This document shows positions 1-64,000 of a stretch of DNA of 64,000 nt, one piece after another. The notes beneath the pieces are model-generated. The model searched no databases, was not told where the DNA came from, and saw nothing but the letters and a program-made list of their open reading frames with translations. Source of the DNA: Paenibacillus polygoni (GTDB taxonomy: Bacteria; Bacillota; Bacilli; Paenibacillales; Paenibacillaceae). Numbering within the stretch: the stretch's first letter is position 1; each line of letters opens with the position of its first letter. The DNA lies in assembly GCF_030263935.1 (NCBI RefSeq), contig NZ_CP127162.1, positions 4,678,001-4,742,000 on the forward strand. The letters are read 5' to 3'. The position numbers were made by a program, and so were the translations under genes.

Positions 1-238
1 TTTCATCCCCGGTTATGTATTTCTCTTCTACTCCATTTGCACGAAGCAGCCGCCATTTGTAATGGTCCCCATATAACCAAGCCTCCGTCAGATTACGGAA
101 GGTTTTATTTTCGTAAATTTCCTTAGGACTTAAGTGACAGTGATAATCGATGATGGGCATATCCTTGGCATAGTTCTCAAACAACGTAATCGCTGTGTCG
201 TTCGTGAGCAAAAACTGCTCATCCAGAAAAGACTTCAT
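1..238 (-). CDS. uxaC: Glucuronate isomerase, N-terminal part (cut by window edge)
   Basis: The first 79 codons are visible; the rest lies beyond the left edge. UxaC isomerises D-glucuronate to fructuronate (and galacturonate to tagaturonate) in cytosolic hexuronate catabolism. The metal-binding HxH of the amidohydrolase-like fold is seen at residues 33-35 in [11 protein letters not shown], followed by the family-typical GDHYKWR and [10 protein letters not shown] segments. The ATG at 236-238 is preceded by GAAAGGG at a suitable distance. The upstream gap carries a cre-like operator (334-347), so catabolite repression is likely. Identification rests on recalled family sequence and is strong even for this fragment. 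Confidence 0.92.
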
Positions 239-333
239 CTACCCTTTCACGCTCCCTATAAGTTCCTTTTAGTTCGTTTCGGTTTACTTACTACCTAAAG
301 CTACACTGTTTTCCCAAAAAATTCAATATAAAT

Positions 334-347
334 TGACAGCGCTAACA
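334..347. promoter_or_regulatory. cre-like CcpA operator upstream of uxaC
   Basis: TGACAGCGCTAACA matches the consensus TGWNANCGNTNWCA at every defined position. It lies about 95 bp upstream of the uxaC start, in the 246-bp gap shared with divergent pyrK. Hexuronate genes are classical CcpA targets, so it probably serves uxaC. Regulation is inferred; the match is seen directly. Confidence 0.65.
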
Positions 348-484
348 AAACCTTTTTTTCTATAGAACACCTTTTTCCATCTTCATGGATTTATGACAAG
401 GTACTTGCTAAGTGATCTAACTCATTGAAGAAGTTCTGTCTTTCATGCAAAGTGTAACGAAATGTACCAAAGGGGCGAACTTGA

Positions 485-1177
485 ATGGCAAAAGTAATTT
501 CCAATATGCACCTGAATGAAAAAGTGGGTCTGCTTGAGGTGGAATGTGACCGCGGAGGAAGACCTGGACAGTTCTACATGCTTCGAGCCTGGGATACCTA
601 TCCGCTCCTCCCAAGGCCTATTAGTATCTTTGATTGTACGGATCACAGCATCCGTTTTCTATACCTGGTTGTTGGCGAGGGAACCCGCCGTCTATATCAG
701 CTCCGCGCAGGTGACAACCTGACGCTGGAAGGACCATTTGGCAATGGTTTTCCTGAACTGAGCGGAAAAATTGCGCTGATCGGCGGCGGAATTGGAATTG
801 CACCTTTCTATTATGCAGCAAAAAACTATGAGAATGCAGATGTCTTTCTCGGTTTTAGCGATCAACCTTATCTCGTAGAAGAATTCAAACAAGTCTCTTC
901 ATCCGTTACGGTTAATGTTGGCGGTACGATTTTGGACACCCTGTCGTTTTCGGATTATGACCATGTCATCGCATGCGGCCCTGAAGGGATGCTGAAAGCA
1001 GTTCAAGCGAAACAAGCTGCAGAGCAGACCACGGCGAGCGTCTATGTTTCTCTGGAGAATAAAATGGCTTGCGGTGTTGGTGCTTGCCTTGCTTGCAGCA
1101 CAAAACATACAACAGGACGCAAAAAAACGTGTACGGACGGTCCTGTTTTTCGAGCAGAGGAGGTTTCTTTTGTATGA
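485..1177 (+). CDS. pyrK: Dihydroorotate dehydrogenase B, electron transfer subunit PyrK
   Basis: PyrK carries FAD and a [2Fe-2S] cluster and passes electrons from dihydroorotate oxidation in PyrD to NAD+. The 230-residue protein shows the FAD-binding RPISIF motif near residue 44, the nucleotide-binding [10 protein letters not shown] loop, CGPEGML, and four C-terminal cluster cysteines at about 196, 201, 204 and 216 (CGVGACLAC then C). It is a little shorter than the Bacillus subunit. The ATG follows AAGGGG. Its stop overlaps the pyrD start (ATGA), so the two are co-translated. No other pyr genes are next to it, unlike the Bacillus pyr operon. Confidence 0.93.
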
Positions 1178-2118
1178 TCGATCTTTCATGTAATATTGCA
1201 GGTATTTCATTTAAGAATCCCATCGTCATGGCCTCTGGTACCTTTGGTTTTGGACGGGAATACAGCGGATTCTACGATATTAATAAACTAGGCGGATTTG
1301 TAGGTAAGGGCCTTACCTTGCACCCCAAAGAAGGCAACAACGGGACTCGTATGGCGGAAACCGCAGCAGGAATGATGAATAGTATCGGTCTTGAGAATCC
1401 AGGGATTCATGCTTTTCTTACCCAAGAATGTGCTTACTGGCAGTCGCTGGATACTGTTCGAATTGTGAACCTTGGCGGCGGAACGCTTGAGGATTATAGA
1501 ACCGGCGCAGAGCTTATTCAAGAACATGAGCAGAGCGTCCGCAAAGAGACCGGCCGATCCTCCATTGATATGATTGAGCTGAATATCTCCTGTCCGAATG
1601 TAAAAGAAGGCGGAATGGCTTTTGGCATTCAGACGGATGCAGCTCGTCATGTCGTACGTGCCGTGCGAAACAAGACAAACTTGCCTCTTATTGTAAAGTT
1701 GTCGCCGGGTGCTGAGAATTTAGCGGAAATGGCAATTATGTGTGAGCACGAAGGAGCAGATGCTCTCTCCCTCATTAATACCATCTCTGCTATGAAAATC
1801 GATATACGCAAGCGCAAAAGTGTATTCGAGCATGGTTATGCCGGGCTGTCTGGCCCTGCGATTAAACCGATTGCGCTTCGTATGGTTCATCAAGTTGCCC
1901 ACGCGGTTACCCTGCCTATTCTCGGTATGGGCGGAATCACAACGGCTGAGGATGTGATTGAGTTTATTATGGCGGGCGCTGATGCCGTTCAGGTAGGCAC
2001 GGCTAATTTTATTAATCTTCGTACAGGACCCGATCTAATAGAAGGCGTTACAGCCTGGATGGAACAAGAAGGCGTTCAGTCGCTTGATGAAATTCGCGGC
2101 ATCATCAAATTGATTTAA
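1174..2118 (+). CDS. pyrD: Dihydroorotate dehydrogenase B (NAD+), catalytic subunit
   Basis: Class 1B dihydroorotate dehydrogenase, FMN-dependent, converting dihydroorotate to orotate in UMP synthesis, working as a heterotetramer with PyrK. The 314-residue product has the class-1 catalytic cysteine at position 140 in [11 protein letters not shown], the substrate-binding [10 protein letters not shown] segment and the phosphate-binding GMGGI and VGTANF motifs of the TIM barrel. I start it at 1174 because AGGAGG sits just upstream and the ATGA overlap with pyrK is typical; an upstream in-frame ATG inside pyrK would give an unlikely extension. Confidence 0.94.
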
Positions 2119-2246
2119 TAGATTGAACTCGGGTCATCTAACCTAGAAACAAAACATAAGTTTTATTTTATATACAACCTCTCTTTCGTTTAAAGCGTCC
2201 TTTCCAGCAAAGAGCGTTATAATAAACATGAAAGAGAGGTGTTTTT

Positions 2247-2987
2247 ATGCAGATTCAATTTCTTGGAACCGGCGACATGTTCAGCTTTGAACAGGATCAT
2301 AACAGCGCTATGATCGAGCATGAAGATACAAGGCTCATTATTGATTTTCCCGAGTCTAACAGCAAGGTACTTCACAAATTAGGAATCCCCCTCAGCGATG
2401 TACGGGATGTGTTTATTACTCATCTGCATGACGATCACATCAACGGCTTACAGCAGCTTGGCTACTATGCACAAGTATTTGGCGATCATAAACCGACTTT
2501 GTATATTCACGAACAATTGGTTGACCCGCTGTGGCACACACTCGAACCCGGAATGAAGTACACCGTAGGCGGTGAAAAAGCACTCGAGGATTATTTTCAT
2601 CTCGTACCGCTCCAAGAGGGGACTCCCTTCACGATTGGCGGGATAACGTATGAGATGACCAGAACCGAGCATGTGCCAGGGATGATAAGCTGCGGTCTGC
2701 TCGCAAGAGGGTATTTCTATTACAGCGGAGACGCTACCATGGATCAGGATCTTCTGCTGAACATTAATCAAGATGTAAAAGTTATTTTCTATGAATGCCA
2801 TATGCAGGACGTAACCATCAGCTCGCACACATCACTCGGCGATATTCAGGCCCTGCCCGAATCCATTCAGCGGAAAATACGGCTCATGCATTACCATGAC
2901 GGGTACGCAAATAGGGAAGTGAGAGAACGATTTAACCAAGAATCACTGGCAAAGCTTGCCCATCCGCTAGAGGTGATTGAGCTATGA
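2247..2987 (+). CDS. Metallo-beta-lactamase-fold hydrolase
   Basis: A 246-residue MBL-fold protein. The zinc motif HLHDDH is at residues 59-64. A further His lies in the TEHVPGM segment, an Asp in SGDATMD, and a C-terminal His in HYHDGY, so a binuclear metal site is probably complete. The arrangement resembles RNase Z-like and YtnP-like hydrolases, but there is no long exosite arm, so a tRNase role is not supported; the substrate is unknown. AGAGAGG precedes the ATG, and a TATAAT at 2218-2223 may be the -10 box. It overlaps the next small gene by ATGA. Confidence 0.85.
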   Translation: MQIQFLGTGDMFSFEQDHNSAMIEHEDTRLIIDFPESNSKVLHKLGIPLSDVRDVFITHLHDDHINGLQQLGYYAQVFGDHKPTLYIHEQLVDPLWHTLEPGMKYTVGGEKALEDYFHLVPLQEGTPFTIGGITYEMTRTEHVPGMISCGLLARGYFYYSGDATMDQDLLLNINQDVKVIFYECHMQDVTISSHTSLGDIQALPESIQRKIRLMHYHDGYANREVRERFNQESLAKLAHPLEVIEL

Positions 2988-3280
2988 CAGATCATCACCC
3001 GAATAATCATCAACCGAATAACAAAAACACCCCTCCTCAGGAGGGGCGTTCTGTTTCACCTACTGCATCCATTGCAAAGGTAGCACTCTACACAAGTGTC
3101 ACCATCGTTATTGCTTTTGTGCTGGTGAGTTTATTCAGTTCAATAGGCTTTAATATAATTGTGATAACCCTGAATCTTTCTACCCCTATTCAGTGGACTA
3201 CCCTGTATATCTTGCCTTGGATTTTTCTCTACTATTTCATTCAGTTCGTCAGGGCTTTTGTGAAAGGGAAGCAGGGTTAA
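2984..3280 (+). CDS. Small two-TM membrane protein of unknown function
   Basis: A 98-residue product with a hydrophilic Asn/His/Pro-rich N-terminus (about 1-27) and two hydrophobic segments at roughly 29-52 and 66-92, ending in a basic tail. It starts within the stop of the MBL gene (ATGA) with GAGGTG upstream, which favours translational coupling. I do not recognise the family. Two oddities lower confidence: its first 25 codons contain a hairpin that works as a terminator for the opposite strand, and its last 32 bp overlap the 3' end of the convergent helicase gene. Confidence 0.55.
   Translation: MTDHHPNNHQPNNKNTPPQEGRSVSPTASIAKVALYTSVTIVIAFVLVSLFSSIGFNIIVITLNLSTPIQWTTLYILPWIFLYYFIQFVRAFVKGKQG
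3019..3050 (-). terminator. Intrinsic terminator for the helicase gene, inside the opposite small ORF
   Basis: On the minus strand the arms AACGCCCCTCC and GGAGGGGTGTT close around a 3-nt loop (one G-U pair) and are followed by TTTTTGTT. It sits about 200 bp beyond the helicase stop and within the start of the plus-strand small gene. Confidence 0.7.
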
Positions 3281-5582
3281 TGAGCTGGTATTCTCTCCAC
3301 TCTTCAGGCAGTAAGGAGCGATAAGGTTCCTGGGTAAAGCGATCATCAATCAGCACGAGCACGCCTTCATCTTCTTCGGTTCGAATGAGCCGCCCGCCTG
3401 CCTGAAGCACTTTATTCATGCCTGGAAAAACATACGCATAGTTAAATCCATTACGCCCTGTTTTATTAAAATAATCCTTCAACATGTTGTTCTCCATGCT
3501 AATCTGCGGAAGTCCCGTTCCCACTACTATAACGCCGTTTAGTCGATCCCCTGGCAAATCCACACCTTCTGAGAACACACCCCCAAGCACGGCAAAAGCA
3601 AGCCGAGTTCGCTCTGGATGCGGTTGAAAAGCTTGCAAGAAGGCATCGCGCTCCTCTTCGCTCATGAAGGATTGCTGGATCACTGTATCGATTCCTTTGC
3701 CCTGCTCCTGAGTAAAGGCATCATATACCTCCTGCATGTACGCATAAGAAGGGAAAAAGACAAGCAGATTCGCATGCGGCCGCTCTTCAGCGACTTGCTG
3801 AATCAGCTTTGCGATGACCTGCTTCGAGCGCTCGCGATCATTATAGCGGACCGAGACAGGGACAAGCCTTACATCCAGCTGATCCTTACTGAATGGAGAA
3901 GGAATACTGAGTGTATAATCCTCCTCCCCTGCGCCAAGCATATCCCGGTAATAATTCATCGGTGACAGGGTCGCTGAGAAATGAATAATGGAGCGGTACC
4001 CTTTTCCTGCTTGCCGCAGCAGCTCCGAGGGATCCAGACAGAAGATTTTGATTTTGAAATCACTGCGAATGATCTCCGCATAGGTAAGATAACGTTCGTC
4101 ATAGAACTTCGCCATCCGAATAAAGTTTTGTGCTGCAAAGTAGGTACTAAGCAGTTCTTCCTGTGCTTCTTCACTTACCTTAGATGCCGCCGTTCCCGTA
4201 ACCAGCTCGATTTCTGCGGTCTCTACAAACTTCTCCAGTTTTTGAATTAGTGCTTCAGGAAGTTCTGACTGGATGATCCGTCCATCGGCATTGCAATTAT
4301 TCTTAACGGCAAGCAAGAAGGAATTCACCTCTCCTGCTGCGCGTGATACACCTTCATTTGCCGTCTTATACTCGCTCTTGATTCCAAGAAACACAGATTT
4401 AACAAGTTCTGCTGAGAACATGTTTCTGCCTCGGTCCACTAAGTTATGTGCCTCATCGACTAGAACGGCTGTCTTTTTCTTCTGGTCTTCCATCAGCCGC
4501 TTCAGAGATACTCTCGGATCGAAAATATAGTTATAGTCACAGACGACCGCATCTGCTGCATAAGCGATATCCAGAGAATATTCAAACGGACATACCCTGT
4601 GTTTGCGTGCATACTGTTCGATCACGGGCCGTGTCATGATCGTCTCATTTTTCATAATATCGAGAACAGCTCCGTTAATCCGGTCATAGTATCCTTCACA
4701 TAATGAGCATTTTCCTGCATCACATGCTTCCTCTTCTTTAAAACAAATCTTGTCTTTAGCTGTAATCGTCACGCTGCTCACATGAAGACCCTGTGCCTGC
4801 ATCCTAGCAAAGGCTTCTTCTGCTGTGGCTCTTGTCGTCGTCCGCGCAGTAAGATAAAAGATTTTGCTGATATGTTTTGCTCCCATCGCTTTCACAGCTG
4901 GAAACAAGGTGGACATCGTCTTTCCGATTCCTGTAGGTGCCTTTGCCATAAGTCCCGCACCTTCTTGAATGGTCTTAAAAACAGCACCAGCAAATTTCCG
5001 CTGACCCGCCCGGTAATTCGGGAATGGGAACGGCAACGCCTCTATGGAAGCATTCCGCTCCTCTTCATGGATACGGAGCATGTCCGCATAAGGAGCATAC
5101 GCTGCTACAACCTCGTGTGCGTAAGCTTCCAGCTCCTCAAAGGTATAAGCTTCGAGTAATTTTCGCTGTTCTCCGCTGCCCGTACGTACATAGGTAAGCT
5201 GAACCTGCATACGGGGCAAGTTCTGTGCTTTGGCATGCATATAAGCATACATTTTCCCCTGCGCCCAGTGAACTTGTAGTCCTTCTCCCAAGTCCTCCAG
5301 CGGTGCAGCGGTTGATTTGATCTCATCAATTGTCCACTCTCCGTTTAGCTGGATGAGCCCATCACAGCGCCCTTCGATGTGAAATAACAGCTCCTCATGC
5401 TGGATATCGGTTGTAAGAAAGACTTCCTTCTGGTCTGTTTCCGCATAGGTTTTCTGAATGCTCTGATGAATCCGGGTTCCTTCATGCATCGTAGCATTCG
5501 TTCGGAAACCGCCTGTAATACTGCCGCTGCGATAGACGTACTCTACCAGCGGTCTTACCGATATGGAAATATCGTAACTCAA
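3249..5582 (-). CDS. PD-(D/E)XK nuclease domain fused to XPD/DinG-type DNA helicase
   Basis: A 777-residue protein. The N-terminal 180 residues look like a PD-(D/E)XK (Cas4/RecB-like) nuclease: EGRCDGL with Asp74 and DEIKS with Glu87/Lys89. The rest is a superfamily 2 helicase of the XPD/DinG type: Walker A APTGIGKT (215-222), DEAH box (376-379), and candidate iron-sulfur cysteines 280, 287, 292, 295 and 331 in the insertion between them. The SF2 motif VI region is near the end (QAGGRLIRTEED). Such enzymes unwind 5'-3' and may process damaged or branched DNA; the exact role is inferred. The gene stands alone, with the terminator at 3019-3050. Confidence 0.87.
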   Translation of the reverse strand: MSYDISISVRPLVEYVYRSGSITGGFRTNATMHEGTRIHQSIQKTYAETDQKEVFLTTDIQHEELLFHIEGRCDGLIQLNGEWTIDEIKSTAAPLEDLGEGLQVHWAQGKMYAYMHAKAQNLPRMQVQLTYVRTGSGEQRKLLEAYTFEELEAYAHEVVAAYAPYADMLRIHEEERNASIEALPFPFPNYRAGQRKFAGAVFKTIQEGAGLMAKAPTGIGKTMSTLFPAVKAMGAKHISKIFYLTARTTTRATAEEAFARMQAQGLHVSSVTITAKDKICFKEEEACDAGKCSLCEGYYDRINGAVLDIMKNETIMTRPVIEQYARKHRVCPFEYSLDIAYAADAVVCDYNYIFDPRVSLKRLMEDQKKKTAVLVDEAHNLVDRGRNMFSAELVKSVFLGIKSEYKTANEGVSRAAGEVNSFLLAVKNNCNADGRIIQSELPEALIQKLEKFVETAEIELVTGTAASKVSEEAQEELLSTYFAAQNFIRMAKFYDERYLTYAEIIRSDFKIKIFCLDPSELLRQAGKGYRSIIHFSATLSPMNYYRDMLGAGEEDYTLSIPSPFSKDQLDVRLVPVSVRYNDRERSKQVIAKLIQQVAEERPHANLLVFFPSYAYMQEVYDAFTQEQGKGIDTVIQQSFMSEEERDAFLQAFQPHPERTRLAFAVLGGVFSEGVDLPGDRLNGVIVVGTGLPQISMENNMLKDYFNKTGRNGFNYAYVFPGMNKVLQAGGRLIRTEEDEGVLVLIDDRFTQEPYRSLLPEEWREYQLINPASLSQKP

Positions 5583-5741
5583 TTCATCACCCGCTCCTGG
5601 TCTTATTCATCTCTTCACTGTAACAGAACAGGATGCCAGAAACCAGTGAACAACAAGTTAGAAAAACCAAGTATTATACAATAAGTAGATTACATTATTT
5701 GTAATATAATGAATGAAACAAACACACAAAGGAGACTAGGC

Positions 5742-5918
5742 ATGCTCTTTATGATTATTTTGCTAGGGATCGTTATTCTTATCCTCCTTTTGGATATTAG
5801 AAGCAAATTGCCAAAGAGACGAAATATAGTAAAAGAAGAAATTGATAAATCGAGGCAAGTAAGAAAGAAACTCCAAAATGAGCGAACAAGATATCGTAAA
5901 AAAGACGGCGATCAATAG
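5742..5918 (+). CDS. Small single-pass membrane protein, unknown
   Basis: A 58-residue product with one N-terminal hydrophobic segment (about residues 2-17) and a highly basic Arg/Lys-rich, probably helical cytoplasmic tail. I start it at the ATG at 5742 because AAGGAG lies 9 nt upstream. An upstream in-frame ATG overlaps a TATAAT-like -10 box (5705-5710) and has no ribosome binding site. I do not recognise the family. It stands alone between the helicase (divergent) and the HmoB-like gene. Confidence 0.6.
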   Translation: MLFMIILLGIVILILLLDIRSKLPKRRNIVKEEIDKSRQVRKKLQNERTRYRKKDGDQ

Positions 5919-6014
5919 CTAATCGATCTGCCAAGTTTAGAAAGCGACCTGTTTATATGCTATATTTTGATGGTAATACATGTTATCTCAAATAGTGCAC
6001 AGGAGGTTGTTATT

Positions 6015-6503
6015 ATGTATCTTTATATTTTCTCATCACCGATCACAGATGCACGCGAGGAACATCACTACGTCACGCTCCATGGCGAAGAAGGTACACG
6101 TTACATTATCGAAATGGATAATCCAATCGAGGGAGAAGCAGCGGTTCCCGGATATGAAGTCATTGATGCAAATGGCACGATCGCAGGCAGTAACTTCATC
6201 GTCATGAATAACATCCCTGTTACCGAAGAGGGACGAGAAGCATTTGAAGCACGATTCATGAACCGGGCACGTAAAGTGGAAGGCGAATCTGGTTTCTCCG
6301 GGATCCGTGTACTTCGTCCACTGAACAGTGACACGTATGTCATTCTGACCGCATGGGTATCCAAAGAAAGTTTTGAAGCATGGCAGAAGTCTCAAGCCTA
6401 TTCCCACGCACATGCTAAACGCGATACAAGCGAAGGTATTGCTGCACAAGCACCGTCAATCTTCGCTCGTCCATCCTTTGTAACGACGTACACCGCAGAG
6501 TAA
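6015..6503 (+). CDS. hmoB: HmoB-like haem-degrading monooxygenase (ABM domain)
   Basis: A 162-residue protein matching the length and layout of Bacillus HmoB (YhgC): a variable N-terminal half and a C-terminal antibiotic-biosynthesis-monooxygenase ferredoxin-like domain (about 65-150). The C-terminal half has the typical NNIPVTEEGREAFE start, FSGIRVLRP and WVSKESFEAW. These enzymes open haem to release iron using oxygen and a reductant. AGGAGG lies 8-9 nt before the chosen ATG at 6015; an upstream in-frame start lacks a binding site. The gene is monocistronic with a strong terminator directly after it. Family assignment is good; haem activity is inferred. Confidence 0.8.
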   Translation: MYLYIFSSPITDAREEHHYVTLHGEEGTRYIIEMDNPIEGEAAVPGYEVIDANGTIAGSNFIVMNNIPVTEEGREAFEARFMNRARKVEGESGFSGIRVLRPLNSDTYVILTAWVSKESFEAWQKSQAYSHAHAKRDTSEGIAAQAPSIFARPSFVTTYTAE

Positions 6504-6520
6504 TCTAAAATAATATAGCC

Positions 6521-6566
6521 CCGTCCACTCCCTGTTCTAACCTGAATAGGGGTGGACGGTTTTTTG
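6521..6566 (+). terminator. Intrinsic terminator after the hmoB-like gene
   Basis: Arms CCGTCCACTCCCT and AGGGGTGGACGG pair with one wobble, followed by a run of six T. Confidence 0.88.
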
Positions 6567-6860
6567 TGTGTTCTTTTTTTGCGCACTCATTTTTTGGGTG
6601 CTCTTTTTGTTTAATTTTTTTGTTCTCTTTTTGTTTATCTCTTTTTGTGCACTCTTATTTATGTACTATTTTTTTGAGTACTCTTTTTGTTTATTGATTC
6701 TTTTGTGTACTCTTATTGTTTATTATTTTGCGTACTCTTTTTTGTGCACTAAACTTTTTATATGCTTTTTTACACTCTTTTTTTATGTACTATATTTTTG
6801 AGTACTTTTTCTGTTTAATCCCTTTATAGGTATTCATATTTTACTTATTATTACTTTACA
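6567..6860. repeat. T-rich degenerate tandem repeat region
   Basis: About 290 bp of strongly T-rich plus strand made of recurring elements close to GTACTCTTTTTGTTTA. The clearest pair is two 44-bp imperfect direct copies at 6651-6693 and 6774-6817, each running from ACTCTT through TGTACTAT and GAGTACT to TGTTTA. The open frame through it is almost all Phe/Leu/Cys and is not a credible gene. Confidence 0.6.
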
Positions 6861-7436
6861 TATTTATATTTGACCTACCCACATTAGCGCTAATATCCCT
6901 TCGCCCATATCCCTTTTTCTATTCCTTACTTCATTTTCCTTGGACTCGTTGCTCATCTCAGGGAGCAACGATGTCCCTTACCGCCCCCCACTTTGGGGAA
7001 GGACTGATCTTACCCGGCACTTTCGGCACTGCGCAAGCGTAACTCAAGGGAATAAGGAGATTACGAGATCGGCGCGACTTTGGCTTTGGCTGGACCTCCT
7101 CGCCTTGAATCCACCCTGTCCAGACAAAACAAGCGGAGCAGAGAGCACGTAATCACCGTCTCCCTTCTCTCCAACTTCCACATCACCATCATCCTCATCT
7201 CCCCGACTTCTGCACTAACACCGTCCCCCTCTTCCGCTAACCTGTGCATTACTGGGTATATTACTCTAAAGTGATGAATAGATTGTCTTTTGACATCCCC
7301 AAGCGTGCATAGGATAATATTTCTTACAAATGCGGAGATGCATATATTCTAAAATAAGATATAATAAAACCATTATTTTACATTATAACTTGTCGCATGG
7401 AATAGTTTGTCGCATGGAAATGAAGGAGGGAACCTG
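6861..7436. other. Gene-free stretch before the LtaS-family gene
   Basis: No credible gene. Composition changes from AT-rich to C/T-rich and GC-richer (about 6940-7250). It holds a perfect 8-bp hairpin CGTTGCTC/GAGCAACG at 6947-6970 and a CCCC/GGGG mini-hairpin soon after. The last 120 bp are AT-rich with TATAAT at 7360-7365, a possible -10 box for the next gene. Confidence 0.5.
7390..7419 (+). repeat. 13-bp direct repeat before the ltaS-type gene
   Basis: TTGTCGCATGGAA occurs at 7390-7402 and again at 7407-7419, with 4 bp between (17-bp period), just upstream of the ribosome binding site. It could be an operator or a short duplication. Confidence 0.5.
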
Positions 7437-9377
7437 TTGGAACGCCAAATCTGGAGCAGATGGATTACGAAGCCATTTGTATTCTTCACCTTAATTATGA
7501 TTATAAAAAGCTACCTGACTTGGTATGCCATCTTTGACAACATTCCTTTCTGGCAACCTTTACTCACCGAGGTTCCTTTTGTATGGCTTATTTTTTGTTT
7601 TATTGAGCGCTTTGCTCATAAACGTAAAATTGGCTATTACATGATTGCCAATCTGGTCATTACGATCGTTTTCTTCGCTGCCATTATGTATTACAAATAT
7701 TACGGAGTCATCGTTACCTATCATGCCTTAGCTCAAGTGAACCAAGTGACTTCCGTCAACAGCAGTGTTTTCTCTCTGCTTGCACCCTATTATCTGCTGA
7801 TCTTTGTTGATGTTATTGTGCTTAGTGTTTATTATATTCAGCGCAGGATTAGGCAAAAGAAACAGGGTTCTAGATCAAATATAACCTTGCCTCGCATAGG
7901 TAAGCGGACAGCTGTCGTTATCTTTGCTTTTTCTGCGCTGCTGACCCTCTATAACATTTGGCCGAATCGTGCCAGCATGAATGAGCTGAATCAAGCCGAA
8001 TCGATGGGGATACTCAATTACGAGGCATATATGATTGCCGCAGATAAACCAAGTGATCCCGTACCTGCTGACCAGATTACCCAAGATAAAATCAATGAAC
8101 TAAAAGGGTTCTCCGCCGATCAGCCTGCCATTTCTACTTATTGGGACGCAGCCAAAGGACGGAATGTCATTATTATTCAAATGGAGTCATTTCAAAATTT
8201 CCTAGTCGGGCTTCATATTGATGGTAAAGAAATCACACCTAATTTGAATAAACTTGCAAAAGAAAGCCTGTATTTCCCTCATTTCTATCAGCAAGTCGGA
8301 CAAGGGAATACTTCGGATGCAGAGTTTGTTGTGAACTCTTCTTATTACATTCCAGCTAGAGGGGCTTCTTCCCAGATATATGCCGGTTATGAAGTACCTA
8401 GTTTAGCCAAACTGCTGGATCAATACGGATATAACACAACCACTTTTCATACGAACAAGGTAGAGTTCTGGAATCGTAAAGAGATGTATGCAGCGCTAGG
8501 CTTCGGAAAATATTACGATATGGACTTTTTCGGTAATGAAGATGCCGTTGCCTTTGCTGCTTCCGATGAAGTGCTGTATAAGAAGACATCTGAAGAACTG
8601 AAGTCCCTCCAGGACACGGATAAGCCTTTCTATTCTCAGGTCATTTCCATGTCCGCGCATCATCCGTATCATCTGCCTGAAAGTAAATATAAAATGGAGC
8701 TTCCAGCGCGTTATGAAAACACGCTTGTAGGTGATTATATAAGAGCTCAGAACTACGCTGATTATGAACTTGGTATTTTCATTGATCAGCTGAAAGATAA
8801 CGGGGTGTGGGATAACAGCCTCATTGTTCTATATGGAGATCATCTTGGACTCCCGCTCTATTCACTTGAGGAAGATGATCGGGTCCTGATGAAAGAAATT
8901 TTCGGACGGGATTATACCCGCGCAGATATGATGAACATTCCGCTCATTATCTCTGCACCGGGTGCTACTCACGGGGCTCGTATTGATCAGCTTGGAGGTC
9001 AAGCCGATATTGTTCCTACTGTGGCAAGCTTGCTTGGCATATCCATGGACGATTACATCCATTTCGGTCAGGATCTGCTGAATGGGCATTCTAACCTTCT
9101 TCCTGAGCGCTATTACCTTCCTTCTGGATCATTGATTACCGAAGAAGGCATGTTTATTCCAGGCAGCGACTATGAAGACGGTACACGGTATCCCCTTCCT
9201 TTAATTGAAGAGACAGCCGATCCTTCGTTTGTATCTGCTCTGAATCCACCGCCGGATGCGCTGAAGGAAGCAGGCAAGAACATAAACAAGGGAACCGTCA
9301 GCAAAGACAAATACGATCGTGCGCTTGAGCTGCTTCACCTTTCAGACAGCTATGTAACCCAGTTACCGAAGCGATAA
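7437..9377 (+). CDS. ltaS: LtaS-family lipoteichoic acid synthase / glycerol phosphate transferase
   Basis: A 646-residue membrane protein: about five N-terminal TM helices (roughly residues 10-180) followed by an extracellular sulfatase-fold domain. The catalytic Thr is about residue 292 in GQGNTSDAEF. Further metal-site segments are QMESFQ and YGDHLGLP, and the HH of SAHHPYH fits the substrate pocket. These enzymes polymerise glycerol phosphate from phosphatidylglycerol outside the membrane. I choose the TTG start at 7437 because AAGGAGGG is 6 nt upstream; the ATG ten codons earlier has no binding site. Paralogues (YfnI, YqgS, YvgJ) exist in Bacilli, so the exact member is uncertain. Confidence 0.87.
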   Translation: MERQIWSRWITKPFVFFTLIMIIKSYLTWYAIFDNIPFWQPLLTEVPFVWLIFCFIERFAHKRKIGYYMIANLVITIVFFAAIMYYKYYGVIVTYHALAQVNQVTSVNSSVFSLLAPYYLLIFVDVIVLSVYYIQRRIRQKKQGSRSNITLPRIGKRTAVVIFAFSALLTLYNIWPNRASMNELNQAESMGILNYEAYMIAADKPSDPVPADQITQDKINELKGFSADQPAISTYWDAAKGRNVIIIQMESFQNFLVGLHIDGKEITPNLNKLAKESLYFPHFYQQVGQGNTSDAEFVVNSSYYIPARGASSQIYAGYEVPSLAKLLDQYGYNTTTFHTNKVEFWNRKEMYAALGFGKYYDMDFFGNEDAVAFAASDEVLYKKTSEELKSLQDTDKPFYSQVISMSAHHPYHLPESKYKMELPARYENTLVGDYIRAQNYADYELGIFIDQLKDNGVWDNSLIVLYGDHLGLPLYSLEEDDRVLMKEIFGRDYTRADMMNIPLIISAPGATHGARIDQLGGQADIVPTVASLLGISMDDYIHFGQDLLNGHSNLLPERYYLPSGSLITEEGMFIPGSDYEDGTRYPLPLIEETADPSFVSALNPPPDALKEAGKNINKGTVSKDKYDRALELLHLSDSYVTQLPKR

Positions 9378-9408
9378 ATCACCATTTTCCTTAGTAAAAT
9401 AGCAAACG

Positions 9409-9444
9409 CGAAGAACCCTCTGTACTTGTATAGAGGGTTCTTCG
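9409..9444. terminator. Bidirectional terminator between ltaS-type and cidR-type genes
   Basis: Perfect 13-bp stem CGAAGAACCCTCT/AGAGGGTTCTTCG with a 10-nt loop. The T-run on the plus side is weak (TATATTTTG) and T/G-rich on the minus side. Confidence 0.75.
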
Positions 9445-9562
9445 TATATTTTGTTTACTACTAGAGCTAGAGCTACTAAAGACATTAAGGAACTATAGGA
9501 ACTAGAGACACCGGAGGAATCCAGATGCGCTAGAGCCAATAGATGTATCGCCTCTATTATAT

Positions 9563-10465
9563 CTAGCAAAGGGGCTCATCATTGGCCTTTTTTAGCATCG
9601 GCTCGGTGAATGCGATCCATTCCCTGACCGCGAAGGATTGATAACGATCTTTACGCCAAACCATGCCAAGTTCCCAGGGGATACGTTCGTGAAGCGGCAA
9701 GATACATACTTCCTCCACATCCAGCTCCCTGCAGATCGTCTCCGGCATGAGCGCCACACCAAGCCCTGCTGCTACCATATTGCTGATTAGATCCCACTGG
9801 GCACTTTCATAGATAATACGAGGCTGGTAGCCTGCTTTTTGACAAGCACCAATAATACGATCATGCAAAGTAAAGTCTTCACGAAACAAGATAAATGCAT
9901 CTTCCCGAAGTGCTGATAAATGAATCTCTTCTTCACCAGCAAGCGGATGTGTAGGATGAAGCACGACTTTAAGTGATTCTGTAACAAATATATATCCATC
10001 TAGCAGGGAATCATCGGTTGGCAAGACCGTAACACCAATATCCAGTGCACCGGATACCACGTCTTTCTCTACTTTTTTCCCGCCATCCTCAAACAGCTGA
10101 ATAGTTATATTTGGATACTGTTTGTAGAACTCTCCGATGACCTTTGGGAAGAAGCTCGCACCAATCATAGGCGGAAGCCCAATCCGGATATGCCCCTTTT
10201 TGAGATGCATTAAGTCATCGAGTTCTGAGGACAAGTTATGAAAAGAATTCACAATCTCTTGGGCCTGTCTTGCAAAGACTTCTCCCGCATCTGTGAGTTC
10301 GACTTTCTTCCCGTACCGATCAAGAAGAGTCACTCCTAATTCTTCTTCCAAATTTTTAACCGTCTTACTGATCGAAGGCTGGGTTATATAGAGGGCCTGA
10401 GCTGCTTTGGTAAAGCTCTTTTGCCGCGCTACTTCCAAAAAATAATTCAGATGCCTAATGTCCAT
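9563..10465 (-). CDS. cidR: LysR-family regulator, CidR-like
   Basis: A 300-residue LysR-type protein: N-terminal winged HTH (residues 1-60, SFTKAAQALYITQPSISKTV) and a substrate-binding domain (about 90-290) with the usual IRIGLPP and GLGVALMP segments. It is divergent from a cidA/cidB-type pair, the arrangement of CidR in staphylococci and bacilli, where it activates cidABC in response to acetate or overflow metabolism. A perfect T-N11-A inverted repeat 15 bp upstream of its start supports autoregulation and control of the divergent genes. The effector is not visible. Confidence 0.82.
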   Translation of the reverse strand: MDIRHLNYFLEVARQKSFTKAAQALYITQPSISKTVKNLEEELGVTLLDRYGKKVELTDAGEVFARQAQEIVNSFHNLSSELDDLMHLKKGHIRIGLPPMIGASFFPKVIGEFYKQYPNITIQLFEDGGKKVEKDVVSGALDIGVTVLPTDDSLLDGYIFVTESLKVVLHPTHPLAGEEEIHLSALREDAFILFREDFTLHDRIIGACQKAGYQPRIIYESAQWDLISNMVAAGLGVALMPETICRELDVEEVCILPLHERIPWELGMVWRKDRYQSFAVREWIAFTEPMLKKANDEPLC

Positions 10466-10480
10466 AAGTGAACTCCTTCC

Positions 10481-10505
10481 CTACTATAGATAAAAGGAAT
10501 AGTAG
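10481..10505. promoter_or_regulatory. LysR-type operator (T-N11-A) in the cidR-cidA gap
   Basis: CTACTAT, 11 bp, then ATAGTAG: a perfect 7-bp inverted repeat with the T-N11-A core of LysR-family sites. A second repeat, ATGC-N7-GCAT, follows at 10508-10522 and may be the activation half-site region. Confidence 0.7.
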
Positions 10506-10627
10506 AAATGCTTAATATGCATTTTACTCATGAAAGAGTTTAATGTAAAATTTTCAGTAACAAAACATTCCAATTTCAAAGTGAATTATTACCTATATAG
10601 CTTTGTTTTTCTAAGGAGGTCCATCAC

Positions 10628-11059
10628 ATGAAACAAACAGGAAAGATCGTATTTCAGGTCCTGATCCTGCTTTTGTTCGCTCTGCTTATGAACGGGATGG
10701 CCAATCTCCTGCACCTGCCTATTCCTGGATCGATTCTTGGTATGGTGGTTCTGTTCATCCTTCTGCAGACTCGTATTATTAAACTCAGCTGGATTGAAGC
10801 CGGTGCAAGCTGGCTGCTCGCAGAGCTTCTATTATTTTTTATCCCCTCCGCTGTGGGGGTTATGAATTATTTCGACATGATGAAGCAAGATGGTTTCAGC
10901 ATTCTGCTCGTCATTCTCATCAGTACATTTCTTGTGATGGCTGTATCTGGACTTATTGCTACCATCATGACAAAAAGAAAGGAGAAAAAACAAAATGACC
11001 GCATTACTATGTCTCGTGTTCACTCTAGCCATCTACCTGCTAGCCAAAAAAATGTATAA
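10628..11059 (+). CDS. cidA: CidA/LrgA-family holin-like protein
   Basis: A 143-residue protein with four predicted TM helices and the family signature LPIPGSILGMV after the first helix, followed by FFIPSAVGVMNY. CidA/LrgA proteins are holin-like membrane proteins linked to murein hydrolase export, cell lysis and, in more recent work, pyruvate or overflow metabolite transport. AAGGAGG precedes the ATG. The last 65 bp overlap cidB in another frame, so the C-terminal tail (about 120-143) is unusual and hydrophilic; tight coupling of the two genes is likely. Confidence 0.88.
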   Translation: MKQTGKIVFQVLILLLFALLMNGMANLLHLPIPGSILGMVVLFILLQTRIIKLSWIEAGASWLLAELLLFFIPSAVGVMNYFDMMKQDGFSILLVILISTFLVMAVSGLIATIMTKRKEKKQNDRITMSRVHSSHLPASQKNV

Positions 11060-11675
11060 AAAGATGCCTAAAGTATACTTATCTCCCCTTATCATTGTGC
11101 CTGTGGTCATTATTGTTGCTCTTCTGACGACGAATACCTCTTATAGCTCATATAACAAAGGCGGCAGTATACTAACGTTGCTCTTGCAGCCCGCAACCGT
11201 TGCATTTGCGATTCCGCTTTATAAATATCTGAAAGAACTCAAGCAATACTGGCGTGAAATTGTGACCGGTGTATCGCTCGGTTCGCTAGTAGCCATCACT
11301 TCTTCTGTCCTTGTTGCCAAGGGACTCCACCTTGATCCGGGACTTGAATCAAGCTTACTGCCACACTCGATCACAACACCCATTGCCATGAATGTAGCTA
11401 CCATGGTTGGGGGCGTGCCGCAAATCACTGCTGTCTTCGTCGTGATGACGGGACTCATGGGGCTATTAATTGGACCTTATACCCTGAAATTGTTGAAAAT
11501 TGACGGGGAAATTGCTCGGGGAATTCTATATGGTACAAGTGCGCATGGTACCGGGACTTCCAAAGCATTCGAATTCAGCCCGCTAACCGGGACAATCTCC
11601 AGCATATCCATGGTACTCTCCGCGATCATCACTCTGGCCATATCCCCTGTTCTATCGATGTTTTTGTTCTCTTAA
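10995..11675 (+). CDS. cidB: CidB/LrgB-family membrane protein
   Basis: A 226-residue polytopic protein with the conserved family motifs LLQPATVAFAIPLY, LLPHSITTPIA and GTSAHGTGTSKAFE. It partners CidA/LrgA; known roles are control of murein hydrolase activity and metabolite transport across the membrane. The ATG lies inside the 3' end of cidA and is preceded by AAAGGAG. It is the last gene of the operon, with no strong terminator before the next promoter at 11710. Confidence 0.9.
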   Translation: MTALLCLVFTLAIYLLAKKMYKKMPKVYLSPLIIVPVVIIVALLTTNTSYSSYNKGGSILTLLLQPATVAFAIPLYKYLKELKQYWREIVTGVSLGSLVAITSSVLVAKGLHLDPGLESSLLPHSITTPIAMNVATMVGGVPQITAVFVVMTGLMGLLIGPYTLKLLKIDGEIARGILYGTSAHGTGTSKAFEFSPLTGTISSISMVLSAIITLAISPVLSMFLFS

Positions 11676-11709
11676 TACACCTTCTATCCCTTTTTTTTCA
11701 AAAAAGTTA

Positions 11710-11739
11710 TTGTATTGCAGGACACTCTTACCTTAAAAT
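11710..11739 (+). promoter_or_regulatory. Probable sigma-A promoter of the AbrB-like gene
   Basis: TTGTAT, 18-bp spacer, TAAAAT, ending 41 bp before the start codon. Seen directly; activity inferred. Confidence 0.5.
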
Positions 11740-11780
11740 GAAAGAACGATAACATCGCTGATTAGCGGGGGAGATTACCC

Positions 11781-12317
11781 ATGAAGAGAACCGGTATGAA
11801 AAGAGCGCTCGACCGCCTTGGCCGCATTGTCCTACCAAAAGAAATGCGTGATACCATGGAGATAGATATCGGCGACCCGCTTGAGTTCTTTATTGAAGGT
11901 AAGGAGCTAATCCTTCGTAAATACAAATCTACGCTATGCATTTTTTGCGGAAATGTAGATACTGAAATGTATTTCAAGGAGCAGTTTATCTGCAAGAATT
12001 GTGCCAAAGAGTTAAAAATCGCGGAAAATCTAATCGATATTTCAGCAGGCGAACGACAAGAAAAGACACTTTCTGAGCATGAACGACGTGCAACCTATTT
12101 TATTAAGCCAGAACTGTCAGCAAAACCTAACGTACATAGACATCCGTTCGCCACAAGCTCCGACGAATTTGCCCGTGATGTAAGACCGAAGACAGCGCAA
12201 ATGCTGCGTAAGATGAAAGAAATAATAGATACACATCCCGGTATCTCTCAGAATCAAATCGCGGAGAAACTAGGGATCAGCCAAGGGCGTGTATCTCAGC
12301 TCAAGAAACTTCTTTAG
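11781..12317 (+). CDS. AbrB-type regulator with zinc-knuckle and C-terminal HTH
   Basis: A 178-residue protein in three parts. Residues 1-48 are an AbrB/SpoVT swapped-hairpin DNA-binding domain (ALDRLGRIVLPKEMRDTM). Residues 53-74 carry CxxC...CxxC (Cys53, 56, 71, 74), a likely zinc ribbon. Residues about 135-178 form a MarR/LexA-like helix-turn-helix (GISQNQIAEKLGISQGRVSQ). AbrB proteins govern transition-state genes; canonical AbrB is about 95 residues, so this is almost twice that length. AGGAG-like GGGGGAGA lies upstream. Two DNA-binding modules suggest bivalent binding, which is inference. Confidence 0.8.
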   Translation: MKRTGMKRALDRLGRIVLPKEMRDTMEIDIGDPLEFFIEGKELILRKYKSTLCIFCGNVDTEMYFKEQFICKNCAKELKIAENLIDISAGERQEKTLSEHERRATYFIKPELSAKPNVHRHPFATSSDEFARDVRPKTAQMLRKMKEIIDTHPGISQNQIAEKLGISQGRVSQLKKLL

Positions 12318-12385
12318 TAAACGGTATCATGCAGGAACATCAGATTTTAAAGTAGCAGTTACATGACAAAAAGATATACCAAGTG

Positions 12386-12424
12386 AACAAGCCCCTCTTC
12401 ATTAAGAAGAGGGGCTTGTTTCTT
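12386..12424. terminator. Terminator between AbrB-like and oxidoreductase genes
   Basis: Perfect 15-bp stem AACAAGCCCCTCTTC/GAAGAGGGGCTTGTT with a 5-nt loop. It faces both convergent genes; T-runs are moderate on each side. Confidence 0.85.
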
Positions 12425-12460
12425 GTACTTTCTCTGAAAAAGAAATGACCGAAGATTACC

Positions 12461-13456
12461 TTATACCCATTTATCTGTCGACTCAGAAATAAACAGCCGA
12501 TCTCCGTACCTGGCAGACTGTAATGCAGCTACAGTAACTGCCTGTGTACGGAGTGCATCTTGGTAATCTGAGCGAATGAGGCTTCGATCTCCTGTCCGAA
12601 CAGCATGCAGAAAGGCTTCATTTTCACGCTGATAAGGGTTATTCTCACCCGCTATGGTTTGCTTCCCTTCTGCTGTAGAAATGACCAGCTGTTCAGGATT
12701 CCACTCCCATATGCCTTCCGCGGTATAGAAAGTAAGTCCGGATCGTCCCGCTACTCCCTCAGGTAAAATACAGGTGTTCATAATATTGGCTACTGCCCCA
12801 TTTTGCATCTTTAAGTTTACCGTCCCTACATCGGGAACCGTAACTCCTTCATGAAGCTTGTGCATGCTGCGCCCTGCATACATTGCCTGTACCTCAGATA
12901 CTTCGCCGGCTACATAGCGTAGTAAGTCGACAATATGCGTGGTCTGTTCAATAAACTGCCCGCCAGAGCCTTCTAGGTCACGCCACCAAGCTACGCCTGG
13001 CATTCCTCCATTCCAGCAGCCACTCGCCATCCCGATCGTTTGTCCTGCTAATGCCTGCTTAAGCTTTTCTGCGTTCTCCTGATATCGAAAATGATAGCCT
13101 ACAGCTGTCAGCAGACCCTTCTCACGAATGGCAGCTTCAATTTGCATGGGCAGCTCCAGATCAACCGACAGCGGCTTCTCCACAAAGAAGGGGATACCCC
13201 GTTCGATTAATGCTAACTCTATCTCTCCATGCGCCATCGGCGGAACACAGATATAAACAGCATCCAGCTTTTCCTCTTCAAGCATCGTATGGAGATCTTC
13301 ATAAGGATTTGCCTCATATTTTACAGCCATCGTCTGTGCCTTTTCGAGACTCGTACCGAGAATCGCTTGTATCTTCACATCTTCTGCCTCCTGAAGCAGA
13401 TCGGCATGCACTTTACTAAACCACCCCGTACCCATAATTCCGATGTGTAACATCAT
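12461..13456 (-). CDS. Gfo/Idh/MocA-family NAD(P)-dependent oxidoreductase
   Basis: A 331-residue protein with the N-terminal Rossmann motif GIMGTGWFSKVH, the family EKPLSVD motif near residue 95 (the Lys is catalytic in relatives), and a C-terminal alpha/beta domain with the usual HIVDLLRYVAGE segment. Members oxidise or reduce sugars, inositols and sugar derivatives; the substrate cannot be read here. GGAGATGCTGAC precedes the ATG. It starts 24 bp after glpD stops, so it is probably the last gene of that transcript. Confidence 0.85.
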   Translation of the reverse strand: MMLHIGIMGTGWFSKVHADLLQEAEDVKIQAILGTSLEKAQTMAVKYEANPYEDLHTMLEEEKLDAVYICVPPMAHGEIELALIERGIPFFVEKPLSVDLELPMQIEAAIREKGLLTAVGYHFRYQENAEKLKQALAGQTIGMASGCWNGGMPGVAWWRDLEGSGGQFIEQTTHIVDLLRYVAGEVSEVQAMYAGRSMHKLHEGVTVPDVGTVNLKMQNGAVANIMNTCILPEGVAGRSGLTFYTAEGIWEWNPEQLVISTAEGKQTIAGENNPYQRENEAFLHAVRTGDRSLIRSDYQDALRTQAVTVAALQSARYGDRLFISESTDKWV

Positions 13457-13480
13457 GTCAGCATCTCCTTTATATCTAAT

Positions 13481-15142
13481 CTAGACCCGCTGCGGCTTTG
13501 CTTCTCGGATCAGTTGTTCAAGCTCCTGGTTATACATATCTTGTTCCATGTCCGTCCAAGCATTTGCCTCAGACATATAAGCTATAACGGCCGATTTATA
13601 CTGCTCCACTTGCTGAATTCGGAAAAATAAGCTGCCCGTTCGCCGTACGAAGAAGTCTGCCGGTGTTACCGCCATCTCTTCTTCCATCGCATACTGAAGC
13701 TGAGTGAGTAATGGAGCAGGCAGATCATATTCCTGACCGTCTTGCTCTAATCGCTCTGCGATCTGATACAGCCGCTCCGTATTGGAACCATACATCGCAG
13801 CTAGAGAGGATGCTTCTTCCTGAGTAAATCCATACTGCTGTCCTTCATTTATCAGTTGTTCCACAAAAGCACGATACCCGCCGCTTCCACCGACATGGCC
13901 TCCTGAGATCGGCATTTGTTTTGTCTGACAAGAACGGAACACATGCCCACTCGTCTCAGAGAGTAACTTCGCAGCTAAATCTACGACCGTTTCCGCCATC
14001 TTTCGATAGCCGGTTAATTTGCCGCCAGCAATCGTGATCAGTCCTGTTTCTGACTGCCAGATTTCATCTTTTCGTGAAATTTCAGAGGCGCTTTTTCCTT
14101 CTTCATAGATAAGAGGACGGATTCCTGCCCAGCTCGATTCCACATCATCGTAAGTAACTCCGGCACTCGGGAACATAAGCTGAATCGCCTTCATGACATA
14201 ATCCAGATCCTCAGGTTCTACCTGGGGGTGAGCCAAATCTTCCTCATAGACCGTGTCGGTCGTACCCACATACGCTTTGCCCTCTCGAGGAATCGCAAAA
14301 AGCATACGGCCATCCGGTGTATCAAAATAAACAGCCTGCCTTAGCGGAAAGCGGCTCTGATCAATGACTAGATGCACACCCTTTGTGTGCTGCAGCACTT
14401 TTCCTTTTTTGGAATGATCCAGCTCACGAAGTTCATCTACCCAGGGACCGGCTGCATTCACCACTTTCGCTGCTCGAACCGTGAATTCCTTTCCTGATAT
14501 CAAATCTCGCACGAGCGCACCTTTGACCTGCTGATTTTCATAGAGAAACTGATTTGCCTTTACATAATTTACTGCATGAGCTCCCTGCTTAACTGCTTCT
14601 TTCATCACTTCAATGGTAAGTCTTGCATCATCCGTCCGGTACTCCACATAGTAACCCCCGCCTGACAGGTCCTGATCATTCAGCAAAGGTTCCTTTTGCA
14701 GTGTCTGTTCTTTATTCAGCATCACTCTGCGCTCATTCTTCTTCACTCCAGCGAGGAAATCATACACTCGAAGGCCAACCCCGGTCATGAATTTGCCATA
14801 CGTTCCTCCCTTATAAAACGGAAGCAGCATCCACTCGGGTGTCGTAACGTGCGGGCCATTCTCATATACAATCGCTCGCTCTTTACCGACCTCCGCTACG
14901 ACATCAACTTGAAATTGTTTGAGATACCGAAGGCCTCCATGCACAAGCTTCGTAGAGCGACTGGACGTCCCGGCGGCGTAATCCTGCATTTCCACTAAAG
15001 CCACTTTCATCCCGCGGGATGAAGCATCGAGAGCGATCCCTGCGCCTGTAATTCCTCCGCCGATAATGAGTAAATCATATGTATTCTTCTCCATCCTATG
15101 GATCATTTCTTGTCTTGATATCCCTGCAAATCCTGCCTTCAT
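13481..15142 (-). CDS. glpD: Aerobic glycerol-3-phosphate dehydrogenase
   Basis: A 553-residue FAD enzyme that oxidises sn-glycerol 3-phosphate to DHAP and feeds electrons to quinone at the membrane. Seen are the FAD-binding [10 protein letters not shown] near residue 26, [16 protein letters not shown], the [12 protein letters not shown] segment, and a C-terminal DAO_C domain from about 400. GGAGG precedes the ATG. glpK lies upstream on the same strand, separated by a 171-bp gap holding a strong hairpin (15183-15235), which suggests leader or processing control as in Bacillus glpD. Confidence 0.94.
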
Positions 15143-15182
15143 ATGAGAAAACCTCCGCCCCGATCATTTCTATAACCTATGT

Positions 15183-15235
15183 AAAAAAGACCGCAAAATA
15201 GCACACGGGATATTCCCCAAGTGGATTTGCAGTCT
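15183..15235 (-). terminator. Leader hairpin/terminator between glpK and glpD
   Basis: On the minus strand, AGACTGCAAAT pairs with ATTTTGCGGTCT around a further paired apex (TTGGG/CCC), then TTTTTT. It may end glpK transcription and act as the glpD leader terminator controlled by a GlpP-type antiterminator; the latter is inference from B. subtilis. Confidence 0.75.
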
Positions 15236-15313
15236 CTCCTTCTCTTCCAGACCCATATTTACTTTTATCTGTATCTTACCACGCAGCTGCATGATTGACA
15301 CAGATTCTTCCAT

Positions 15314-17187
<1,874 letters not shown>

Positions 17188-18651
17188 ATGCTGAAAGCTC
17201 TACAAAGACTCGGCAAATCATTAATGCTGCCAGTCGCTGCGCTTCCCGCTGCCGGGATTTTGCAAGGCTTCGCACTCATTGACTATCAAAAAGACATTCC
17301 GCTCGGAGCTGTCGGCGGATTTATCAACCAGTACATCACTCCTTTTCTGAGTGCGGGTGCTGGAACGATCTTTAGCAATCTTGCGATTATATTTGCTGTG
17401 GGTGTCGCCATTGGTTTGGCTGGGGATGCTGTCGCTGCCCTGTCTGCGGTTATCTCGTATTTGATTCTTGTAAAGGTTATGGAACAGGTTCCGCTTGTTT
17501 TTGACTATATACCGGACGATGTGAAGCTGGATACCGGGGTGCTTGGCGGTTTTATTACAGGGATTCTATCTGCCTATCTCTATAGGCGTTTTCACAATAT
17601 GAAACTGCCGGAGTGGCTCGGCTTTTTTTCTGGGAAGCGTTTTGTGCCCATCATTACATCGATTACCACGATTATTCTGGCTGCTTTGCTTGGTATGATC
17701 TGGAGTCCTATACAAGACGCCATTGCTGTCTTTGGAAATTGGGTCGTCGGTCTCGGAGGAACAGGTGCCTTTATTTTCGGTGCAGCAAACCGCCTGCTTG
17801 TTCCTGTCGGACTTCATCATGTACTGAATTCTATTGCTTGGTTCCAGATTGGTGACTTTACGAATGCAGCGGGTGAAGTGGTTCACGGGGACCTAACGCG
17901 TTATTTTGCAGGAGACAAGACAGCTGGCGTCTTCATGTCCGGATTTTTCCCGATTATGATGTTTGCCATGCCGGCAGCTGCCCTTGCGCTTATACATACC
18001 GCTAGACCTGAGAAACGTAAAATGGTTAGTGCCATCTTTATTGGTTCAGCGCTGGCTTCTTTCCTTACTGGGATTACAGAGCCGCTGGAGTTTTCCTTTA
18101 TGTTCCTTGCCCCTGTTCTTTATGTCATTCATGCGCTGCTTACCGGCTTGTCCGGACTCGTTATGTACTTGCTTGATGTTAAGCTTGGGTTTGCTTTCTC
18201 GGCGGGTCTGATTGATTACCTGCTGAATATCAAGTTATCGACTAACCCTTTTCTGCTCCTTCCAGTTGGTCTCGCCTTTGGCGTTATATATTACTTCCTG
18301 TTCCGCTATGTTATCGTCAAATTCAATCTAAGAACACCAGGACGCGAAGATAGTGATGCAGAGGTCCTAGAGACAGCAGAAGAACCCGAAGTACCTGCCA
18401 TGAAATCAACATTAGAGGAGATCAAAGCAGAAAGAGTGCTCCGAGCCATTGGCGGCACGGATAACATTGAAAGTATTGATGCTTGTATTACCCGCCTGCG
18501 TCTCGTGGTACGAGATGAGAATATTGTGAATGATATCGAACTAAAAAGAGCAGGTGCGGCGGGTGTTGTGCGGCTCGGTCATGGTGCTGTTCAGATTATT
18601 TTTGGTACTTCTTCTGAAGCGCTAAAAGATGAAATCAAGAAAAAAATGTAA
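17188..18651 (+). CDS. nagE: PTS IICB component, N-acetylglucosamine-type
   Basis: A 487-residue glucose-superfamily PTS permease. EIIC spans about residues 1-390 with ten or so TM helices; GITEPLEFSFMF is the conserved substrate-binding region. EIIB follows a short linker and carries the phosphorylated Cys433 in SIDACITRLRL. No EIIA domain is present, so it depends on an EIIA elsewhere. The sequence fits the GlcNAc branch (MLPVAALPAAGILQG, ANRLLVPVGLHHVLN). It imports and phosphorylates the sugar. GlcNAc specificity rests on recalled family similarity. Confidence 0.83.
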   Translation: MLKALQRLGKSLMLPVAALPAAGILQGFALIDYQKDIPLGAVGGFINQYITPFLSAGAGTIFSNLAIIFAVGVAIGLAGDAVAALSAVISYLILVKVMEQVPLVFDYIPDDVKLDTGVLGGFITGILSAYLYRRFHNMKLPEWLGFFSGKRFVPIITSITTIILAALLGMIWSPIQDAIAVFGNWVVGLGGTGAFIFGAANRLLVPVGLHHVLNSIAWFQIGDFTNAAGEVVHGDLTRYFAGDKTAGVFMSGFFPIMMFAMPAAALALIHTARPEKRKMVSAIFIGSALASFLTGITEPLEFSFMFLAPVLYVIHALLTGLSGLVMYLLDVKLGFAFSAGLIDYLLNIKLSTNPFLLLPVGLAFGVIYYFLFRYVIVKFNLRTPGREDSDAEVLETAEEPEVPAMKSTLEEIKAERVLRAIGGTDNIESIDACITRLRLVVRDENIVNDIELKRAGAAGVVRLGHGAVQIIFGTSSEALKDEIKKKM

Positions 18652-18669
18652 TACAAAGATCAAGTGAGA

Positions 18670-18700
18670 AGCCCGGCGCTTACAGCGGCAGGCTTTTTTT
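18670..18700 (+). terminator. Terminator after the PTS gene
   Basis: AGCCCGGCGCT and AGCGGCAGGCT form an imperfect stem followed by seven T. Confidence 0.7.
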
Positions 18701-18839
18701 ATTTATTTTACTTAGCTGTCGTTCTTTCTCTGTTTGAAGTCATAACAAATTAGGCACGCAGGAGGATACATATCATCACATATAAAGCATAAGATGGTAT
18801 TAAATCTAGTCTATTACCACCAAAGGGGGCATCTTCAAG

Positions 18840-20099
18840 ATGAAACAGAGAACCTGGTCACTCGTTATCCTAATTGCGGTTCTTGTTATCAGCGGCTGCA
18901 GCTCTTCACCCACTGCAGATCCATTGTCATCCAACAAAAAGATAACGCTTACATTATGGTATTGGAACCGTAGTATTGATGATCAACTGCTTCAAAAAGC
19001 AAAAGAACAGTTTCCCAACATTCATCTAGTGACCCAAAAGATTGGCGGTGACTTCAAGTCCAAATTAAAGACAACGATGGCGGCCAAGTCTGGCGAACCC
19101 GATATTGTTGCTCTAAATGACTGGATTATGGAGCTGTTCCCAAGCCAGGATCGTTTCTACGATCTTTATGAGTTTGGAGCCGCTGAAGTGAAGGATCAGT
19201 ATCTAGACTGGAAATGGCAACAAGGGGTTACACCGGATGGTCAGATGATTGGCTTCCCAATGGATACCGGACCAACGGCTCTATTTTACCGAGAAGATTT
19301 ATTTAAAGAAGCCGGGCTGCCAACCGATCCTGAAGAAGTGCATAAGCAGATGAGCACATGGGACGATTATAGGCAGGCGGGTCTTACCCTGAAGGAAGCA
19401 TTCAACGGAAAGGTCTTTATGTATGACAATATTGAAAACGTATACAACGAGATCATCTCACAAAGTGATAAGAAGTATTTTACTCCAGAAGGAGATTTTA
19501 TAGGGGATTCGAATGAGACCATTCGTGAGGCTTGGGACATGTCAGTCGCTTTTCATAAGGACGGACTCATTGCAAATGCAGACCACTGGACACCCGAATG
19601 GAACGCTGGTGTGAACAAAGGGAAGATCGCTTCTTTCGTAGGCGCGGTGTGGATGAAACAGCCTCTCCAAGAAGCAGCTCCAGATACCGCAGGAAAGTGG
19701 CGGGTAACAAGAGCTCCAGGAGGAGACGGAAATGTAGGCGGCTCGTTCATGGCCATTCCAAAATCAAGCGAGCATCCTAAAGAAGCTTTTGAAGTCATTA
19801 AGTGGCTCCAGAACCCGGAGAACCAGCTGACAATGTTCAAAACAACCAACCTATTCCCGTCCACCCCGAGCGCTTATGACAGTGACACAATTCGGGAAGG
19901 TGAACCTTTCTTTGGAGGACAAGCGACAGGTGAAGTTTTTGCAGAATCAGCACGAAATGTCCAAATCTCCTTCTTCGGAGAACGGTATCCTGCCGTTCAC
20001 GGGGTGATGACACGCTGGCTGAATAATATTGCGAATCTTGATCCAGCTACTGCCTTCGATGAAGCGATGCAGCGGGTAGAACGAGAACTGAAGCGATAA
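18840..20099 (+). CDS. ABC transporter sugar-binding lipoprotein
   Basis: A 419-residue family 1 solute-binding protein. The signal peptide ends in a lipobox VISGC (Cys20). The mature part begins with ITLTLWYWNR, contains the EPDIVALND and GFPMDTGPTALFYREDLF segments typical of MalE-like binding proteins, and ends in a helical C-lobe. It would be anchored outside the membrane and pass its ligand to the two permeases that follow. No ATPase gene is linked, so a shared MsmK/MsmX-type ATPase is expected. The ligand is unknown; the nearby kinase hints at a sugar or sugar acid. Confidence 0.9.
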   Translation: MKQRTWSLVILIAVLVISGCSSSPTADPLSSNKKITLTLWYWNRSIDDQLLQKAKEQFPNIHLVTQKIGGDFKSKLKTTMAAKSGEPDIVALNDWIMELFPSQDRFYDLYEFGAAEVKDQYLDWKWQQGVTPDGQMIGFPMDTGPTALFYREDLFKEAGLPTDPEEVHKQMSTWDDYRQAGLTLKEAFNGKVFMYDNIENVYNEIISQSDKKYFTPEGDFIGDSNETIREAWDMSVAFHKDGLIANADHWTPEWNAGVNKGKIASFVGAVWMKQPLQEAAPDTAGKWRVTRAPGGDGNVGGSFMAIPKSSEHPKEAFEVIKWLQNPENQLTMFKTTNLFPSTPSAYDSDTIREGEPFFGGQATGEVFAESARNVQISFFGERYPAVHGVMTRWLNNIANLDPATAFDEAMQRVERELKR

Positions 20100-20124
20100 G
20101 CCCAAATGAAAAGGAGGTACCTTT

Positions 20125-21069
20125 ATGCAGCAACCTGTAAAGCATAAACCTACACAAACCTATATGCCGGTCCCGCCAAAACGCCAGCTTGCTAAGGAAA
20201 TTTGGAAGAACCGGGCCGTGTATACCGCTATCTCCCCTTTTTATCTCTTGTTCGCTGTCTTCGGTTTGTTTCCGATCGGATTCTCACTCTATCTTGCCTT
20301 TCATAAATGGGACGGCATTGGCGAGATGACATTTAACGGATTCAATAATTCCAGCTATATGCTGACCGACCCCGAGTTCTGGCAAGCCGTAGGCAATACC
20401 TTTATGATCTGGATTTACTCTACGATCCCCATGCTCTTCTTTGCTCTAATTGTCGCTTTTTTACTCCATGCCCCTTTTATCAGGTTCAAAACCTTTTTCC
20501 GAATTGGATTCTTTCTACCGAATGTTACCTCGATTGTAGCTGTATCTATTATTTTCGCTGCCTTATTCGCGAACAACTATGGGATTTTAAATTATGTAAT
20601 GGGTGTATTCAATCTTCCTCTTGTTGCTTGGCTCGATGTGCCTTGGGGAATTAAAGCCGCTCTTTCCTCTATGGTCATCTGGAGATGGACCGGATATAAT
20701 GCCGTTATTTATCTTGCCGGGCTGCAGAGTATTCCAACTACCTTATATGAAGCTGCCAAAATCGACGGTGCTACGGGTATTCAGTCTTTTTTCCGTATTA
20801 CCATTCCGCTCCTTCGTCCCGTTATTCTCTTCACCGTCATCACTTCCACAATCGGGGGTATGCAGCTCTTTACTGAGCCGCAGATTCTGCTTGGCAATAA
20901 TGGCGGAACCGGCGGAGCAGGGATGACAATTGTCCTCTATCTGTACCGTGAATCATTTATCAATAATTACTTTGGTTACGGGGCAACGGTGGGCTGGGGG
21001 ATGTTCCTGATTATTGCCTTGTTCTCATTCATTAACTGGAAAATCGTTCAAGGTCCATCATCCAAATAG
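20125..21069 (+). CDS. Sugar ABC transporter permease (MalF-like)
   Basis: A 314-residue inner membrane permease with six TM helices and the EAA loop (YEAAKIDGATGIQSFFRI) that contacts the ATPase. AAGGAGG precedes the ATG 26 bp after the binding protein. It forms the channel together with the next gene. Standard length for the family. Confidence 0.93.
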   Translation: MQQPVKHKPTQTYMPVPPKRQLAKEIWKNRAVYTAISPFYLLFAVFGLFPIGFSLYLAFHKWDGIGEMTFNGFNNSSYMLTDPEFWQAVGNTFMIWIYSTIPMLFFALIVAFLLHAPFIRFKTFFRIGFFLPNVTSIVAVSIIFAALFANNYGILNYVMGVFNLPLVAWLDVPWGIKAALSSMVIWRWTGYNAVIYLAGLQSIPTTLYEAAKIDGATGIQSFFRITIPLLRPVILFTVITSTIGGMQLFTEPQILLGNNGGTGGAGMTIVLYLYRESFINNYFGYGATVGWGMFLIIALFSFINWKIVQGPSSK

Positions 21070-21084
21070 AAGGAGTGAGGTTCC

Positions 21085-21912
21085 ATGAAGCAGTCAAAGT
21101 TTACATCGTTTATTCTCTATCTTGGCTTAGCCATCGGACTTATGATCTCCATGTTTCCCTTCTATTGGCTTATTGTGATGTCGACCCGAACCACATCGGA
21201 TATTTATCAGTTTCCTCCAAAACTTTGGTTTGGCGGGGAACTGTGGAATAACATTTCGCGGGTCATGACACAGATTGACTTTTTTGGTGCCTTTTTAAAT
21301 ACCTTATTCGTAGCAACGGCGGTTACGGTACTCGTGCTTTTCTTTGATTCACTGGCGGGATTTGCTTTTGCTAAGTATGAATTCCCGGGAAAAAAGATTC
21401 TGTTCGTCATCCTGCTCACGACCATGATGGTTCCTTCACAGCTCTCTCTTGTTCCTTCCTTTGTCATTATGGCAGAGCTCGGCTGGGTCGGAACGTTCAA
21501 AGCCCTGATCATCCCTGGAATGGTCAATGCCTTCGGCATCTTCTGGATCAGACAGTATGCTGAAGGTTCGATTCCAAGCGAGCTGCTCGATGCCGGCCGC
21601 ATGGATGGTGCAGGTTTCTTTCGAATCTACTTTAATGTAGCGCTGCCTATCTTGCGTCCCGCGTTCGCTTTTCTAGGAGCGTTCACTTTTATAGGAGTAT
21701 GGAATGATTACCTGTGGCCGCTCATTGTCCTTACGGATGAGAAAAAGTATACGCTTCAGATTGCCTTGTCCCAATTAAATGGACTCTATAATACCGATTA
21801 TTCCATGATTATTGCCGGTACACTGCTTGCCATAATTCCACTTATCATCATGTTCTTATTTGTGAGCAAGCAGTTTATTTCCGACATTGCAGCGGGTGCG
21901 ATTAAAGACTAG
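21085..21912 (+). CDS. Sugar ABC transporter permease (MalG-like)
   Basis: A 275-residue permease with six TM helices and the EAA-like loop LLDAGRMDGAGFFRI. It starts 16 bp after the previous permease with AAGGAGTGAGG upstream, so the three genes form one operon. The IS element lies 127 bp downstream of its stop. Specificity is not readable. Confidence 0.92.
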   Translation: MKQSKFTSFILYLGLAIGLMISMFPFYWLIVMSTRTTSDIYQFPPKLWFGGELWNNISRVMTQIDFFGAFLNTLFVATAVTVLVLFFDSLAGFAFAKYEFPGKKILFVILLTTMMVPSQLSLVPSFVIMAELGWVGTFKALIIPGMVNAFGIFWIRQYAEGSIPSELLDAGRMDGAGFFRIYFNVALPILRPAFAFLGAFTFIGVWNDYLWPLIVLTDEKKYTLQIALSQLNGLYNTDYSMIIAGTLLAIIPLIIMFLFVSKQFISDIAAGAIKD

Positions 21913-22086
21913 ACTCGCTTTCCTTTTCCACTGTTATTTCTGTTTCATCTAAAAAAGAGGGAAGATTAATGGGTAGTATTAGAGGTTAATGCATAAGTAT
22001 AGCTCTCAAGGCTTTCATTCGTAAAAAGAACACGGAAAGTGGTCATAGCCCCGTCAAGTAGACATTAAAAAAAGAGGATTTTCCAT

Positions 22087-22893
22087 TTACGCGGCGACTT
22101 TTTCCCGGAATTCGATTGGGGAGAGGTCGCCGAGTTTGTTTTGGAAACGTTCCTTATTGTAAAATGAAATATACTCCGTAATTTGGCTTCTTGCTTGTTC
22201 CAGATTATTAGGCTTTTCCAAATACAGCTTTTCCGTCTTTAAGTGGGAAAAGAACGACTCGATACAAGCATTGTCATAGCAGTTTCCACGTCGGGAATGA
22301 CTCCCTGTCAACTGCTTCTCTTCAAGCAACTTAGCATAGCTTTTCGAGGTATACTGAAACCCTTGGTCCGAATGGAGCAAAGAGGGTCCATCTTTTAGTT
22401 GCTGCACAGTGTCCATAACGAGTTTTAGGTCATTGCGCTCGGAGAGTTCCCAGGCTACTATTTCGTTGTTATATAAATCCATTACAGCCGAGAGATAAGC
22501 AAATTCATGCCCAATCCGGACATATGTAATATCTGTCACAAGCTTCTGCACAGGAGCAGTCGCAGAGAATTCCCGATTTAAGACATTAGGGAACAAGGCC
22601 GATGGTTTGCGGCCACAAAACGGACGTTTCTTGCGAATAACAGAACGAATCTGAAGTTCTCTCATTAAGCGACGGACCTTCTTGTGATTCACAACGAAGC
22701 CTTCTTTTCCTAAAGCAGTACGCATTCGCTTGTAACCGAAATACGGACGAATTCGATGAATGCTCAAGATGTGTGCCTTTAGATCTGCATCACGATTTGC
22801 TCGTTTCTCTCGATGAACTAAATTCTTCTTCCATTTATAGTAGCCTGCACGTGATATTTCAGCGATTCTACATAGCCAAACTACGGGAGCCAC
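22087..22893 (-). CDS. IS3-family transposase OrfB (DDE integrase domain)
   Basis: A 268-residue frame with the HTH_21 region (NLVHREKRANRDADL onward) and an rve integrase core. The DDE residues are seen in VTDITYV, LHSDQGFQYTS and NCYDNACIESFF, so it appears catalytically intact. It could start at its own GTG, but the reading frame is open upstream to the A6G slippery site in orfA, so the functional product is probably the OrfAB fusion made by -1 frameshifting. Confidence 0.93.
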   Translation of the reverse strand: MAPVVWLCRIAEISRAGYYKWKKNLVHREKRANRDADLKAHILSIHRIRPYFGYKRMRTALGKEGFVVNHKKVRRLMRELQIRSVIRKKRPFCGRKPSALFPNVLNREFSATAPVQKLVTDITYVRIGHEFAYLSAVMDLYNNEIVAWELSERNDLKLVMDTVQQLKDGPSLLHSDQGFQYTSKSYAKLLEEKQLTGSHSRRGNCYDNACIESFFSHLKTEKLYLEKPNNLEQARSQITEYISFYNKERFQNKLGDLSPIEFREKVAA

Positions 22894-22898
22894 TTTGC

Positions 22899-23237
22899 TT
22901 ATTTCTCGAATGGACTGGCACCGGGCTTCGAAATCCAGCTTCCCTCCCCGTGCAAGTTTGGATTTAGCTTTTTTAGATATTCTACCTGCGCTTTCAGATA
23001 TGCATTTTCTTCTTCCGCACTACTAAAATGCTTCTTCGCCCAACGTCCCCGGTAATCCTCAAACCCCTCACCATTTTGGCATTTACGAACCCATGTGATA
23101 ATCTGGCTCTCACTTTTGATTCCAAACTTCTCCATGATTCGACTGTACGTCCACCCTTCTTCTACTCGCAAACGGACAGCCTCTTTCTTCGTTTCTTCAC
23201 TATATCGATTAAAAGTTTGACCTTTCTTCGCTGACAT
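22899..23237 (-). CDS. IS3-family transposase OrfA (HTH)
   Basis: A 112-residue protein with an N-terminal helix-turn-helix (YSEETKKEAVRL to ITWVRKC) and a C-terminal leucine-zipper-like helix (AEEENAYLKAQVEYLKK). I start it at 23237, where GGAGGGGA lies upstream; longer in-frame starts run into the IS end. It binds the IS ends and, fused with OrfB by frameshift, forms the transposase. Confidence 0.88.
   Translation of the reverse strand: MSAKKGQTFNRYSEETKKEAVRLRVEEGWTYSRIMEKFGIKSESQIITWVRKCQNGEGFEDYRGRWAKKHFSSAEEENAYLKAQVEYLKKLNPNLHGEGSWISKPGASPFEK
22978..22984 (-). other. Programmed -1 frameshift site (A6G)
   Basis: On the minus strand, A AAA AAG lies within orfA at codons for Lys-Lys. 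A -1 slip there gives a frame open straight into OrfB (K-A-K-S-K-L-A onward). This is the standard IS3-family mechanism. Confidence 0.8.
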
Positions 23238-23324
23238 AACAAAAATCCCCTCCGGTTTTCCAGTGTTTGAGTTCATTGTAACATGTTCTCTTTTTTCACT
23301 GTCTACCATGAGGGGATAATACCA

Positions 23325-23354
23325 AAAGGGCCGCTGCTGTTGCGGTCTTTTTCT
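23325..23354 (+). terminator. Terminator-like hairpin abutting the IS element
   Basis: GGGCCGC and GCGGTCT pair (two wobbles) around TGCTGTT, followed by TTTTCT; the A-tract AAAG just before it is the IS target duplication. It lies 27 bp before the kinase start. Confidence 0.55.
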
Positions 23355-23379
23355 ATTTTTCAGGAAGAAGGTGTATTCA

Positions 23380-24951
23380 ATGGGCACAAGTCATGAGGCT
23401 TCCTATATGATTGGAGTCGATATTGGTACCACCAGCACCAAGGCTGTCCTGTTCCAGGAAGATGGAACAATTATTGCGGAGGCAAGTCAAGGCTATCCCT
23501 TACATACCGAAGGCGCAATAAAAGCAGAGCAAGACCCTGATTTGATCGTGAAAGCCGTTGTTTATTCGATTCAGGAGGTAATGACGAGTAGTGAACTACC
23601 CGCTGATAAAATACAGTTTGTCTCCTTCAGCTCTGCTATGCACAGTGTGATTGCCATGGATCATTCGGGTAATCGGCTTACCCCCGTTTTGACTTGGGCA
23701 GATAATCGCAGCGCAGCATATGCAAAACAGCTTAAGAAAGACAAGACTGGTCAAGAAATTTATACAAGAACAGGTACACCGATTCATCCGATGTCCCCGC
23801 TCACCAAGATCATGTGGTTTACTCGGGAACAGCAAGACCTAATGCCTCAAATTCATAAATTCATATCGATTAAAGAATATGTATTCTATCAGTTCTTTGG
23901 GGTATACATGGTTGATCACTCTATCGCTTCCGCCACAGGACTCCTTCGCATGGATACCTTGGACTGGGATGAAGAAGCCCTGCGTTTGGCAGGGATCTCG
24001 GCTGATCATTTATCGGAGCTTGTTCCTACGATGCATGTGATACAAGATCTCCATCCCTCCTATGCTGAGCAGATGCATCTCTCCCCTTCCACTCCTTTTG
24101 TGGTAGGTGCGAGTGACGGTGTGTTATCTAATCTAGGCGTAGGGGCCATTGACCCCGGCGTTGTTGCCATTACTATCGGTACGAGCGGGGCGATACGCAC
24201 CGTAGTTGATCGCCCTATTGCTGATCCGAAAGGCCGTTATTTCTGCTACGCGCTAACGGAGCAGAAGTGGGTAATCGGCGGCCCTGTGAATAATGGGGGC
24301 GTGATTTTCCGCTGGATCCGTGACGAACTCGCTTCTTCTGAAGTCGAGACAGCAAAACGGCTGGGCATGAATCCTTATGAAGTACTCGCTGCTATTGCAG
24401 AAAAGGTTCCTGCCGGTTCGAATGGACTTTTATTCCATCCTTATATGATGGGAGAAAGGGCGCCTCTATGGAATCCTGAAGCCCGCGGTTCCTTTTTTGG
24501 CCTGACGCTGCAGCATAAGAAAGAACATATGGTACGCGCCGCTCTGGAAGGAGTTCTGTTTAATCTATATACCGTCATGCTCGCCATTGAGGAACAGATC
24601 GGAAGACCGAAAACCATTCACGCGACCGGCGGTTTTGCTCGTACAGAATTATGGCGGCAGATGATGGCTAATATTTTCGATCAGAAAGTTGTTTTTCCAG
24701 ACAGCATCGAAAGTTCTTGCCTCGGTGCAGTAATTCTCGGGATGTACGCAACAGGGAAAATCGACTCTCTTGATGTAGCAAAAGACATGATGGGCTCTAC
24801 CTATCATCATGATCCTGAAGCAGAACCGGTTTCCGTCTACCGCGAGCTGCTGCCTATCTTTATTCGGATTTCTCGCAAATTTGAAGAAGAATATGCGGCA
24901 GTTACTGCTTTTCAGATCGAGATGGAAGAACGGCTTCCTAAAAACATTTAA
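23380..24951 (+). CDS. gntK: FGGY carbohydrate kinase, gluconokinase-like
   Basis: A 523-residue kinase of the FGGY family. N-terminal GVDIGTTSTKAVLF and C-terminal ATGGFARTELWRQ mark the two actin-like ATPase lobes; FSSAMHSVIAMD and TWADNRS are typical of gluconate kinase (GntK). It would phosphorylate gluconate or a related sugar acid. The ATG at 23380 follows AGGAAGAAGG. It lies directly after the IS element and a terminator-like hairpin, so its link to the upstream ABC operon may be broken. A xylulokinase-like substrate cannot be excluded. Confidence 0.8.
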   Translation: MGTSHEASYMIGVDIGTTSTKAVLFQEDGTIIAEASQGYPLHTEGAIKAEQDPDLIVKAVVYSIQEVMTSSELPADKIQFVSFSSAMHSVIAMDHSGNRLTPVLTWADNRSAAYAKQLKKDKTGQEIYTRTGTPIHPMSPLTKIMWFTREQQDLMPQIHKFISIKEYVFYQFFGVYMVDHSIASATGLLRMDTLDWDEEALRLAGISADHLSELVPTMHVIQDLHPSYAEQMHLSPSTPFVVGASDGVLSNLGVGAIDPGVVAITIGTSGAIRTVVDRPIADPKGRYFCYALTEQKWVIGGPVNNGGVIFRWIRDELASSEVETAKRLGMNPYEVLAAIAEKVPAGSNGLLFHPYMMGERAPLWNPEARGSFFGLTLQHKKEHMVRAALEGVLFNLYTVMLAIEEQIGRPKTIHATGGFARTELWRQMMANIFDQKVVFPDSIESSCLGAVILGMYATGKIDSLDVAKDMMGSTYHHDPEAEPVSVYRELLPIFIRISRKFEEEYAAVTAFQIEMEERLPKNI

Positions 24952-24960
24952 CGCATCATA

Positions 24961-25010
24961 AAAGCATCCGACCTCCCCCTGTTCTGAACGGGATAATCGG
25001 ATGCTTTTTT
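24961..25010. terminator. Bidirectional terminator after the kinase
   Basis: AAAGCATCCGA/TCGGATGCTTT stem (11 bp) with a T-run on the plus side and TTTTATG on the minus side; serves both convergent genes. Confidence 0.88.
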
Positions 25011-25012
25011 AT

Positions 25013-26605
25013 CTAATATAATGAATCATATACTTCATCAGGCCAGTGAAGCTCTACGCCCTGCTCCTGCAGCAGTTGCTGAAAGGAAGCCAGATGCTCT
25101 GCTGATTCGTATACCTGTTTTGGACGAATACCATGGGTCACGCTGTATGCAGCAAGATATCCTGCTGCCTCACCTATATTCCATTCCGTTGGATGCAGGC
25201 GATAACATCCATTAGCGATCTGCGTCATCCCGATATTTTTACAAGCCGGAAGATAGTTGGTCATCCGTATGGGAATGAAGGAGCCAAGCGGAATTTCATA
25301 AGGGTAATTTGGTATGTAGAACGAACGCTGAGACTTTGTCGTAGGATGCAAGTCCAGATGATAACTTCCTACGCCCACACTATCTGAATAACGCTTAATC
25401 CCCTGGTCGCCGCGCAGTTCTTTACTCACATCATGCTCACTAATCGTATACAGGGCCTTAAGTCTCCTCGATTCCCTGATATATGCAGTCTTTGCGAGAC
25501 CATCTTCCGTCCCGAGTACATCTCCGCGAAGCCTTACTCCCGGATAACCTTTGCCTCCATCTAATCTCGGTGCTTCGGTCTGCAGCCAGTATACGAGCGA
25601 GAGTGTCAATTCTTTCGCTTGCTCTGCATGCGCCCTCTTCTGCTCCGCTGTCACACCAATGACAGGAGCTAAGTAATAATCATTTTGTGCCCAGTTGAGT
25701 AGAGTAACTTCACCGGACGGCAGCGGTTCACGCCATATGAATGGATCGACGATACGGCGGTAGGTCCACAGCGAAGGAATCCCCTGATCATTAGGGAACA
25801 TCGTATACTGTTTCCGTTTAGCGGTATCCTTCACATCTGCGGTAAACCAGCTGAGGATAGGAATATCCCCGAAGAGCGGCGTATAACTTCTCCAGAACTC
25901 GTAATTTGCTGGGCGGGGGATTGTAAAGTTTCCGCCTTCTACATACTCTACTGCTGCCACATGTGTAATGGACTGAATATCTTCCGGATCCGCTTCATCC
26001 AGCGCATGGGGTTCACCGGTCTGCCGGACTGATTCACTGCCAATTAGATACTCTGTGCCTGTCATCGGCAATAGGTCTCCGTTATCCGTACCATCCAAAA
26101 AATATTGTCCGGTCAGCTGATATTCTTCGCCGCTCTTCTCATTTCTTGCTCGCACTGAAATAATCTCTGGACCTTGCGTATCTGCGGAGATAGCTGTCGT
26201 GTTATATAGAATTTGAATTTGTCTTGTATTCACATAAGGAGCGAGCATATCTTCCAGCACACGCAGTGCAACTTTGGGTTCATGTGCGATCCGGCTTACC
26301 CAACCATTACCCGGGTTTAAAATAGAATTACCCATTGCCTCATCGGTGAGTGGATAATTATTTTTATAATAAGCTCTGACACGGTCCCGAAATTCGCGGT
26401 AACTTGCCGTACAGCCAAAAGATTCAATCCACCTGTGTTCATCCGGCGGTACAGCTTGTGAAGTAAGCTGTCCTCCAATCCAGTCCGTTTCTTCCGTCAT
26501 AACTACACGTTTTCCTGCCTTAGCTGCGGCCCTGGCTGCAGCCACTCCCCCAAGACTTGCTCCGATGATGACGATATCTGCTTCCATGAACGTAGTCTGC
26601 ATCAT
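25013..26605 (-). CDS. FAD-dependent oxidoreductase (FAD_oxidored family)
   Basis: A 530-residue flavoprotein. The N-terminal dinucleotide-binding motif is VIIGASLGGVAAARAA, followed by ETDWIGGQLTSQ, both typical of PF12831 proteins often found in sugar-catabolic loci. The C-terminal end has ANGCYRLHPTEWNIGEAAG, the second FAD contact. The substrate is unknown. GGAGGAAGC precedes the ATG. It is the last gene of a minus-strand run (DUF4127-type protein, nanE, RpiR regulator) and probably belongs to that sugar pathway. Confidence 0.83.
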   Translation of the reverse strand: MMQTTFMEADIVIIGASLGGVAAARAAAKAGKRVVMTEETDWIGGQLTSQAVPPDEHRWIESFGCTASYREFRDRVRAYYKNNYPLTDEAMGNSILNPGNGWVSRIAHEPKVALRVLEDMLAPYVNTRQIQILYNTTAISADTQGPEIISVRARNEKSGEEYQLTGQYFLDGTDNGDLLPMTGTEYLIGSESVRQTGEPHALDEADPEDIQSITHVAAVEYVEGGNFTIPRPANYEFWRSYTPLFGDIPILSWFTADVKDTAKRKQYTMFPNDQGIPSLWTYRRIVDPFIWREPLPSGEVTLLNWAQNDYYLAPVIGVTAEQKRAHAEQAKELTLSLVYWLQTEAPRLDGGKGYPGVRLRGDVLGTEDGLAKTAYIRESRRLKALYTISEHDVSKELRGDQGIKRYSDSVGVGSYHLDLHPTTKSQRSFYIPNYPYEIPLGSFIPIRMTNYLPACKNIGMTQIANGCYRLHPTEWNIGEAAGYLAAYSVTHGIRPKQVYESAEHLASFQQLLQEQGVELHWPDEVYDSLY

Positions 26606-26653
26606 GCTTCCTCCATTCGAATGAAGTTAGTTACTCGGCTAAGTGTTAATTTC

Positions 26654-27490
26654 TTAATAGCTTCGATCGATGACGGCTCTTGCCGTCTTTTCTTTCATCT
26701 GTTTTGTCAGCACAACATTACGGCGGGCCAAACCCTCGCAGATAAGATCAATGATGAATAATTGCGAAATTTTAGCCCCGATCGAACCGCCTTCGAGCGG
26801 CATCTCTTTACCGGCGGTAAGGAGCACAATATCTGCTATCGCTGTAATCGGTGATTTGGCATAATTCGTGATGGCGATCACTTTAGCTCCATTTTCTTTG
26901 GCTTTCATCAGCATATTATTGGTATCTATCGTACTTCCCGAAACACTGATCCCAAAGGCTACATCTCCTTCTGACATACTGACCGCCATCATCGCCTGAA
27001 TATGACTGTCGGTTGCAGCTTCCGATCTTCTCCCTATACGAAGCAGCCGGTTCTTCGCATCCAGTGCGGTAATTCCTGAAGCTCCCACTCCAAAAAATTG
27101 CACATGTCTCGCTTCGTCTATCCATTCAATGGCCTGCATCAAGTTCTCTTTTGCAAGCAAACTCATGCTCGATTTCAGAATATTCACATTTGTCTCGTAG
27201 ATCATTTTCACAAAATCACTATGATCCTCATCTTCGTCTTCGTCCTGACCATCTGTCCTTCTCACCCCAACATTCTGGGCAAGCGATAATTTAAAGTCTT
27301 GGTAGCCGTTAAATCCAATTTTTCTGCAAAACCGCATAACGGTGGTCTCCCCAACACCCGCAAAATCAGCAAGTTCGGTAACCGAGTAATACATGAGATC
27401 ATCGGTATTCGCCAGGACACTTTCCGCTACTTTTTGCTCTGACCTTGTTAGGGAAGGTAAATACGTATGAATCCGATCATTCATTTCCAT
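26654..27490 (-). CDS. RpiR/MurR-family transcriptional regulator
   Basis: A 278-residue protein with an N-terminal HTH_6 domain (about 1-77; SVTELADFAGVGETTVMRFCRKIG) and a C-terminal SIS sugar-phosphate-binding domain (about 107-245; FFGVGASGITALDA, GISVSGSTIDT). Such regulators sense phosphosugars, for example MurR with MurNAc-6-P or NanR-type with ManNAc-6-P. Its start overlaps the nanE end by 14 bp, so it likely controls this operon in response to an amino-sugar phosphate. Confidence 0.88.
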   Translation of the reverse strand: MEMNDRIHTYLPSLTRSEQKVAESVLANTDDLMYYSVTELADFAGVGETTVMRFCRKIGFNGYQDFKLSLAQNVGVRRTDGQDEDEDEDHSDFVKMIYETNVNILKSSMSLLAKENLMQAIEWIDEARHVQFFGVGASGITALDAKNRLLRIGRRSEAATDSHIQAMMAVSMSEGDVAFGISVSGSTIDTNNMLMKAKENGAKVIAITNYAKSPITAIADIVLLTAGKEMPLEGGSIGAKISQLFIIDLICEGLARRNVVLTKQMKEKTARAVIDRSY

Positions 27491-28181
27491 TGAGTAGGAT
27501 CACTGCCTTCCGTGCGGCATCGGCAAACCGTTTGGTAATCAGCTGTGGTCTGGAGATTGCAGAGCCGACGACCACGGCGTATGCTCCAAGCCGAAGTACT
27601 TCTTCTACCTGTGAAGGTTCTTGAATCCTGCCCTCGGCAATGACAGGTATAGTTAGTTTATGGACTGCTTCTTTTATAAGTTCGAGATCCGGTCCTTGTA
27701 GATTTGGAGAATACGGTGTATAGCCAGAGAGTGTCGTTGATACACAGGTAACCCCAAGAGAAGCTGCATACTCGCCCTCCTGAAGCGTTGATATATCTGC
27801 CATGATCGGTATATTCAGTGAACGCATATAATCTACCATCGTCTCAAGTGTGATCTCTCCAGGTCTTTTACGCTGCGTGGCATCTATGGCAATCATATCT
27901 GCTCCTGCTTCAATCAATTCATCGACTTCTCTGGGAGTAGGAGTGATATATACCTCTGAATCAGCGTAATCTCGTTTCACGATCCCAATGACAGGCAGCT
28001 CTACAGCTTGTTTGATTGCTCTCACATCTTCGGCACTGTTGGCCCGAATCGCAACAGCTCCTCCTGCCTCGGCTGCTTTTGCCATTTTTGCCATCGTATC
28101 CGAACCGAACAGAGGCTCTCCGGGCAAAGCTTGGCACGAGGCAATGAGTCCCTTCCGAATCTGCTTCATAATGAGTTCCAA
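27477..28181 (-). CDS. nanE: N-acetylmannosamine-6-phosphate 2-epimerase
   Basis: A 234-residue TIM-barrel enzyme converting ManNAc-6-P to GlcNAc-6-P in sialic acid/ManNAc catabolism. Family segments seen: KGLIASCQALPGEPL, AVAIRANSAEDVRAI, IGIVKRDY, ADMIAIDAT, MADISTLQEG and a late VIAEGRIQEP and AVVVGSAISRP. I use the TTG at 28181 because GAAGG lies upstream; an ATG four codons later is possible. No sialate lyase or ManNAc kinase is visible, so the entry substrate is unclear. Confidence 0.9.
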   Translation of the reverse strand: MELIMKQIRKGLIASCQALPGEPLFGSDTMAKMAKAAEAGGAVAIRANSAEDVRAIKQAVELPVIGIVKRDYADSEVYITPTPREVDELIEAGADMIAIDATQRKRPGEITLETMVDYMRSLNIPIMADISTLQEGEYAASLGVTCVSTTLSGYTPYSPNLQGPDLELIKEAVHKLTIPVIAEGRIQEPSQVEEVLRLGAYAVVVGSAISRPQLITKRFADAARKAVILLNGNE

Positions 28182-28248
28182 CGTTGATGCACCTTCTTTC
28201 CTTCATCCTTCTCCTAAGTACGAAAACTATCTATCTGTATCCATTGAT

Positions 28249-29763
28249 CTACTCCTGCGTATATTTCACTTTCAATCCGACTTCAAACGTACGATTCCAT
28301 GGCATATAACAATCGGTGATCGTTACCTTACCCTCGGAACCATTGATCTTCTCTTCTAATACTTCTGCTAATCTCGCTCTTACATAACTTGCTACTTCAC
28401 CGCGAGGCCCATCCAGCAGAAACTTGTTATATCCCATCTGATCTACGAGACCAGCATTCAGCTCTTTCCGCACGATGGCGCAGTAACCCGCATCCTCAGC
28501 ATATCGAAGGGATAGAAAATCGAGATGTTCCTGCGTACGTCCATAATGGGTGTATAGAAGGGCCTGGGATATCACGGTCCCGAGTGAATTTGAACTTGTG
28601 TTCCAAGCGGCATAACCTGCCAGCTGAAACAGCATTCCTTTTTGACGCAGCATCTTTACAAGCTTCAGATCTGCCCCGTTGGCATATCCTACATCGGCTA
28701 CCGCTACCGCTTTTCCCTGCTTCAGCAGGTAACTCCCGTACTCCACCAGCTCCATTAAATTTCGGTACACATCATAACTGAAAAAAGGATGTTCCTGCGA
28801 AACAGCTTCCATCATGGTCTCTCCAGGTGTGCTTGCCAGTAAGATGAGGTCCGCTTCCGCTGCACTCGAAGCAATCAGTGCACCTGCCGCAGTAATCTGG
28901 TATTTCAGTGTTTCATAGAAAAAACGATCCTCATAAACCGGGGTCACAAAAGCCCCTTGAATGGAAGACAGCCTTGGATATACAAGCGGCTGTACCCCTT
29001 TCCACTCGTTAATCAGCCTCGCCATCAGCGTACATCCCACCTCATCGGCTCCCGGATACATATACGCTTTCAGTTCCAGATCCAGTTCTCCAATACGCTG
29101 CCTTGCTACCTGCTGATCCTTTGCTGTATAACCATACGGTGCAGAGTCGTCCTGCGGAAAAATCAGAAACTCAATCGTCCCGTCTTTTACAAGTTCCAGC
29201 ACAGCTTTGTTCGCTTCCATATTGATTTTTCTTCGGCCTAAATAATCATTCAGCACCTCATCCGGCAGGCGGCTATTGATATCGCTCAGTTCCTCCAGTT
29301 CTTCTGGCGCTACAATATTCAGCTCTTTTCGGTGATCAATGTACCCCTTCCGGAAAATTTCGCGGCCCCAGTCGGCATAATAATCCGGTTCTTCATCCGA
29401 GATCGAATACTGCGGACAACGCATGATGAGCTGGAAGGCCAGCAGTTTCAGTTCAGGACGCTTCTCTTTTATTTTTCGCAATCGGTTCAGCCGTTCGAGT
29501 AATACGGTTTCACTAAAATAATGCAGGCGAGAAGGGATGATTCCTCCATACAGCAATGTATCCAGCGCAATAACCGCTCCATCTGCGGTTTCTATTTTCT
29601 CTTCGAGCCATGTCCACAGTTGTTCCCAGTCTCCCGGTGTTTTCTTTTGTCCCATCATGGACAATGGGGGGCGGTCGATTTTATGCTCCGTTCCTTGGAC
29701 AAGCATGTACGGGAATTCGTAGTTACATGGTCTTTCATCTAAAGGGATAAAGGTGATTTGCAC
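28249..29763 (-). CDS. DUF4127-type protein
   Basis: A 504-residue protein of the type annotated as DUF4127: it starts QITFIPLDERPCNYEFP, then has ALDTLLYGGIIPSRLHY, FPQDDSAPYGY and YPGADEVG. No signal peptide or TM helix is seen. Function is unknown; its acidic and His-rich motifs suggest a metal-dependent hydrolase, which is inference. I start it at the GTG at 29763 because GAGGAG lies 7 nt upstream; longer in-frame starts run into the 168-bp repeats. It lies upstream of nanE, pointing to amino-sugar metabolism. Confidence 0.75.
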   Translation of the reverse strand: MQITFIPLDERPCNYEFPYMLVQGTEHKIDRPPLSMMGQKKTPGDWEQLWTWLEEKIETADGAVIALDTLLYGGIIPSRLHYFSETVLLERLNRLRKIKEKRPELKLLAFQLIMRCPQYSISDEEPDYYADWGREIFRKGYIDHRKELNIVAPEELEELSDINSRLPDEVLNDYLGRRKINMEANKAVLELVKDGTIEFLIFPQDDSAPYGYTAKDQQVARQRIGELDLELKAYMYPGADEVGCTLMARLINEWKGVQPLVYPRLSSIQGAFVTPVYEDRFFYETLKYQITAAGALIASSAAEADLILLASTPGETMMEAVSQEHPFFSYDVYRNLMELVEYGSYLLKQGKAVAVADVGYANGADLKLVKMLRQKGMLFQLAGYAAWNTSSNSLGTVISQALLYTHYGRTQEHLDFLSLRYAEDAGYCAIVRKELNAGLVDQMGYNKFLLDGPRGEVASYVRARLAEVLEEKINGSEGKVTITDCYMPWNRTFEVGLKVKYTQE

Positions 29764-29801
29764 GTTATCACTCCTCGCTTGTATTCGGGGGCTCCTGTTC
29801 G

Positions 29802-30303
29802 GGCGCTCCTGTTCTGGCCTCTTCGCTCCGACTTGTTTTGAATGCGAAGGGTTTCTAGGTAGAGGAATCTCTGCATTCAAAGCCAAAAGTCGCTCAGAAT
29901 CCAGAACACTCGCTCTGCAAGGGGGACTTGGGGGCGGGGCGTTTCACTCCACCCTTACCTCAATATTAGGTGCTCCTGTTCTGACTCCTTCGCTCCGACT
30001 TGTTTTGAATGCGAAGAGTTTCTAGGTTGAGGAATCTCTGCATTCAAAGCCAAAAGTCGCTCAGTATCCAGAACACTCGCTCTGCAAGAGGGACTTGGGG
30101 GGCGGGGCGTTTCACTCCACCCTTACCTCGATATTAGGTGCTCCTGTTCTGACTCCTTCGCTCCGACTTGTTTTGAATGCGAAGAGTTTCTAGGTTGAGG
30201 AATCTCTGCATTCAAAGCCAAAAGTCGCTCAGTATCCAGAACACTCGCTCTACAAGGGGGCTGGAGGGCGGGGCGTTTCACTCCACCCTTACCTCAATGT
30301 TAG
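29802..30303. repeat. Three tandem copies of a 167-168-bp hairpin repeat
   Basis: Copies begin at about 29802, 29969 and 30137 and are more than 90 percent alike by eye. Each holds a long imperfect palindrome: CGACTT, then TTTGAATGC, AGAG, TTC on one side and GAA, CTCT, GCATTCAAA, AAGTCG on the other (in copy 2 the main arms are 30004-30012 and 30040-30048). Each then has a G-rich tract and GTTTCACTCCACCC. No credible gene is in it. Confidence 0.85.
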
Positions 30304-30310
30304 TTAGTTT

Positions 30311-30727
30311 GATGCCTTTGGCATGTCAGCCTAATATCCACTTGGCTGACTGGTTTGTTAGGTGTTTTTAGCCTTCGGCGTCGATCTGCCGTTTCTACAC
30401 TAGGCAGATGAGGTAGGGCAAAACCTCTGTAGCCTTCGGCGTTTGTCTGCCATTTCTACTTTAGGCAGACGGGGTAGGGCAAAACCCCTCTAGCCTTCGG
30501 CGTTTGTCTGTCGTTTCTACTTTAGGCAGACGGGGTAGGGCAAAACCTCTGTAGCCTTCGGCGTTTGTCTGCCTTTCTACTTTAGGCAGACGGGGTAAAG
30601 CAAAACCTTGTAGCCTTTGGCGTTTGTCTGCCTTTCTACTTTAGGCAGACAGGGTAGGGCGAAACCTTGTAGCCTTCGGCGTCGATCTGCCTTTCTACTT
30701 TAGGCAGACGGGGTAGAGCTGTCTCTT
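30311..30727. repeat. Seven tandem 57-61-bp hairpin repeats
   Basis: Units start near 30312, 30369, 30430, 30491, 30552, 30611 and 30670. Each begins TAGCCTTCGGCGT-like and carries a stem GTCTGCC/GGCAGAC around an 11-13-nt loop (TTTCTACTTTA), then GGGGTAGGGCAAAACC. Stem changes are paired: ATCTGCC/GGCAGAT in the unit at 30369 and GTCAGCC/GGCTGAC in the diverged first unit (30325-30331 with 30344-30350). Not a CRISPR: there are no unique spacers. Confidence 0.85.
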
Positions 30728-30752
30728 GCTGCTTCCATTGGCAAGGGGCAAC

Positions 30753-31598
30753 TTATCCTTTTACAGCTCCGGCGATGCCTTCCATGTAGTAACGCTGTGT
30801 GAAGAGGAAAACCAGGATGATAGGGATAACAGAAATCATTGTTCCGGCGGCGATCCAGCCGAAATTATAAGAGAACTGTCCATTTAGGTAGGTCAGTGCA
30901 GAAGACAGCGGATACTTATTCGTATCCTCAAGAATAACAATCGGCCACAGGAAGCTATTCCAGAATGACATCACCTCAAGCAGCGCAATAACAGCAATCC
31001 CTGGTTTCACCAAGGGTAAAATGAGCTGCCACCAAATCCGGAATTCGGATGCGCCGTCCATCTTCCCTGAATCTCTCACATCAATTGGGATACCAAGGAA
31101 AGTCTGCCGCATCAAAAAGATATTAAATACGGAAACAGCTGCGGGCAGCACCACACCCAAATACGTATTCATCAAATGCAATTCTTGTATCGTTAAATAG
31201 TGCACGATCATTGCGGTGGAAGAAGGGATAATCATGGTGGCAATCATCGTCACAAACACGAAATTTCTGCCCTTAAAACGGAACACCGCAAGCGGGTATC
31301 CGGTCATACAAGCTAGTACAATATTAAATACTACGCCAAGTGCGGTAATAATGACGGTATTCAGGATGTACCTTGGAAAGTTAAGGAACGCCCATACCTG
31401 TACGTAGTTATCAAAATCAATAAACGTTGGAAAGATGGCAGGTGGTGTAGCAAACACATTTCTGCCCGGCATTAAGGAAACGCTAAGCAGCCACAGGAAA
31501 GGTCCCATCATAAAGATAGCCAGCAGAATCAAAAAGAAATAAGTAACCGCCATATTCATAATCTTGCGTACGTTTTTTGCTCTTCTCGTCGTTTCCAT
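30753..31598 (-). CDS. Sugar ABC transporter permease (MalG-like)
   Basis: A 281-residue permease with six TM helices and the EAA loop DSGKMDGASEFRIWWQL, the family's ATPase contact. Its start overlaps the stop of the preceding permease gene (TGATG), so the two are coupled. It is the last gene before the 1-kb repeat region. The neighbourhood (nanE, RpiR, DUF4127-type) suggests an amino-sugar ligand. Confidence 0.92.
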   Translation of the reverse strand: METTRRAKNVRKIMNMAVTYFFLILLAIFMMGPFLWLLSVSLMPGRNVFATPPAIFPTFIDFDNYVQVWAFLNFPRYILNTVIITALGVVFNIVLACMTGYPLAVFRFKGRNFVFVTMIATMIIPSSTAMIVHYLTIQELHLMNTYLGVVLPAAVSVFNIFLMRQTFLGIPIDVRDSGKMDGASEFRIWWQLILPLVKPGIAVIALLEVMSFWNSFLWPIVILEDTNKYPLSSALTYLNGQFSYNFGWIAAGTMISVIPIILVFLFTQRYYMEGIAGAVKG

Positions 31599-32476
31599 CA
31601 GTAAGGATTGACACCGCCTTTCTGATTGAACTTAAATACGAGCACGCTTAGTCCGCCGATCAGCACGCTGACGATTAATCCAAGCGCAGAGGCATAACCG
31701 AAGTTAAATTGGTTAATCCCTTTTTCAAAAATATACACACTCGATACGAGCGTTGACGTTCCGGGTCCGCCTTTTGTCAGAATATATACTTCGTCAAAGA
31801 CCCGCACTGCACCCATGACAGAAATCAAGGAACAGAAGAAAATATGGGGACGCAGCAGCGGAAGGGTAATACTCCAAATCAGCTGAAGTCGGTTCGCACC
31901 ATCCACCCTTGCTGCCTCGTACAGATCATTCGGAATCCCTTGCAGACCTGCTAAATAAAGCATCATATAATATCCAAGCGCCTTCCACATGGTAATGAAC
32001 ATCAAGGTCGCAAGTGCCGTTTCACTAGCAGATAACCACGAGATTTGCTCACTAATAATTCCTACTTTCATAAGCAGGTAGTTCACTACCCCGTTATTAC
32101 TTAGGAGCCAGCTCCAGATCAGCGCCACAGCCACCATCGAAGTAACAACAGGAATATAGAACGCGGCACGAAACAGCTTAATTCCCGGAATGCGACTATT
32201 CACCAGGATAGCCATCAGGATGGAGAAAATCTGAATGAACGGCACTACGATAACATACAGCAGTGAGTTCCATAGCGAGATCGTGAAGTTCTTATCTAGA
32301 AAAGCATTTTTAAAATTAGTCAGCCCGACATATTTGGTCTCTGCGATGACAGAATAGTTCGTTAGTGATAACGGAATTCCGTAAAGAATCGGCCAAAATA
32401 CGAATACGGCGATAATGATCAGCCCCGGGGTCATGAAAGCCCAGGCAGCAAAAGACTCGGAGCGAATCCATCTCAC
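31598..32476 (-). CDS. Sugar ABC transporter permease (MalF-like)
   Basis: A 292-residue permease with six TM helices and the EAA loop YEAARVDGANRLQLIWSI. I choose the GTG at 32476 because GAGGAGG lies 8-9 nt upstream; the longer in-frame ATG at 32527 would run through the stem-loop at 32499-32522 and has no binding site. It pairs with the following permease. Confidence 0.88.
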   Translation of the reverse strand: MRWIRSESFAAWAFMTPGLIIIAVFVFWPILYGIPLSLTNYSVIAETKYVGLTNFKNAFLDKNFTISLWNSLLYVIVVPFIQIFSILMAILVNSRIPGIKLFRAAFYIPVVTSMVAVALIWSWLLSNNGVVNYLLMKVGIISEQISWLSASETALATLMFITMWKALGYYMMLYLAGLQGIPNDLYEAARVDGANRLQLIWSITLPLLRPHIFFCSLISVMGAVRVFDEVYILTKGGPGTSTLVSSVYIFEKGINQFNFGYASALGLIVSVLIGGLSVLVFKFNQKGGVNPY

Positions 32477-32498
32477 TTTACATTCCTCCTCATAAACA

Positions 32499-32522
32499 GC
32501 AGGAGGCAAGAACAAGTCCTGC
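32499..32522 (-). terminator. Stem-loop between binding-protein and permease genes
   Basis: GCAGGA/TCCTGC with a 12-nt loop and no U-run. Such hairpins often stabilise the abundant binding-protein mRNA or partly attenuate downstream genes. Confidence 0.45.
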
Positions 32523-32573
32523 CTCACTTTTTGGTTTATCTGTTAGAGCTGAATCTATTTTCATATCTCATTA

Positions 32574-33884
32574 CTATTGTTTCAAAATATTATTGACCTC
32601 AGTTTCCATCGACTTAAGGGTGGCTTGAATCTCTTTCCCATTTAGCAGCATATCTTGTAATCCGCGGGCTAGAGCAGAGTTAATGTCCGATGCATTCGGT
32701 ACGCCCACCATATGGTCGGTTGCTTTATCAAGACTTTGACTCGAAGCAAGTTTTGCTTCTGCTTCAAGTGAACCATCGGATTCCGTAAAGAATGGATCTT
32801 CTACTGATTTTTTAGTCGATGGCAGTGTATTTGCCTCTTTAGAGAAAGCAGTTTGGTTCTCTGCATTGGTAATGAATTTAGCGAACTCTGCTGCTTCTTT
32901 TGGATGCTTAGATTTACTAGGTACAACAAGGTCCATGGAATTTGATAAACGAAGCCCTGCTTTTCCAGTTGGAAGAGATACGGCTACTGTATTCTCGTAA
33001 ATTTCTGGAGCGGATGTCTTAATAAAGTTGATAAATGTTGGTCCTGCGAGTACAAAAGCAGTCTGCTCTGCAGAATAGAACTGAACCTGCTTCCCAAGAT
33101 CGGAATCTTCTTTAACGATGAGTCCTTCATCCATCAGTTTCTTGAGGTTCTCTACTGTAGCTGCCATCTCCGGTGTGTTAAAAGCAGCGGCGGATTTATC
33201 TTCATTAAGAATCGGGATACCATCAATGGTCAGCAGTTTCGTAACCAGATTTAAGGCATATCCCATTTTGCCTGTCTTTTCTTTTACTGTACGAGCCCAG
33301 TCTGCAAGCTCTTCTCGCGTTTGAGGCGGGCTTGCTGGATCAAGTCCGGCAGCTTCCACTATTTTTTTGTTCATAAAAAGAACTTCCGTGCCTGTGTACC
33401 ACGGCAATGCATATGCTTTATCTCCAAGAACGGTTGAATCGAAAATTCCATCAAAATATTCGGCTTTTTCTTCGGCGGTGAGGTATTCATTTAGATCAAC
33501 CAGAGCTCCTTTGGTGCCCATCTGGTTGGCAAATTCCGTATTGAGGTTTACAACGTCGGGGCTTGTGTTACTTGCACTGCTCGTGAGCAGCTTCTGTGTA
33601 ATAGCATCATAGGGGTAATCCTGCCATTCGATTGTGACATTCTCATGGGCAGCTTCGTACTCGGTAATGAGCTTGTTGAAATAATCGTTAAACTTGGGCT
33701 GCAGTGCAATCGTCCAGAACTTCAGTGTAACGGGTTCACTGCTTACTTCCCCTTTTCCCGGATCAGCAGGTTTCGGATCAGCCGGTTCTGCCGTACCTCC
33801 TCCACCTGAACAAGCACTAATAAACATAGCTAACAGTAAAACGGTAAGGCAGGTTAGCTTCATCCCTTTTCTGTTTCTTCTCAT
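32574..33884 (-). CDS. ABC transporter sugar-binding lipoprotein
   Basis: A 436-residue family 1 solute-binding lipoprotein: signal peptide with lipobox FISAC (Cys25), a Gly/Pro/Ala-rich linker (about 26-48), then the binding domain starting PVTLKFWTIALQPKF with PDVVNLNTEFANQ and ALPWYTGTEVLFMNKKI. I start it at 33884, where AAAGGGGGAAAAGG lies upstream; a longer frame has no such site. An extended -10 promoter lies about 100 bp upstream. No ATPase gene is linked. Confidence 0.9.
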   Translation of the reverse strand: MRRNRKGMKLTCLTVLLLAMFISACSGGGGTAEPADPKPADPGKGEVSSEPVTLKFWTIALQPKFNDYFNKLITEYEAAHENVTIEWQDYPYDAITQKLLTSSASNTSPDVVNLNTEFANQMGTKGALVDLNEYLTAEEKAEYFDGIFDSTVLGDKAYALPWYTGTEVLFMNKKIVEAAGLDPASPPQTREELADWARTVKEKTGKMGYALNLVTKLLTIDGIPILNEDKSAAAFNTPEMAATVENLKKLMDEGLIVKEDSDLGKQVQFYSAEQTAFVLAGPTFINFIKTSAPEIYENTVAVSLPTGKAGLRLSNSMDLVVPSKSKHPKEAAEFAKFITNAENQTAFSKEANTLPSTKKSVEDPFFTESDGSLEAEAKLASSQSLDKATDHMVGVPNASDINSALARGLQDMLLNGKEIQATLKSMETEVNNILKQ

Positions 33885-33983
33885 TCCTTTTCCCCCTTTA
33901 GCTTTGGAAAATGTCATTTTTGAAGAGAACAATATGATGTGAGAATCTCGGAAGTTTTTTACTTCTAATTCCCTTTGTGGGAG

Positions 33984-33992
33984 ATTATAGCA
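33984..33992 (-). promoter_or_regulatory. Extended -10 promoter of the sugar ABC operon
   Basis: On the minus strand TGCTATAAT, an extended -10 box, about 100 bp upstream of the binding-protein start; the -35 region is only T-rich. A small hairpin GAAGT/ACTTC (33951-33965) lies in the leader. The 311-bp gap 33885-34195 holds no gene. Confidence 0.55.
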
Positions 33993-34195
33993 AAACAATC
34001 CTAATAAAAAAAGGTTTTTCCACTATTTTTATAAAAAGCGGAATATTTTTTCTTTTTAGACTAACACCCCTGTTTTACTTGGTTTATCTTCATATGAGCC
34101 GCTTGTCTCTTCCCTTCTTAAGCCTTCTGCATATTCTAATAAATCATTTGGAAGACTAGTTATCATACTTAGACTCCCGGAGGAAACCGCTGAAC

Positions 34196-36388
34196 ATGAA
34201 GAAAATATTCTCTATATACACTCAAGATTTAAACCGCATTGTTCACAATTGGCCTGCCCTGGTCATTATTCTAGGTCTCGTTATCCTTCCTTCTCTCTAT
34301 GCTTGGTTTAACATTGAATCTTCTTGGGACCCCTACAGCAATACCGGTGGAATTAAAGTGGCTGTCGTAAGCAAGGATGAAGGAACAGAGCTCCTAGGCA
34401 AATCCATAAATGCAGGGCAAGAAATCATAGATACACTACATACGAATAACAAAATTGGCTGGGTTTTCACGAGTGAAGAAGAAGCTTTATCCGGGGTGAA
34501 AAAAGGGCGCTATTACGCCAGCATTATCATTCCTGCAGATTTTTCTGCCGGGCTTGCTACTGCACTTTCGGATAACCCCTCGGAGCCGGAACTCGAGTAT
34601 TATGTAAACGAAAAAATAAATGCCGTTGCACCCAAAATCACTTCTTCGGGTGCGACGAGTATTGTGAGCGAGATTAGCAGTAATTTTGTGAAAACGGCAA
34701 ATGGCGTGATCTTCAAAGCATTTAATGAAATAGGGGTGAAGCTGGAAGAGGAGCTCCCTTCCATTGAAAAGTTAAAAGCCCTTGTTTATCGTTTTGAAGA
34801 TATGGTACCTGATCTAGTAAAGGCAGCAGATACCGCAACTCAAGATGTAGCTGATCTTAAAAAGATGGTGGAACAGGTAAAAGAAATTCTGCCATCCATG
34901 GAGCAAACCGTAAATCAGGCTTCTGAATTCTCGGCTAAACTTGCGGACGTGCTGCCTAAGGTACAAGATACCCTAGAATCTGTATCACCGCTCATCAAAC
35001 AAGACATCACTCTGATTAACCAGGCAGCCAGTTCTGCCCTCACCGCACTTGAAGCTATTCAAAATGCGGCGCTCACCCCAGCAGAGATTACCGAGCGCCT
35101 TGATCATCTTGAGCCGAAGCTTACTTCGCTTCTCCAGTTGACCGAAGATGCAAGAGGATGGATAGAAGCGATTCAGAACTTTTTGCCGGAACAGGTGTAT
35201 ACCAATTTTATTTCAAAGCTCTCATCATTGTCTGACAGATTAACAGCGCAGCTGAATGCGATAAACAGTATCCGCGGCGCGCTTGAAGAGGGACAAGATC
35301 CATCTGAACTGCTGGACAATCTATACAACGCAGCGCAAGAAACAGCTTCCATCAGTAAAAATATACTCCTTCGGTATGACAGTGAAATTGCTCCTGCTGT
35401 GAAGACGGCGGTGGAGAAAGCAGCCGATACTGCCCAAAAAGCTAATCAAACGCTGCAGACAGCGGTAACAGCTTTGCCTCGTATTAAAGAAATCATAGCA
35501 GACGCTGAAAAGGGCCTGATTGCAGGGGGAGAGGCTTTGACGAAGGTCAAGTCTGAACTGCCCGAGGTCCAGAAAAAAATAACCGAAATCGCTAATAGTA
35601 TTCGTGAGTTTGACCGTACCGGCAATCTGCAAGAAATTATTGATTTATTGCAGATTGATTTTCAGAAAGAGAGCAGCTTTTTTGCCTCTCCCGTATCTTT
35701 AGTAGAACATAAACTCTATCCCATTCCGAATTACGGATCAGCCATGTCTCCCTTTTTTAGTACCTTATCTCTGTGGGTGGGAGCACTGCTGCTTGTCTCT
35801 CTGCTGTCAGTGGAAGTACATGAACCTTCCCACTTGGAAAAAGAGGAGAATCACTCTAGTAATCACCAGGTAAAATCCTCTTATCAACCTTATCAAGTGT
35901 ACTTTGGCCGCTACCTGACTTTTATGACACTGGCACTGTTGCAGTCGCTGGTAGTTACACTTGGTGATATATTTTTACTGCACGCCTATGTGCATGACCC
36001 TGTATATTTTGTATGGTTTGGAATGCTGATCAGCAGCGTATTCATGATCATTGTATATACACTCGTCTCCGTCTTTGGCAATGTAGGTAAGGCAATAGCT
36101 ATCGTCCTGCTTGTCTTGCAGCTTGGCGGAGCAGGCGGTACATTTCCTATTGAAGTGACCCCTTTCTTTTTTCAGCTGATTCATCCGTTCCTTCCTTTTA
36201 CGTATGGCATCAGCCTCATGAGAGAAGCGACCGGGGGCATCTTATGGGAAGTGATCACAAGAGATATTGTAGTTCTTCTGCTCATGGCTGGACTCTTTAT
36301 GCTGCTTGGTTTGTTACTTAAGAAACCGATCAATCAATTGTCAGAACCACTCGTTAAAAAAGCGAGAAAAAGCAACATCATTCATTGA
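34196..36388 (+). CDS. YhgE/Pip-family membrane protein
   Basis: A 730-residue protein with one N-terminal TM helix (about 19-41, ending in the family signature PSLYAWFNIESSWDPYSNT), a long, mostly helical extracellular region (about 60-515), and five or six C-terminal TM helices (from about 520) of the ABC-2 permease type. Relatives are the phage infection protein of lactococci and YhgE; ESX/WXG100 secretion links are known for some. GGAGG lies 12 nt before the ATG, slightly long. It is probably followed by the small exported protein as a separate unit. Confidence 0.87.
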   Translation: MKKIFSIYTQDLNRIVHNWPALVIILGLVILPSLYAWFNIESSWDPYSNTGGIKVAVVSKDEGTELLGKSINAGQEIIDTLHTNNKIGWVFTSEEEALSGVKKGRYYASIIIPADFSAGLATALSDNPSEPELEYYVNEKINAVAPKITSSGATSIVSEISSNFVKTANGVIFKAFNEIGVKLEEELPSIEKLKALVYRFEDMVPDLVKAADTATQDVADLKKMVEQVKEILPSMEQTVNQASEFSAKLADVLPKVQDTLESVSPLIKQDITLINQAASSALTALEAIQNAALTPAEITERLDHLEPKLTSLLQLTEDARGWIEAIQNFLPEQVYTNFISKLSSLSDRLTAQLNAINSIRGALEEGQDPSELLDNLYNAAQETASISKNILLRYDSEIAPAVKTAVEKAADTAQKANQTLQTAVTALPRIKEIIADAEKGLIAGGEALTKVKSELPEVQKKITEIANSIREFDRTGNLQEIIDLLQIDFQKESSFFASPVSLVEHKLYPIPNYGSAMSPFFSTLSLWVGALLLVSLLSVEVHEPSHLEKEENHSSNHQVKSSYQPYQVYFGRYLTFMTLALLQSLVVTLGDIFLLHAYVHDPVYFVWFGMLISSVFMIIVYTLVSVFGNVGKAIAIVLLVLQLGGAGGTFPIEVTPFFFQLIHPFLPFTYGISLMREATGGILWEVITRDIVVLLLMAGLFMLLGLLLKKPINQLSEPLVKKARKSNIIH

Positions 36389-36474
36389 TATTTGACAGCT
36401 CAATCAGTTCACAATTCCCCAACATTCTCCCTCTGTTCTGCGCTATAATGGTGAGTAAGAACGGAGGGAAATTT

Positions 36475-36906
36475 ATGAAAAAGAAGATACTTACTACCTT
36501 AATAATCATTCTTATTCTTGCTGCTGGCGGCATAACAAGCAAGATGTTGAGTGCTCAAACGATTATTACTCCCGCTGAGGTCGTAAGCGCTTTAGAGAGC
36601 AAAGACATTCAATTGCTGCCGGCAAGTGAGAGCACTGATAAACCGCTTTTAAATCACGTTCCTGCAGTTCAATATATTCTGCAACCTGAAAATGCTACAG
36701 GTCAGCCCGAAGCTTTATCTATCTTCACTTATGCATCCGCAGATGCTTTGCAAGATGCAGTAACCGAGCTAGAGCAGCAAATCGATTATTTAGATAATGC
36801 TCCTGCTGTATATGAACATAAGAACGCACTGATTCTGCACTGGAAAGGCGATTCCCCTTCTGATTCTCTAAATCAGATTCTAGAAGAAGCTCTTTTAGAT
36901 CTATAA
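36475..36906 (+). CDS. Small exported or membrane-anchored protein, unknown
   Basis: A 143-residue product with an N-terminal hydrophobic signal/anchor (residues 5-20, LTTLIIILILAAGG) and a soluble Asp/Glu-rich remainder. There is no lipobox Cys. I start it at 36475, where GGAGGG lies upstream, and a TATAAT at 36444-36449 may be its -10; a longer frame from the end of the YhgE gene lacks a binding site. I do not recognise the family. Confidence 0.68.
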   Translation: MKKKILTTLIIILILAAGGITSKMLSAQTIITPAEVVSALESKDIQLLPASESTDKPLLNHVPAVQYILQPENATGQPEALSIFTYASADALQDAVTELEQQIDYLDNAPAVYEHKNALILHWKGDSPSDSLNQILEEALLDL

Positions 36907-37032
36907 AATTGATCTGTCGTTTTGATCTGTAATATTGACGTTAGTAAACAGCATTTTACGCTATAGATAACATCTGCCTTAGAAGATGCAGGTAAGGTTA
37001 AGTCTATAAAGTGGATGTTGTCCTCGCATATA

Positions 37033-37068
37033 AACTGCGATTCCTTTCTCGGGATTTGCAGTTTTTTG
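37033..37068 (+). terminator. Intrinsic terminator upstream of tagO
   Basis: AACTGCGATTCC pairs with GGGATTTGCAGTT (one mismatch), followed by TTTTTG. It ends transcription from the small exported gene 130 bp upstream. Confidence 0.75.
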
Positions 37069-37146
37069 TTATAAAAAGATCGACAAATTACAAACCTATA
37101 TTTAATATAAATGTATAATATAGAAGAAAGTGGTGAATTCCTCATT

Positions 37147-38106
37147 ATGCTTTATGCAGGAGCCCTTATACTATCCATAGCTATTGTTGTTTTTCTAATT
37201 CCCCCGCTCGGGCGTCTGGCCCTTCGAATCGATTTTGTAGACAAGCCCCGGGAAGATGAAGAACGTAAATTACATAAGAAACCGATTCCTTTAACGGCAA
37301 GTTATGCGATTTTCATCGGTTTTTTCATTACATATCTTCTGTTTTCAGGAGAATATACTTGGCAGACAGGGGCTTTATTTTTAGGCGGATTACTGCTTCT
37401 TATCATTGGCACCGTGGATGACTGGTTTAAGACTAAGGGAAAAGATTTCCCTGCTCTGCCCAAAATGGTAGTTCAGATGTCTGCTGCTGTCATTGCCTAC
37501 CTTGCTGGGATTCGCTTCAGCGGTTTCTATAACCCGTTCAGTGAAGAATATATTTCTCTTCCTGTCTGGCTGCAGTTTACCCTCACCATTCTCTGGATTT
37601 TCGGTGTAACAACAGTAATTAACTTCTCGGATGGAATGGATGGTCTAGCTGGAGGGTTGTCCGCTATTTCGGGAACAACTTTGTTTATTGTGGCACTGAC
37701 CATGGGACAAGGGAATTCTGCCATGCTGGCTATTGTACTCGTGGGTGTGACCATCGGATATCTCAAGTTCAACAAACCGCCTGCAAGAGTCTTTATGGGA
37801 GATGCCGGAGCCACTTTTCTTGGTTTCATTCTTGCCGTTATTGCCTTGGATGGTGCCTTCAAGCAGGCTACGGTACTATCGATTCTCATTCCGATCCTGG
37901 CGCTTGGTGTTCCTATTTTCGACAACCTGTTTGTTGTGGTCAAAAGATTTCTGGGCGGCAAAGCCATCTATCAAGCAGATGCCAGTCAAGCACATTATAG
38001 ACTGCTTCGTGCCGGGCTTTCTCAAAAACAAGTTGTTGCCGTTCTATGCCTTGTCAGCGTCTGCTTATGTTTGTCTTCCATCATTCTTATGCTCGTTCAA
38101 ATGTAG
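37147..38106 (+). CDS. tagO: Undecaprenyl-phosphate GlcNAc-1-phosphate transferase (TagO/WecA family)
   Basis: A 319-residue polytopic enzyme that transfers GlcNAc-1-P from UDP-GlcNAc to undecaprenyl phosphate, the first step in wall teichoic acid and other polymer synthesis. Seen are the MraY/WecA motifs GTVDDWF, NFSDGMDGLAGG and FMGDAGATFLGF, plus the late cytoplasmic H-rich loop (SQAHYRLLRAGL). I start it at 37147; an earlier in-frame ATG is part of the -10 box TATAAT at 37114-37119. It is a little shorter than B. subtilis TagO. Confidence 0.92.
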   Translation: MLYAGALILSIAIVVFLIPPLGRLALRIDFVDKPREDEERKLHKKPIPLTASYAIFIGFFITYLLFSGEYTWQTGALFLGGLLLLIIGTVDDWFKTKGKDFPALPKMVVQMSAAVIAYLAGIRFSGFYNPFSEEYISLPVWLQFTLTILWIFGVTTVINFSDGMDGLAGGLSAISGTTLFIVALTMGQGNSAMLAIVLVGVTIGYLKFNKPPARVFMGDAGATFLGFILAVIALDGAFKQATVLSILIPILALGVPIFDNLFVVVKRFLGGKAIYQADASQAHYRLLRAGLSQKQVVAVLCLVSVCLCLSSIILMLVQM

Positions 38107-38115
38107 TCTTCTATC

Positions 38116-39201
38116 TTAGCGAAGCAGGACCGACAGGTCCTGCTTTTCTGCAACAAGAGGCAGCCTTACAGTAAATGTCGTTCCTTGTCCAAGGGAGCTC
38201 TCTACACATACTGTTCCCCCGTGCATCATTACGATCTTTTCAATAATGGAAAGTCCAAGTCCACTTCCCCCGCTCGAATGAGTTCTTGATTTATCCGCTT
38301 TATAAAATCGTTCAAAAATATGTTCCTGATCCTCTTCCGATATCCCAATTCCTGTGTCCTCCACCCGAACTATCGCTTCTTTTTCATCTGCTTCCAAGAA
38401 AACTTGAATTGTCCCCTTTTCCGGAGTGAACTTAATCGCATTGTGAAGAAGATTTACCCATACCTGAGATAACAAGTCCGGATCAGCCTCCATATTAATC
38501 TGCCTCAGGCCTACAATCATCTCCAAATCTTTGGCAAGCCACTGCGGCTCACAAGCCAGGATTAAAGACTGAATCTGCTTATCCAGCCTCATCGGTACAG
38601 GATAGAACGGATGCTGCTCGGAATCGAGAGATGCAAGCCGCAGCATGTTCTCAGACAACTTAGAGAGCCGAACACTTTCTTTTTCAATAATATCTAAATA
38701 ATGATTCCGTATATCCTCACTCAGCTTTTCTTCCTTCAGTATTCTTGCAAAACCACTGATCGAGGTGAGAGGGGACTGAATTTCATGAGACACATCAGAA
38801 ATAAAATCCTGACGCATGGACTCCAGCTTGCCCAAGTTAGCTGCCATATCGTTAATGCTTTCGATTAGTTGTTTCATAGGTCCCGCTTCATACCTGTCAT
38901 CAGGGTTGATCATTACTCCAAAATCACCCTTGGCAATTCTACTCAGTGCATCAAAAATTATTTGGTTAAATATACGTTGTCGTTTATCTAAAAGTTTAGA
39001 CAATAGGTACGTTAACAATCCAAACATAAAGAATCCAAGAAATGAATTTAATAACTGAAGAAACAAGGGTCGCAACTGCCATCCAATCCAGGAGGTTAGA
39101 AAAAATGCTATAGTCCAGCATATGAACAGAGTGAGAGTAACCCAAAGTAAGCCTGCGACGAATTTAATCAGCATTTTTCCCTTTAAAGTATGATCTCTCA
39201 T
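38116..39201 (-). CDS. Sensor histidine kinase
   Basis: A 361-residue membrane kinase. Two TM helices (about 10-35 and 45-67) with almost no extracellular loop between them, so it is an intramembrane-type sensor. A HAMP-like segment (about 75-130), the H-box FISDVSHEIQSPLTS, N-box LLHNAIKF, and G-boxes VEDTGIGISEED and SGGSGLGLSI follow. Such short-loop kinases often work with the ABC exporter encoded beside them in antibiotic or envelope stress response. Its last codons contain the terminator at 38123-38146. It overlaps the response regulator by ATGA. Confidence 0.93.
   Translation of the reverse strand: MRDHTLKGKMLIKFVAGLLWVTLTLFICWTIAFFLTSWIGWQLRPLFLQLLNSFLGFFMFGLLTYLLSKLLDKRQRIFNQIIFDALSRIAKGDFGVMINPDDRYEAGPMKQLIESINDMAANLGKLESMRQDFISDVSHEIQSPLTSISGFARILKEEKLSEDIRNHYLDIIEKESVRLSKLSENMLRLASLDSEQHPFYPVPMRLDKQIQSLILACEPQWLAKDLEMIVGLRQINMEADPDLLSQVWVNLLHNAIKFTPEKGTIQVFLEADEKEAIVRVEDTGIGISEEDQEHIFERFYKADKSRTHSSGGSGLGLSIIEKIVMMHGGTVCVESSLGQGTTFTVRLPLVAEKQDLSVLLR
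38123..38146. terminator. Bidirectional terminator inside the histidine kinase 3' end
   Basis: AGCAGGACC/GGTCCTGCT with a GACA loop, then TTTTCTG on the plus strand. It ends tagO on the plus side while coding for the last residues of the kinase on the minus side. Confidence 0.75.
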
Positions 39202-39875
39202 CTTTTCACCTCGAATCGGTAGCCTAGACCACGAATCGTCCGTATCGTAAAAGCATGATCATCAGACTTAAAACGATCACGCAGCCGGCCAATATGTACA
39301 TCTACAGTGCGTTCCACTCCTTCATAATCATAGCCCCATATCCTTTCAATGAGCTGGTCACGAGGGAAAGTTTTCCCTGGGTAACTTGCCAGCAAGAATA
39401 AAAGTTCAAACTCTTTTAGAGGAAGCGTTATCGCTTCCTCTCCGTCATAACATTCGAATGTACTGCGATCAAGTTTTAATTTACCTATCTCAACTTGCTG
39501 TGAAGCAGCAACTCGGTAACGTTTAAGGAGTGCATGTACCCGAACAACCAGCTCCATCGGATCAAAGGGCTTTACAAGATAATCATCAGTACCAAGTTGA
39601 AACCCTCTAACCTTGTGCGTAATTTCGCCCTTTGCAGTAAGCATCAACAGCGGAATGCTGTTATAGTCGTCAGCTAACTCCTTGCAAAGATCCCAGCCAT
39701 CCATACCCGGCATCATAATATCCAGAATGACAAGATCAACCTTTATCTTCTCCAAGACTTCAAGTGCTTCGATTCCATTGGAAGCTTCTGCGGTAGTAAA
39801 ACCTTCTTTCTTTAGCAGGTGATTTAACAGCTCACGAATATGTGAATCATCATCTACAATAAGAATCGTTGGCAT
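39198..39875 (-). CDS. OmpR-family response regulator
   Basis: A 225-residue regulator: receiver domain (1-120) with the acidic pair DDD near residue 8, the phosphorylated Asp in LVILDIMMPG, and the Lys of YLVKPFDP; then a winged-helix DNA-binding domain (about 130-225, LPLKEFELLFLLA to VDVHIGRLRDRF). It pairs with the adjacent kinase. It lies 29 bp after the frameshifted permease, in one operon with the ABC exporter. Confidence 0.95.
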   Translation of the reverse strand: MPTILIVDDDSHIRELLNHLLKKEGFTTAEASNGIEALEVLEKIKVDLVILDIMMPGMDGWDLCKELADDYNSIPLLMLTAKGEITHKVRGFQLGTDDYLVKPFDPMELVVRVHALLKRYRVAASQQVEIGKLKLDRSTFECYDGEEAITLPLKEFELLFLLASYPGKTFPRDQLIERIWGYDYEGVERTVDVHIGRLRDRFKSDDHAFTIRTIRGLGYRFEVKR

Positions 39876-39904
39876 GATAAATACTCCTTTTTTGTATACT
39901 TCAA

Positions 39905-40697
39905 TTAGCGATTTCGTTCTGATCTCGTGAACATCAGCGTTCCGACAACGGTAAAGACAAGGAAGAATCCAGCCATCACAATCAGGTTAGTAACCGGATG
40001 ATGGAGAACAATCTGATCATATACGGGAGTGCCTGCATAAAATACGGCACGTGCAAAGTCAATGCAGTATGTCATCGGCATGATTTTAGCAAGAATACCT
40101 AATATTCCAGTAGAATGCTGAATTGGAATCATTGCACCTGAGAGAAACATTTGCGGCATAATTAGCAGAATGGAACCCATATCTGCCGTCTTGCTGTCTT
40201 GGACAAAACCGATAAAAAATATTCCTAATGCTCCACCCACTAAACAGAATAGCGGAGAGATGAGAAACAAATATACGATATGTATTCCACCTAGTGGGAT
40301 TTGCATAAGAAGAGAAATAATCAAAATCCCTATTAGACCAACGAGACTAGTAAAACTTGCACCGATCATTTTACCAAGGATAATAGAATACCTAGAAATC
40401 GGAGAAACGTAAAGTTCTTGCGTAAAGTTAGTATTTCTCTCTTCTATTAAAGAACTCATACCAGTAACAAGACCAGTAAAAATATTATTCACCATCATAC
40501 CAATCATTATAAATTGTAGATAATTATACGAGGCCAGCCGCCATGTTTTGAGACAAACTCCCACCCATAATGCCCATAAAAATAACAGGCATAATAATAC
40601 TTACAGCTAAATAAATCGGATTTTTTATACTTTTTGTTATTTCGCGTGCTGCTATTGCTATTACGGCATTTCCTTCTCTTTTTGTTAAAGCAATCAT
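39905..40697 (-). pseudogene. ABC-2 type exporter permease, frameshifted
   Basis: Two frames together make one typical permease of about 263 residues. The first starts at 40697 (GGGAGTAGTAAA before ATG) and gives MIALTKREGNAVIAIAAREI through GGSLSQNMAAGL; it then hits TAA. The second resumes in another frame at SYNYLQFIMIGMMVNNIF and continues to the end through the conserved VSPISR and MPQMFLSGAMIPI. Removing one base near 40527-40533 would join them. There is no slippery heptamer. It could be a real lesion, which would disable the exporter, or a sequence error. Confidence 0.8.
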
Positions 40698-40701
40698 TTT
40701 A

Positions 40702-41649
40702 CTACTCCCTTTCATTTTGTTGTACCAATTCTAGATAAGCCTCTTCGAGAGTAGGCTGATGAATCTCAAGCCTTGTAAGCGGTGTGCGAAGCTGCGACAG
40801 CAGCTGCTGTGGCGTTTGTTCCTGATACGTGACCTTCAAAGCGTCATTTACCTCTGTAAAATCTGTCTGCAATGAAATCAGCTCTTCCTTTAGTTCTGTA
40901 AGATCGCTTGCTCCAATGATCATTGATCTATCACCCAACAACTGCCGCTTGATCTCATCAGGTGTACCTAGGACTGCTATTTTCCCCTTTGTAACCATAC
41001 AAACTCGGTCCGCTTCCTCAGCTTCTTCAAGATAATGCGTTGTAAGAAAAATGGTCATGTTCTCTTCCTTGCGAATTTTTTGTAAATACGCCCATAGAGA
41101 TTGACGTGCGGATGCATCAAGTCCCTGTGTCGGTTCATCTAAAAATAGAATCTGCGGCTTATGCATAAGACTTCGCAAAATTTCGAGCTTCCTTTTCATT
41201 CCTCCTGAAAATCCTTTTACTTTTTTAAATAGGTTTTCATGTATACCTACAATTTCCGCAAGCTCTTCAATTCGCTGTTTATAAGCAGCAGGCATCATAC
41301 TATAGAACGGTCGATACGGATACACCCCATATACACTCACATGTAATCGAATATTTTCCTCAGCCGTTAAATCGAGATCAAGACTTGGGTTCTGAAAAAT
41401 AATGCCTACATTTTGGCGCACCATAGATGCCTCTTTTTCAACGTCATAACCTGCAATTTTAACCATTCCTTCTGTCTTTGATAACGTTGTGGTTAATATG
41501 GAAATCGTCGTGGTTTTGCCCGCACCGTTTGGGCCTAGAAGAGCAAAAAACTCTCCTTTCCCTACCTCAAAGCTAATGCCATCTACTGCTGCCCGTTCAC
41601 TATTTTTATATTTCTTCTTTAAGTTTTCTACTTGTATAATCGTCTCCAC
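40702..41649 (-). CDS. ABC-2 exporter ATP-binding protein (DrrA-like)
   Basis: A 315-residue ATPase: Walker A GPNGAGKTTT near residue 40, signature SGGMKRKLEILR, Walker B ILFLDEPTQGLD, H-loop TTHYLEEAEEADR, and a C-terminal extension (about 230-315) common in antibiotic/lipid exporters such as DrrA. It starts with GTG at 41649, GAGGAGG upstream. The permease follows 5 bp later, then the two-component genes. Substrate unknown; the linked intramembrane-sensing kinase suggests envelope or antibiotic stress. Confidence 0.92.
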   Translation of the reverse strand: METIIQVENLKKKYKNSERAAVDGISFEVGKGEFFALLGPNGAGKTTTISILTTTLSKTEGMVKIAGYDVEKEASMVRQNVGIIFQNPSLDLDLTAEENIRLHVSVYGVYPYRPFYSMMPAAYKQRIEELAEIVGIHENLFKKVKGFSGGMKRKLEILRSLMHKPQILFLDEPTQGLDASARQSLWAYLQKIRKEENMTIFLTTHYLEEAEEADRVCMVTKGKIAVLGTPDEIKRQLLGDRSMIIGASDLTELKEELISLQTDFTEVNDALKVTYQEQTPQQLLSQLRTPLTRLEIHQPTLEEAYLELVQQNERE

Positions 41650-42161
41650 TTTTTGCCGACCTCCTCAATATCGCAGTCCAGTCAGGTTATATTACCTTCT
41701 CTCCTGAGGACGTACTTAAGGATAATGGAGATTTGTAAACTGAATTTAAACTGTGAAATGCTTTTTCATTTCAGTATGGATATTAAATCAGCACCTAGAC
41801 GGAAAATAATTCTCTTGTTCATTGAAAGAATTCAACCGCATATTTCATAAAATCGAGTGATTTGGATATAAGAAGAACCCTCATCATACGTCACCATGCC
41901 GGCATCATGCGGATTATATAATGCATACAGGGAATTTGAATTATGACGAGAGTTAGAATGAGATTTATGACGAAATGTATGATGTAGAGGAGTAAAAGTG
42001 CCGCAGGACCGACAGTTCCTGCTTTTTTTCGTTTAAAAGCGTTAAAACTACATGATAAACATTTGCAATAACTTTTACAGACCCTAAAAACATGTTCTGA
42101 GGCAACTGCCCATATACTATAACGTTCGTGCTAACATCCGCATCAAGAAAGGAGCTGTGCG
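41650..42161. other. 512-bp gap with orphan terminator
   Basis: No credible gene. It holds the minus-strand promoter area of the ABC exporter (TAATAT near 41690), a plus-strand TATAAT at 41917-41922 without a good -35, and a plus-strand terminator at 42003-42030. The stretch 41925-42030 could be a short transcript (candidate sRNA), which is weakly supported. Confidence 0.4.
42003..42030 (+). terminator. Orphan terminator upstream of the glycosylation cluster
   Basis: GCAGGA/TCCTGC stem (loop CCGACAGT) followed by seven T. Its sequence is almost the same as the terminator at 38123-38146, but no gene precedes it on this strand. Confidence 0.7.
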
Positions 42162-43361
42162 ATGCTCTCTTCTTCCATTGTTGTATTTCCTCCGCGTGAA
42201 CCGGGCCCCTTGCTTACCAAACTCTTATCTGTGCTGTGTGAGGAATATGATGTCTATTATCTGTCTGAACCTAAGCTTCAAGAAGGAGAACAGGTAAAAA
42301 ACGAAGCACAACTCGCCGAGCTGCCGTCAGATGTGCTTTTACTCACGCCCTCCGAACTTCATACCGTCTGTGCAGAAGATACCCTTGCTATTGTTGCTCA
42401 TCCATACTGGCTGCATGTGGCCGCTTCCCAAACAGAAGCACAGCTCATCATGCTCGATTTCGAAGATGAAGAAGACGCAAGCAGTCTATTCCATACTTGC
42501 TCAGAACAACTTCGGGCCATATCTTCGCTTTATTGTTCCCGCTCTGAGATGAAGTGTCTGGATGCGACTTTTCGAGGGACGCCAGCTCTATTCTTGGATG
42601 AGGAACAAGGAAGCCTAGACCTGGACCTTTTTATACATGCAATCCATGAAATCACGGAGGATGTCCCTGTCTCTGCCCCTGAGATTCAGTGGACTAAGCG
42701 TAAAGCGCACTACCGTGCTATGAGAGAACAGAACGGACCTCATGAGACATTTTCATTTCTTTTAGCTGTATATCATTACTTATTAGGAGAACAAGAAGCA
42801 CTGCATTATGGAGAAGAGGCCTTTCTGCAGGCAGTGATAAGCGGTCAGCATCAGTCTCTGATCTCTCATTACCGGTTTCTATCCGCCATTCATGCAAAGC
42901 TAGGCAACCTGCAAACAGCAGCAAATATATACGGGATTACGGCCTTTGGTGAAACCGAGGCAAGACAATATGAGAACATCCTATTTCTTCTGGCTGAAGA
43001 TCAGGAAGTCCTTGCACGAGCGGAATTACTTCGACTGAATGATGACTATGGGGCAGCATTCACTCTTATTAAGCAGCTCCCTGCTGATCATCGTATTCGT
43101 CTCCTGCTGTTTCATATGTACCGAGAAACGGGACGACTGGAACTTGCTCTATCACAGGTTCACTCCTCTGACTTGCTCTCAGCAGAAGAACGGTATCTGT
43201 TTCGCCTGTTGTGCGGCCAAGTGGAAGCAATCCGCGGAGAACGGCACGCAGCCATTCGCCTATTTCTAGAGGCATCTGCCGAGAAGGAAGAGGCTCTTGT
43301 TCATATCGCTGCGCTAGAGGTACTGGATGACAAGGTTCATAATTTACTGAAAGGGAGCTGA
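42162..43361 (+). CDS. Unknown protein with TPR-like C-terminal half
   Basis: A 399-residue cytosolic protein. The first 170 residues (SSSIVVFPPREPGPLLTKLL) resemble the N-terminal Rossmann half of a GT4-type glycosyltransferase, without a recognisable catalytic C-lobe. The rest (about 190-395) is all helical with TPR-like pairs (EALHYGEEAFLQAV, LAKLGNLQTAANIYG-type turns, YRETGRLELALSQV). GAAAGGAG precedes the ATG. It heads a three-gene plus-strand operon with GT2 and GT4 enzymes, so a scaffold or partner role in glycosylation is inferred. No family recognised. Confidence 0.6.
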   Translation: MLSSSIVVFPPREPGPLLTKLLSVLCEEYDVYYLSEPKLQEGEQVKNEAQLAELPSDVLLLTPSELHTVCAEDTLAIVAHPYWLHVAASQTEAQLIMLDFEDEEDASSLFHTCSEQLRAISSLYCSRSEMKCLDATFRGTPALFLDEEQGSLDLDLFIHAIHEITEDVPVSAPEIQWTKRKAHYRAMREQNGPHETFSFLLAVYHYLLGEQEALHYGEEAFLQAVISGQHQSLISHYRFLSAIHAKLGNLQTAANIYGITAFGETEARQYENILFLLAEDQEVLARAELLRLNDDYGAAFTLIKQLPADHRIRLLLFHMYRETGRLELALSQVHSSDLLSAEERYLFRLLCGQVEAIRGERHAAIRLFLEASAEKEEALVHIAALEVLDDKVHNLLKGS

Positions 43362-43369
43362 TTGTACTG

Positions 43370-44116
43370 ATGTCAGATCCTTCTCCCTCTATCTCTAATG
43401 TACGTAAACCAGAAGGTAATTCATTGACCGCCATGCTGCAAGTACACAATGAGGAACATCGCTACTTGGAAGAGGTACTTACGGACCTCTCTACGTATGT
43501 TGATCACATTGTTATCGTTGATGATGCCAGTACAGATCGTACAGTCGAGATCTGTAAGTCATTTGAGAAGGTAATCAAGCTTGTACAGCTGCCAGCATCC
43601 TTATTTGCAGAGGAATGGAAATTACGTTCTATCCTGTGGCAAGCCGCTGCTTCTACTTCTCCCGACTGGCTGCTTGCTGTTGATGCTGATGAATTGTATG
43701 AAGAACGGGCCAAGCGTAATATACGAGGGCTTATTAATCAGAATCGTTATGACTCAGTCAGCTTTCGGCTCTATGATCTGTGGGGCAGCCGGCAGTATTA
43801 CCGGGAAGATAACTTGTGGCAAGCACATAAAGGGGCAACCATGACACTTGTTCGCTTTTTCAAAGACTATCCCTACTTTTATCCCAAAATGCAGCATCAT
43901 GTACCTCGGCTGCCGCTTACCTGTTCCGCGCTTCCAGGGCTTACCACAGACTTACGTATCAAGCACCTGGGCTGGTCAGGACCACTCGAAGAACGGGTTG
44001 AGAAATATGTCCGCTACAAAAAAATGGACCCGGAAGGGCGATGGGGAAATGTTGCCCAGTATGAGTCCATTCTGGATCTGAAACCCAACCTTCTGGAATG
44101 GAAGGAGGAAGATTAA
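43370..44116 (+). CDS. Family 2 glycosyltransferase
   Basis: A 248-residue GT-A enzyme. The nucleotide-sugar-binding start is LTAMLQVHNEEHRYLEE, then IVIVDDASTDRT, and the metal-binding DxD-type motif LLAVDADELYEE. The C-terminal half (about 115-248) is Trp/Tyr-rich and has the HVPRLP and RIKHLGWSG segments of the SunS-like/WcaA-type GT2 subgroup. No TM segments, so it is cytosolic. AAAGGGAG lies 12 nt before the ATG. Adjacent genes on both sides belong to the same operon. The acceptor is unknown. Confidence 0.83.
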   Translation: MSDPSPSISNVRKPEGNSLTAMLQVHNEEHRYLEEVLTDLSTYVDHIVIVDDASTDRTVEICKSFEKVIKLVQLPASLFAEEWKLRSILWQAAASTSPDWLLAVDADELYEERAKRNIRGLINQNRYDSVSFRLYDLWGSRQYYREDNLWQAHKGATMTLVRFFKDYPYFYPKMQHHVPRLPLTCSALPGLTTDLRIKHLGWSGPLEERVEKYVRYKKMDPEGRWGNVAQYESILDLKPNLLEWKEED

Positions 44117-45325
44117 TTGTACGTCAGCATTCTTACGCACAGCTTTGCAGACGGATATAACCGTGATTTCGAGAGGCTATTTGGAGGCGGGCTGGAACGA
44201 TATATCTACGAGCTCTGTCAGGTGATTCGCTCACTCGGTCATACTCCACAGGTTCATCAATTATCCTACTATGATTCTTTCCACCGCCATATTGAAGAGA
44301 TTGAAGTGTTTGGATATGCTTATGATCCGCAGCGTATACCGGATGCATTTGAGGAGATGGCTTCAAAGGCAAAGGGTCCCCTCATTTATGCCAGCTGTAT
44401 ATGGCATCCGCTGCGTTATTCCCCGAATAGTCTCGGGATATGTCACGGAATTAATTGGGATCGCCCAAGTCTTCCAACTGAAGTGAAACAGGAAGTAGCG
44501 GTCTCAATACAACACGCTCTGGATCATTTAGAGACTATTGTGTCGGTTGACTCTCATTTTCTCACCTTTTGCAGAGCCGTTTGTACCTTTAACGATCCGC
44601 AGAAGATTATCTTAATTCCAAACGCAGTTGATACTCATTATTTCAAACCGCTGGAGTCTGCTTTAAAAGAAACAGAACTTGAAGAGCATACTTTACGCAA
44701 AAAAACCAATTACAGAAAGGTTCATCTTCACCAGTCAGAAGAGGAGCTTGAAGCAAGTGACGAGGAACAGCCGGGACGGATACGAATTCTTTTTCCACGT
44801 AGAATTAGTCTAGAGCGTGGAATCATTCCGATGATGCTTTCGGCTGACTATTTATTAGGTCTATACCCTCAACTCGAAATTGAGTTTGCAGGAGAGCGGG
44901 TACAGGGAAGCACCGTGGGCAGAGCTTTTGAAATGTGGATGAAGCATCATCCTCATAAAGCACGCATTTTTTCCAAAAGCTATCTTTTTGATGAGATGAT
45001 TACCGCCTATCATATGGCAGATATCGCGGTTATTCCTACGATTTTCTCTGAGGGAACTTCCTATGCCTGTCTAGAAGCCATGAGCTGCGGACTTCCGGTT
45101 GTAGCAAGCAATGTCGGCGGTCTCAATGATCTAATACAGGATGGCAATAACGGCCTGTTAGTCTCACCTGAAGAATCTCATATTACAGCTGCCCTATGCC
45201 GCCTTATTGACGATGAAGACCTCCGGTTACAGCTTGGCAAGCAGGCACGGCAAACCGCACTTAGTTATGATGAAGAGAAGTGGAAATCGGCTTGGAAAAA
45301 GGTACTGATCCCCTTCCTCAGATAG
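44117..45325 (+). CDS. Family 4 glycosyltransferase (GT-B)
   Basis: A 402-residue GT-B enzyme starting with TTG directly after the stop of the GT2 gene (AAGGAGG upstream). N-lobe has GGGLERYIYEL and SVDSHFL; the C-lobe has the donor site FPRRISLERGI, the family E-x7-E motif SEGTSYACLEAMSCGLP, and VVASNVGGLNDLI. A charged insertion of about 40 residues (roughly 180-222, rich in Glu/Lys/His) separates the lobes and is unlike most GT4 enzymes. It likely extends a glycan begun by neighbouring enzymes; sugar and acceptor are unknown. Confidence 0.88.
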   Translation: MYVSILTHSFADGYNRDFERLFGGGLERYIYELCQVIRSLGHTPQVHQLSYYDSFHRHIEEIEVFGYAYDPQRIPDAFEEMASKAKGPLIYASCIWHPLRYSPNSLGICHGINWDRPSLPTEVKQEVAVSIQHALDHLETIVSVDSHFLTFCRAVCTFNDPQKIILIPNAVDTHYFKPLESALKETELEEHTLRKKTNYRKVHLHQSEEELEASDEEQPGRIRILFPRRISLERGIIPMMLSADYLLGLYPQLEIEFAGERVQGSTVGRAFEMWMKHHPHKARIFSKSYLFDEMITAYHMADIAVIPTIFSEGTSYACLEAMSCGLPVVASNVGGLNDLIQDGNNGLLVSPEESHITAALCRLIDDEDLRLQLGKQARQTALSYDEEKWKSAWKKVLIPFLR

Positions 45326-45342
45326 CGTGACGTCTATCTAGA

Positions 45343-47250
45343 CTACAATAGCACAAGCGGATGTAATTCAGACCTTTTCAGCGGTGTGCTGATTACATAG
45401 GTAAGAGCATTCCATCCGCAGCGTGCGATATGCACCTCTGAAGCGGGTATATATTTCTCCTGTTGTTCTTGTAGAAATGACCTTAGTTTCGTATCAGACA
45501 GCAGCTCATTTTCCCCAGGAATCATCCGGGTATGAAGAGCAATCCACAGCATATAGCAATGACTTTTCAGGATTTCATCCGGCTCTTGATCTCGTTTCCG
45601 TTCTCGTTTCCCTTCCCGCTGTAGTTCCTGCTCTAGCAAAGAACGCAGCTGCTCTACTACCCAAATCGGTGCATGAACGAGTGCCATCTTCATCGCTGGA
45701 GATAGGGCAGACAGCAGCATCCCAGGAGATGGATCACTGCGCAGCATAGAAGAAAAACCGTACCATGCACCGATACGAATGAACATTTGGCAGGCATCCG
45801 CGGCAGAGGAGAATCGATGCAATTGAGGTTTATCCAAACCAGTCTGCATGCCGCGATGCCCTAATTTGAGTGCAGTCTTGCTATATTCTAAGGCCGCTTG
45901 GATGGTTTCTGTCGGTTCACGGTGGGCTGGAGATTGTACCCACGGCTGAATATAACGGCAGGCCGTGCTGTATTCTCCGATCTGTGCTTGTAAAAGTGCT
46001 TCTATCCAGGGTTGGGCCAAAAAGGCACCCTGCAGGTCTTCTTTATGTTTTACAATCCAAGCTGGCTGTTGCAAATCGAGCATGAGATAAAATACGAGCA
46101 ACTGTACTTTTTTCGGAATTCCATGCTTCTTCACCCAATCATTCAACTGCTCTATCTGCCCGGTACCAACAACAAGCGGAAGCCATCTCTGCCATGCCGG
46201 CACATAATCTGGTCGGTACTCAAGAGAAACCCTATAAGATTCACAAGCTTTCTTCCACTGACCTTGCCGCTCTAGCAGCATCCCTTGTAAATAAGCGGTC
46301 CGGTAAGTCCCCGCTCCCGACACCGAGGTATACTCCCTCGATATACACATACCATCCAGCACATGAAGAGCCTTGTTATCTTGTCCCTCATCCATGAGGA
46401 GTACAGCATGAAGCTCCTGTAGATCAGCAAAGTTAGGAAAAGCAGTCAGTCCTTGCTCAATCTGCTGCAGTGCATCTTTTGCCCGGCCTGTTTCTCTAAG
46501 TGCATACATCGTTTTTAGGAACAGATCGGAAGCATAACCTTCCGTAACAGGCAGACTCGCAAGCAGCGGTTCAAAGATAGGAAGTGCCTGCGAATAGTCT
46601 GCTTGCTGAAAATATTCTGTGCCCAGGGCATATAGCAGTTCTCTGTTTTTTGAATCAGCAGCCAGCGCCTCCTTAATAAGCCGAAGATTGCGCTCGGTTT
46701 TATTTTTTTGTTCAATAATATGGGTGAGGTAGCCGTAGTGAATAATTTCCAGGTCACAGCGCTTTAACTGCTGACCCGGCTTCGCTTGAACTGCAGAGGC
46801 AATCTGTTCGTGAATGGATCCGCTAAACTTTATTTCGGGATCATTACGAAACAACCGGCACACATAGTCTGTTACCTGCTCATCGCCTTGGTGTCCAAGT
46901 AGACTTTTGATTTGCAGTTCATATCCTGCAGCCGCTTCATCTGCACAAAGTGCACACAATTTTTCTTTCTGACCATCAGCAACACATTCATCTGCATCCA
47001 GAACGAGAATCCATGGCTTGGTAGCGAGTTTTAAAGATTCATTTCGTGCAGCTGCAAAATCAGACTGCCATGAATACGAAATGACCTGTGCGCCGTATTT
47101 TTCTGCTATGGAACAGGTTGCATCTACCGAGCCGGTATCGAGAATGATCACTTCCGATACCATATCAGCTACGGAAGACAAGCACTGGGAGAGAACCCAT
47201 TCTTCATCTCTGACAATCATACAAAGGGACACAGGAGAATCTGGATTCAT
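45343..47250 (-). CDS. GT2 glycosyltransferase fused to TPR repeats (1)
   Basis: A 635-residue protein. Residues 1-100 are GT2: SLCMIVRDEEWVLSQCL, VIILDTGSVDAT, LVLDADE. The GT region continues to about 190 with RLFRNDPEIKFSGSIHEQI. Helical TPR-type repeats (about 190-420: LYALGTEYFQQADYSQALP, LMLERQGQWKKACESY) and a helical C-terminus follow. The organisation is like SunS-type peptide glycosyltransferases and TPR-GT2 proteins. GAGGAGG precedes the ATG. First in distance of three similar minus-strand genes; probably modifies the repeat protein or another surface protein, by inference. Confidence 0.85.
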   Translation of the reverse strand: MNPDSPVSLCMIVRDEEWVLSQCLSSVADMVSEVIILDTGSVDATCSIAEKYGAQVISYSWQSDFAAARNESLKLATKPWILVLDADECVADGQKEKLCALCADEAAAGYELQIKSLLGHQGDEQVTDYVCRLFRNDPEIKFSGSIHEQIASAVQAKPGQQLKRCDLEIIHYGYLTHIIEQKNKTERNLRLIKEALAADSKNRELLYALGTEYFQQADYSQALPIFEPLLASLPVTEGYASDLFLKTMYALRETGRAKDALQQIEQGLTAFPNFADLQELHAVLLMDEGQDNKALHVLDGMCISREYTSVSGAGTYRTAYLQGMLLERQGQWKKACESYRVSLEYRPDYVPAWQRWLPLVVGTGQIEQLNDWVKKHGIPKKVQLLVFYLMLDLQQPAWIVKHKEDLQGAFLAQPWIEALLQAQIGEYSTACRYIQPWVQSPAHREPTETIQAALEYSKTALKLGHRGMQTGLDKPQLHRFSSAADACQMFIRIGAWYGFSSMLRSDPSPGMLLSALSPAMKMALVHAPIWVVEQLRSLLEQELQREGKRERKRDQEPDEILKSHCYMLWIALHTRMIPGENELLSDTKLRSFLQEQQEKYIPASEVHIARCGWNALTYVISTPLKRSELHPLVLL

Positions 47251-47288
47251 TCGCGTATAAGCCTCCTCTTATCCTTAGTGGATGTGAT

Positions 47289-49055
47289 CTACCTAAATCC
47301 GTCTGGCCATGGAAGTCTAAGCCGAATATGCTGGACAAGACGAGTGTTCACATCACCATTTGCCTGCGTTTGGATTGCAGATAGATGCCCGTCTGCTGCC
47401 GAAACCATACTGCTTACATACTTCTTCGTTCCCACTAGAGCTGTCTCAGACAAGGCTTCTCTGTTCTTTTCTAAGATACTGCGCCAGACGCCTGTAATCC
47501 CTACAAACATCTCTCTCTTCCCCGCATGATCCGCTGCTTCCAGAAGTTCTGCAAAGCTAGACCAAGTCTCCTCGGTTAAAGGCTTTAACTCCTTATCTAT
47601 CCCCTGTTCGATGAGGAGAATGGCCTGATCTTTAAAGACCTGCTTCTTCCCTGCACCAGAAGGGATATCTAAACTCCACATCAGCCAATCTTTCTCTTGT
47701 TCAGAAAAGTCAGGGTTCTCGTGCAGCAGACGAGCTGCACTCTCCCAATCCCCGCTCCGCCACCGCGCCATGGGCTTACTTACATGGATCGTCTTATGAA
47801 GAACGGACGGCTGATCCCATTCCTGCAAAATGGATAAGACAGCTAAGTAGCATCTGCTATCATTCAGGATTCCAATCATTTTCCACATTGCTTCTTGTGA
47901 TTCTATACGAAAGCGTGCCTCGATAAGCTCTGGCAGTCGCTCCTCCTGTCTAGTAACCTGCAGGATACGGCAGATCCGGTATAACGGCGGAAGCAGACTT
48001 GGCTTATACCGAACTGCCTCGACATAGGCATCTACGGCTTCTTCGAGCGCTTCTCTTTGTTCCGCATACTGACCTAGCATATAGAGCGTTTGGAAGGTGC
48101 CGATCCCTTCCTCTGTATGGTACATCTCCGCTGCAGGCCCCATATGGAGGGCTTCTTGAAGAATCTTTTCGGCCTCCTCTGTTCTCCCGAGCGTATTCTG
48201 GGTAAAGGCCTCAGCATGCAGCAGATCTGTATAGCCCGGGTACAGTCTACGCCCTTCCGCAATCTTTTCCATTGCCTCTCCCCATTGCCCAAGTGCCTGC
48301 AGACATCGCACTTCATATTTAAGAACCAAATGCGCATAACTGACACGTGCGGGGTCTAAGCCGCTCCATGACTTCTGAAAACACCTTAACGCCTGCTGTA
48401 GTTCCCCCATTCGTAAGTACTCCACACCCAGATTGTAATCATGAAACGGATTCCCAGGATCTTCTTCGATAATTTGCTGGAGCAGCTCCATATTTCGATT
48501 CACTTTGTTCTTAGCAGAGACAATCGTCTCGCTGTACCCGTAATGATGAATAATTACATCGGTCATATGAAAATGAGCTTCTGTCCGTTGACTCACAATG
48601 GATTCGGCGATCTGTTCATGAATTCTTCCCTGAAAACGGTACTCTGGTCGATGCCGAAACATACGAAGTACCGGATTAATCGTGACTCCACCCGAACCGT
48701 TTCCTGTATAATTATGGATTTGTAAAAAGTAACCTTCGATCCCATCCTGCTGCGCCCAAATCGGAAGTTCTCTTGCTCCCTGTTCATCTATTCTTTCATC
48801 TGCATCAAGAAACAGAATCCAGTCACCGGCAGCTGCCTCAAGCCCCGCATTTCTAGCCGCCGCAAAATCATGAGACCACGTAAAGTGGACGATAGAAGCG
48901 CCGTAACTTTCTGCGAGCTGAACCGTGTTGTCTGTTGAACCCGTATCCACAACGATGATTTCATCAACAGCTCCCTGTACACTTTCAAGACATGCGGGCA
49001 GCATTTGTTCCTCATCTTTTACGATCATGCATAGAGAAATGGTTTGACTCGGCAA
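47289..49055 (-). CDS. GT2 glycosyltransferase fused to TPR repeats (2)
   Basis: A 588-residue paralogue of the flanking GT2-TPR proteins. GT2 part: SLCMIVKDEEQMLPACL, IIVVDTGSTDNT, WILFLDADERID, then LRMFRHRPEYRFQGRIHEQI (about residue 150). TPR-like part from about 190 (DYNLGVEYLRMGELQQALRC, YMLGQYAEQREALEEAVDAY). It starts 4 bp after the end of the upstream GT gene on the same strand, so the three minus-strand GTs and perhaps the repeat-protein gene are one transcription unit. No signal or TM segments: cytosolic. Confidence 0.86.
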   Translation of the reverse strand: MPSQTISLCMIVKDEEQMLPACLESVQGAVDEIIVVDTGSTDNTVQLAESYGASIVHFTWSHDFAAARNAGLEAAAGDWILFLDADERIDEQGARELPIWAQQDGIEGYFLQIHNYTGNGSGGVTINPVLRMFRHRPEYRFQGRIHEQIAESIVSQRTEAHFHMTDVIIHHYGYSETIVSAKNKVNRNMELLQQIIEEDPGNPFHDYNLGVEYLRMGELQQALRCFQKSWSGLDPARVSYAHLVLKYEVRCLQALGQWGEAMEKIAEGRRLYPGYTDLLHAEAFTQNTLGRTEEAEKILQEALHMGPAAEMYHTEEGIGTFQTLYMLGQYAEQREALEEAVDAYVEAVRYKPSLLPPLYRICRILQVTRQEERLPELIEARFRIESQEAMWKMIGILNDSRCYLAVLSILQEWDQPSVLHKTIHVSKPMARWRSGDWESAARLLHENPDFSEQEKDWLMWSLDIPSGAGKKQVFKDQAILLIEQGIDKELKPLTEETWSSFAELLEAADHAGKREMFVGITGVWRSILEKNREALSETALVGTKKYVSSMVSAADGHLSAIQTQANGDVNTRLVQHIRLRLPWPDGFR

Positions 49056-49058
49056 TTC

Positions 49059-51218
49059 TCACACCCCTCTCCTTCTTGCCTGACCGTCCCAAGCTGTTTT
49101 CCAGTTCAGGTCATCTAACCTTTGCAGACTGCCCGTGAGATCGGCAACATCCTGAGCTAAGGTAGCATATGTGCTTTCTGAGGTTTTTGCAGTTTCAGTA
49201 TTCAGCATTCGTACAGCCGCTTCTCTTGCCAGTTGCAAGCAGCTGGCTGCTGCCCCTATCCTAGCGCGGTTATGATCTTTGGATAGTGTGACTGCCTGCT
49301 CAAATAAAGCAAGGGACTCCGAGTAGTTCGCACGGTCATACATAAATTCGGCCAGGTGAGACATCCCCTCTAAATGAAGGTGCCCTTTTGCTAATTGCTC
49401 TAAGTACTGCTCTGCTGCCTCCAATCGGTAACCGTGTTTATATAAAAGATCCGCTGCTGTACCAGGTGACAATAACCCAGCCTTTTTCATGAATAGCAGC
49501 AGATCTTTCTGCCCGCAGGCTGCCGCTCGGTCCGCTAGTTTCTCTGCTTTCTGAAGTAGTATTCCTAAATCCAGCTGAGGAAGATCTTGAGTTTCATTCT
49601 GCTGTTTTATGTTTAACAACTGCCGCTCTATCTCCAAATAGAACACGCTGTCCTCATTACTATGCTTATAGAACACTTGCGGTAATGGCTCAGCACAGGA
49701 CCATGAACAGATCGCCCAGTCCATTACGGCTAAATCTATTTGCTTCTGATCGTATGGAGATATCGGCAGATTACTGAATTCCTCAGTAAGTCCCTTGATT
49801 CGCTCTAATAACAGCTGGGATCGCTGTATTGCTTGGGGCTTTCTTTGGGTCTGAATCAGACAGGCGCGGGCCCAGCTTTCCTCTTCTATGCCAATGGATT
49901 GCACAGGCAGAATGGATAGAGCCGCTTCATATGCTCCGCACGACATGAGTGCATAAGCCGCCTTTTGCAGATGTCCGGGGTTCTCTCTGTCGATTAACTC
50001 CACTAAAACTTGCTGAATAGAGGGATCTGCTATCCCTTCTTTTTGCAGCAAATCAGCTAACCCGCTTATCGCCGGAAGATAACCTTGATGTGCCTTTATA
50101 GCAGCCCGGTAGTGATCCTCTGCATCGGATGATCTCCCCTTGCGTTTATCTATTTCTGCCATATGGGTGAGTGGAATATAGCTGTCTGCCCCAGCCTCCG
50201 TAACATAAAGTGCAACTTGGTTCTGGGTAGAAATAGAGGACTTCACTGCTTTTTCAAAATAGCCATAAGCTTGCTCAGACATCCCGTACTCCTGTTCAAC
50301 AAGCCCAAGCAGAGTGTAAAGATCAGGATAATCTCTATACCGCCTGATTTCTGCCAGCAATAAATTCCTTGCCTGTTCTAACTCCTGGTTTGCATAAAGC
50401 AGCTTTCCTAAGTCCCGTACTAAAGTCGCTCGGTATGGAGCATTCACGGGGCTGCTACTTAGTGCCTGCAAGAAAGCTATTCTAGCCTGCTCCCTATCTT
50501 CTAATTGGCAGTACGTTACCCCAAGATTGTAGAGATGAAAAGCATCATCCGGGTTTATTAGTAGCGCCTGCTGGATTATTTTCAAATTACGCAGAGCCGT
50601 CTGTCTACTCTCAATGACCGCAGGAAGATACCCATAATGATTCACTTTCAGCGGACAGATGGAAGGAGGCATGGAGGCTGTTTTTGTCCTAGTCGAAGAG
50701 CATTTCACTCCATGCCCTATATTCAGCCGAATATTCAGTCCGATCTCTCCCAAAGACTCTTGATCTGCTTGAACAAGCTGTTCGTGAATCAGCCCTTCAT
50801 ACCGGTAACCATATCTATTTCGAAACACGCGCGGTGCAAAATAATGAATACACTCCTCGGGACCAGATCCCGTCCAGTTCACAAGTTCAATCAGACACTG
50901 GCTTCCTTCTTCCTGACTCAGAAACTCCTTAATCTCTTCCTGCCCGGCTATCACCTGTTCATCTGCATCCAGCACTAGAATCCAATCTGTATTTGCATGC
51001 ACTAACCCTGCATTACGGGCTTTTGCAAAGTTATGCTCCCACGGACTGCGAATTACCGTCGCTCCGTACTCTTCTGCTATGGCAATAGACCGATCGGTAG
51101 AACCCGTATCGACAATAATCAGCTCATCAGCCAGCGTATGAACCTGTTCCAAACATGCGCCTAGCCATTTTTCTTCGTTATATACAATCAGGTGAACTCC
51201 CAAAGTAGGAATACTCAT
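49059..51218 (-). CDS. GT2 glycosyltransferase fused to TPR repeats (3, largest)
   Basis: A 719-residue GT2-TPR protein. GT2 motifs: HLIVYNEEKWLGACL, LIIVDTGSTDRS, WILVLDADEQV, RVFRNRYGYRYEGLIHEQL; several TPR-like blocks follow (FHLYNLGVTYCQLEDREQA, LYTLLGLVEQEYGMSEQA and more to about 680). I start it at 51218, where GGGGGAG lies upstream; a longer frame runs back 381 bp through the terminator and the C-terminal part of the repeat gene in another frame and is not credible. It is the first of the three minus-strand GTs after the repeat protein. Confidence 0.86.
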   Translation of the reverse strand: MSIPTLGVHLIVYNEEKWLGACLEQVHTLADELIIVDTGSTDRSIAIAEEYGATVIRSPWEHNFAKARNAGLVHANTDWILVLDADEQVIAGQEEIKEFLSQEEGSQCLIELVNWTGSGPEECIHYFAPRVFRNRYGYRYEGLIHEQLVQADQESLGEIGLNIRLNIGHGVKCSSTRTKTASMPPSICPLKVNHYGYLPAVIESRQTALRNLKIIQQALLINPDDAFHLYNLGVTYCQLEDREQARIAFLQALSSSPVNAPYRATLVRDLGKLLYANQELEQARNLLLAEIRRYRDYPDLYTLLGLVEQEYGMSEQAYGYFEKAVKSSISTQNQVALYVTEAGADSYIPLTHMAEIDKRKGRSSDAEDHYRAAIKAHQGYLPAISGLADLLQKEGIADPSIQQVLVELIDRENPGHLQKAAYALMSCGAYEAALSILPVQSIGIEEESWARACLIQTQRKPQAIQRSQLLLERIKGLTEEFSNLPISPYDQKQIDLAVMDWAICSWSCAEPLPQVFYKHSNEDSVFYLEIERQLLNIKQQNETQDLPQLDLGILLQKAEKLADRAAACGQKDLLLFMKKAGLLSPGTAADLLYKHGYRLEAAEQYLEQLAKGHLHLEGMSHLAEFMYDRANYSESLALFEQAVTLSKDHNRARIGAAASCLQLAREAAVRMLNTETAKTSESTYATLAQDVADLTGSLQRLDDLNWKTAWDGQARRRGV

Positions 51219-51240
51219 CGTGAACTCTCCCCCGGTTACA

Positions 51241-51276
51241 AAAAAAATACATGGGCCTCTGTTGAGGCTCCATGTA
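51241..51276 (-). terminator. Terminator after the repeat-protein gene
   Basis: On the minus strand TACATGGAGCCTC and GAGGCCCATGTA pair around AACA, then seven T. It lies 22 bp after the repeat-protein stop and just before the GT2-TPR start, so the GT genes may depend on read-through or an internal promoter. Confidence 0.85.
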
Positions 51277-51297
51277 CGTATATGTGTGCAGCGCTTA

Positions 51298-52731
51298 TTA
51301 TGTGCCTTGTCCGTTGAAATACACACTAATGGTGGCAGGTATTCCTGGCGTGCTGGATCTATAAGCAAGCCTTGTATATTTGAGAAAACGCTGCGGAACA
51401 AGCACATCAACAGATCCTGCAGCAATTCCTGTAACTGTATCCACATCAGTGAACCAGTTCGTACCATTCGCGCTGATTTCAACCCTTGCATCCGCACTGC
51501 CTGTTGTCCCTGAGTTATACACAAAGAAAGAGTAGGTTCCAAACACACTTGTCGTGACTGGAGATAGCGGGGTGTAAGCATCCGCTGTAGTAATGCCAAG
51601 CGTCGGAATTTCCTGAAAGCTTTTCTGTGATATGGATGTAATACTATCTAGTCTTCCGGCTGTAATGGTTGCTCCGAGTACACTTGTGATCGTACCGTTC
51701 AGCAAACTCGATAGAGTTCCTGCTGTGATGGTTGTTCCCAGTACACTCGTTATCGTCCCTGCGGTAATTGTGGTTCCTAGTACACTCGTCAGCGTTCCCG
51801 CTGTTATCGTTGCTCCGAGCACACTTGTCAGTGTTCCATCCAACAAGTTCGTGAGTGTACCTGCAGTGACTGTGGCTCCTAGCACTCCCGTTATCGTCCC
51901 TGCGGTAATTGTGGTTCCGAGTACGCTCGTCAGCGTTCCTGCTGTGATCGTTGCTCCGAGTACACTTGTCAGGGTTCCATCCAACAAGTTCGTGAGTGTA
52001 CCTGCTGTGACTGTCGCTCCCAGCACGCTCGTCAGTGTTCCATCCAGCAAGTTCGTAAGTGTACCTGCTGTGACTGTCGCTCCCAGCACGCTCGTCAGTG
52101 TTCCATCCAGCAAGTTCGTAAGTGTACCTGCCGTAACTGTAGCTCCTAGCACACTCGTCAGCGTTCCCGCTGTGATCGTTGCTCCGAGTACACTTGTCAG
52201 TGTTCCATCCAACAAGTTCGTGAGTGTACCCGCCGTAACTGTAGCTCCCAGCACGCTCGTCAGTGTTCCATCTAACAAGTTCGTGAGTGTACCTGCCGTA
52301 ACTGTGGCTCCCAGTACTCCCGTTATCGTCCCTGCTGTAATCGTTGCTCCGAGCACACTCGTCAGTGTCCCGTCCAACAAGTTCGTGAGTGTACCTGCCG
52401 TAACTGTAGCTCCTAGTACTCCCGTTATCGTCCCTGCTGTGATTGTAGTTCCGAGTACGCTCGTCAGCGTTCCCGCTGTGATCGTTGCTCCGAGCACACT
52501 TGTGAGTGTCCCCGCCGTAATTGTCGTCCCGAGTACACTTGTAATTGTACCCGCAGTAATGGATACGCTCGTGATGATAGGCATGTTACTAATCGTACCA
52601 TCCAAAATAACACCCACCAGATTACCTGATGGATCCGTACGCACAGGATGGGATACTTCGTCATTATCCGTACCATATATCAGCGTTCTTAAATTGTCCG
52701 GGTTTAAATTAAAACTTGAAAAGTTTGGCAT
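51298..52731 (-). CDS. Thr-rich tandem-repeat surface-type protein
   Basis: A 477-residue protein. N-terminal 53 residues (PNFSSFNLNPDNLRTLIYGT) have no signal peptide. Residues 64-361 are 18 copies of a 13-residue unit (TSVLGATITAGTL) mixed with 8 copies of an 8-residue unit (TNLLDGTL). Residues about 385-477 form a beta-rich domain (FGTYSFFVYNSGT, RVEISANGTNWF, RFLKYTRLAYRS) that I think is the type called DUF6385; this is from memory. The periodic Thr and hydrophobic residues suggest a beta-solenoid or fibre. I start it at 52731 (GGAGG, 6 nt). Adjacent glycosyltransferases make it a likely O-glycosylation substrate, by inference. Confidence 0.8.
   Translation of the reverse strand: MPNFSSFNLNPDNLRTLIYGTDNDEVSHPVRTDPSGNLVGVILDGTISNMPIITSVSITAGTITSVLGTTITAGTLTSVLGATITAGTLTSVLGTTITAGTITGVLGATVTAGTLTNLLDGTLTSVLGATITAGTITGVLGATVTAGTLTNLLDGTLTSVLGATVTAGTLTNLLDGTLTSVLGATITAGTLTSVLGATVTAGTLTNLLDGTLTSVLGATVTAGTLTNLLDGTLTSVLGATVTAGTLTNLLDGTLTSVLGATITAGTLTSVLGTTITAGTITGVLGATVTAGTLTNLLDGTLTSVLGATITAGTLTSVLGTTITAGTITSVLGTTITAGTLSSLLNGTITSVLGATITAGRLDSITSISQKSFQEIPTLGITTADAYTPLSPVTTSVFGTYSFFVYNSGTTGSADARVEISANGTNWFTDVDTVTGIAAGSVDVLVPQRFLKYTRLAYRSSTPGIPATISVYFNGQGT
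51649..52542 (-). repeat. 39-bp and 24-bp tandem modules inside the repeat gene
   Basis: Eighteen 39-bp modules and eight 24-bp modules in mixed order code the 13- and 8-residue units. Several 63-bp pairs (one of each) are nearly identical in DNA, so copy number is likely to vary by recombination or slippage, and assembly could collapse it. Confidence 0.9.
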
Positions 52732-52969
52732 CAAGGGCCTCCTCCATAGAACATGATCTAACACCGCAGCAGTGCTACGTCATTCTATGCCAGGACCCAG
52801 CGAGTAGTAACGGCTCAAGCCGCACTCTTTTTTTCAGGGTAAGGACAACCCAAACCAAAGACTCATTTTTTCCATATACTAGTCTTGGATAATATTTATC
52901 ATTAGCCGTGTTCAAGCAGCCATAACGAAGGAAACTTAGGAACTGAATTCTACTAAAGGAGGAAGATTG

Positions 52970-53503
52970 ATGACCAACTATCATGTATTTAATTCACCCA
53001 ATCGGCCTTTGTACACACAGCAGATGAATACTTATGTATCCCCTGGTGTTGAAGCTACTCCTGATGCAGGAGCTGCGGCCGCTGGAAGACTGTTCTCCTT
53101 AACAACGGGAAACGTTGCGGTAGCTTCGGGTAGCAGTCTGTTATTACAGGTAGTTAACCCCGCAGGCAGCGGTCGTACTCTATACTTCTCGCAAGCGATT
53201 GGGGGGACTACTGCTGCTGCTTCGCTTATTTTATACCGGGGAGGCACGTTAACTGGCGGAGCTGGATTGACTCCGATTAATAATCTTTTTGGAAGCCCGA
53301 TTACAAGTGTAATGACAGCGCAGCAAGTAACGGGTTCCATTACAGGAAGCCCTGTCAGCATCATGAGCATTCCTCTAACCTCAGGTGCTTATCAAGTTCG
53401 GCTTCCGGGGACAATCCTTGTTCCACCAGGTCAATCCGTAACATTTAGTCTTGGAACAGGTGCACTGACGGGATCCATCAATGTAAGCTGGTGGGAATTT
53501 TAA
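52970..53503 (+). CDS. Small Gly/Ser/Thr-rich surface-type protein, paralogue 1
   Basis: A 177-residue protein starting TNYHVFNSPNRPLYTQQMNT, then Ala/Gly/Ser/Thr-rich beta-type sequence with VVNPAGSGRTLYFSQAIGG, and ending in ILVPPGQSVTFSLGTG and WWEF. No signal peptide or TM helix. AAAGGAGGAAGA precedes TTG-ATG; I use the ATG. It has a clear paralogue next door. Divergent from the repeat-protein gene. A single jelly-roll-like domain of a spore or cell surface coat is a guess; I do not recognise the family. Confidence 0.7.
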   Translation: MTNYHVFNSPNRPLYTQQMNTYVSPGVEATPDAGAAAAGRLFSLTTGNVAVASGSSLLLQVVNPAGSGRTLYFSQAIGGTTAAASLILYRGGTLTGGAGLTPINNLFGSPITSVMTAQQVTGSITGSPVSIMSIPLTSGAYQVRLPGTILVPPGQSVTFSLGTGALTGSINVSWWEF

Positions 53504-53535
53504 AATGAAAAGTTATGAAGGAGGGATACTACTCT

Positions 53536-54117
53536 ATGCCTAACGATCACATTTTTAATAGTGCGAAAAAACCTCTGCAACAGCTCCAACTAAATACGTA
53601 TCAGTCCCCCAGCGCAGCAGCTCCTACAGAAGCGAGTGCAAGTCAGGCGGGAAGGCTGTTTACAGCAGGAGCAACGAACTCAGCTACGCTTGGACTGCTT
53701 GGCGGATCTTCTATCATTACCATACAGCTGACCAATCCCGCAGGCAGTGAAAGAACCGCATATATTTCTCGCATTTCGGGCGGCATCAATGTTTCACTTA
53801 GCTTGTTATCCTCATTTACCGGGTCTATGACAATTAGTAGAAATGGTACTTTAACAGGACCGACTACACTGACAGCCTCTAACTTAAATTTTGCAAGCAG
53901 TAACTCAAGTCTTATGACTGTCCGCTCATCTACCTCTGCTTCTACTGGAGGAACTTCCATTCTCTCCATGCCTCTAGCTCCAGGACCCCTTGAATATAAC
54001 GAGTTCGGAGATTTTATCATCCCTCCAGGTCAATCTTTCTCAATAACCATAAGCGGCGCTTTGTCTGTTGCAGGGGTTCTTGCCAGTACAGCCAACCTCG
54101 TCTTTTGGGAGGTCTAG
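53536..54117 (+). CDS. Small Gly/Ser/Thr-rich surface-type protein, paralogue 2
   Basis: A 193-residue paralogue of the previous gene with the same plan: PNDHIFNSAKKPLQQLQLNT at the start, LTNPAGSERTAYISRISGG in the middle, and FIIPPGQSFSITISG with a WEV end. AAGGAGGG lies 10 nt before the ATG at 53536. It follows the first copy by 32 bp, so they are co-transcribed. Its last 4 bp overlap the convergent MFS gene. No signal peptide, so export, if any, is by a route not readable here, as for many spore-coat or exosporium proteins. Confidence 0.7.
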   Translation: MPNDHIFNSAKKPLQQLQLNTYQSPSAAAPTEASASQAGRLFTAGATNSATLGLLGGSSIITIQLTNPAGSERTAYISRISGGINVSLSLLSSFTGSMTISRNGTLTGPTTLTASNLNFASSNSSLMTVRSSTSASTGGTSILSMPLAPGPLEYNEFGDFIIPPGQSFSITISGALSVAGVLASTANLVFWEV

Positions 54118-55469
54118 ACAGACTCTGCCTCTGTTCTTTTCATAGATTTTGTGGTTTCTTTGTTAGACTTTTCGCCCCATAAGAAGGAACCTAATGCAAA
54201 ACCAATAAGTCCAATCACAGCCACCGTACATCCAATCCAAAAGAAGGTCGCTTGCACCCCAGCAGATTCAATAACAAACCCTCCAAAGAGCGGTGCAGAT
54301 ACAAGCACGACACTAACCACCGTATTACTTATACCAAAGACACGTCCGACCATATCCTGGCGGCTTTCTTTTTGCATAATGGTCTGGTTGGTTACCATGA
54401 ATAGACCATTTCCTACTCCGATCAGAACAGCAAACAGGACAATAGATAGAGCCCCATGTGCATCCCCAAGCAGTCCCAATCCAGCGATGCCAAGTCCAAT
54501 TCCAAGGTATCCGCCTCCGAGTCCAAGCACATAGGAGAGCTGCCCTATCCTATTAATAAGTACCATAACAACAACCGACCCTGCTCCAATGGCTGCTACA
54601 AGAATACCAAGCATCGACTCCCGGTCTGGAGCTATTTCCCTAAGCAGTACGGTAAACTGATAATCAATCATGAGCAGCGCAAATAACCCAAACACAGCAT
54701 ATATTAAAGTGCAGATCAGTATTCTCTGCTGAAAAAGATACCCCCATCCTTCCTTCCATTCAGTCCATAGGGAGGGATGCCCGCTGGCAGAATCTATTGC
54801 CTTCGATTCCACGTCAAGTTTCTCCTCTTCAAGGGACAAGTTCTCAGTGAGCAACAACTTGTCCCTCACCGATTCCACACCCCTTATACTCCACAACAAT
54901 GATGCGGAGGCAAATCTCGCACAAGCTCCAATAGCGATACATACTTGCGGTGAAAAAACGGCAAGTGTTACTCCTCCGAGAAGAGGACCTGCAATTTTGG
55001 AAAACTGGTTAACCAGACCATTTAGTGAAGTAGCCTGAATGAGCTGTTCTTCCCTTACGAGCGATCTTGTCATCGCTTGATGTGCGGGCATGATAAAAGA
55101 AGAGACAGCTGCACGGCACATGAGTATAGGAATGACCGCATAAGGATGGGAAGCCGTGAGGAGGATGAAGGTAAGCATACCTGTTAAGAGATCTGCCAAC
55201 ATCATGAGCTTTACTTTTGGAAAACGGTCTGCTGCCACTCCTGCAAATGAACCAAGAATAAGACCTGGCAATGCCATCGCCACAGGAACCAGGGCTAGTG
55301 TAACCGGGCTTGCTCCCCACCTGTACACCATAATAATCTGGATCGCAATTGCATCAAACCATTCTCCAAAAGAAGCCGTCGCATAAGCGGTAAACATCCG
55401 CATAAAATGTTTGTTTTTCAATAAGCTGCTCTCGCTTTTGCGTTTGGGTGTTATAAAATTGATTGTCAT
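54114..55469 (-). CDS. MFS transporter
   Basis: A 451-residue major facilitator with about 12 TM helices (two blocks of six around a charged central loop at about 200-245). It has a short cytoplasmic start (TINFITPKRKSESSL) and the MFS motif A-type loop GVAADRFPKVKLMMLAD after helix 2. It belongs to the MFS_3/MdtH-EntS-like group used for drug or siderophore efflux. The HTH/TPR regulator lies upstream on the same strand with a stem-loop CGTAAG/CTTACG (55489-55506) in between. Substrate unknown. Confidence 0.88.
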   Translation of the reverse strand: MTINFITPKRKSESSLLKNKHFMRMFTAYATASFGEWFDAIAIQIIMVYRWGASPVTLALVPVAMALPGLILGSFAGVAADRFPKVKLMMLADLLTGMLTFILLTASHPYAVIPILMCRAAVSSFIMPAHQAMTRSLVREEQLIQATSLNGLVNQFSKIAGPLLGGVTLAVFSPQVCIAIGACARFASASLLWSIRGVESVRDKLLLTENLSLEEEKLDVESKAIDSASGHPSLWTEWKEGWGYLFQQRILICTLIYAVFGLFALLMIDYQFTVLLREIAPDRESMLGILVAAIGAGSVVVMVLINRIGQLSYVLGLGGGYLGIGLGIAGLGLLGDAHGALSIVLFAVLIGVGNGLFMVTNQTIMQKESRQDMVGRVFGISNTVVSVVLVSAPLFGGFVIESAGVQATFFWIGCTVAVIGLIGFALGSFLWGEKSNKETTKSMKRTEAESV

Positions 55470-55531
55470 ATGAAGAATCCCCCGTCACCGTAAGTTTGTT
55501 CTTACGATAACGGAACATTGTCAGAGGAATA

Positions 55532-56696
55532 TCAGACAGAAGCGAGGAAATTTAATATTCTGTCATGTGCTGGGCCTAGTAAAGCATCATATTGATGCTT
55601 CTCATTTAATTCAGCGAGAATACGCTTCAGCTTTAGCTTCAAAGTTTTGGTCTCTTTTTCAAGAGTTGGGTGAGGATTTCGATCTATATAACGCAGGAAC
55701 TGTCCAAGCGAGATGAGCAAATGCGGGGTGCTTTTAGACTCGTAATATACTTGCATTCCTAAATCAACAGAAGAGATCGCATCTTGAATAATCCCCTGCG
55801 AATACTGCCAGATTCCCTCCAAGAAATGAAACCGAATCAGCTCTCGAAGATAAGGTGTATCCTCCAGCATGAGACGGATTTGATCCATCTTCTTGTTCAC
55901 TTTATCAGGTTCATTCTGCAAGATATAGAGGTACAGCTCAGCAGCAGCCACTGGAATATGAAACCCGATCAGTTCATCTTCCTTTACAACCCAGCGGGTC
56001 TCGATTAACCGTTTCTCCGCCTCTGCAAATCGGCCATTCTCTGCATAGATGTCTATGATATTCAGGATATACATCTCCCTATGCTGATGAGGAGACAGCA
56101 GACCCGATTGAAGGATCTTCTCTAAAAGTCCAAGTGCTTCTTCAGGCGGAATAAGGATCCCATATAGAATCGATATCCAGTAGAGCTGATCGTGAACAGG
56201 CGCGGTGTGGTCATGTACAAAATAGGCCAGATCTCCATCTAGAAAATGCAGATATCTGGAATAGTATGAATTAACCTCAATCCCAAGTACCTCCTGCTGC
56301 GCAGCAAGAGCCATCATGGAGTCGCCTTGACCAAGCAAATGATATTTCTGAAACAGCTGACCTACCGCCGCTTGTAATTCCGCATCATAGAGGGAGGGAC
56401 GCATACGCGGACCATTCGTTTCATGTAAGCTCAGTCGATATCCTGTACCGCGTACGGTAAGAAGTTCGAATTCAGGAAGAGAAACGAGCTTTTTACGAAG
56501 CCGATAAATGTGATCATCCACCGTACGCTCTGAAGGGTATTCCATCCCCCACACCTGATTCAGAAGATGCTCCCTGGTAAAGGTTTGCCCTTGATGGCGA
56601 GCTAAAAAGATAAGGAGTGCATACTCTTTTGCCAGCAAGTATTGCTTTGCCTGACGGGGTAGTAACAGAGTAGATGCCTTCATCAAAATCAATCAT
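55532..56696 (-). CDS. OmpR-type winged HTH plus TPR regulator, apparent frameshift near the start
   Basis: The continuous frame from 56692 gives a wHTH (ALLIFLARHQGQTFTREHLL, ERTVDDHIYRLRKKL, VRGTGYRL) followed by about 280 helical TPR-like residues, as in SARP/BTAD-like regulators. The normal first strands of this wHTH type are missing from it, but they are found in another frame: ATG at 56694-56696, GGAGGAG upstream, giving IDFDEGIYSVTTPSGKAI. Skipping one base at about 56639 joins this to LLAKEYALL and restores a typical domain. So the gene carries a one-base insertion, or the sequence has an error. Probable control of the MFS gene is inference. Confidence 0.78.
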
Positions 56697-56782
56697 GAGA
56701 TCTCCTCCGTTTGTCTTTATCGTTCACTCTCTTTCATCTCATTTTACACGCTGCGCTAACGACATTACTTCCGCATTTATTA

Positions 56783-56810
56783 ACAAAAAAACCGGCACTC
56801 TAAGAGTGCC
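56783..56810 (-). terminator. Terminator of the COG2984-type ABC operon
   Basis: Minus strand GGCACTC/GAGTGCC stem, then GG and a run of seven T. A second palindrome, CATGCTCTTAGAGCATG, lies a few bases before it (about 56823-56839). Confidence 0.85.
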
Positions 56811-56855
56811 CGCTTCCTGTTCCATGCTCTAAGAGCATGGCTCTAACCAAGATCT

Positions 56856-57650
56856 CTACCCAAGAACAACCCGATCATCAGCGAGTGTTGTTCCGCTAAT
56901 CTGCTCGAACTCCCGCAGCAGTTCAGTCACGGTGAGGGATGCTTTGCGCTCCGCATTTACATCAAGGATAATCCGGCCCTTATCCATCATAATCAGCCGG
57001 TTCCCCAGCCGAATCGCTTGTTCCATATTATGAGTTACCATCAGGGTAGTCAGGTTCATTTCTCGGACAAGCGTTTCTGTGATGCTCGTAATCAGCTCAG
57101 CCCGTGATGGGTCAAGTGCAGCAGTATGCTCATCGAGAAGCAGTATCTCAGGGCGAGTAAATGTCGCCATAAGCAGGCTGAGCGCCTGTCTTTCCCCGCC
57201 AGACAAGAGTCCTACCTTGGCTCTAGTCCGATTTTCAAGTCCAATCCCGAGCTTCTCCAGTTGTTCCCGGAATAGATGCTTCGTCCCCTTACTAATTCCA
57301 AAAGAAAGCCCTCTTGATTTGCCGCGGCGGTAAGCCATCGCGAGATTCTCTTCAATCGTCATCTGAGGCGCAGTCCCTGCCATCGGGTCCTGAAATACCC
57401 GGCCGATCCACTGACTCCGCTTATATTCTGGCAAACCGCTTATCGTCTTATCTTTAATTCTCACTTCTCCGGCATCGGGTCTCAGTACACCTGATATCAC
57501 ATTCATCAAGGTAGATTTGCCTGCCCCATTACTACCGATGACTGTTACAAAGTCGCCTTGGTTTAGGGTTAAATTCGCATCCATCAACGCAATTTTTTCA
57601 TCTACCGTACCTGGATTAAATAATTTGGAGACATGATCAATGTGCAGCAT
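56856..57650 (-). CDS. COG1101-type ABC ATPase (TrpZ-like)
   Basis: A 264-residue ATPase with Walker A GSNGAGKST near residue 40, signature LSGGERQALSLLMA, Walker B ILLLDEHTAALD (His replaces Pro in DEP, a feature of this group) and H-loop TMVTHNMEQA. It pairs with the COG2984/COG4120 proteins before it. AGGAGGTGG lies upstream and the start overlaps the permease stop (TAATG). Energises uptake; the substrate (tryptophan/tyrosine in some relatives) is unproven here. Confidence 0.9.
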   Translation of the reverse strand: MLHIDHVSKLFNPGTVDEKIALMDANLTLNQGDFVTVIGSNGAGKSTLMNVISGVLRPDAGEVRIKDKTISGLPEYKRSQWIGRVFQDPMAGTAPQMTIEENLAMAYRRGKSRGLSFGISKGTKHLFREQLEKLGIGLENRTRAKVGLLSGGERQALSLLMATFTRPEILLLDEHTAALDPSRAELITSITETLVREMNLTTLMVTHNMEQAIRLGNRLIMMDKGRIILDVNAERKASLTVTELLREFEQISGTTLADDRVVLG

Positions 57651-58591
57651 TATAGACCACCTCCTACATTTTTTCCTGTATACCCTGTTCCAGATAACAG
57701 ATCTGCCGTCCGCTTCTTCGCCATCTTCTTCTGCTTTATTTTTCGCTGAGTGGAAGGAATAAGCAGTGCCAGAATGACGATCACGGCAGTAATAATCTTA
57801 AGGTCCGAAGTCTCCAGCCATTCGATACGATAAGCTAACATGACCACAATTCGGTATACAACCGAACCAAGAATGACGGAAACAATTGCCCAAAAGATAC
57901 TCCGCTTACCAACAATCGCTTCCCCGATGATGACAGAAGCCAGTCCGATCACGATCATTCCGATCCCCATCGAAATATCTGCAAATCCAGACTGCTGTGC
58001 AATAAAAGCACCGGACAAAGCAACAAGACCATTGGACAAGCTGATCCCTACGAGCTTGGTTATGTCTGTATTCGCACCAAAGCTGCGAATCATACGCTCA
58101 TTGTCACCCGTTGCGCGAAGGGCAAGTCCTAGATTTGTTTTAAAGAAAATATCAAGAAGCAAGATCACGATGACAGAAATGATCAGCATGAAATACAGAG
58201 GAGATACACCTGTAAACAGCGTATCCGTATTAATCAGCGACACGTTGGGAGCTTTGAGAATTCGCATATTAATCGAATAGAGGGCAATCATCATCAGAAT
58301 ACCGGATAACAGGCCATTGATTTTCCCCTTGGTGTGCAGCAGTCCTGTACATGCCCCCGCCGCAACTCCTCCGCCAAAAGCAGCCAGGGTGGCAACCCAA
58401 GGAGCGTGTCCCGCTGTTATCATCACTGCCGCAATGGCCCCGCCTGTCGTGAAACTTTGGTCAACCGTTAGATCGGGGAAGTCGAGAATCCGAAATGTAA
58501 TATATACGCCCAGCGCCATGAGTCCATATAAAAGCCCCAGCTCAATCGCTTTTGGCGTGGATGCAAGCAGTTCGAGCAGTGTACTAACCAT
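57650..58591 (-). CDS. COG4120-type ABC permease (TrpY-like)
   Basis: A 313-residue permease with eight or nine hydrophobic helices and the family start LLASTPKAIELGLLYGLMALGVYITFRIL, FPDLTVDQSFTTGGA and the basic C-terminal tail. This resembles branched-chain amino acid permeases (LivH/RbsC fold). It lies 121 bp after the binding-protein gene, separated by a stem-loop (58615-58641). ACTAGGAGG precedes the ATG. Works with the next gene as a channel plus ATPase. Confidence 0.89.
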   Translation of the reverse strand: MVSTLLELLASTPKAIELGLLYGLMALGVYITFRILDFPDLTVDQSFTTGGAIAAVMITAGHAPWVATLAAFGGGVAAGACTGLLHTKGKINGLLSGILMMIALYSINMRILKAPNVSLINTDTLFTGVSPLYFMLIISVIVILLLDIFFKTNLGLALRATGDNERMIRSFGANTDITKLVGISLSNGLVALSGAFIAQQSGFADISMGIGMIVIGLASVIIGEAIVGKRSIFWAIVSVILGSVVYRIVVMLAYRIEWLETSDLKIITAVIVILALLIPSTQRKIKQKKMAKKRTADLLSGTGYTGKNVGGGL

Positions 58592-58614
58592 ACTTTTCTC
58601 CTCCTAGTTAAAGA

Positions 58615-58641
58615 GAACAGGGTGAGAGTCCCGCCCTGTTC
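58615..58641 (-). terminator. Stem-loop between binding-protein and permease genes
   Basis: GAACAGGG/CCCTGTTC with an 11-nt loop then TCTTTAAC on the minus strand. Likely stabiliser or weak attenuator lowering permease expression. Confidence 0.55.
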
Positions 58642-58712
58642 CGCATTGCTGTCCTGTTCCTAGTTACCATTCAGTTTGCCTAACCTAAATACCATACATC
58701 TTGTCTAACCTA

Positions 58713-59762
58713 TTACTGAATAATATTGGTTTCCTGATCTGTTACGCTTGCCTTCATTTCCTCTGTGACTTCAATTCCTTGTTCTGCAGCCGCACTGAGG
58801 TTAAGAATAAGATCAAGTTTGTCTGGTACGGTAATCGCAAGATCGGCTGGATTTGCACCATTTTTTAGAATATCTACAGCCATTTCGCCTACTTGATATC
58901 CATGGTCAAAATATTTAAAACCTACGGTTGCGAATGCACCTTTCTCTACCGTATCACGGTCACTGGAGAAGAACGGAATATCTTTATCGTTCGCAATTTT
59001 GATAATTGTATCTACTGCACTTACCACGGTATTATCGAGTGTAATGTAGAGGGCATCGACTTTGCCGACTAGGGAATCTGCTGCCTGCTGTACCTCGGAC
59101 GTATTCGTGACTGAGGCTTTAATGAGTTCAATATTATGCTCCTTGAAAGCTGCTTCCGCATTGCCCGCCATAACTACCGCATTAGGTTCTCCTTCATTAA
59201 GTACAAGGCCGACTTTTTTAATCTCCGGCATTTGCTGTGCAATGAAAGAAGCCAGTGTCTTAATTGCCTCTGGATTCGTATCCGATGCTCCTGTAACATT
59301 GCCGCCCGGTTTCTCTAGATTGGTCACAAGTTTTGCATTCAGAGGATCTGTTACCGCAGCGAATAGTACAGGCTTATCTTTTACCTGCTGGACAACAGCT
59401 TGAGCAGAAGGGGTAGCTATACCGAGCACAAGATCACTTTTATCTGTAGCAATCTTCTGAGCAATGGATAGGTTATTCGCAGCATCGGCTTGGGCATTGC
59501 TGAGGTCAATCTTCAGATTGTCTTCCTCTACCAGACCACCGTCCTTCAAAGCAGCCATAAAACCTTCTCTTGTGGCATCTAGCGAAGGATGTTCAACGTA
59601 CTGCGAGATCGCAATGGTATACATCTTCTTTTCGCCTGCGGAATCTCCGCCTTCTCCGCCCGAGGTACCGTTCGTCCCCGTACTCCCTGCATCGTTTCCA
59701 CAACCTGCTGCCAAAGCCATCGAAGCACCAAGAATCAAAGACATCCACATTTTTTTCTTCAT
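58713..59762 (-). CDS. COG2984-type substrate-binding lipoprotein (TrpX-like)
   Basis: A 349-residue lipoprotein: signal peptide with lipobox AAGC (Cys21), a Gly/Ser/Thr linker (about 22-45), then the ABC_sub_bind domain (TIAISQYVEHPSLDATREGF, GIATPSAQAVVQ, ALYITLDNTVVSA, FFSSDRDTVEKGAFATVG). In streptococci such proteins bind tryptophan or tyrosine; here the ligand is not known. It is the first gene of a three-gene operon, preceded by a long leader with a promoter and a terminator-like hairpin. Confidence 0.9.
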   Translation of the reverse strand: MKKKMWMSLILGASMALAAGCGNDAGSTGTNGTSGGEGGDSAGEKKMYTIAISQYVEHPSLDATREGFMAALKDGGLVEEDNLKIDLSNAQADAANNLSIAQKIATDKSDLVLGIATPSAQAVVQQVKDKPVLFAAVTDPLNAKLVTNLEKPGGNVTGASDTNPEAIKTLASFIAQQMPEIKKVGLVLNEGEPNAVVMAGNAEAAFKEHNIELIKASVTNTSEVQQAADSLVGKVDALYITLDNTVVSAVDTIIKIANDKDIPFFSSDRDTVEKGAFATVGFKYFDHGYQVGEMAVDILKNGANPADLAITVPDKLDLILNLSAAAEQGIEVTEEMKASVTDQETNIIQ

Positions 59763-60008
59763 ATTATAAGACCCCTCTCTTTTTCTTCTCGCTTACTGTA
59801 CTCCCACTTCATACATACCTCTTACACACGGTGTTACATAGTAGCATTACTGTGTTAAAGCGTGCGGAGCTAAAAAGGCATCATCCCTTCAAGTTCCTCC
59901 AAGATGAACCGTTTGCAAGAATTAGAAAACGGGTCACCCACGCGTTTATTAACGCATGGTCAGAAACAACTTTTCCCTAATATTACGGGTGCTTGTACTA
60001 TTCGTCAA
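59763..60008 (-). promoter_or_regulatory. Leader of the COG2984-type ABC operon with candidate attenuator
   Basis: Minus strand. TTGACG (60003-60008), 17 bp, TAATAT (59980-59985) is a good sigma-A promoter. The leader then folds: ATGCGTT/AACGCGT, CCGTTT/AAACGG, and a terminator-like hairpin GGTTCATC/GATGATGCC with TTTTT (59872-59910). The gene starts about 110 nt later. AAACGG overlaps the terminator arm, so two foldings compete. No T-box motif or known riboswitch core was recognised. Confidence 0.6.
59872..59910 (-). terminator. Terminator-like hairpin within the leader (possible attenuator)
   Basis: GGTTCATC pairs with GATGATGCC (one bulge) and is followed by TTTTTAGC on the minus strand. 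Confidence 0.6.
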
Positions 60009-60035
60009 TTACTACTTTTACTGGAAGTTACAAAA

Positions 60036-60083
60036 ATAAAAAGAAAACGCCACAATGGAACCTAAGTTCCATTCTGACGTTTC
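60036..60083 (-). terminator. Terminator after the SufR-like gene
   Basis: AAACGTCAGAATGGAAC pairs with GTTCCATTGTGGCGTTT (few wobbles), followed by TCTTTTTATTTTTG on the minus strand. Confidence 0.85.
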
Positions 60084-60088
60084 CCTAA

Positions 60089-60715
60089 TTAAGATGATTT
60101 TATCTTATACGTACAGCAGCGTCCGCCTTTGGCAAGGCATTCGGTGCGGGTTACCGAAGCTTGCAGCAGGGATTCGAATAATTCTAACTCACAGCGGCAT
60201 GCCTGTTGATATACATCGGCAACCTCAGAAATCGGGCAATTATATTCACGCAGAATATAACCTTCTTCGTCTTCTGTAAGTTCCGTCATATAACCGCCAT
60301 CATTTTGAATCCGTGCCAAAGAATGAACCCGGCTCTCTAGATCTTTGTCTTCCATCTCTTTAATATATCGTTCGCGAAGCTTGTTTCTGCGCCTCTCAAA
60401 CAATAAATCGATCATTTCCTCACCGGCTTCGTCTTGCAGTTCCTCAAGCAGATCCAGCGTAACCTTTGGATAGGTTTTGGGGAACAATGTTTCACCTGTA
60501 TCCGTGAGTCCATACACGGCAGAAGGACGGCCAGCAGTCTGCCGAACTAGATGAGGGGCAATATACCCGTCCTTCTCCAGTGTTGCAAGGTGCCTGCGTA
60601 CCGCCATCTCTGTAATCTTCAGTTCGGCAGTGATCTCACGGGCACTCAGCGGACCTTGAAGCTTTAACATGTGCAGCACTTGCTGGCGTGTTGACATATC
60701 TCTTGGTGCACTCAT
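60089..60715 (-). CDS. SufR-like iron-sulfur transcriptional regulator
   Basis: A 208-residue protein with an N-terminal DeoR/ArsR-like winged HTH (about 7-75; LSAREITAELKITEMAVRRHLATL) and a C-terminal cysteine-rich region: NCPISEVADVYQQAC, RC, TEC and GGRCC. The C-x12-C spacing and the ELELFESLL stretch match SufR-type regulators that bind an Fe-S cluster. I start it at 60715 (AGGTGA upstream). It follows trhO by 21 bp and probably shares its transcript. Cluster binding and target genes are inferred. Confidence 0.82.
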   Translation of the reverse strand: MSAPRDMSTRQQVLHMLKLQGPLSAREITAELKITEMAVRRHLATLEKDGYIAPHLVRQTAGRPSAVYGLTDTGETLFPKTYPKVTLDLLEELQDEAGEEMIDLLFERRRNKLRERYIKEMEDKDLESRVHSLARIQNDGGYMTELTEDEEGYILREYNCPISEVADVYQQACRCELELFESLLQASVTRTECLAKGGRCCTYKIKSS

Positions 60716-60736
60716 AAGAATCACCTGCTTTCGTGT

Positions 60737-61636
60737 TTATGAGATCGAAGCAGCCGCTACGTTCGCTTTCTCCCGGCAAGCATCCGAACAGTACAAGTCA
60801 TGCTCTTCCGCACAAGAATCACAGGACACATACTGTAAATTACATGTCGGGCAGTTCACATATTGGTCTTCTATCGTTCCGCAGTGATAGCAGGAAGCAA
60901 TCACAATATCTTCGTCTGTACGGTTAATCGGTACAGAAATACGTTCGTCAAATACATAGCATTTACCGTCAAACAGTCTGCCCTGAACCTCAGGATCTTT
61001 ACCATAAGTAACAATTCCGCCTTCAAGCTGAGCGACATCCTGGAATCCTTCTTTTAGCAAGAAACCGGTAAGTTTCTCACAGCGAATCCCGCCTGTACAA
61101 TACGTAATGACTTTCTTGTCTTTCACATCGCTGAGGTTCTCACGAATCCACTGCGGGAATTCACGGAAAGACTCGACTTCAGGGCGGATCGCTCCGCGGA
61201 AATGCCCAATTTCATATTCATAATCGTTACGGCCGTCAATTACCACAACATCATCGCTTTGCAGCTCTTCATAAAATTCCTTAGGAGAGAGACGTTTGCC
61301 GAACAAGACGTTTGGATCCAGCTCTTCTTCATAGCGGAAAGTCACTAGTTCTTTTTTGTGACGCACAAACATTTTTTTGAACGCGTGACCTTCTACTTCG
61401 TCAATCTTAAACCAGATATCGCTAAACAGCGGGTTTGCTTTCATATCCTGCATGTATTGCTCTGTTTGCTCATAAGTTCCTGATACCGTTCCGTTGATTC
61501 CTTCTTCCGCAATCAGTATCCGGCCTTTCAGTCCTAGATCCTTGCAATATTGTAAATGTTCCTGAGTTAACGTCTCTGGATCATCAATGTGGACAAATTT
61601 ATAGTACAGCAGTACACGGTAATTAGATTGACTCAT
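60737..61636 (-). CDS. trhO: tRNA uridine-34 hydroxylase TrhO (rhodanese family)
   Basis: A 299-residue protein that makes 5-hydroxyuridine at tRNA position 34 using oxygen. N-terminal ferredoxin-like domain ([27 protein letters not shown]), central rhodanese domain with the active Cys in [12 protein letters not shown], and a C-terminal cysteine-rich zinc-type region ([18 protein letters not shown] onward). Length and motifs are typical of YceA/YbfQ proteins. The ATG follows GGTGG. The SufR-like gene is next in the same direction. Confidence 0.94.
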
Positions 61637-61973
61637 TCTCTGTTTCCACCTGTCATTATTTATAGTTCCAAGCTATGAATTAGACGACAACAACGAGGAA
61701 GCAAACCTTACGATTGTTCACTTCACAGTTCAATTACAGACCTTTAAACAACAAGAAGCAGCCACAAGAAGGTTTAAAAGTTCCCTCTGCCGCTACATGT
61801 GTAAATTCATGGTCAAAATGATATTCCTAGTCTAACGAAGTGTCCCCACTTAGTCAATATAAAGGTATAAAAAGTTGAATAAGCCCTTATCATTGTTCCT
61901 CTCTTTCTTTCATAAAAAACGCCCTGTACTCCCTCGCTTAGGAAATACAAGACGTTCTTATTTTGCTAGCTTA
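61637..61973. other. Gap between sugar ABC permease and trhO, with terminator
   Basis: No gene. It holds the terminator of the right-edge ABC operon at 61914-61957 (minus strand AACGTCTTGTATTTCC/GGGAGTACAGGGCGTT with G-U pairs, then TTTTTT). The rest, 61637-61910, must contain the trhO promoter, but no clear pair of hexamers was found. Confidence 0.6.
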
Positions 61974-62804
61974 TTAAGCTTTGATAGATCCCTGAGTTAC
62001 CCCGTTAATAATCCACTTTTGAGCAAAAATGTAGATGATAATCATCGGCAGCATTGCCATGAGATAGGAAGCGAATGCAAGGTTAAAGTCCGTGTTAAAC
62101 TGTCCTTGGAAAATATACTGCACAAGCGGCAGGGTATACTGACGCTGATCACTAATCATAATGAGCGGCAGCAGGAAGTCATTATATGTTGATAAGCACG
62201 TCAGAATTCCGACGGTAGCACTCATGGGAGCAAGCAGCGGGAAGATAATGCGCCAGAATGTACCCCAAGTCGTTGCTCCATCCACTTTCGCCGCTTCTTC
62301 CAGTGCCATGGGGATCGAACGAATATAAGCCACATAGATAAAGATATTAAAGGCAAGACCATACACCGTATGCAGAAAAATGAGACCTACTAAATTCGTC
62401 ATATGCAGACCAGACGTTAATTTTACGACAGGCAGCATAATAATTTGGAAAGGAATAAACATGGCACTGACAAAATAAAAATATAATCCTTTAAAAAATT
62501 TATGATTCATATTTCTGGCGATCGCATAAGCAACAAGCGAATTTGTCAGCAAAGTAAGCATGACGGTTGCTGTAGTAACCAATGTACTGTTCCCGAGTGC
62601 TCGGAAGAATCCCGTCATCTCAATTGCTTTTGAGAAGTTACTCCACTGGATATCCGCAGGAAAAGCGAAGATGGACTGACGCATCTGTTCCGGGTTTTTC
62701 AGTGCGATGGTAACGGTCATATAGAGCGGAAACAACACAACGATGGTCCCGAGAACAATCAGGGTCATGACGATCCAATTCGTACGATTACGAGATTTCT
62801 TCAT
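61974..62804 (-). CDS. Sugar ABC transporter permease (MalG-like)
   Basis: A 276-residue permease with six TM helices and the EAA loop LEEAAKVDGATTWGTFWRI. It shares one base with the preceding permease gene (TAATG-type overlap), is the last gene of its operon and is followed by the terminator at 61914-61957. Substrate unknown. Confidence 0.92.
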   Translation of the reverse strand: MKKSRNRTNWIVMTLIVLGTIVVLFPLYMTVTIALKNPEQMRQSIFAFPADIQWSNFSKAIEMTGFFRALGNSTLVTTATVMLTLLTNSLVAYAIARNMNHKFFKGLYFYFVSAMFIPFQIIMLPVVKLTSGLHMTNLVGLIFLHTVYGLAFNIFIYVAYIRSIPMALEEAAKVDGATTWGTFWRIIFPLLAPMSATVGILTCLSTYNDFLLPLIMISDQRQYTLPLVQYIFQGQFNTDFNLAFASYLMAMLPMIIIYIFAQKWIINGVTQGSIKA

Positions 62805-63670
62805 TATACGTCACCCTCCCTTCTCTGCAGGAAGCGTAGTTGTATGATCGAGATAAAGGCAATCAGAATAAAGTAAATGATGGCATTCGCCGACTGATAA
62901 GCAAATTCCCCGCCTTTAAATCCGCCTGTGTAGATCAGATGGGCAATGGACTGCGTTGCCCGCCCAGGTCCGCCATCGGTCATGGCAACAACAAGGTCAA
63001 AGACCATAAGCGAGTTCTTCATCGCAAGTACCATATTAATCGTAAAAAAGGGAGCGATCAGCGGGAATGTAATACTCCAGAATTCACGCCACTTACCTGC
63101 CCCGTCTAGATTTGAAGCTTCATATAAATCCGTTGGGATCGTCTGCAGACCCGCTAGATAAAGAATCGTGTTAAAAGCAATCCCTTGCCAAATGGCAACG
63201 GTAACTACACCGACCCAAGCCAGATCCTGACTGCCTAGAATGTTTGTTGTCAGTGCCGTTAGCCCAAGGCTTTCTCCCCATAATGGAAATACGTTAGAGA
63301 AAAGATAATTAAAAATATAGCCGACAATCAGAATACTCAGAATATTCGGTAAGAAGTAGACTGCACGAAAAAAGTTACGAAACTTAATCTTGGCATTTAG
63401 ACCAAGCGCAATGAGTAAACTGATGATATTAATAAAAATAGTAGCCACCACAGCAAACCTGATGGTAAACCAGTAAGCATTCCCAATATTGCTGTCCTGG
63501 AACAGGTTAACGTAGTTTTTGAATCCAATAAAATCATATGTATCTCCGAAACCGTTCCAATTGGTGAATGAGTAGTATAGACCCTGCAAGGCAGGCAAAG
63601 TCATAAATATAAAGAAAAGTACCACAGCAGGCAGAGTCATCCAGTAATACGGAGTGAGCCGGTTCTTCAT
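62804..63670 (-). CDS. Sugar ABC transporter permease (MalF-like)
   Basis: A 288-residue permease with six TM helices and the EAA loop YEASNLDGAGKWREFWSI. GGAGGATGGAAG precedes the ATG at 63670. It follows the binding protein by 80 bp and is coupled to the next permease. No ATPase is linked, as in the other sugar systems here. Confidence 0.92.
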   Translation of the reverse strand: MKNRLTPYYWMTLPAVVLFFIFMTLPALQGLYYSFTNWNGFGDTYDFIGFKNYVNLFQDSNIGNAYWFTIRFAVVATIFINIISLLIALGLNAKIKFRNFFRAVYFLPNILSILIVGYIFNYLFSNVFPLWGESLGLTALTTNILGSQDLAWVGVVTVAIWQGIAFNTILYLAGLQTIPTDLYEASNLDGAGKWREFWSITFPLIAPFFTINMVLAMKNSLMVFDLVVAMTDGGPGRATQSIAHLIYTGGFKGGEFAYQSANAIIYFILIAFISIIQLRFLQRREGDV

Positions 63671-63750
63671 CTTCCATCCTCCTTCGTGAGGAGAGGGACT
63701 TTTGGTTCCTTATTTTCAAAAGCCCGTTCTCTCGTCAATCTCTTGTTGAT

Positions 63751-64000
63751 TTATCTGCGATTCGCTACCTTATCCCACTCTTTATCGAGTTTGGCTAGAT
63801 ACGCGTCAATATCTCCATTTTGCAAAAACTCCTGTACGATGGAATTGAGCTCTACTGCCGAAGGAATATAGTGATCGGCAAAGTCTGTGACTTGTCCTTT
63901 TTCGATGTAAGGAATTACACCCGCGACACTTGGGTCCTCCTGCTTTACACCCTCTACAGCAGAAAATAAATTCTGTTCTGTAATGTACTGTTTAATGTTG
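63751..64000 (-). CDS. Sugar ABC binding protein, C-terminal part (cut by window edge)
   Basis: Only the last 82 codons are seen, ending at TAA (63751-63753). The fragment runs NIKQYITEQNLFSAVEG, IPYIEKGQVTDFADHYIPSA, and LAKLDKEWDKVANRR, which is the usual C-terminal helix layout of family 1 solute-binding proteins. It heads the operon with the two permeases that follow. The N-terminus, with the expected lipobox, is outside the window. Confidence 0.82.
   Translation of the reverse strand, partial: NIKQYITEQNLFSAVEGVKQEDPSVAGVIPYIEKGQVTDFADHYIPSAVELNSIVQEFLQNGDIDAYLAKLDKEWDKVANRR

Follow-up and report, generated by a model that had tools for sequence, protein, structure and literature searches.

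A gene cluster in the window (the whole stretch of 64,000 nucleotides that was analysed) is likely to be a cassette for the O-glycosylation of a spore-surface protein. This reading is directly based on the genes present, their conserved linkage, the family of the enzymes, promoter boxes (matches to a consensus only) and composition, and we infer the identity of the acceptor, the sugar, the spore location and the assembly. Glycans on spore surfaces affect adhesion and other surface properties; to our knowledge, they are known in few species. Through the cassette, both DUF6385 and GT2-TPR genes that are otherwise called generic gain a testable role, and a simple 13-residue candidate acceptor with three candidate enzymes would make the choice of repetitive acceptors by TPR-transferases testable in vitro.

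The gene cluster and its repeat protein

The gene set that the earlier note had described (a TPR-like unknown, a GT2, a GT4, three GT2-TPR fusions, a repeat protein and two paralogues) was confirmed by an open-frame check as nine open frames within 42162..54117 (Table 1). The mechanical frame starts of two genes were corrected: the repeat protein most likely begins at 52731 instead of 52764, and GT2-TPR fusion 3 most likely at 51218 instead of 51599. The TPR-like protein matched TPR_12 with an E value of 0.012 only, under the cut-off of that model. Over the 80 named loci, some of them incomplete stretches, its homologue was present in 41, the TPR-free GT2 in 59 and the GT4 in 53. ABC2 and ABCp adjoin the cluster in most same-genus loci; the neighbouring two-component, MFS and ABC genes were not counted as part of the system (HK in 0/80, MFS in 18/80 and ABC2 in 31/80 named loci).

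Table 1. Features of the cluster, in window coordinates
Feature	Position	Strand	Basis
Sigma-E/K-like -10 box CATATACTA, upstream of TPR-like, GT2 and GT4 genes	42111..42119	+	consensus match
TPR-like protein of unknown function (TPRu), 399 aa	42162..43361	+	weak TPR_12
GT2 glycosyltransferase without TPR, 248 aa	43370..44116	+	PF00535 9.8e-12, DxD
GT4 glycosyltransferase, 402 aa	44117..45325	+	PF00534 4.9e-22
GT2-TPR fusion 1, 635 aa	45343..47250	-	PF00535 2.9e-16, TPR models
GT2-TPR fusion 2, 588 aa	47289..49055	-	PF00535 6.2e-24, TPR
GT2-TPR fusion 3, 719 aa	49059..51218	-	PF00535 4e-22, DxD
Thr-rich repeat protein, 477 aa (head, repeats, C-terminal DUF6385)	51298..52731	-	PF19912 2.8e-28, repeat parse
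DUF6385 domain	51307..51552	-	4729307-4729552 in the genome, where the window starts at 4678001
Sigma-K-like promoter AC-N17-CATATACTA, upstream of G8/G9	52854..52881	+	consensus match
G8, Gly/Ser/Thr-rich, 178 aa, predicted jelly roll	52967..53503	+	AF2
G9, paralogue of G8, 200 aa	53515..54117	+	42% identical to G8

The repeat protein is indeed a Thr-rich protein with two repeat modules, as had been proposed: its repeat region breaks down into two kinds of unit, a 13-residue one (GTxTxVLGxTxTA, 18 copies) and an 8-residue one (GTLTNLLD or GTLSSLLN, 8 copies). Thr makes up 24% of the protein and 29% of the repeats, and Cys is absent. The array is also visible in the DNA at 51654-52560 by Tandem Repeats Finder. 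What the earlier note overlooked is that the C-terminal 82 residues are the Pfam domain DUF6385 (98.2 bits against a cut-off of 26.8), encoded by the only DUF6385 gene of this genome. DUF6385 proteins come in two layouts, either a head followed by repeats and DUF6385 or a varied module followed by DUF6385. The repeat sequence types named among them are the TITAGT-type, the LDIRDL-type and the TAPASGL-type. The AlphaFold2 model of the repeat protein is poor (mean pLDDT 52.5), and the short strands drawn in it carry no weight. Sequence searches of the PDB with the repeat protein and with the DUF6385 profile returned no significant match, and the literature search, mostly of open-access texts, found no paper that names DUF6385.

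Enzymes, linkage and neighbouring genes

In all three GT2-TPR proteins, PF00535 (an N-terminal GT2 domain of the GT-A kind) and one or more TPR models (C-terminal) matched over cut-off, and they keep the DxD motif, as does the TPR-free GT2. In a tree the three GT2-TPRs form positional groups that span several Bacilli families. The best solved relatives of GT2-TPR 2 in the PDB are GmaR (E 1.1e-39) and SunS (E 2.1e-21), and a SunS-kind profile match was found among the three enzymes (E 4.1e-25). Judged from the GmaR and SunS relatives and the precedent of SgtA, the enzyme kind fits protein glycosylation. Another reading, which we consider unlikely, is that the glycosyltransferases build a spore-coat or cell-envelope polysaccharide, with the role of the DUF6385 proteins limited to its binding or display; GT2 and GT4 enzymes are common in polysaccharide loci, and a CBM96 match over cut-off occurs in 3 of the 10 DUF6385 proteins scanned. 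However, three of the five glycosyltransferases are of the GmaR/SgtA/SunS type, which acts on proteins, and none of the nine genes has a Pfam match to a flippase, polymerase or nucleotide-sugar family. Furthermore, the repeats of DUF6385 proteins are richer in Ser and Thr beside GT2-TPR genes (fraction 0.28, 23 proteins) than without them (0.20, 7 proteins; p 0.004, where, as in our other tests, the rows share descent and independence is overstated).

The genes for the putative acceptor and the enzymes travel together. Within the genus, a close GT2-TPR orthologue was found in 19/19 genomes with DUF6385 and in 0/17 without it, so the independent occurrence of repeat protein and glycosyltransferases, which the earlier note had set in advance as its refuting result, was not found. 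In 49 DUF6385 genomes outside the family of the window, 121 GT2-TPR-type matches were found, and 78 of them are no more than 10 kb away from DUF6385, where 0.98 would be expected. These nearby matches belong to 33 of the 49 genomes; the other 16 lack one near DUF6385, and 11 of them have none at the cut-off. The pair was present in 80/80 kept named loci, and a strong GT2-TPR was absent in 4/20 phylum loci (L085, L086, L094 and L098). Bacillus methanolicus PB1 (L153) and Paenibacillus amylolyticus (L127) are examples of strains that carry the cassette. A head-bearing DUF6385 protein probably can work unglycosylated, because eight loci encode one with no GT2-TPR-type enzyme in the stretch fetched; by locus, head-bearing protein and enzyme were not significantly associated (21/8 versus 5/7, p 0.08). 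With this co-travel in the genus and far outside it, and with sporulation-type promoter boxes enriched, the earlier view of the cassette genes as one functional system is well supported.

G8 and G9 are not bound to the core of the system, as their relatives were seen in 49 of the 80 named loci. Genes of this kind occur in two copies in 19/19 same-genus DUF6385 genomes. The AlphaFold2 model of G8 suggests a putative jelly roll (mean pLDDT 80.5); neither G8 nor G9 matched a Pfam family over cut-off, and a PDB sequence search with the G8 profile gave no significant match. We rejected G8/G9 as BclA-type by a BclA_C domain: the Pfam listing of G8, G9 and of four relatives (maximum E of 5, most matches above 0.1 filtered out) contains no such match. 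One source gives the name BclA_C to two G8/G9 relatives. It is rather improbable that the GT2-TPRs glycosylate these neighbours, or a second-type DUF6385 protein, instead of the repeat protein. G8 and G9 are adjacent and Ser/Thr-rich (23% and 28%), but no G8-like frame was seen in 14 of the 16 phylum loci that have a strong GT2-TPR, and the window carries three GT2-TPRs with a single DUF6385 gene in its genome.

Sporulation-type signals and the proposed system

The CATATACTA box has two copies in the window where 0.42 are expected (at least two copies in 6/100 shuffles), and AC-N17-CATATACTA matches once in 64 kb and in 0 of 100 shuffles. Sigma-K-like boxes upstream of the G8/G9 paralogues are kept in L134-L136. 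Across loci, CATAYANT precedes G8 in 27/50 in sense and 5 in antisense (shuffle mean 2.0), and CATANNNTA precedes the first DUF6385 gene in 24/68 in sense and 8 in antisense (shuffle mean 5.2); a fuller sigma-E pattern was not enriched (1/50). By consensus matching, putative mother-cell-type -10 boxes are thus enriched upstream of cluster genes. This enrichment argues against a vegetative surface or appendage glycoprotein, which is an improbable reading although the repeat gene of the window itself has neither box within 250 upstream bases. Against it also stand the SpoIVA link of DUF6385 genomes (54/56 versus a background of 336/398, p 0.003, a weak test given that background) and the N-termini. 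The repeat protein, G8 and G9 had been said to lack signal peptides, and what stands of this is that no strongly hydrophobic N-terminus was found in the three, on hydropathy alone and not by a signal-peptide predictor. A tail fibre that derives from a phage and brought along its own genes for modification was rejected as very improbable, since beyond the resemblance of short repeats to fibres and one weak PHROG match (E 0.007), 0/74 pattern stretches in viral contigs were confirmed and the chromosomal neighbourhood is conserved across the genus.

In the spore-surface glycosylation cassette that we favour, the mother cell would make the DUF6385 repeat protein during sporulation without a signal peptide, and the three cytosolic GT2-TPR enzymes would hold it with their TPR domains while attaching sugars to Thr (and Ser) residues in its repeats. 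Extension or decoration of these glycans would fall to the GT4 and the GT2 that lacks TPRs. Once glycosylated, the repeat rod would be incorporated into the outer layer of the spore by way of its two ends, the head and DUF6385. In many relatives another DUF6385 protein, of an anchor-like kind, would go in with it, as would, in many Paenibacillus, the predicted jelly-roll proteins G8/G9. That the pairing is also present in distant spore-formers points to an uncharacterised route to a sugar-coated spore surface. More tentatively, DUF6385 might mark out, across the phylum, a class of its own among the glycoprotein fibres of spore surfaces, unlike the BclA nap and ENA fibres. Such a fibre would be a head-repeat-DUF6385 rod that is O-glycosylated by its own GT2-TPR set and that docks with the help of a DUF6385 partner of the anchor type; its repeat sequence could vary freely, with the head, DUF6385 and the enzymes conserved.

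Comparison with known systems

F-ENA endospore appendages with F-Anchor combine a small DUF4183 protein with a long stalk protein ending in DUF4183 (PMC11952670). The DUF6385 pair has a like layout, with a small domain protein adjoining a long stalk protein that shares its terminal domain. None of the nine proteins has a Pfam match to DUF4183, the genome of the window has none either, and DUF6385 as a hidden DUF4183 was rejected on the lack of profile similarity (hhalign aligned one column only). By profile, the sublancin S-glycosyltransferase SunS is of the same GT2 kind as the GT2-TPRs, but these score 82.1, 88.5 and 60.5 bits against the SunS equivalog TIGR04195, under its 350-bit cut-off. 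The acceptor of SunS is a Cys of a bacteriocin.

Listeria GmaR is an O-GlcNAc transferase acting on flagellin (PMC9638930). It shares the GT and TPR architecture with GT2-TPR 2, whereas its flagellin acceptor and antirepressor domain set it apart from the enzymes of the window. We know of no link between GmaR and DUF6385.

The closest principle is that of Clostridioides difficile SgtA, described as a GT-A domain with TPRs that adds beta-O-GlcNAc onto Thr in BclA3 repeat peptides (PMC7157674). Likened by description, both systems combine a GT-TPR with a repetitive protein, so the earlier claim that no system with this exact set had been described needs qualifying: the principle is the same, while the exact set differs. 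BclA3 is collagen-like, in contrast to the candidate DUF6385 acceptor with its unrelated repeats, and SgtA has 358 aa, where the window has three GT2-TPRs with a GT4 and a GT2. We read the cassette as a putative widespread system for O-glycosylation of spore-surface proteins, with DUF6385 repeat proteins as candidate acceptors, that would work on the principle of SgtA/BclA3 but use an unrelated acceptor and a larger number of enzymes.

Gene layout and conservation within Paenibacillus

The host genome is one contig of 4.94 Mb, and the nine genes that the earlier note claimed are present there as described, as open frames whose strands are listed in the table together with other features of the window.

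Features of the window, with positions and strands
Feature	Position	Strand	Remarks
T-rich repeat array	6560-6743		imperfect, TTTTTGTGTACTC-like units
Two adjoining frames resembling an IS3-type transposase pair	22087-23387		by eye; adjoin a frame resembling an FGGY-type sugar kinase (by eye)
545-aa frame	28249-29886		5' end overlapped by the 168-bp array
Tandem array, 168 bp x 3.0	29805-30303		back to back with the next
Tandem array, 61 bp x 5.8	30369-30716
TPR-like protein, GT2, GT4		+
Repeat protein, then three GT2-TPR fusions		-	fusions downstream of the repeat gene
AC-N17-CATATACTA promoter match	52854-52881		upstream of G8; single in 64 kb, 0/100 shuffles
G8 and G9, paralogous Gly/Ser/Thr-rich proteins		+

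The repeat protein (477 aa) consists of a head of ~50 residues, 18 units of 13 residues, 8 units of 8 residues and a C-terminal DUF6385, and this repeat kind is the only DUF6385 protein of the genome. Among the matches listed, the closest named loci are those of Paenibacillus sp. J45TS6 (L136), Paenibacillus sp. An7 (L134) and P. gallinarum (L135), with 87-92% identity to the cluster across the longest aligned stretches.

DUF6385 was present in 19 of the 36 same-genus genomes searched (own included). All 19 had two G8/G9-type matches, compared with one weak match in 2 of the 17 genomes without DUF6385. The same 19 genomes, plus one from another family (G042), matched GT2-TPR 2 at E 1e-90 or better; in the remaining 39 of 59 genomes the best match was no better than 8.5e-75, and looser GT2-TPR-type matches were frequent (49/59 at E 1e-20). 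The synteny check proposed earlier for Paenibacillus came out in favor of the cluster, with GT2-TPRs adjoining the repeat protein in 18/18 neighbourhoods fetched and G8 plus G9 in 17, the contig of the remaining one ending early. Because flanking ABC genes were likewise kept in most of these neighbourhoods, linkage within the genus is partly plain colinearity, and the out-of-genus test is the stronger one.

Linkage across the phylum

Across the phylum, DUF6385 occurs in 56 of 398 genomes (own included) and 42 of 266 genera. When the 49 DUF6385 genomes outside the window's family were searched with a GT2-domain profile representing GT2-TPR-type enzymes, we obtained 121 matches, defined by the GT2 domain and not by TPR per match, mostly in frames of 500-900 aa, of which 78 had a DUF6385 match no more than 10 kb away, versus 0.98 expected from genome size. 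By genome, 33 of the 49 showed the link, 5 had matches elsewhere only and 11 had none at the cut-off. A pattern scan limited to a single genome for each species gave 100 stretches, 99 of them encoding a relative, and the best 80 were kept, a set skewed by being picked by one conserved peptide and by being mostly Paenibacillus, next to Cohnella, Bacillus methanolicus, Kyrpidia, Hydrogenibacillus, Thalassobacillus, Sediminibacillus, Desulforamulus, Desulfosporosinus and others. Each of the 80 included a frame scoring E 1e-40 or better against the GT2-TPR profile, and 49 included a G8-like frame. The GT4, GT2 and TPR-like genes are also part of the GT2-TPR gene row (53, 59 and 41 of the 80, some loci ending before these genes). 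These data provide strong evidence for linkage of the cassette genes. Very long DUF6385 frames of 1766, 962 and 1748 aa were seen in P. methanolicus (L171), Sediminibacillus (L175) and Thalassobacillus (L176), respectively, where the G8-like genes sit downstream of the GT2-TPRs, not upstream.

When 75 GT2 domains were placed in a tree, the three GT2-TPR positions formed separate groups, each joining several Bacilli families, which suggests that this three-gene row either has an old origin or moves as a unit; group support was moderate (89/73, 82/96 and 88/83) with the bootstrap not settled, and the 88/83 group also contains two genes away from DUF6385. Double GT2 proteins of 1099-1200 aa, with two GT2 domains per chain, lie near DUF6385 at loci of three families (L089, L092, L096).

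DUF6385 protein kinds and repeat composition

By reading, the DUF6385 proteins of the phylum fall into two kinds. The first carries a head (MPNxxxFNxxPxxLRTxIYG...), tandem repeats that are wholly different between lineages, and DUF6385. The second has a variable N-terminal module ahead of DUF6385, which among those listed is basic and Cys-bearing in Paenibacillus proteins (L031, L033, L038) and a CBM96 over the cut-off at L084, L085 and L088. SPOCS is a spore-coat domain, and the lone SipL/SPOCS match of such a module (L082; E 3e-4, under the curated threshold) gives no more than a hint of a spore-coat tie.

Among 41 loci examined, there were 32 head-bearing proteins, two of them too short for measurement. 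Ser+Thr made up 0.28 of the repeats beside GT2-TPRs (n=23) versus 0.20 without them (n=7; p 0.004), a difference that is support, not proof, since the seven low proteins come from few families. Thr alone differed in the same comparison (p 0.02), while acidic residues went in the opposite direction, being fewer beside GT2-TPRs (p 0.09). Head-bearing protein against GT2-TPR presence per locus gave 21/8 against 5/7 (p 0.08). The five loci scored as having the enzyme but no head include at least one miscount, as the head of L049 is in a separate frame; at L190 a GT2-TPR-type enzyme is ~12 kb distant. Head-and-repeat proteins without a GT2-TPR in the stretch fetched were seen at L085, L180, L086, L187, L188, L182 and L186. 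The repeats of L085 and L180 are clearly acidic, as if an unglycosylated version of the protein existed.

Candidate sporulation signals and enzyme precedents

Sigma-E and sigma-K mother-cell promoters share a common -10 form like CATAnnnT(A). Both boxes of the promoter match before G8 are kept in L134-L136, with a varying mid-spacer, and the one further CATATACTA in the window lies 42 bases ahead of the TPR-like gene; at least two copies occurred in 6/100 shuffles of the window. The mother-cell-type -10 pattern CATAYANT was found within 200 bases upstream in 4 of 35 gene starts tested, two being G8 and the TPR-like gene. Upstream of G8, among 50 loci, it occurred in sense in 27 and in antisense in 5 (shuffle mean 2.0), the strict sigma-K pattern in 7 and 3 (shuffle mean 0.3), and a fuller sigma-E pattern in 1. 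Upstream of the first DUF6385 gene, among 68 loci, CATANNNTA was found in sense in 24 and in antisense in 8 (shuffle mean 5.2), and CATAYANT in 9 and 35 (shuffle mean 2.9), its antisense copies being taken to be mostly divergent G8 promoters. SpoIVA was detected in 54/56 DUF6385 genomes versus 336/398 overall (p 0.003), the two genomes without it being 75% and 80% complete. Neither CATANNNTA nor CATAYANT lies upstream of the repeat gene of the window itself, which counts against sporulation timing and slightly lowered our confidence in the glycosylation cassette. The cassette is probably sporulation-timed.

Taken together, we consider it fairly likely that the cassette is a conserved protein O-glycosylation system whose acceptor candidate is of a new kind; the chemistry and location of the system's products are what we infer. 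The literature searched, where most subscription journals are absent, yielded no mention of DUF6385, which leaves novelty unproven, and nothing on the genomic context of GT2/TPR genes. The solved structures closest to GT2-TPR 2 are GmaR (1.1e-39) and then SunS. GmaR transfers GlcNAc to flagellin (PMC9638930). C. difficile SgtA combines a GT-A domain with four TPRs and, with UDP-GlcNAc, places beta-O-GlcNAc onto Thr in peptides taken from the collagen repeat region of BclA3 (PMC7157674). The SgtA/BclA3 pair is thus a precedent for the mechanism proposed for the cassette, in which the GT2-TPRs would modify Thr of the repeats.
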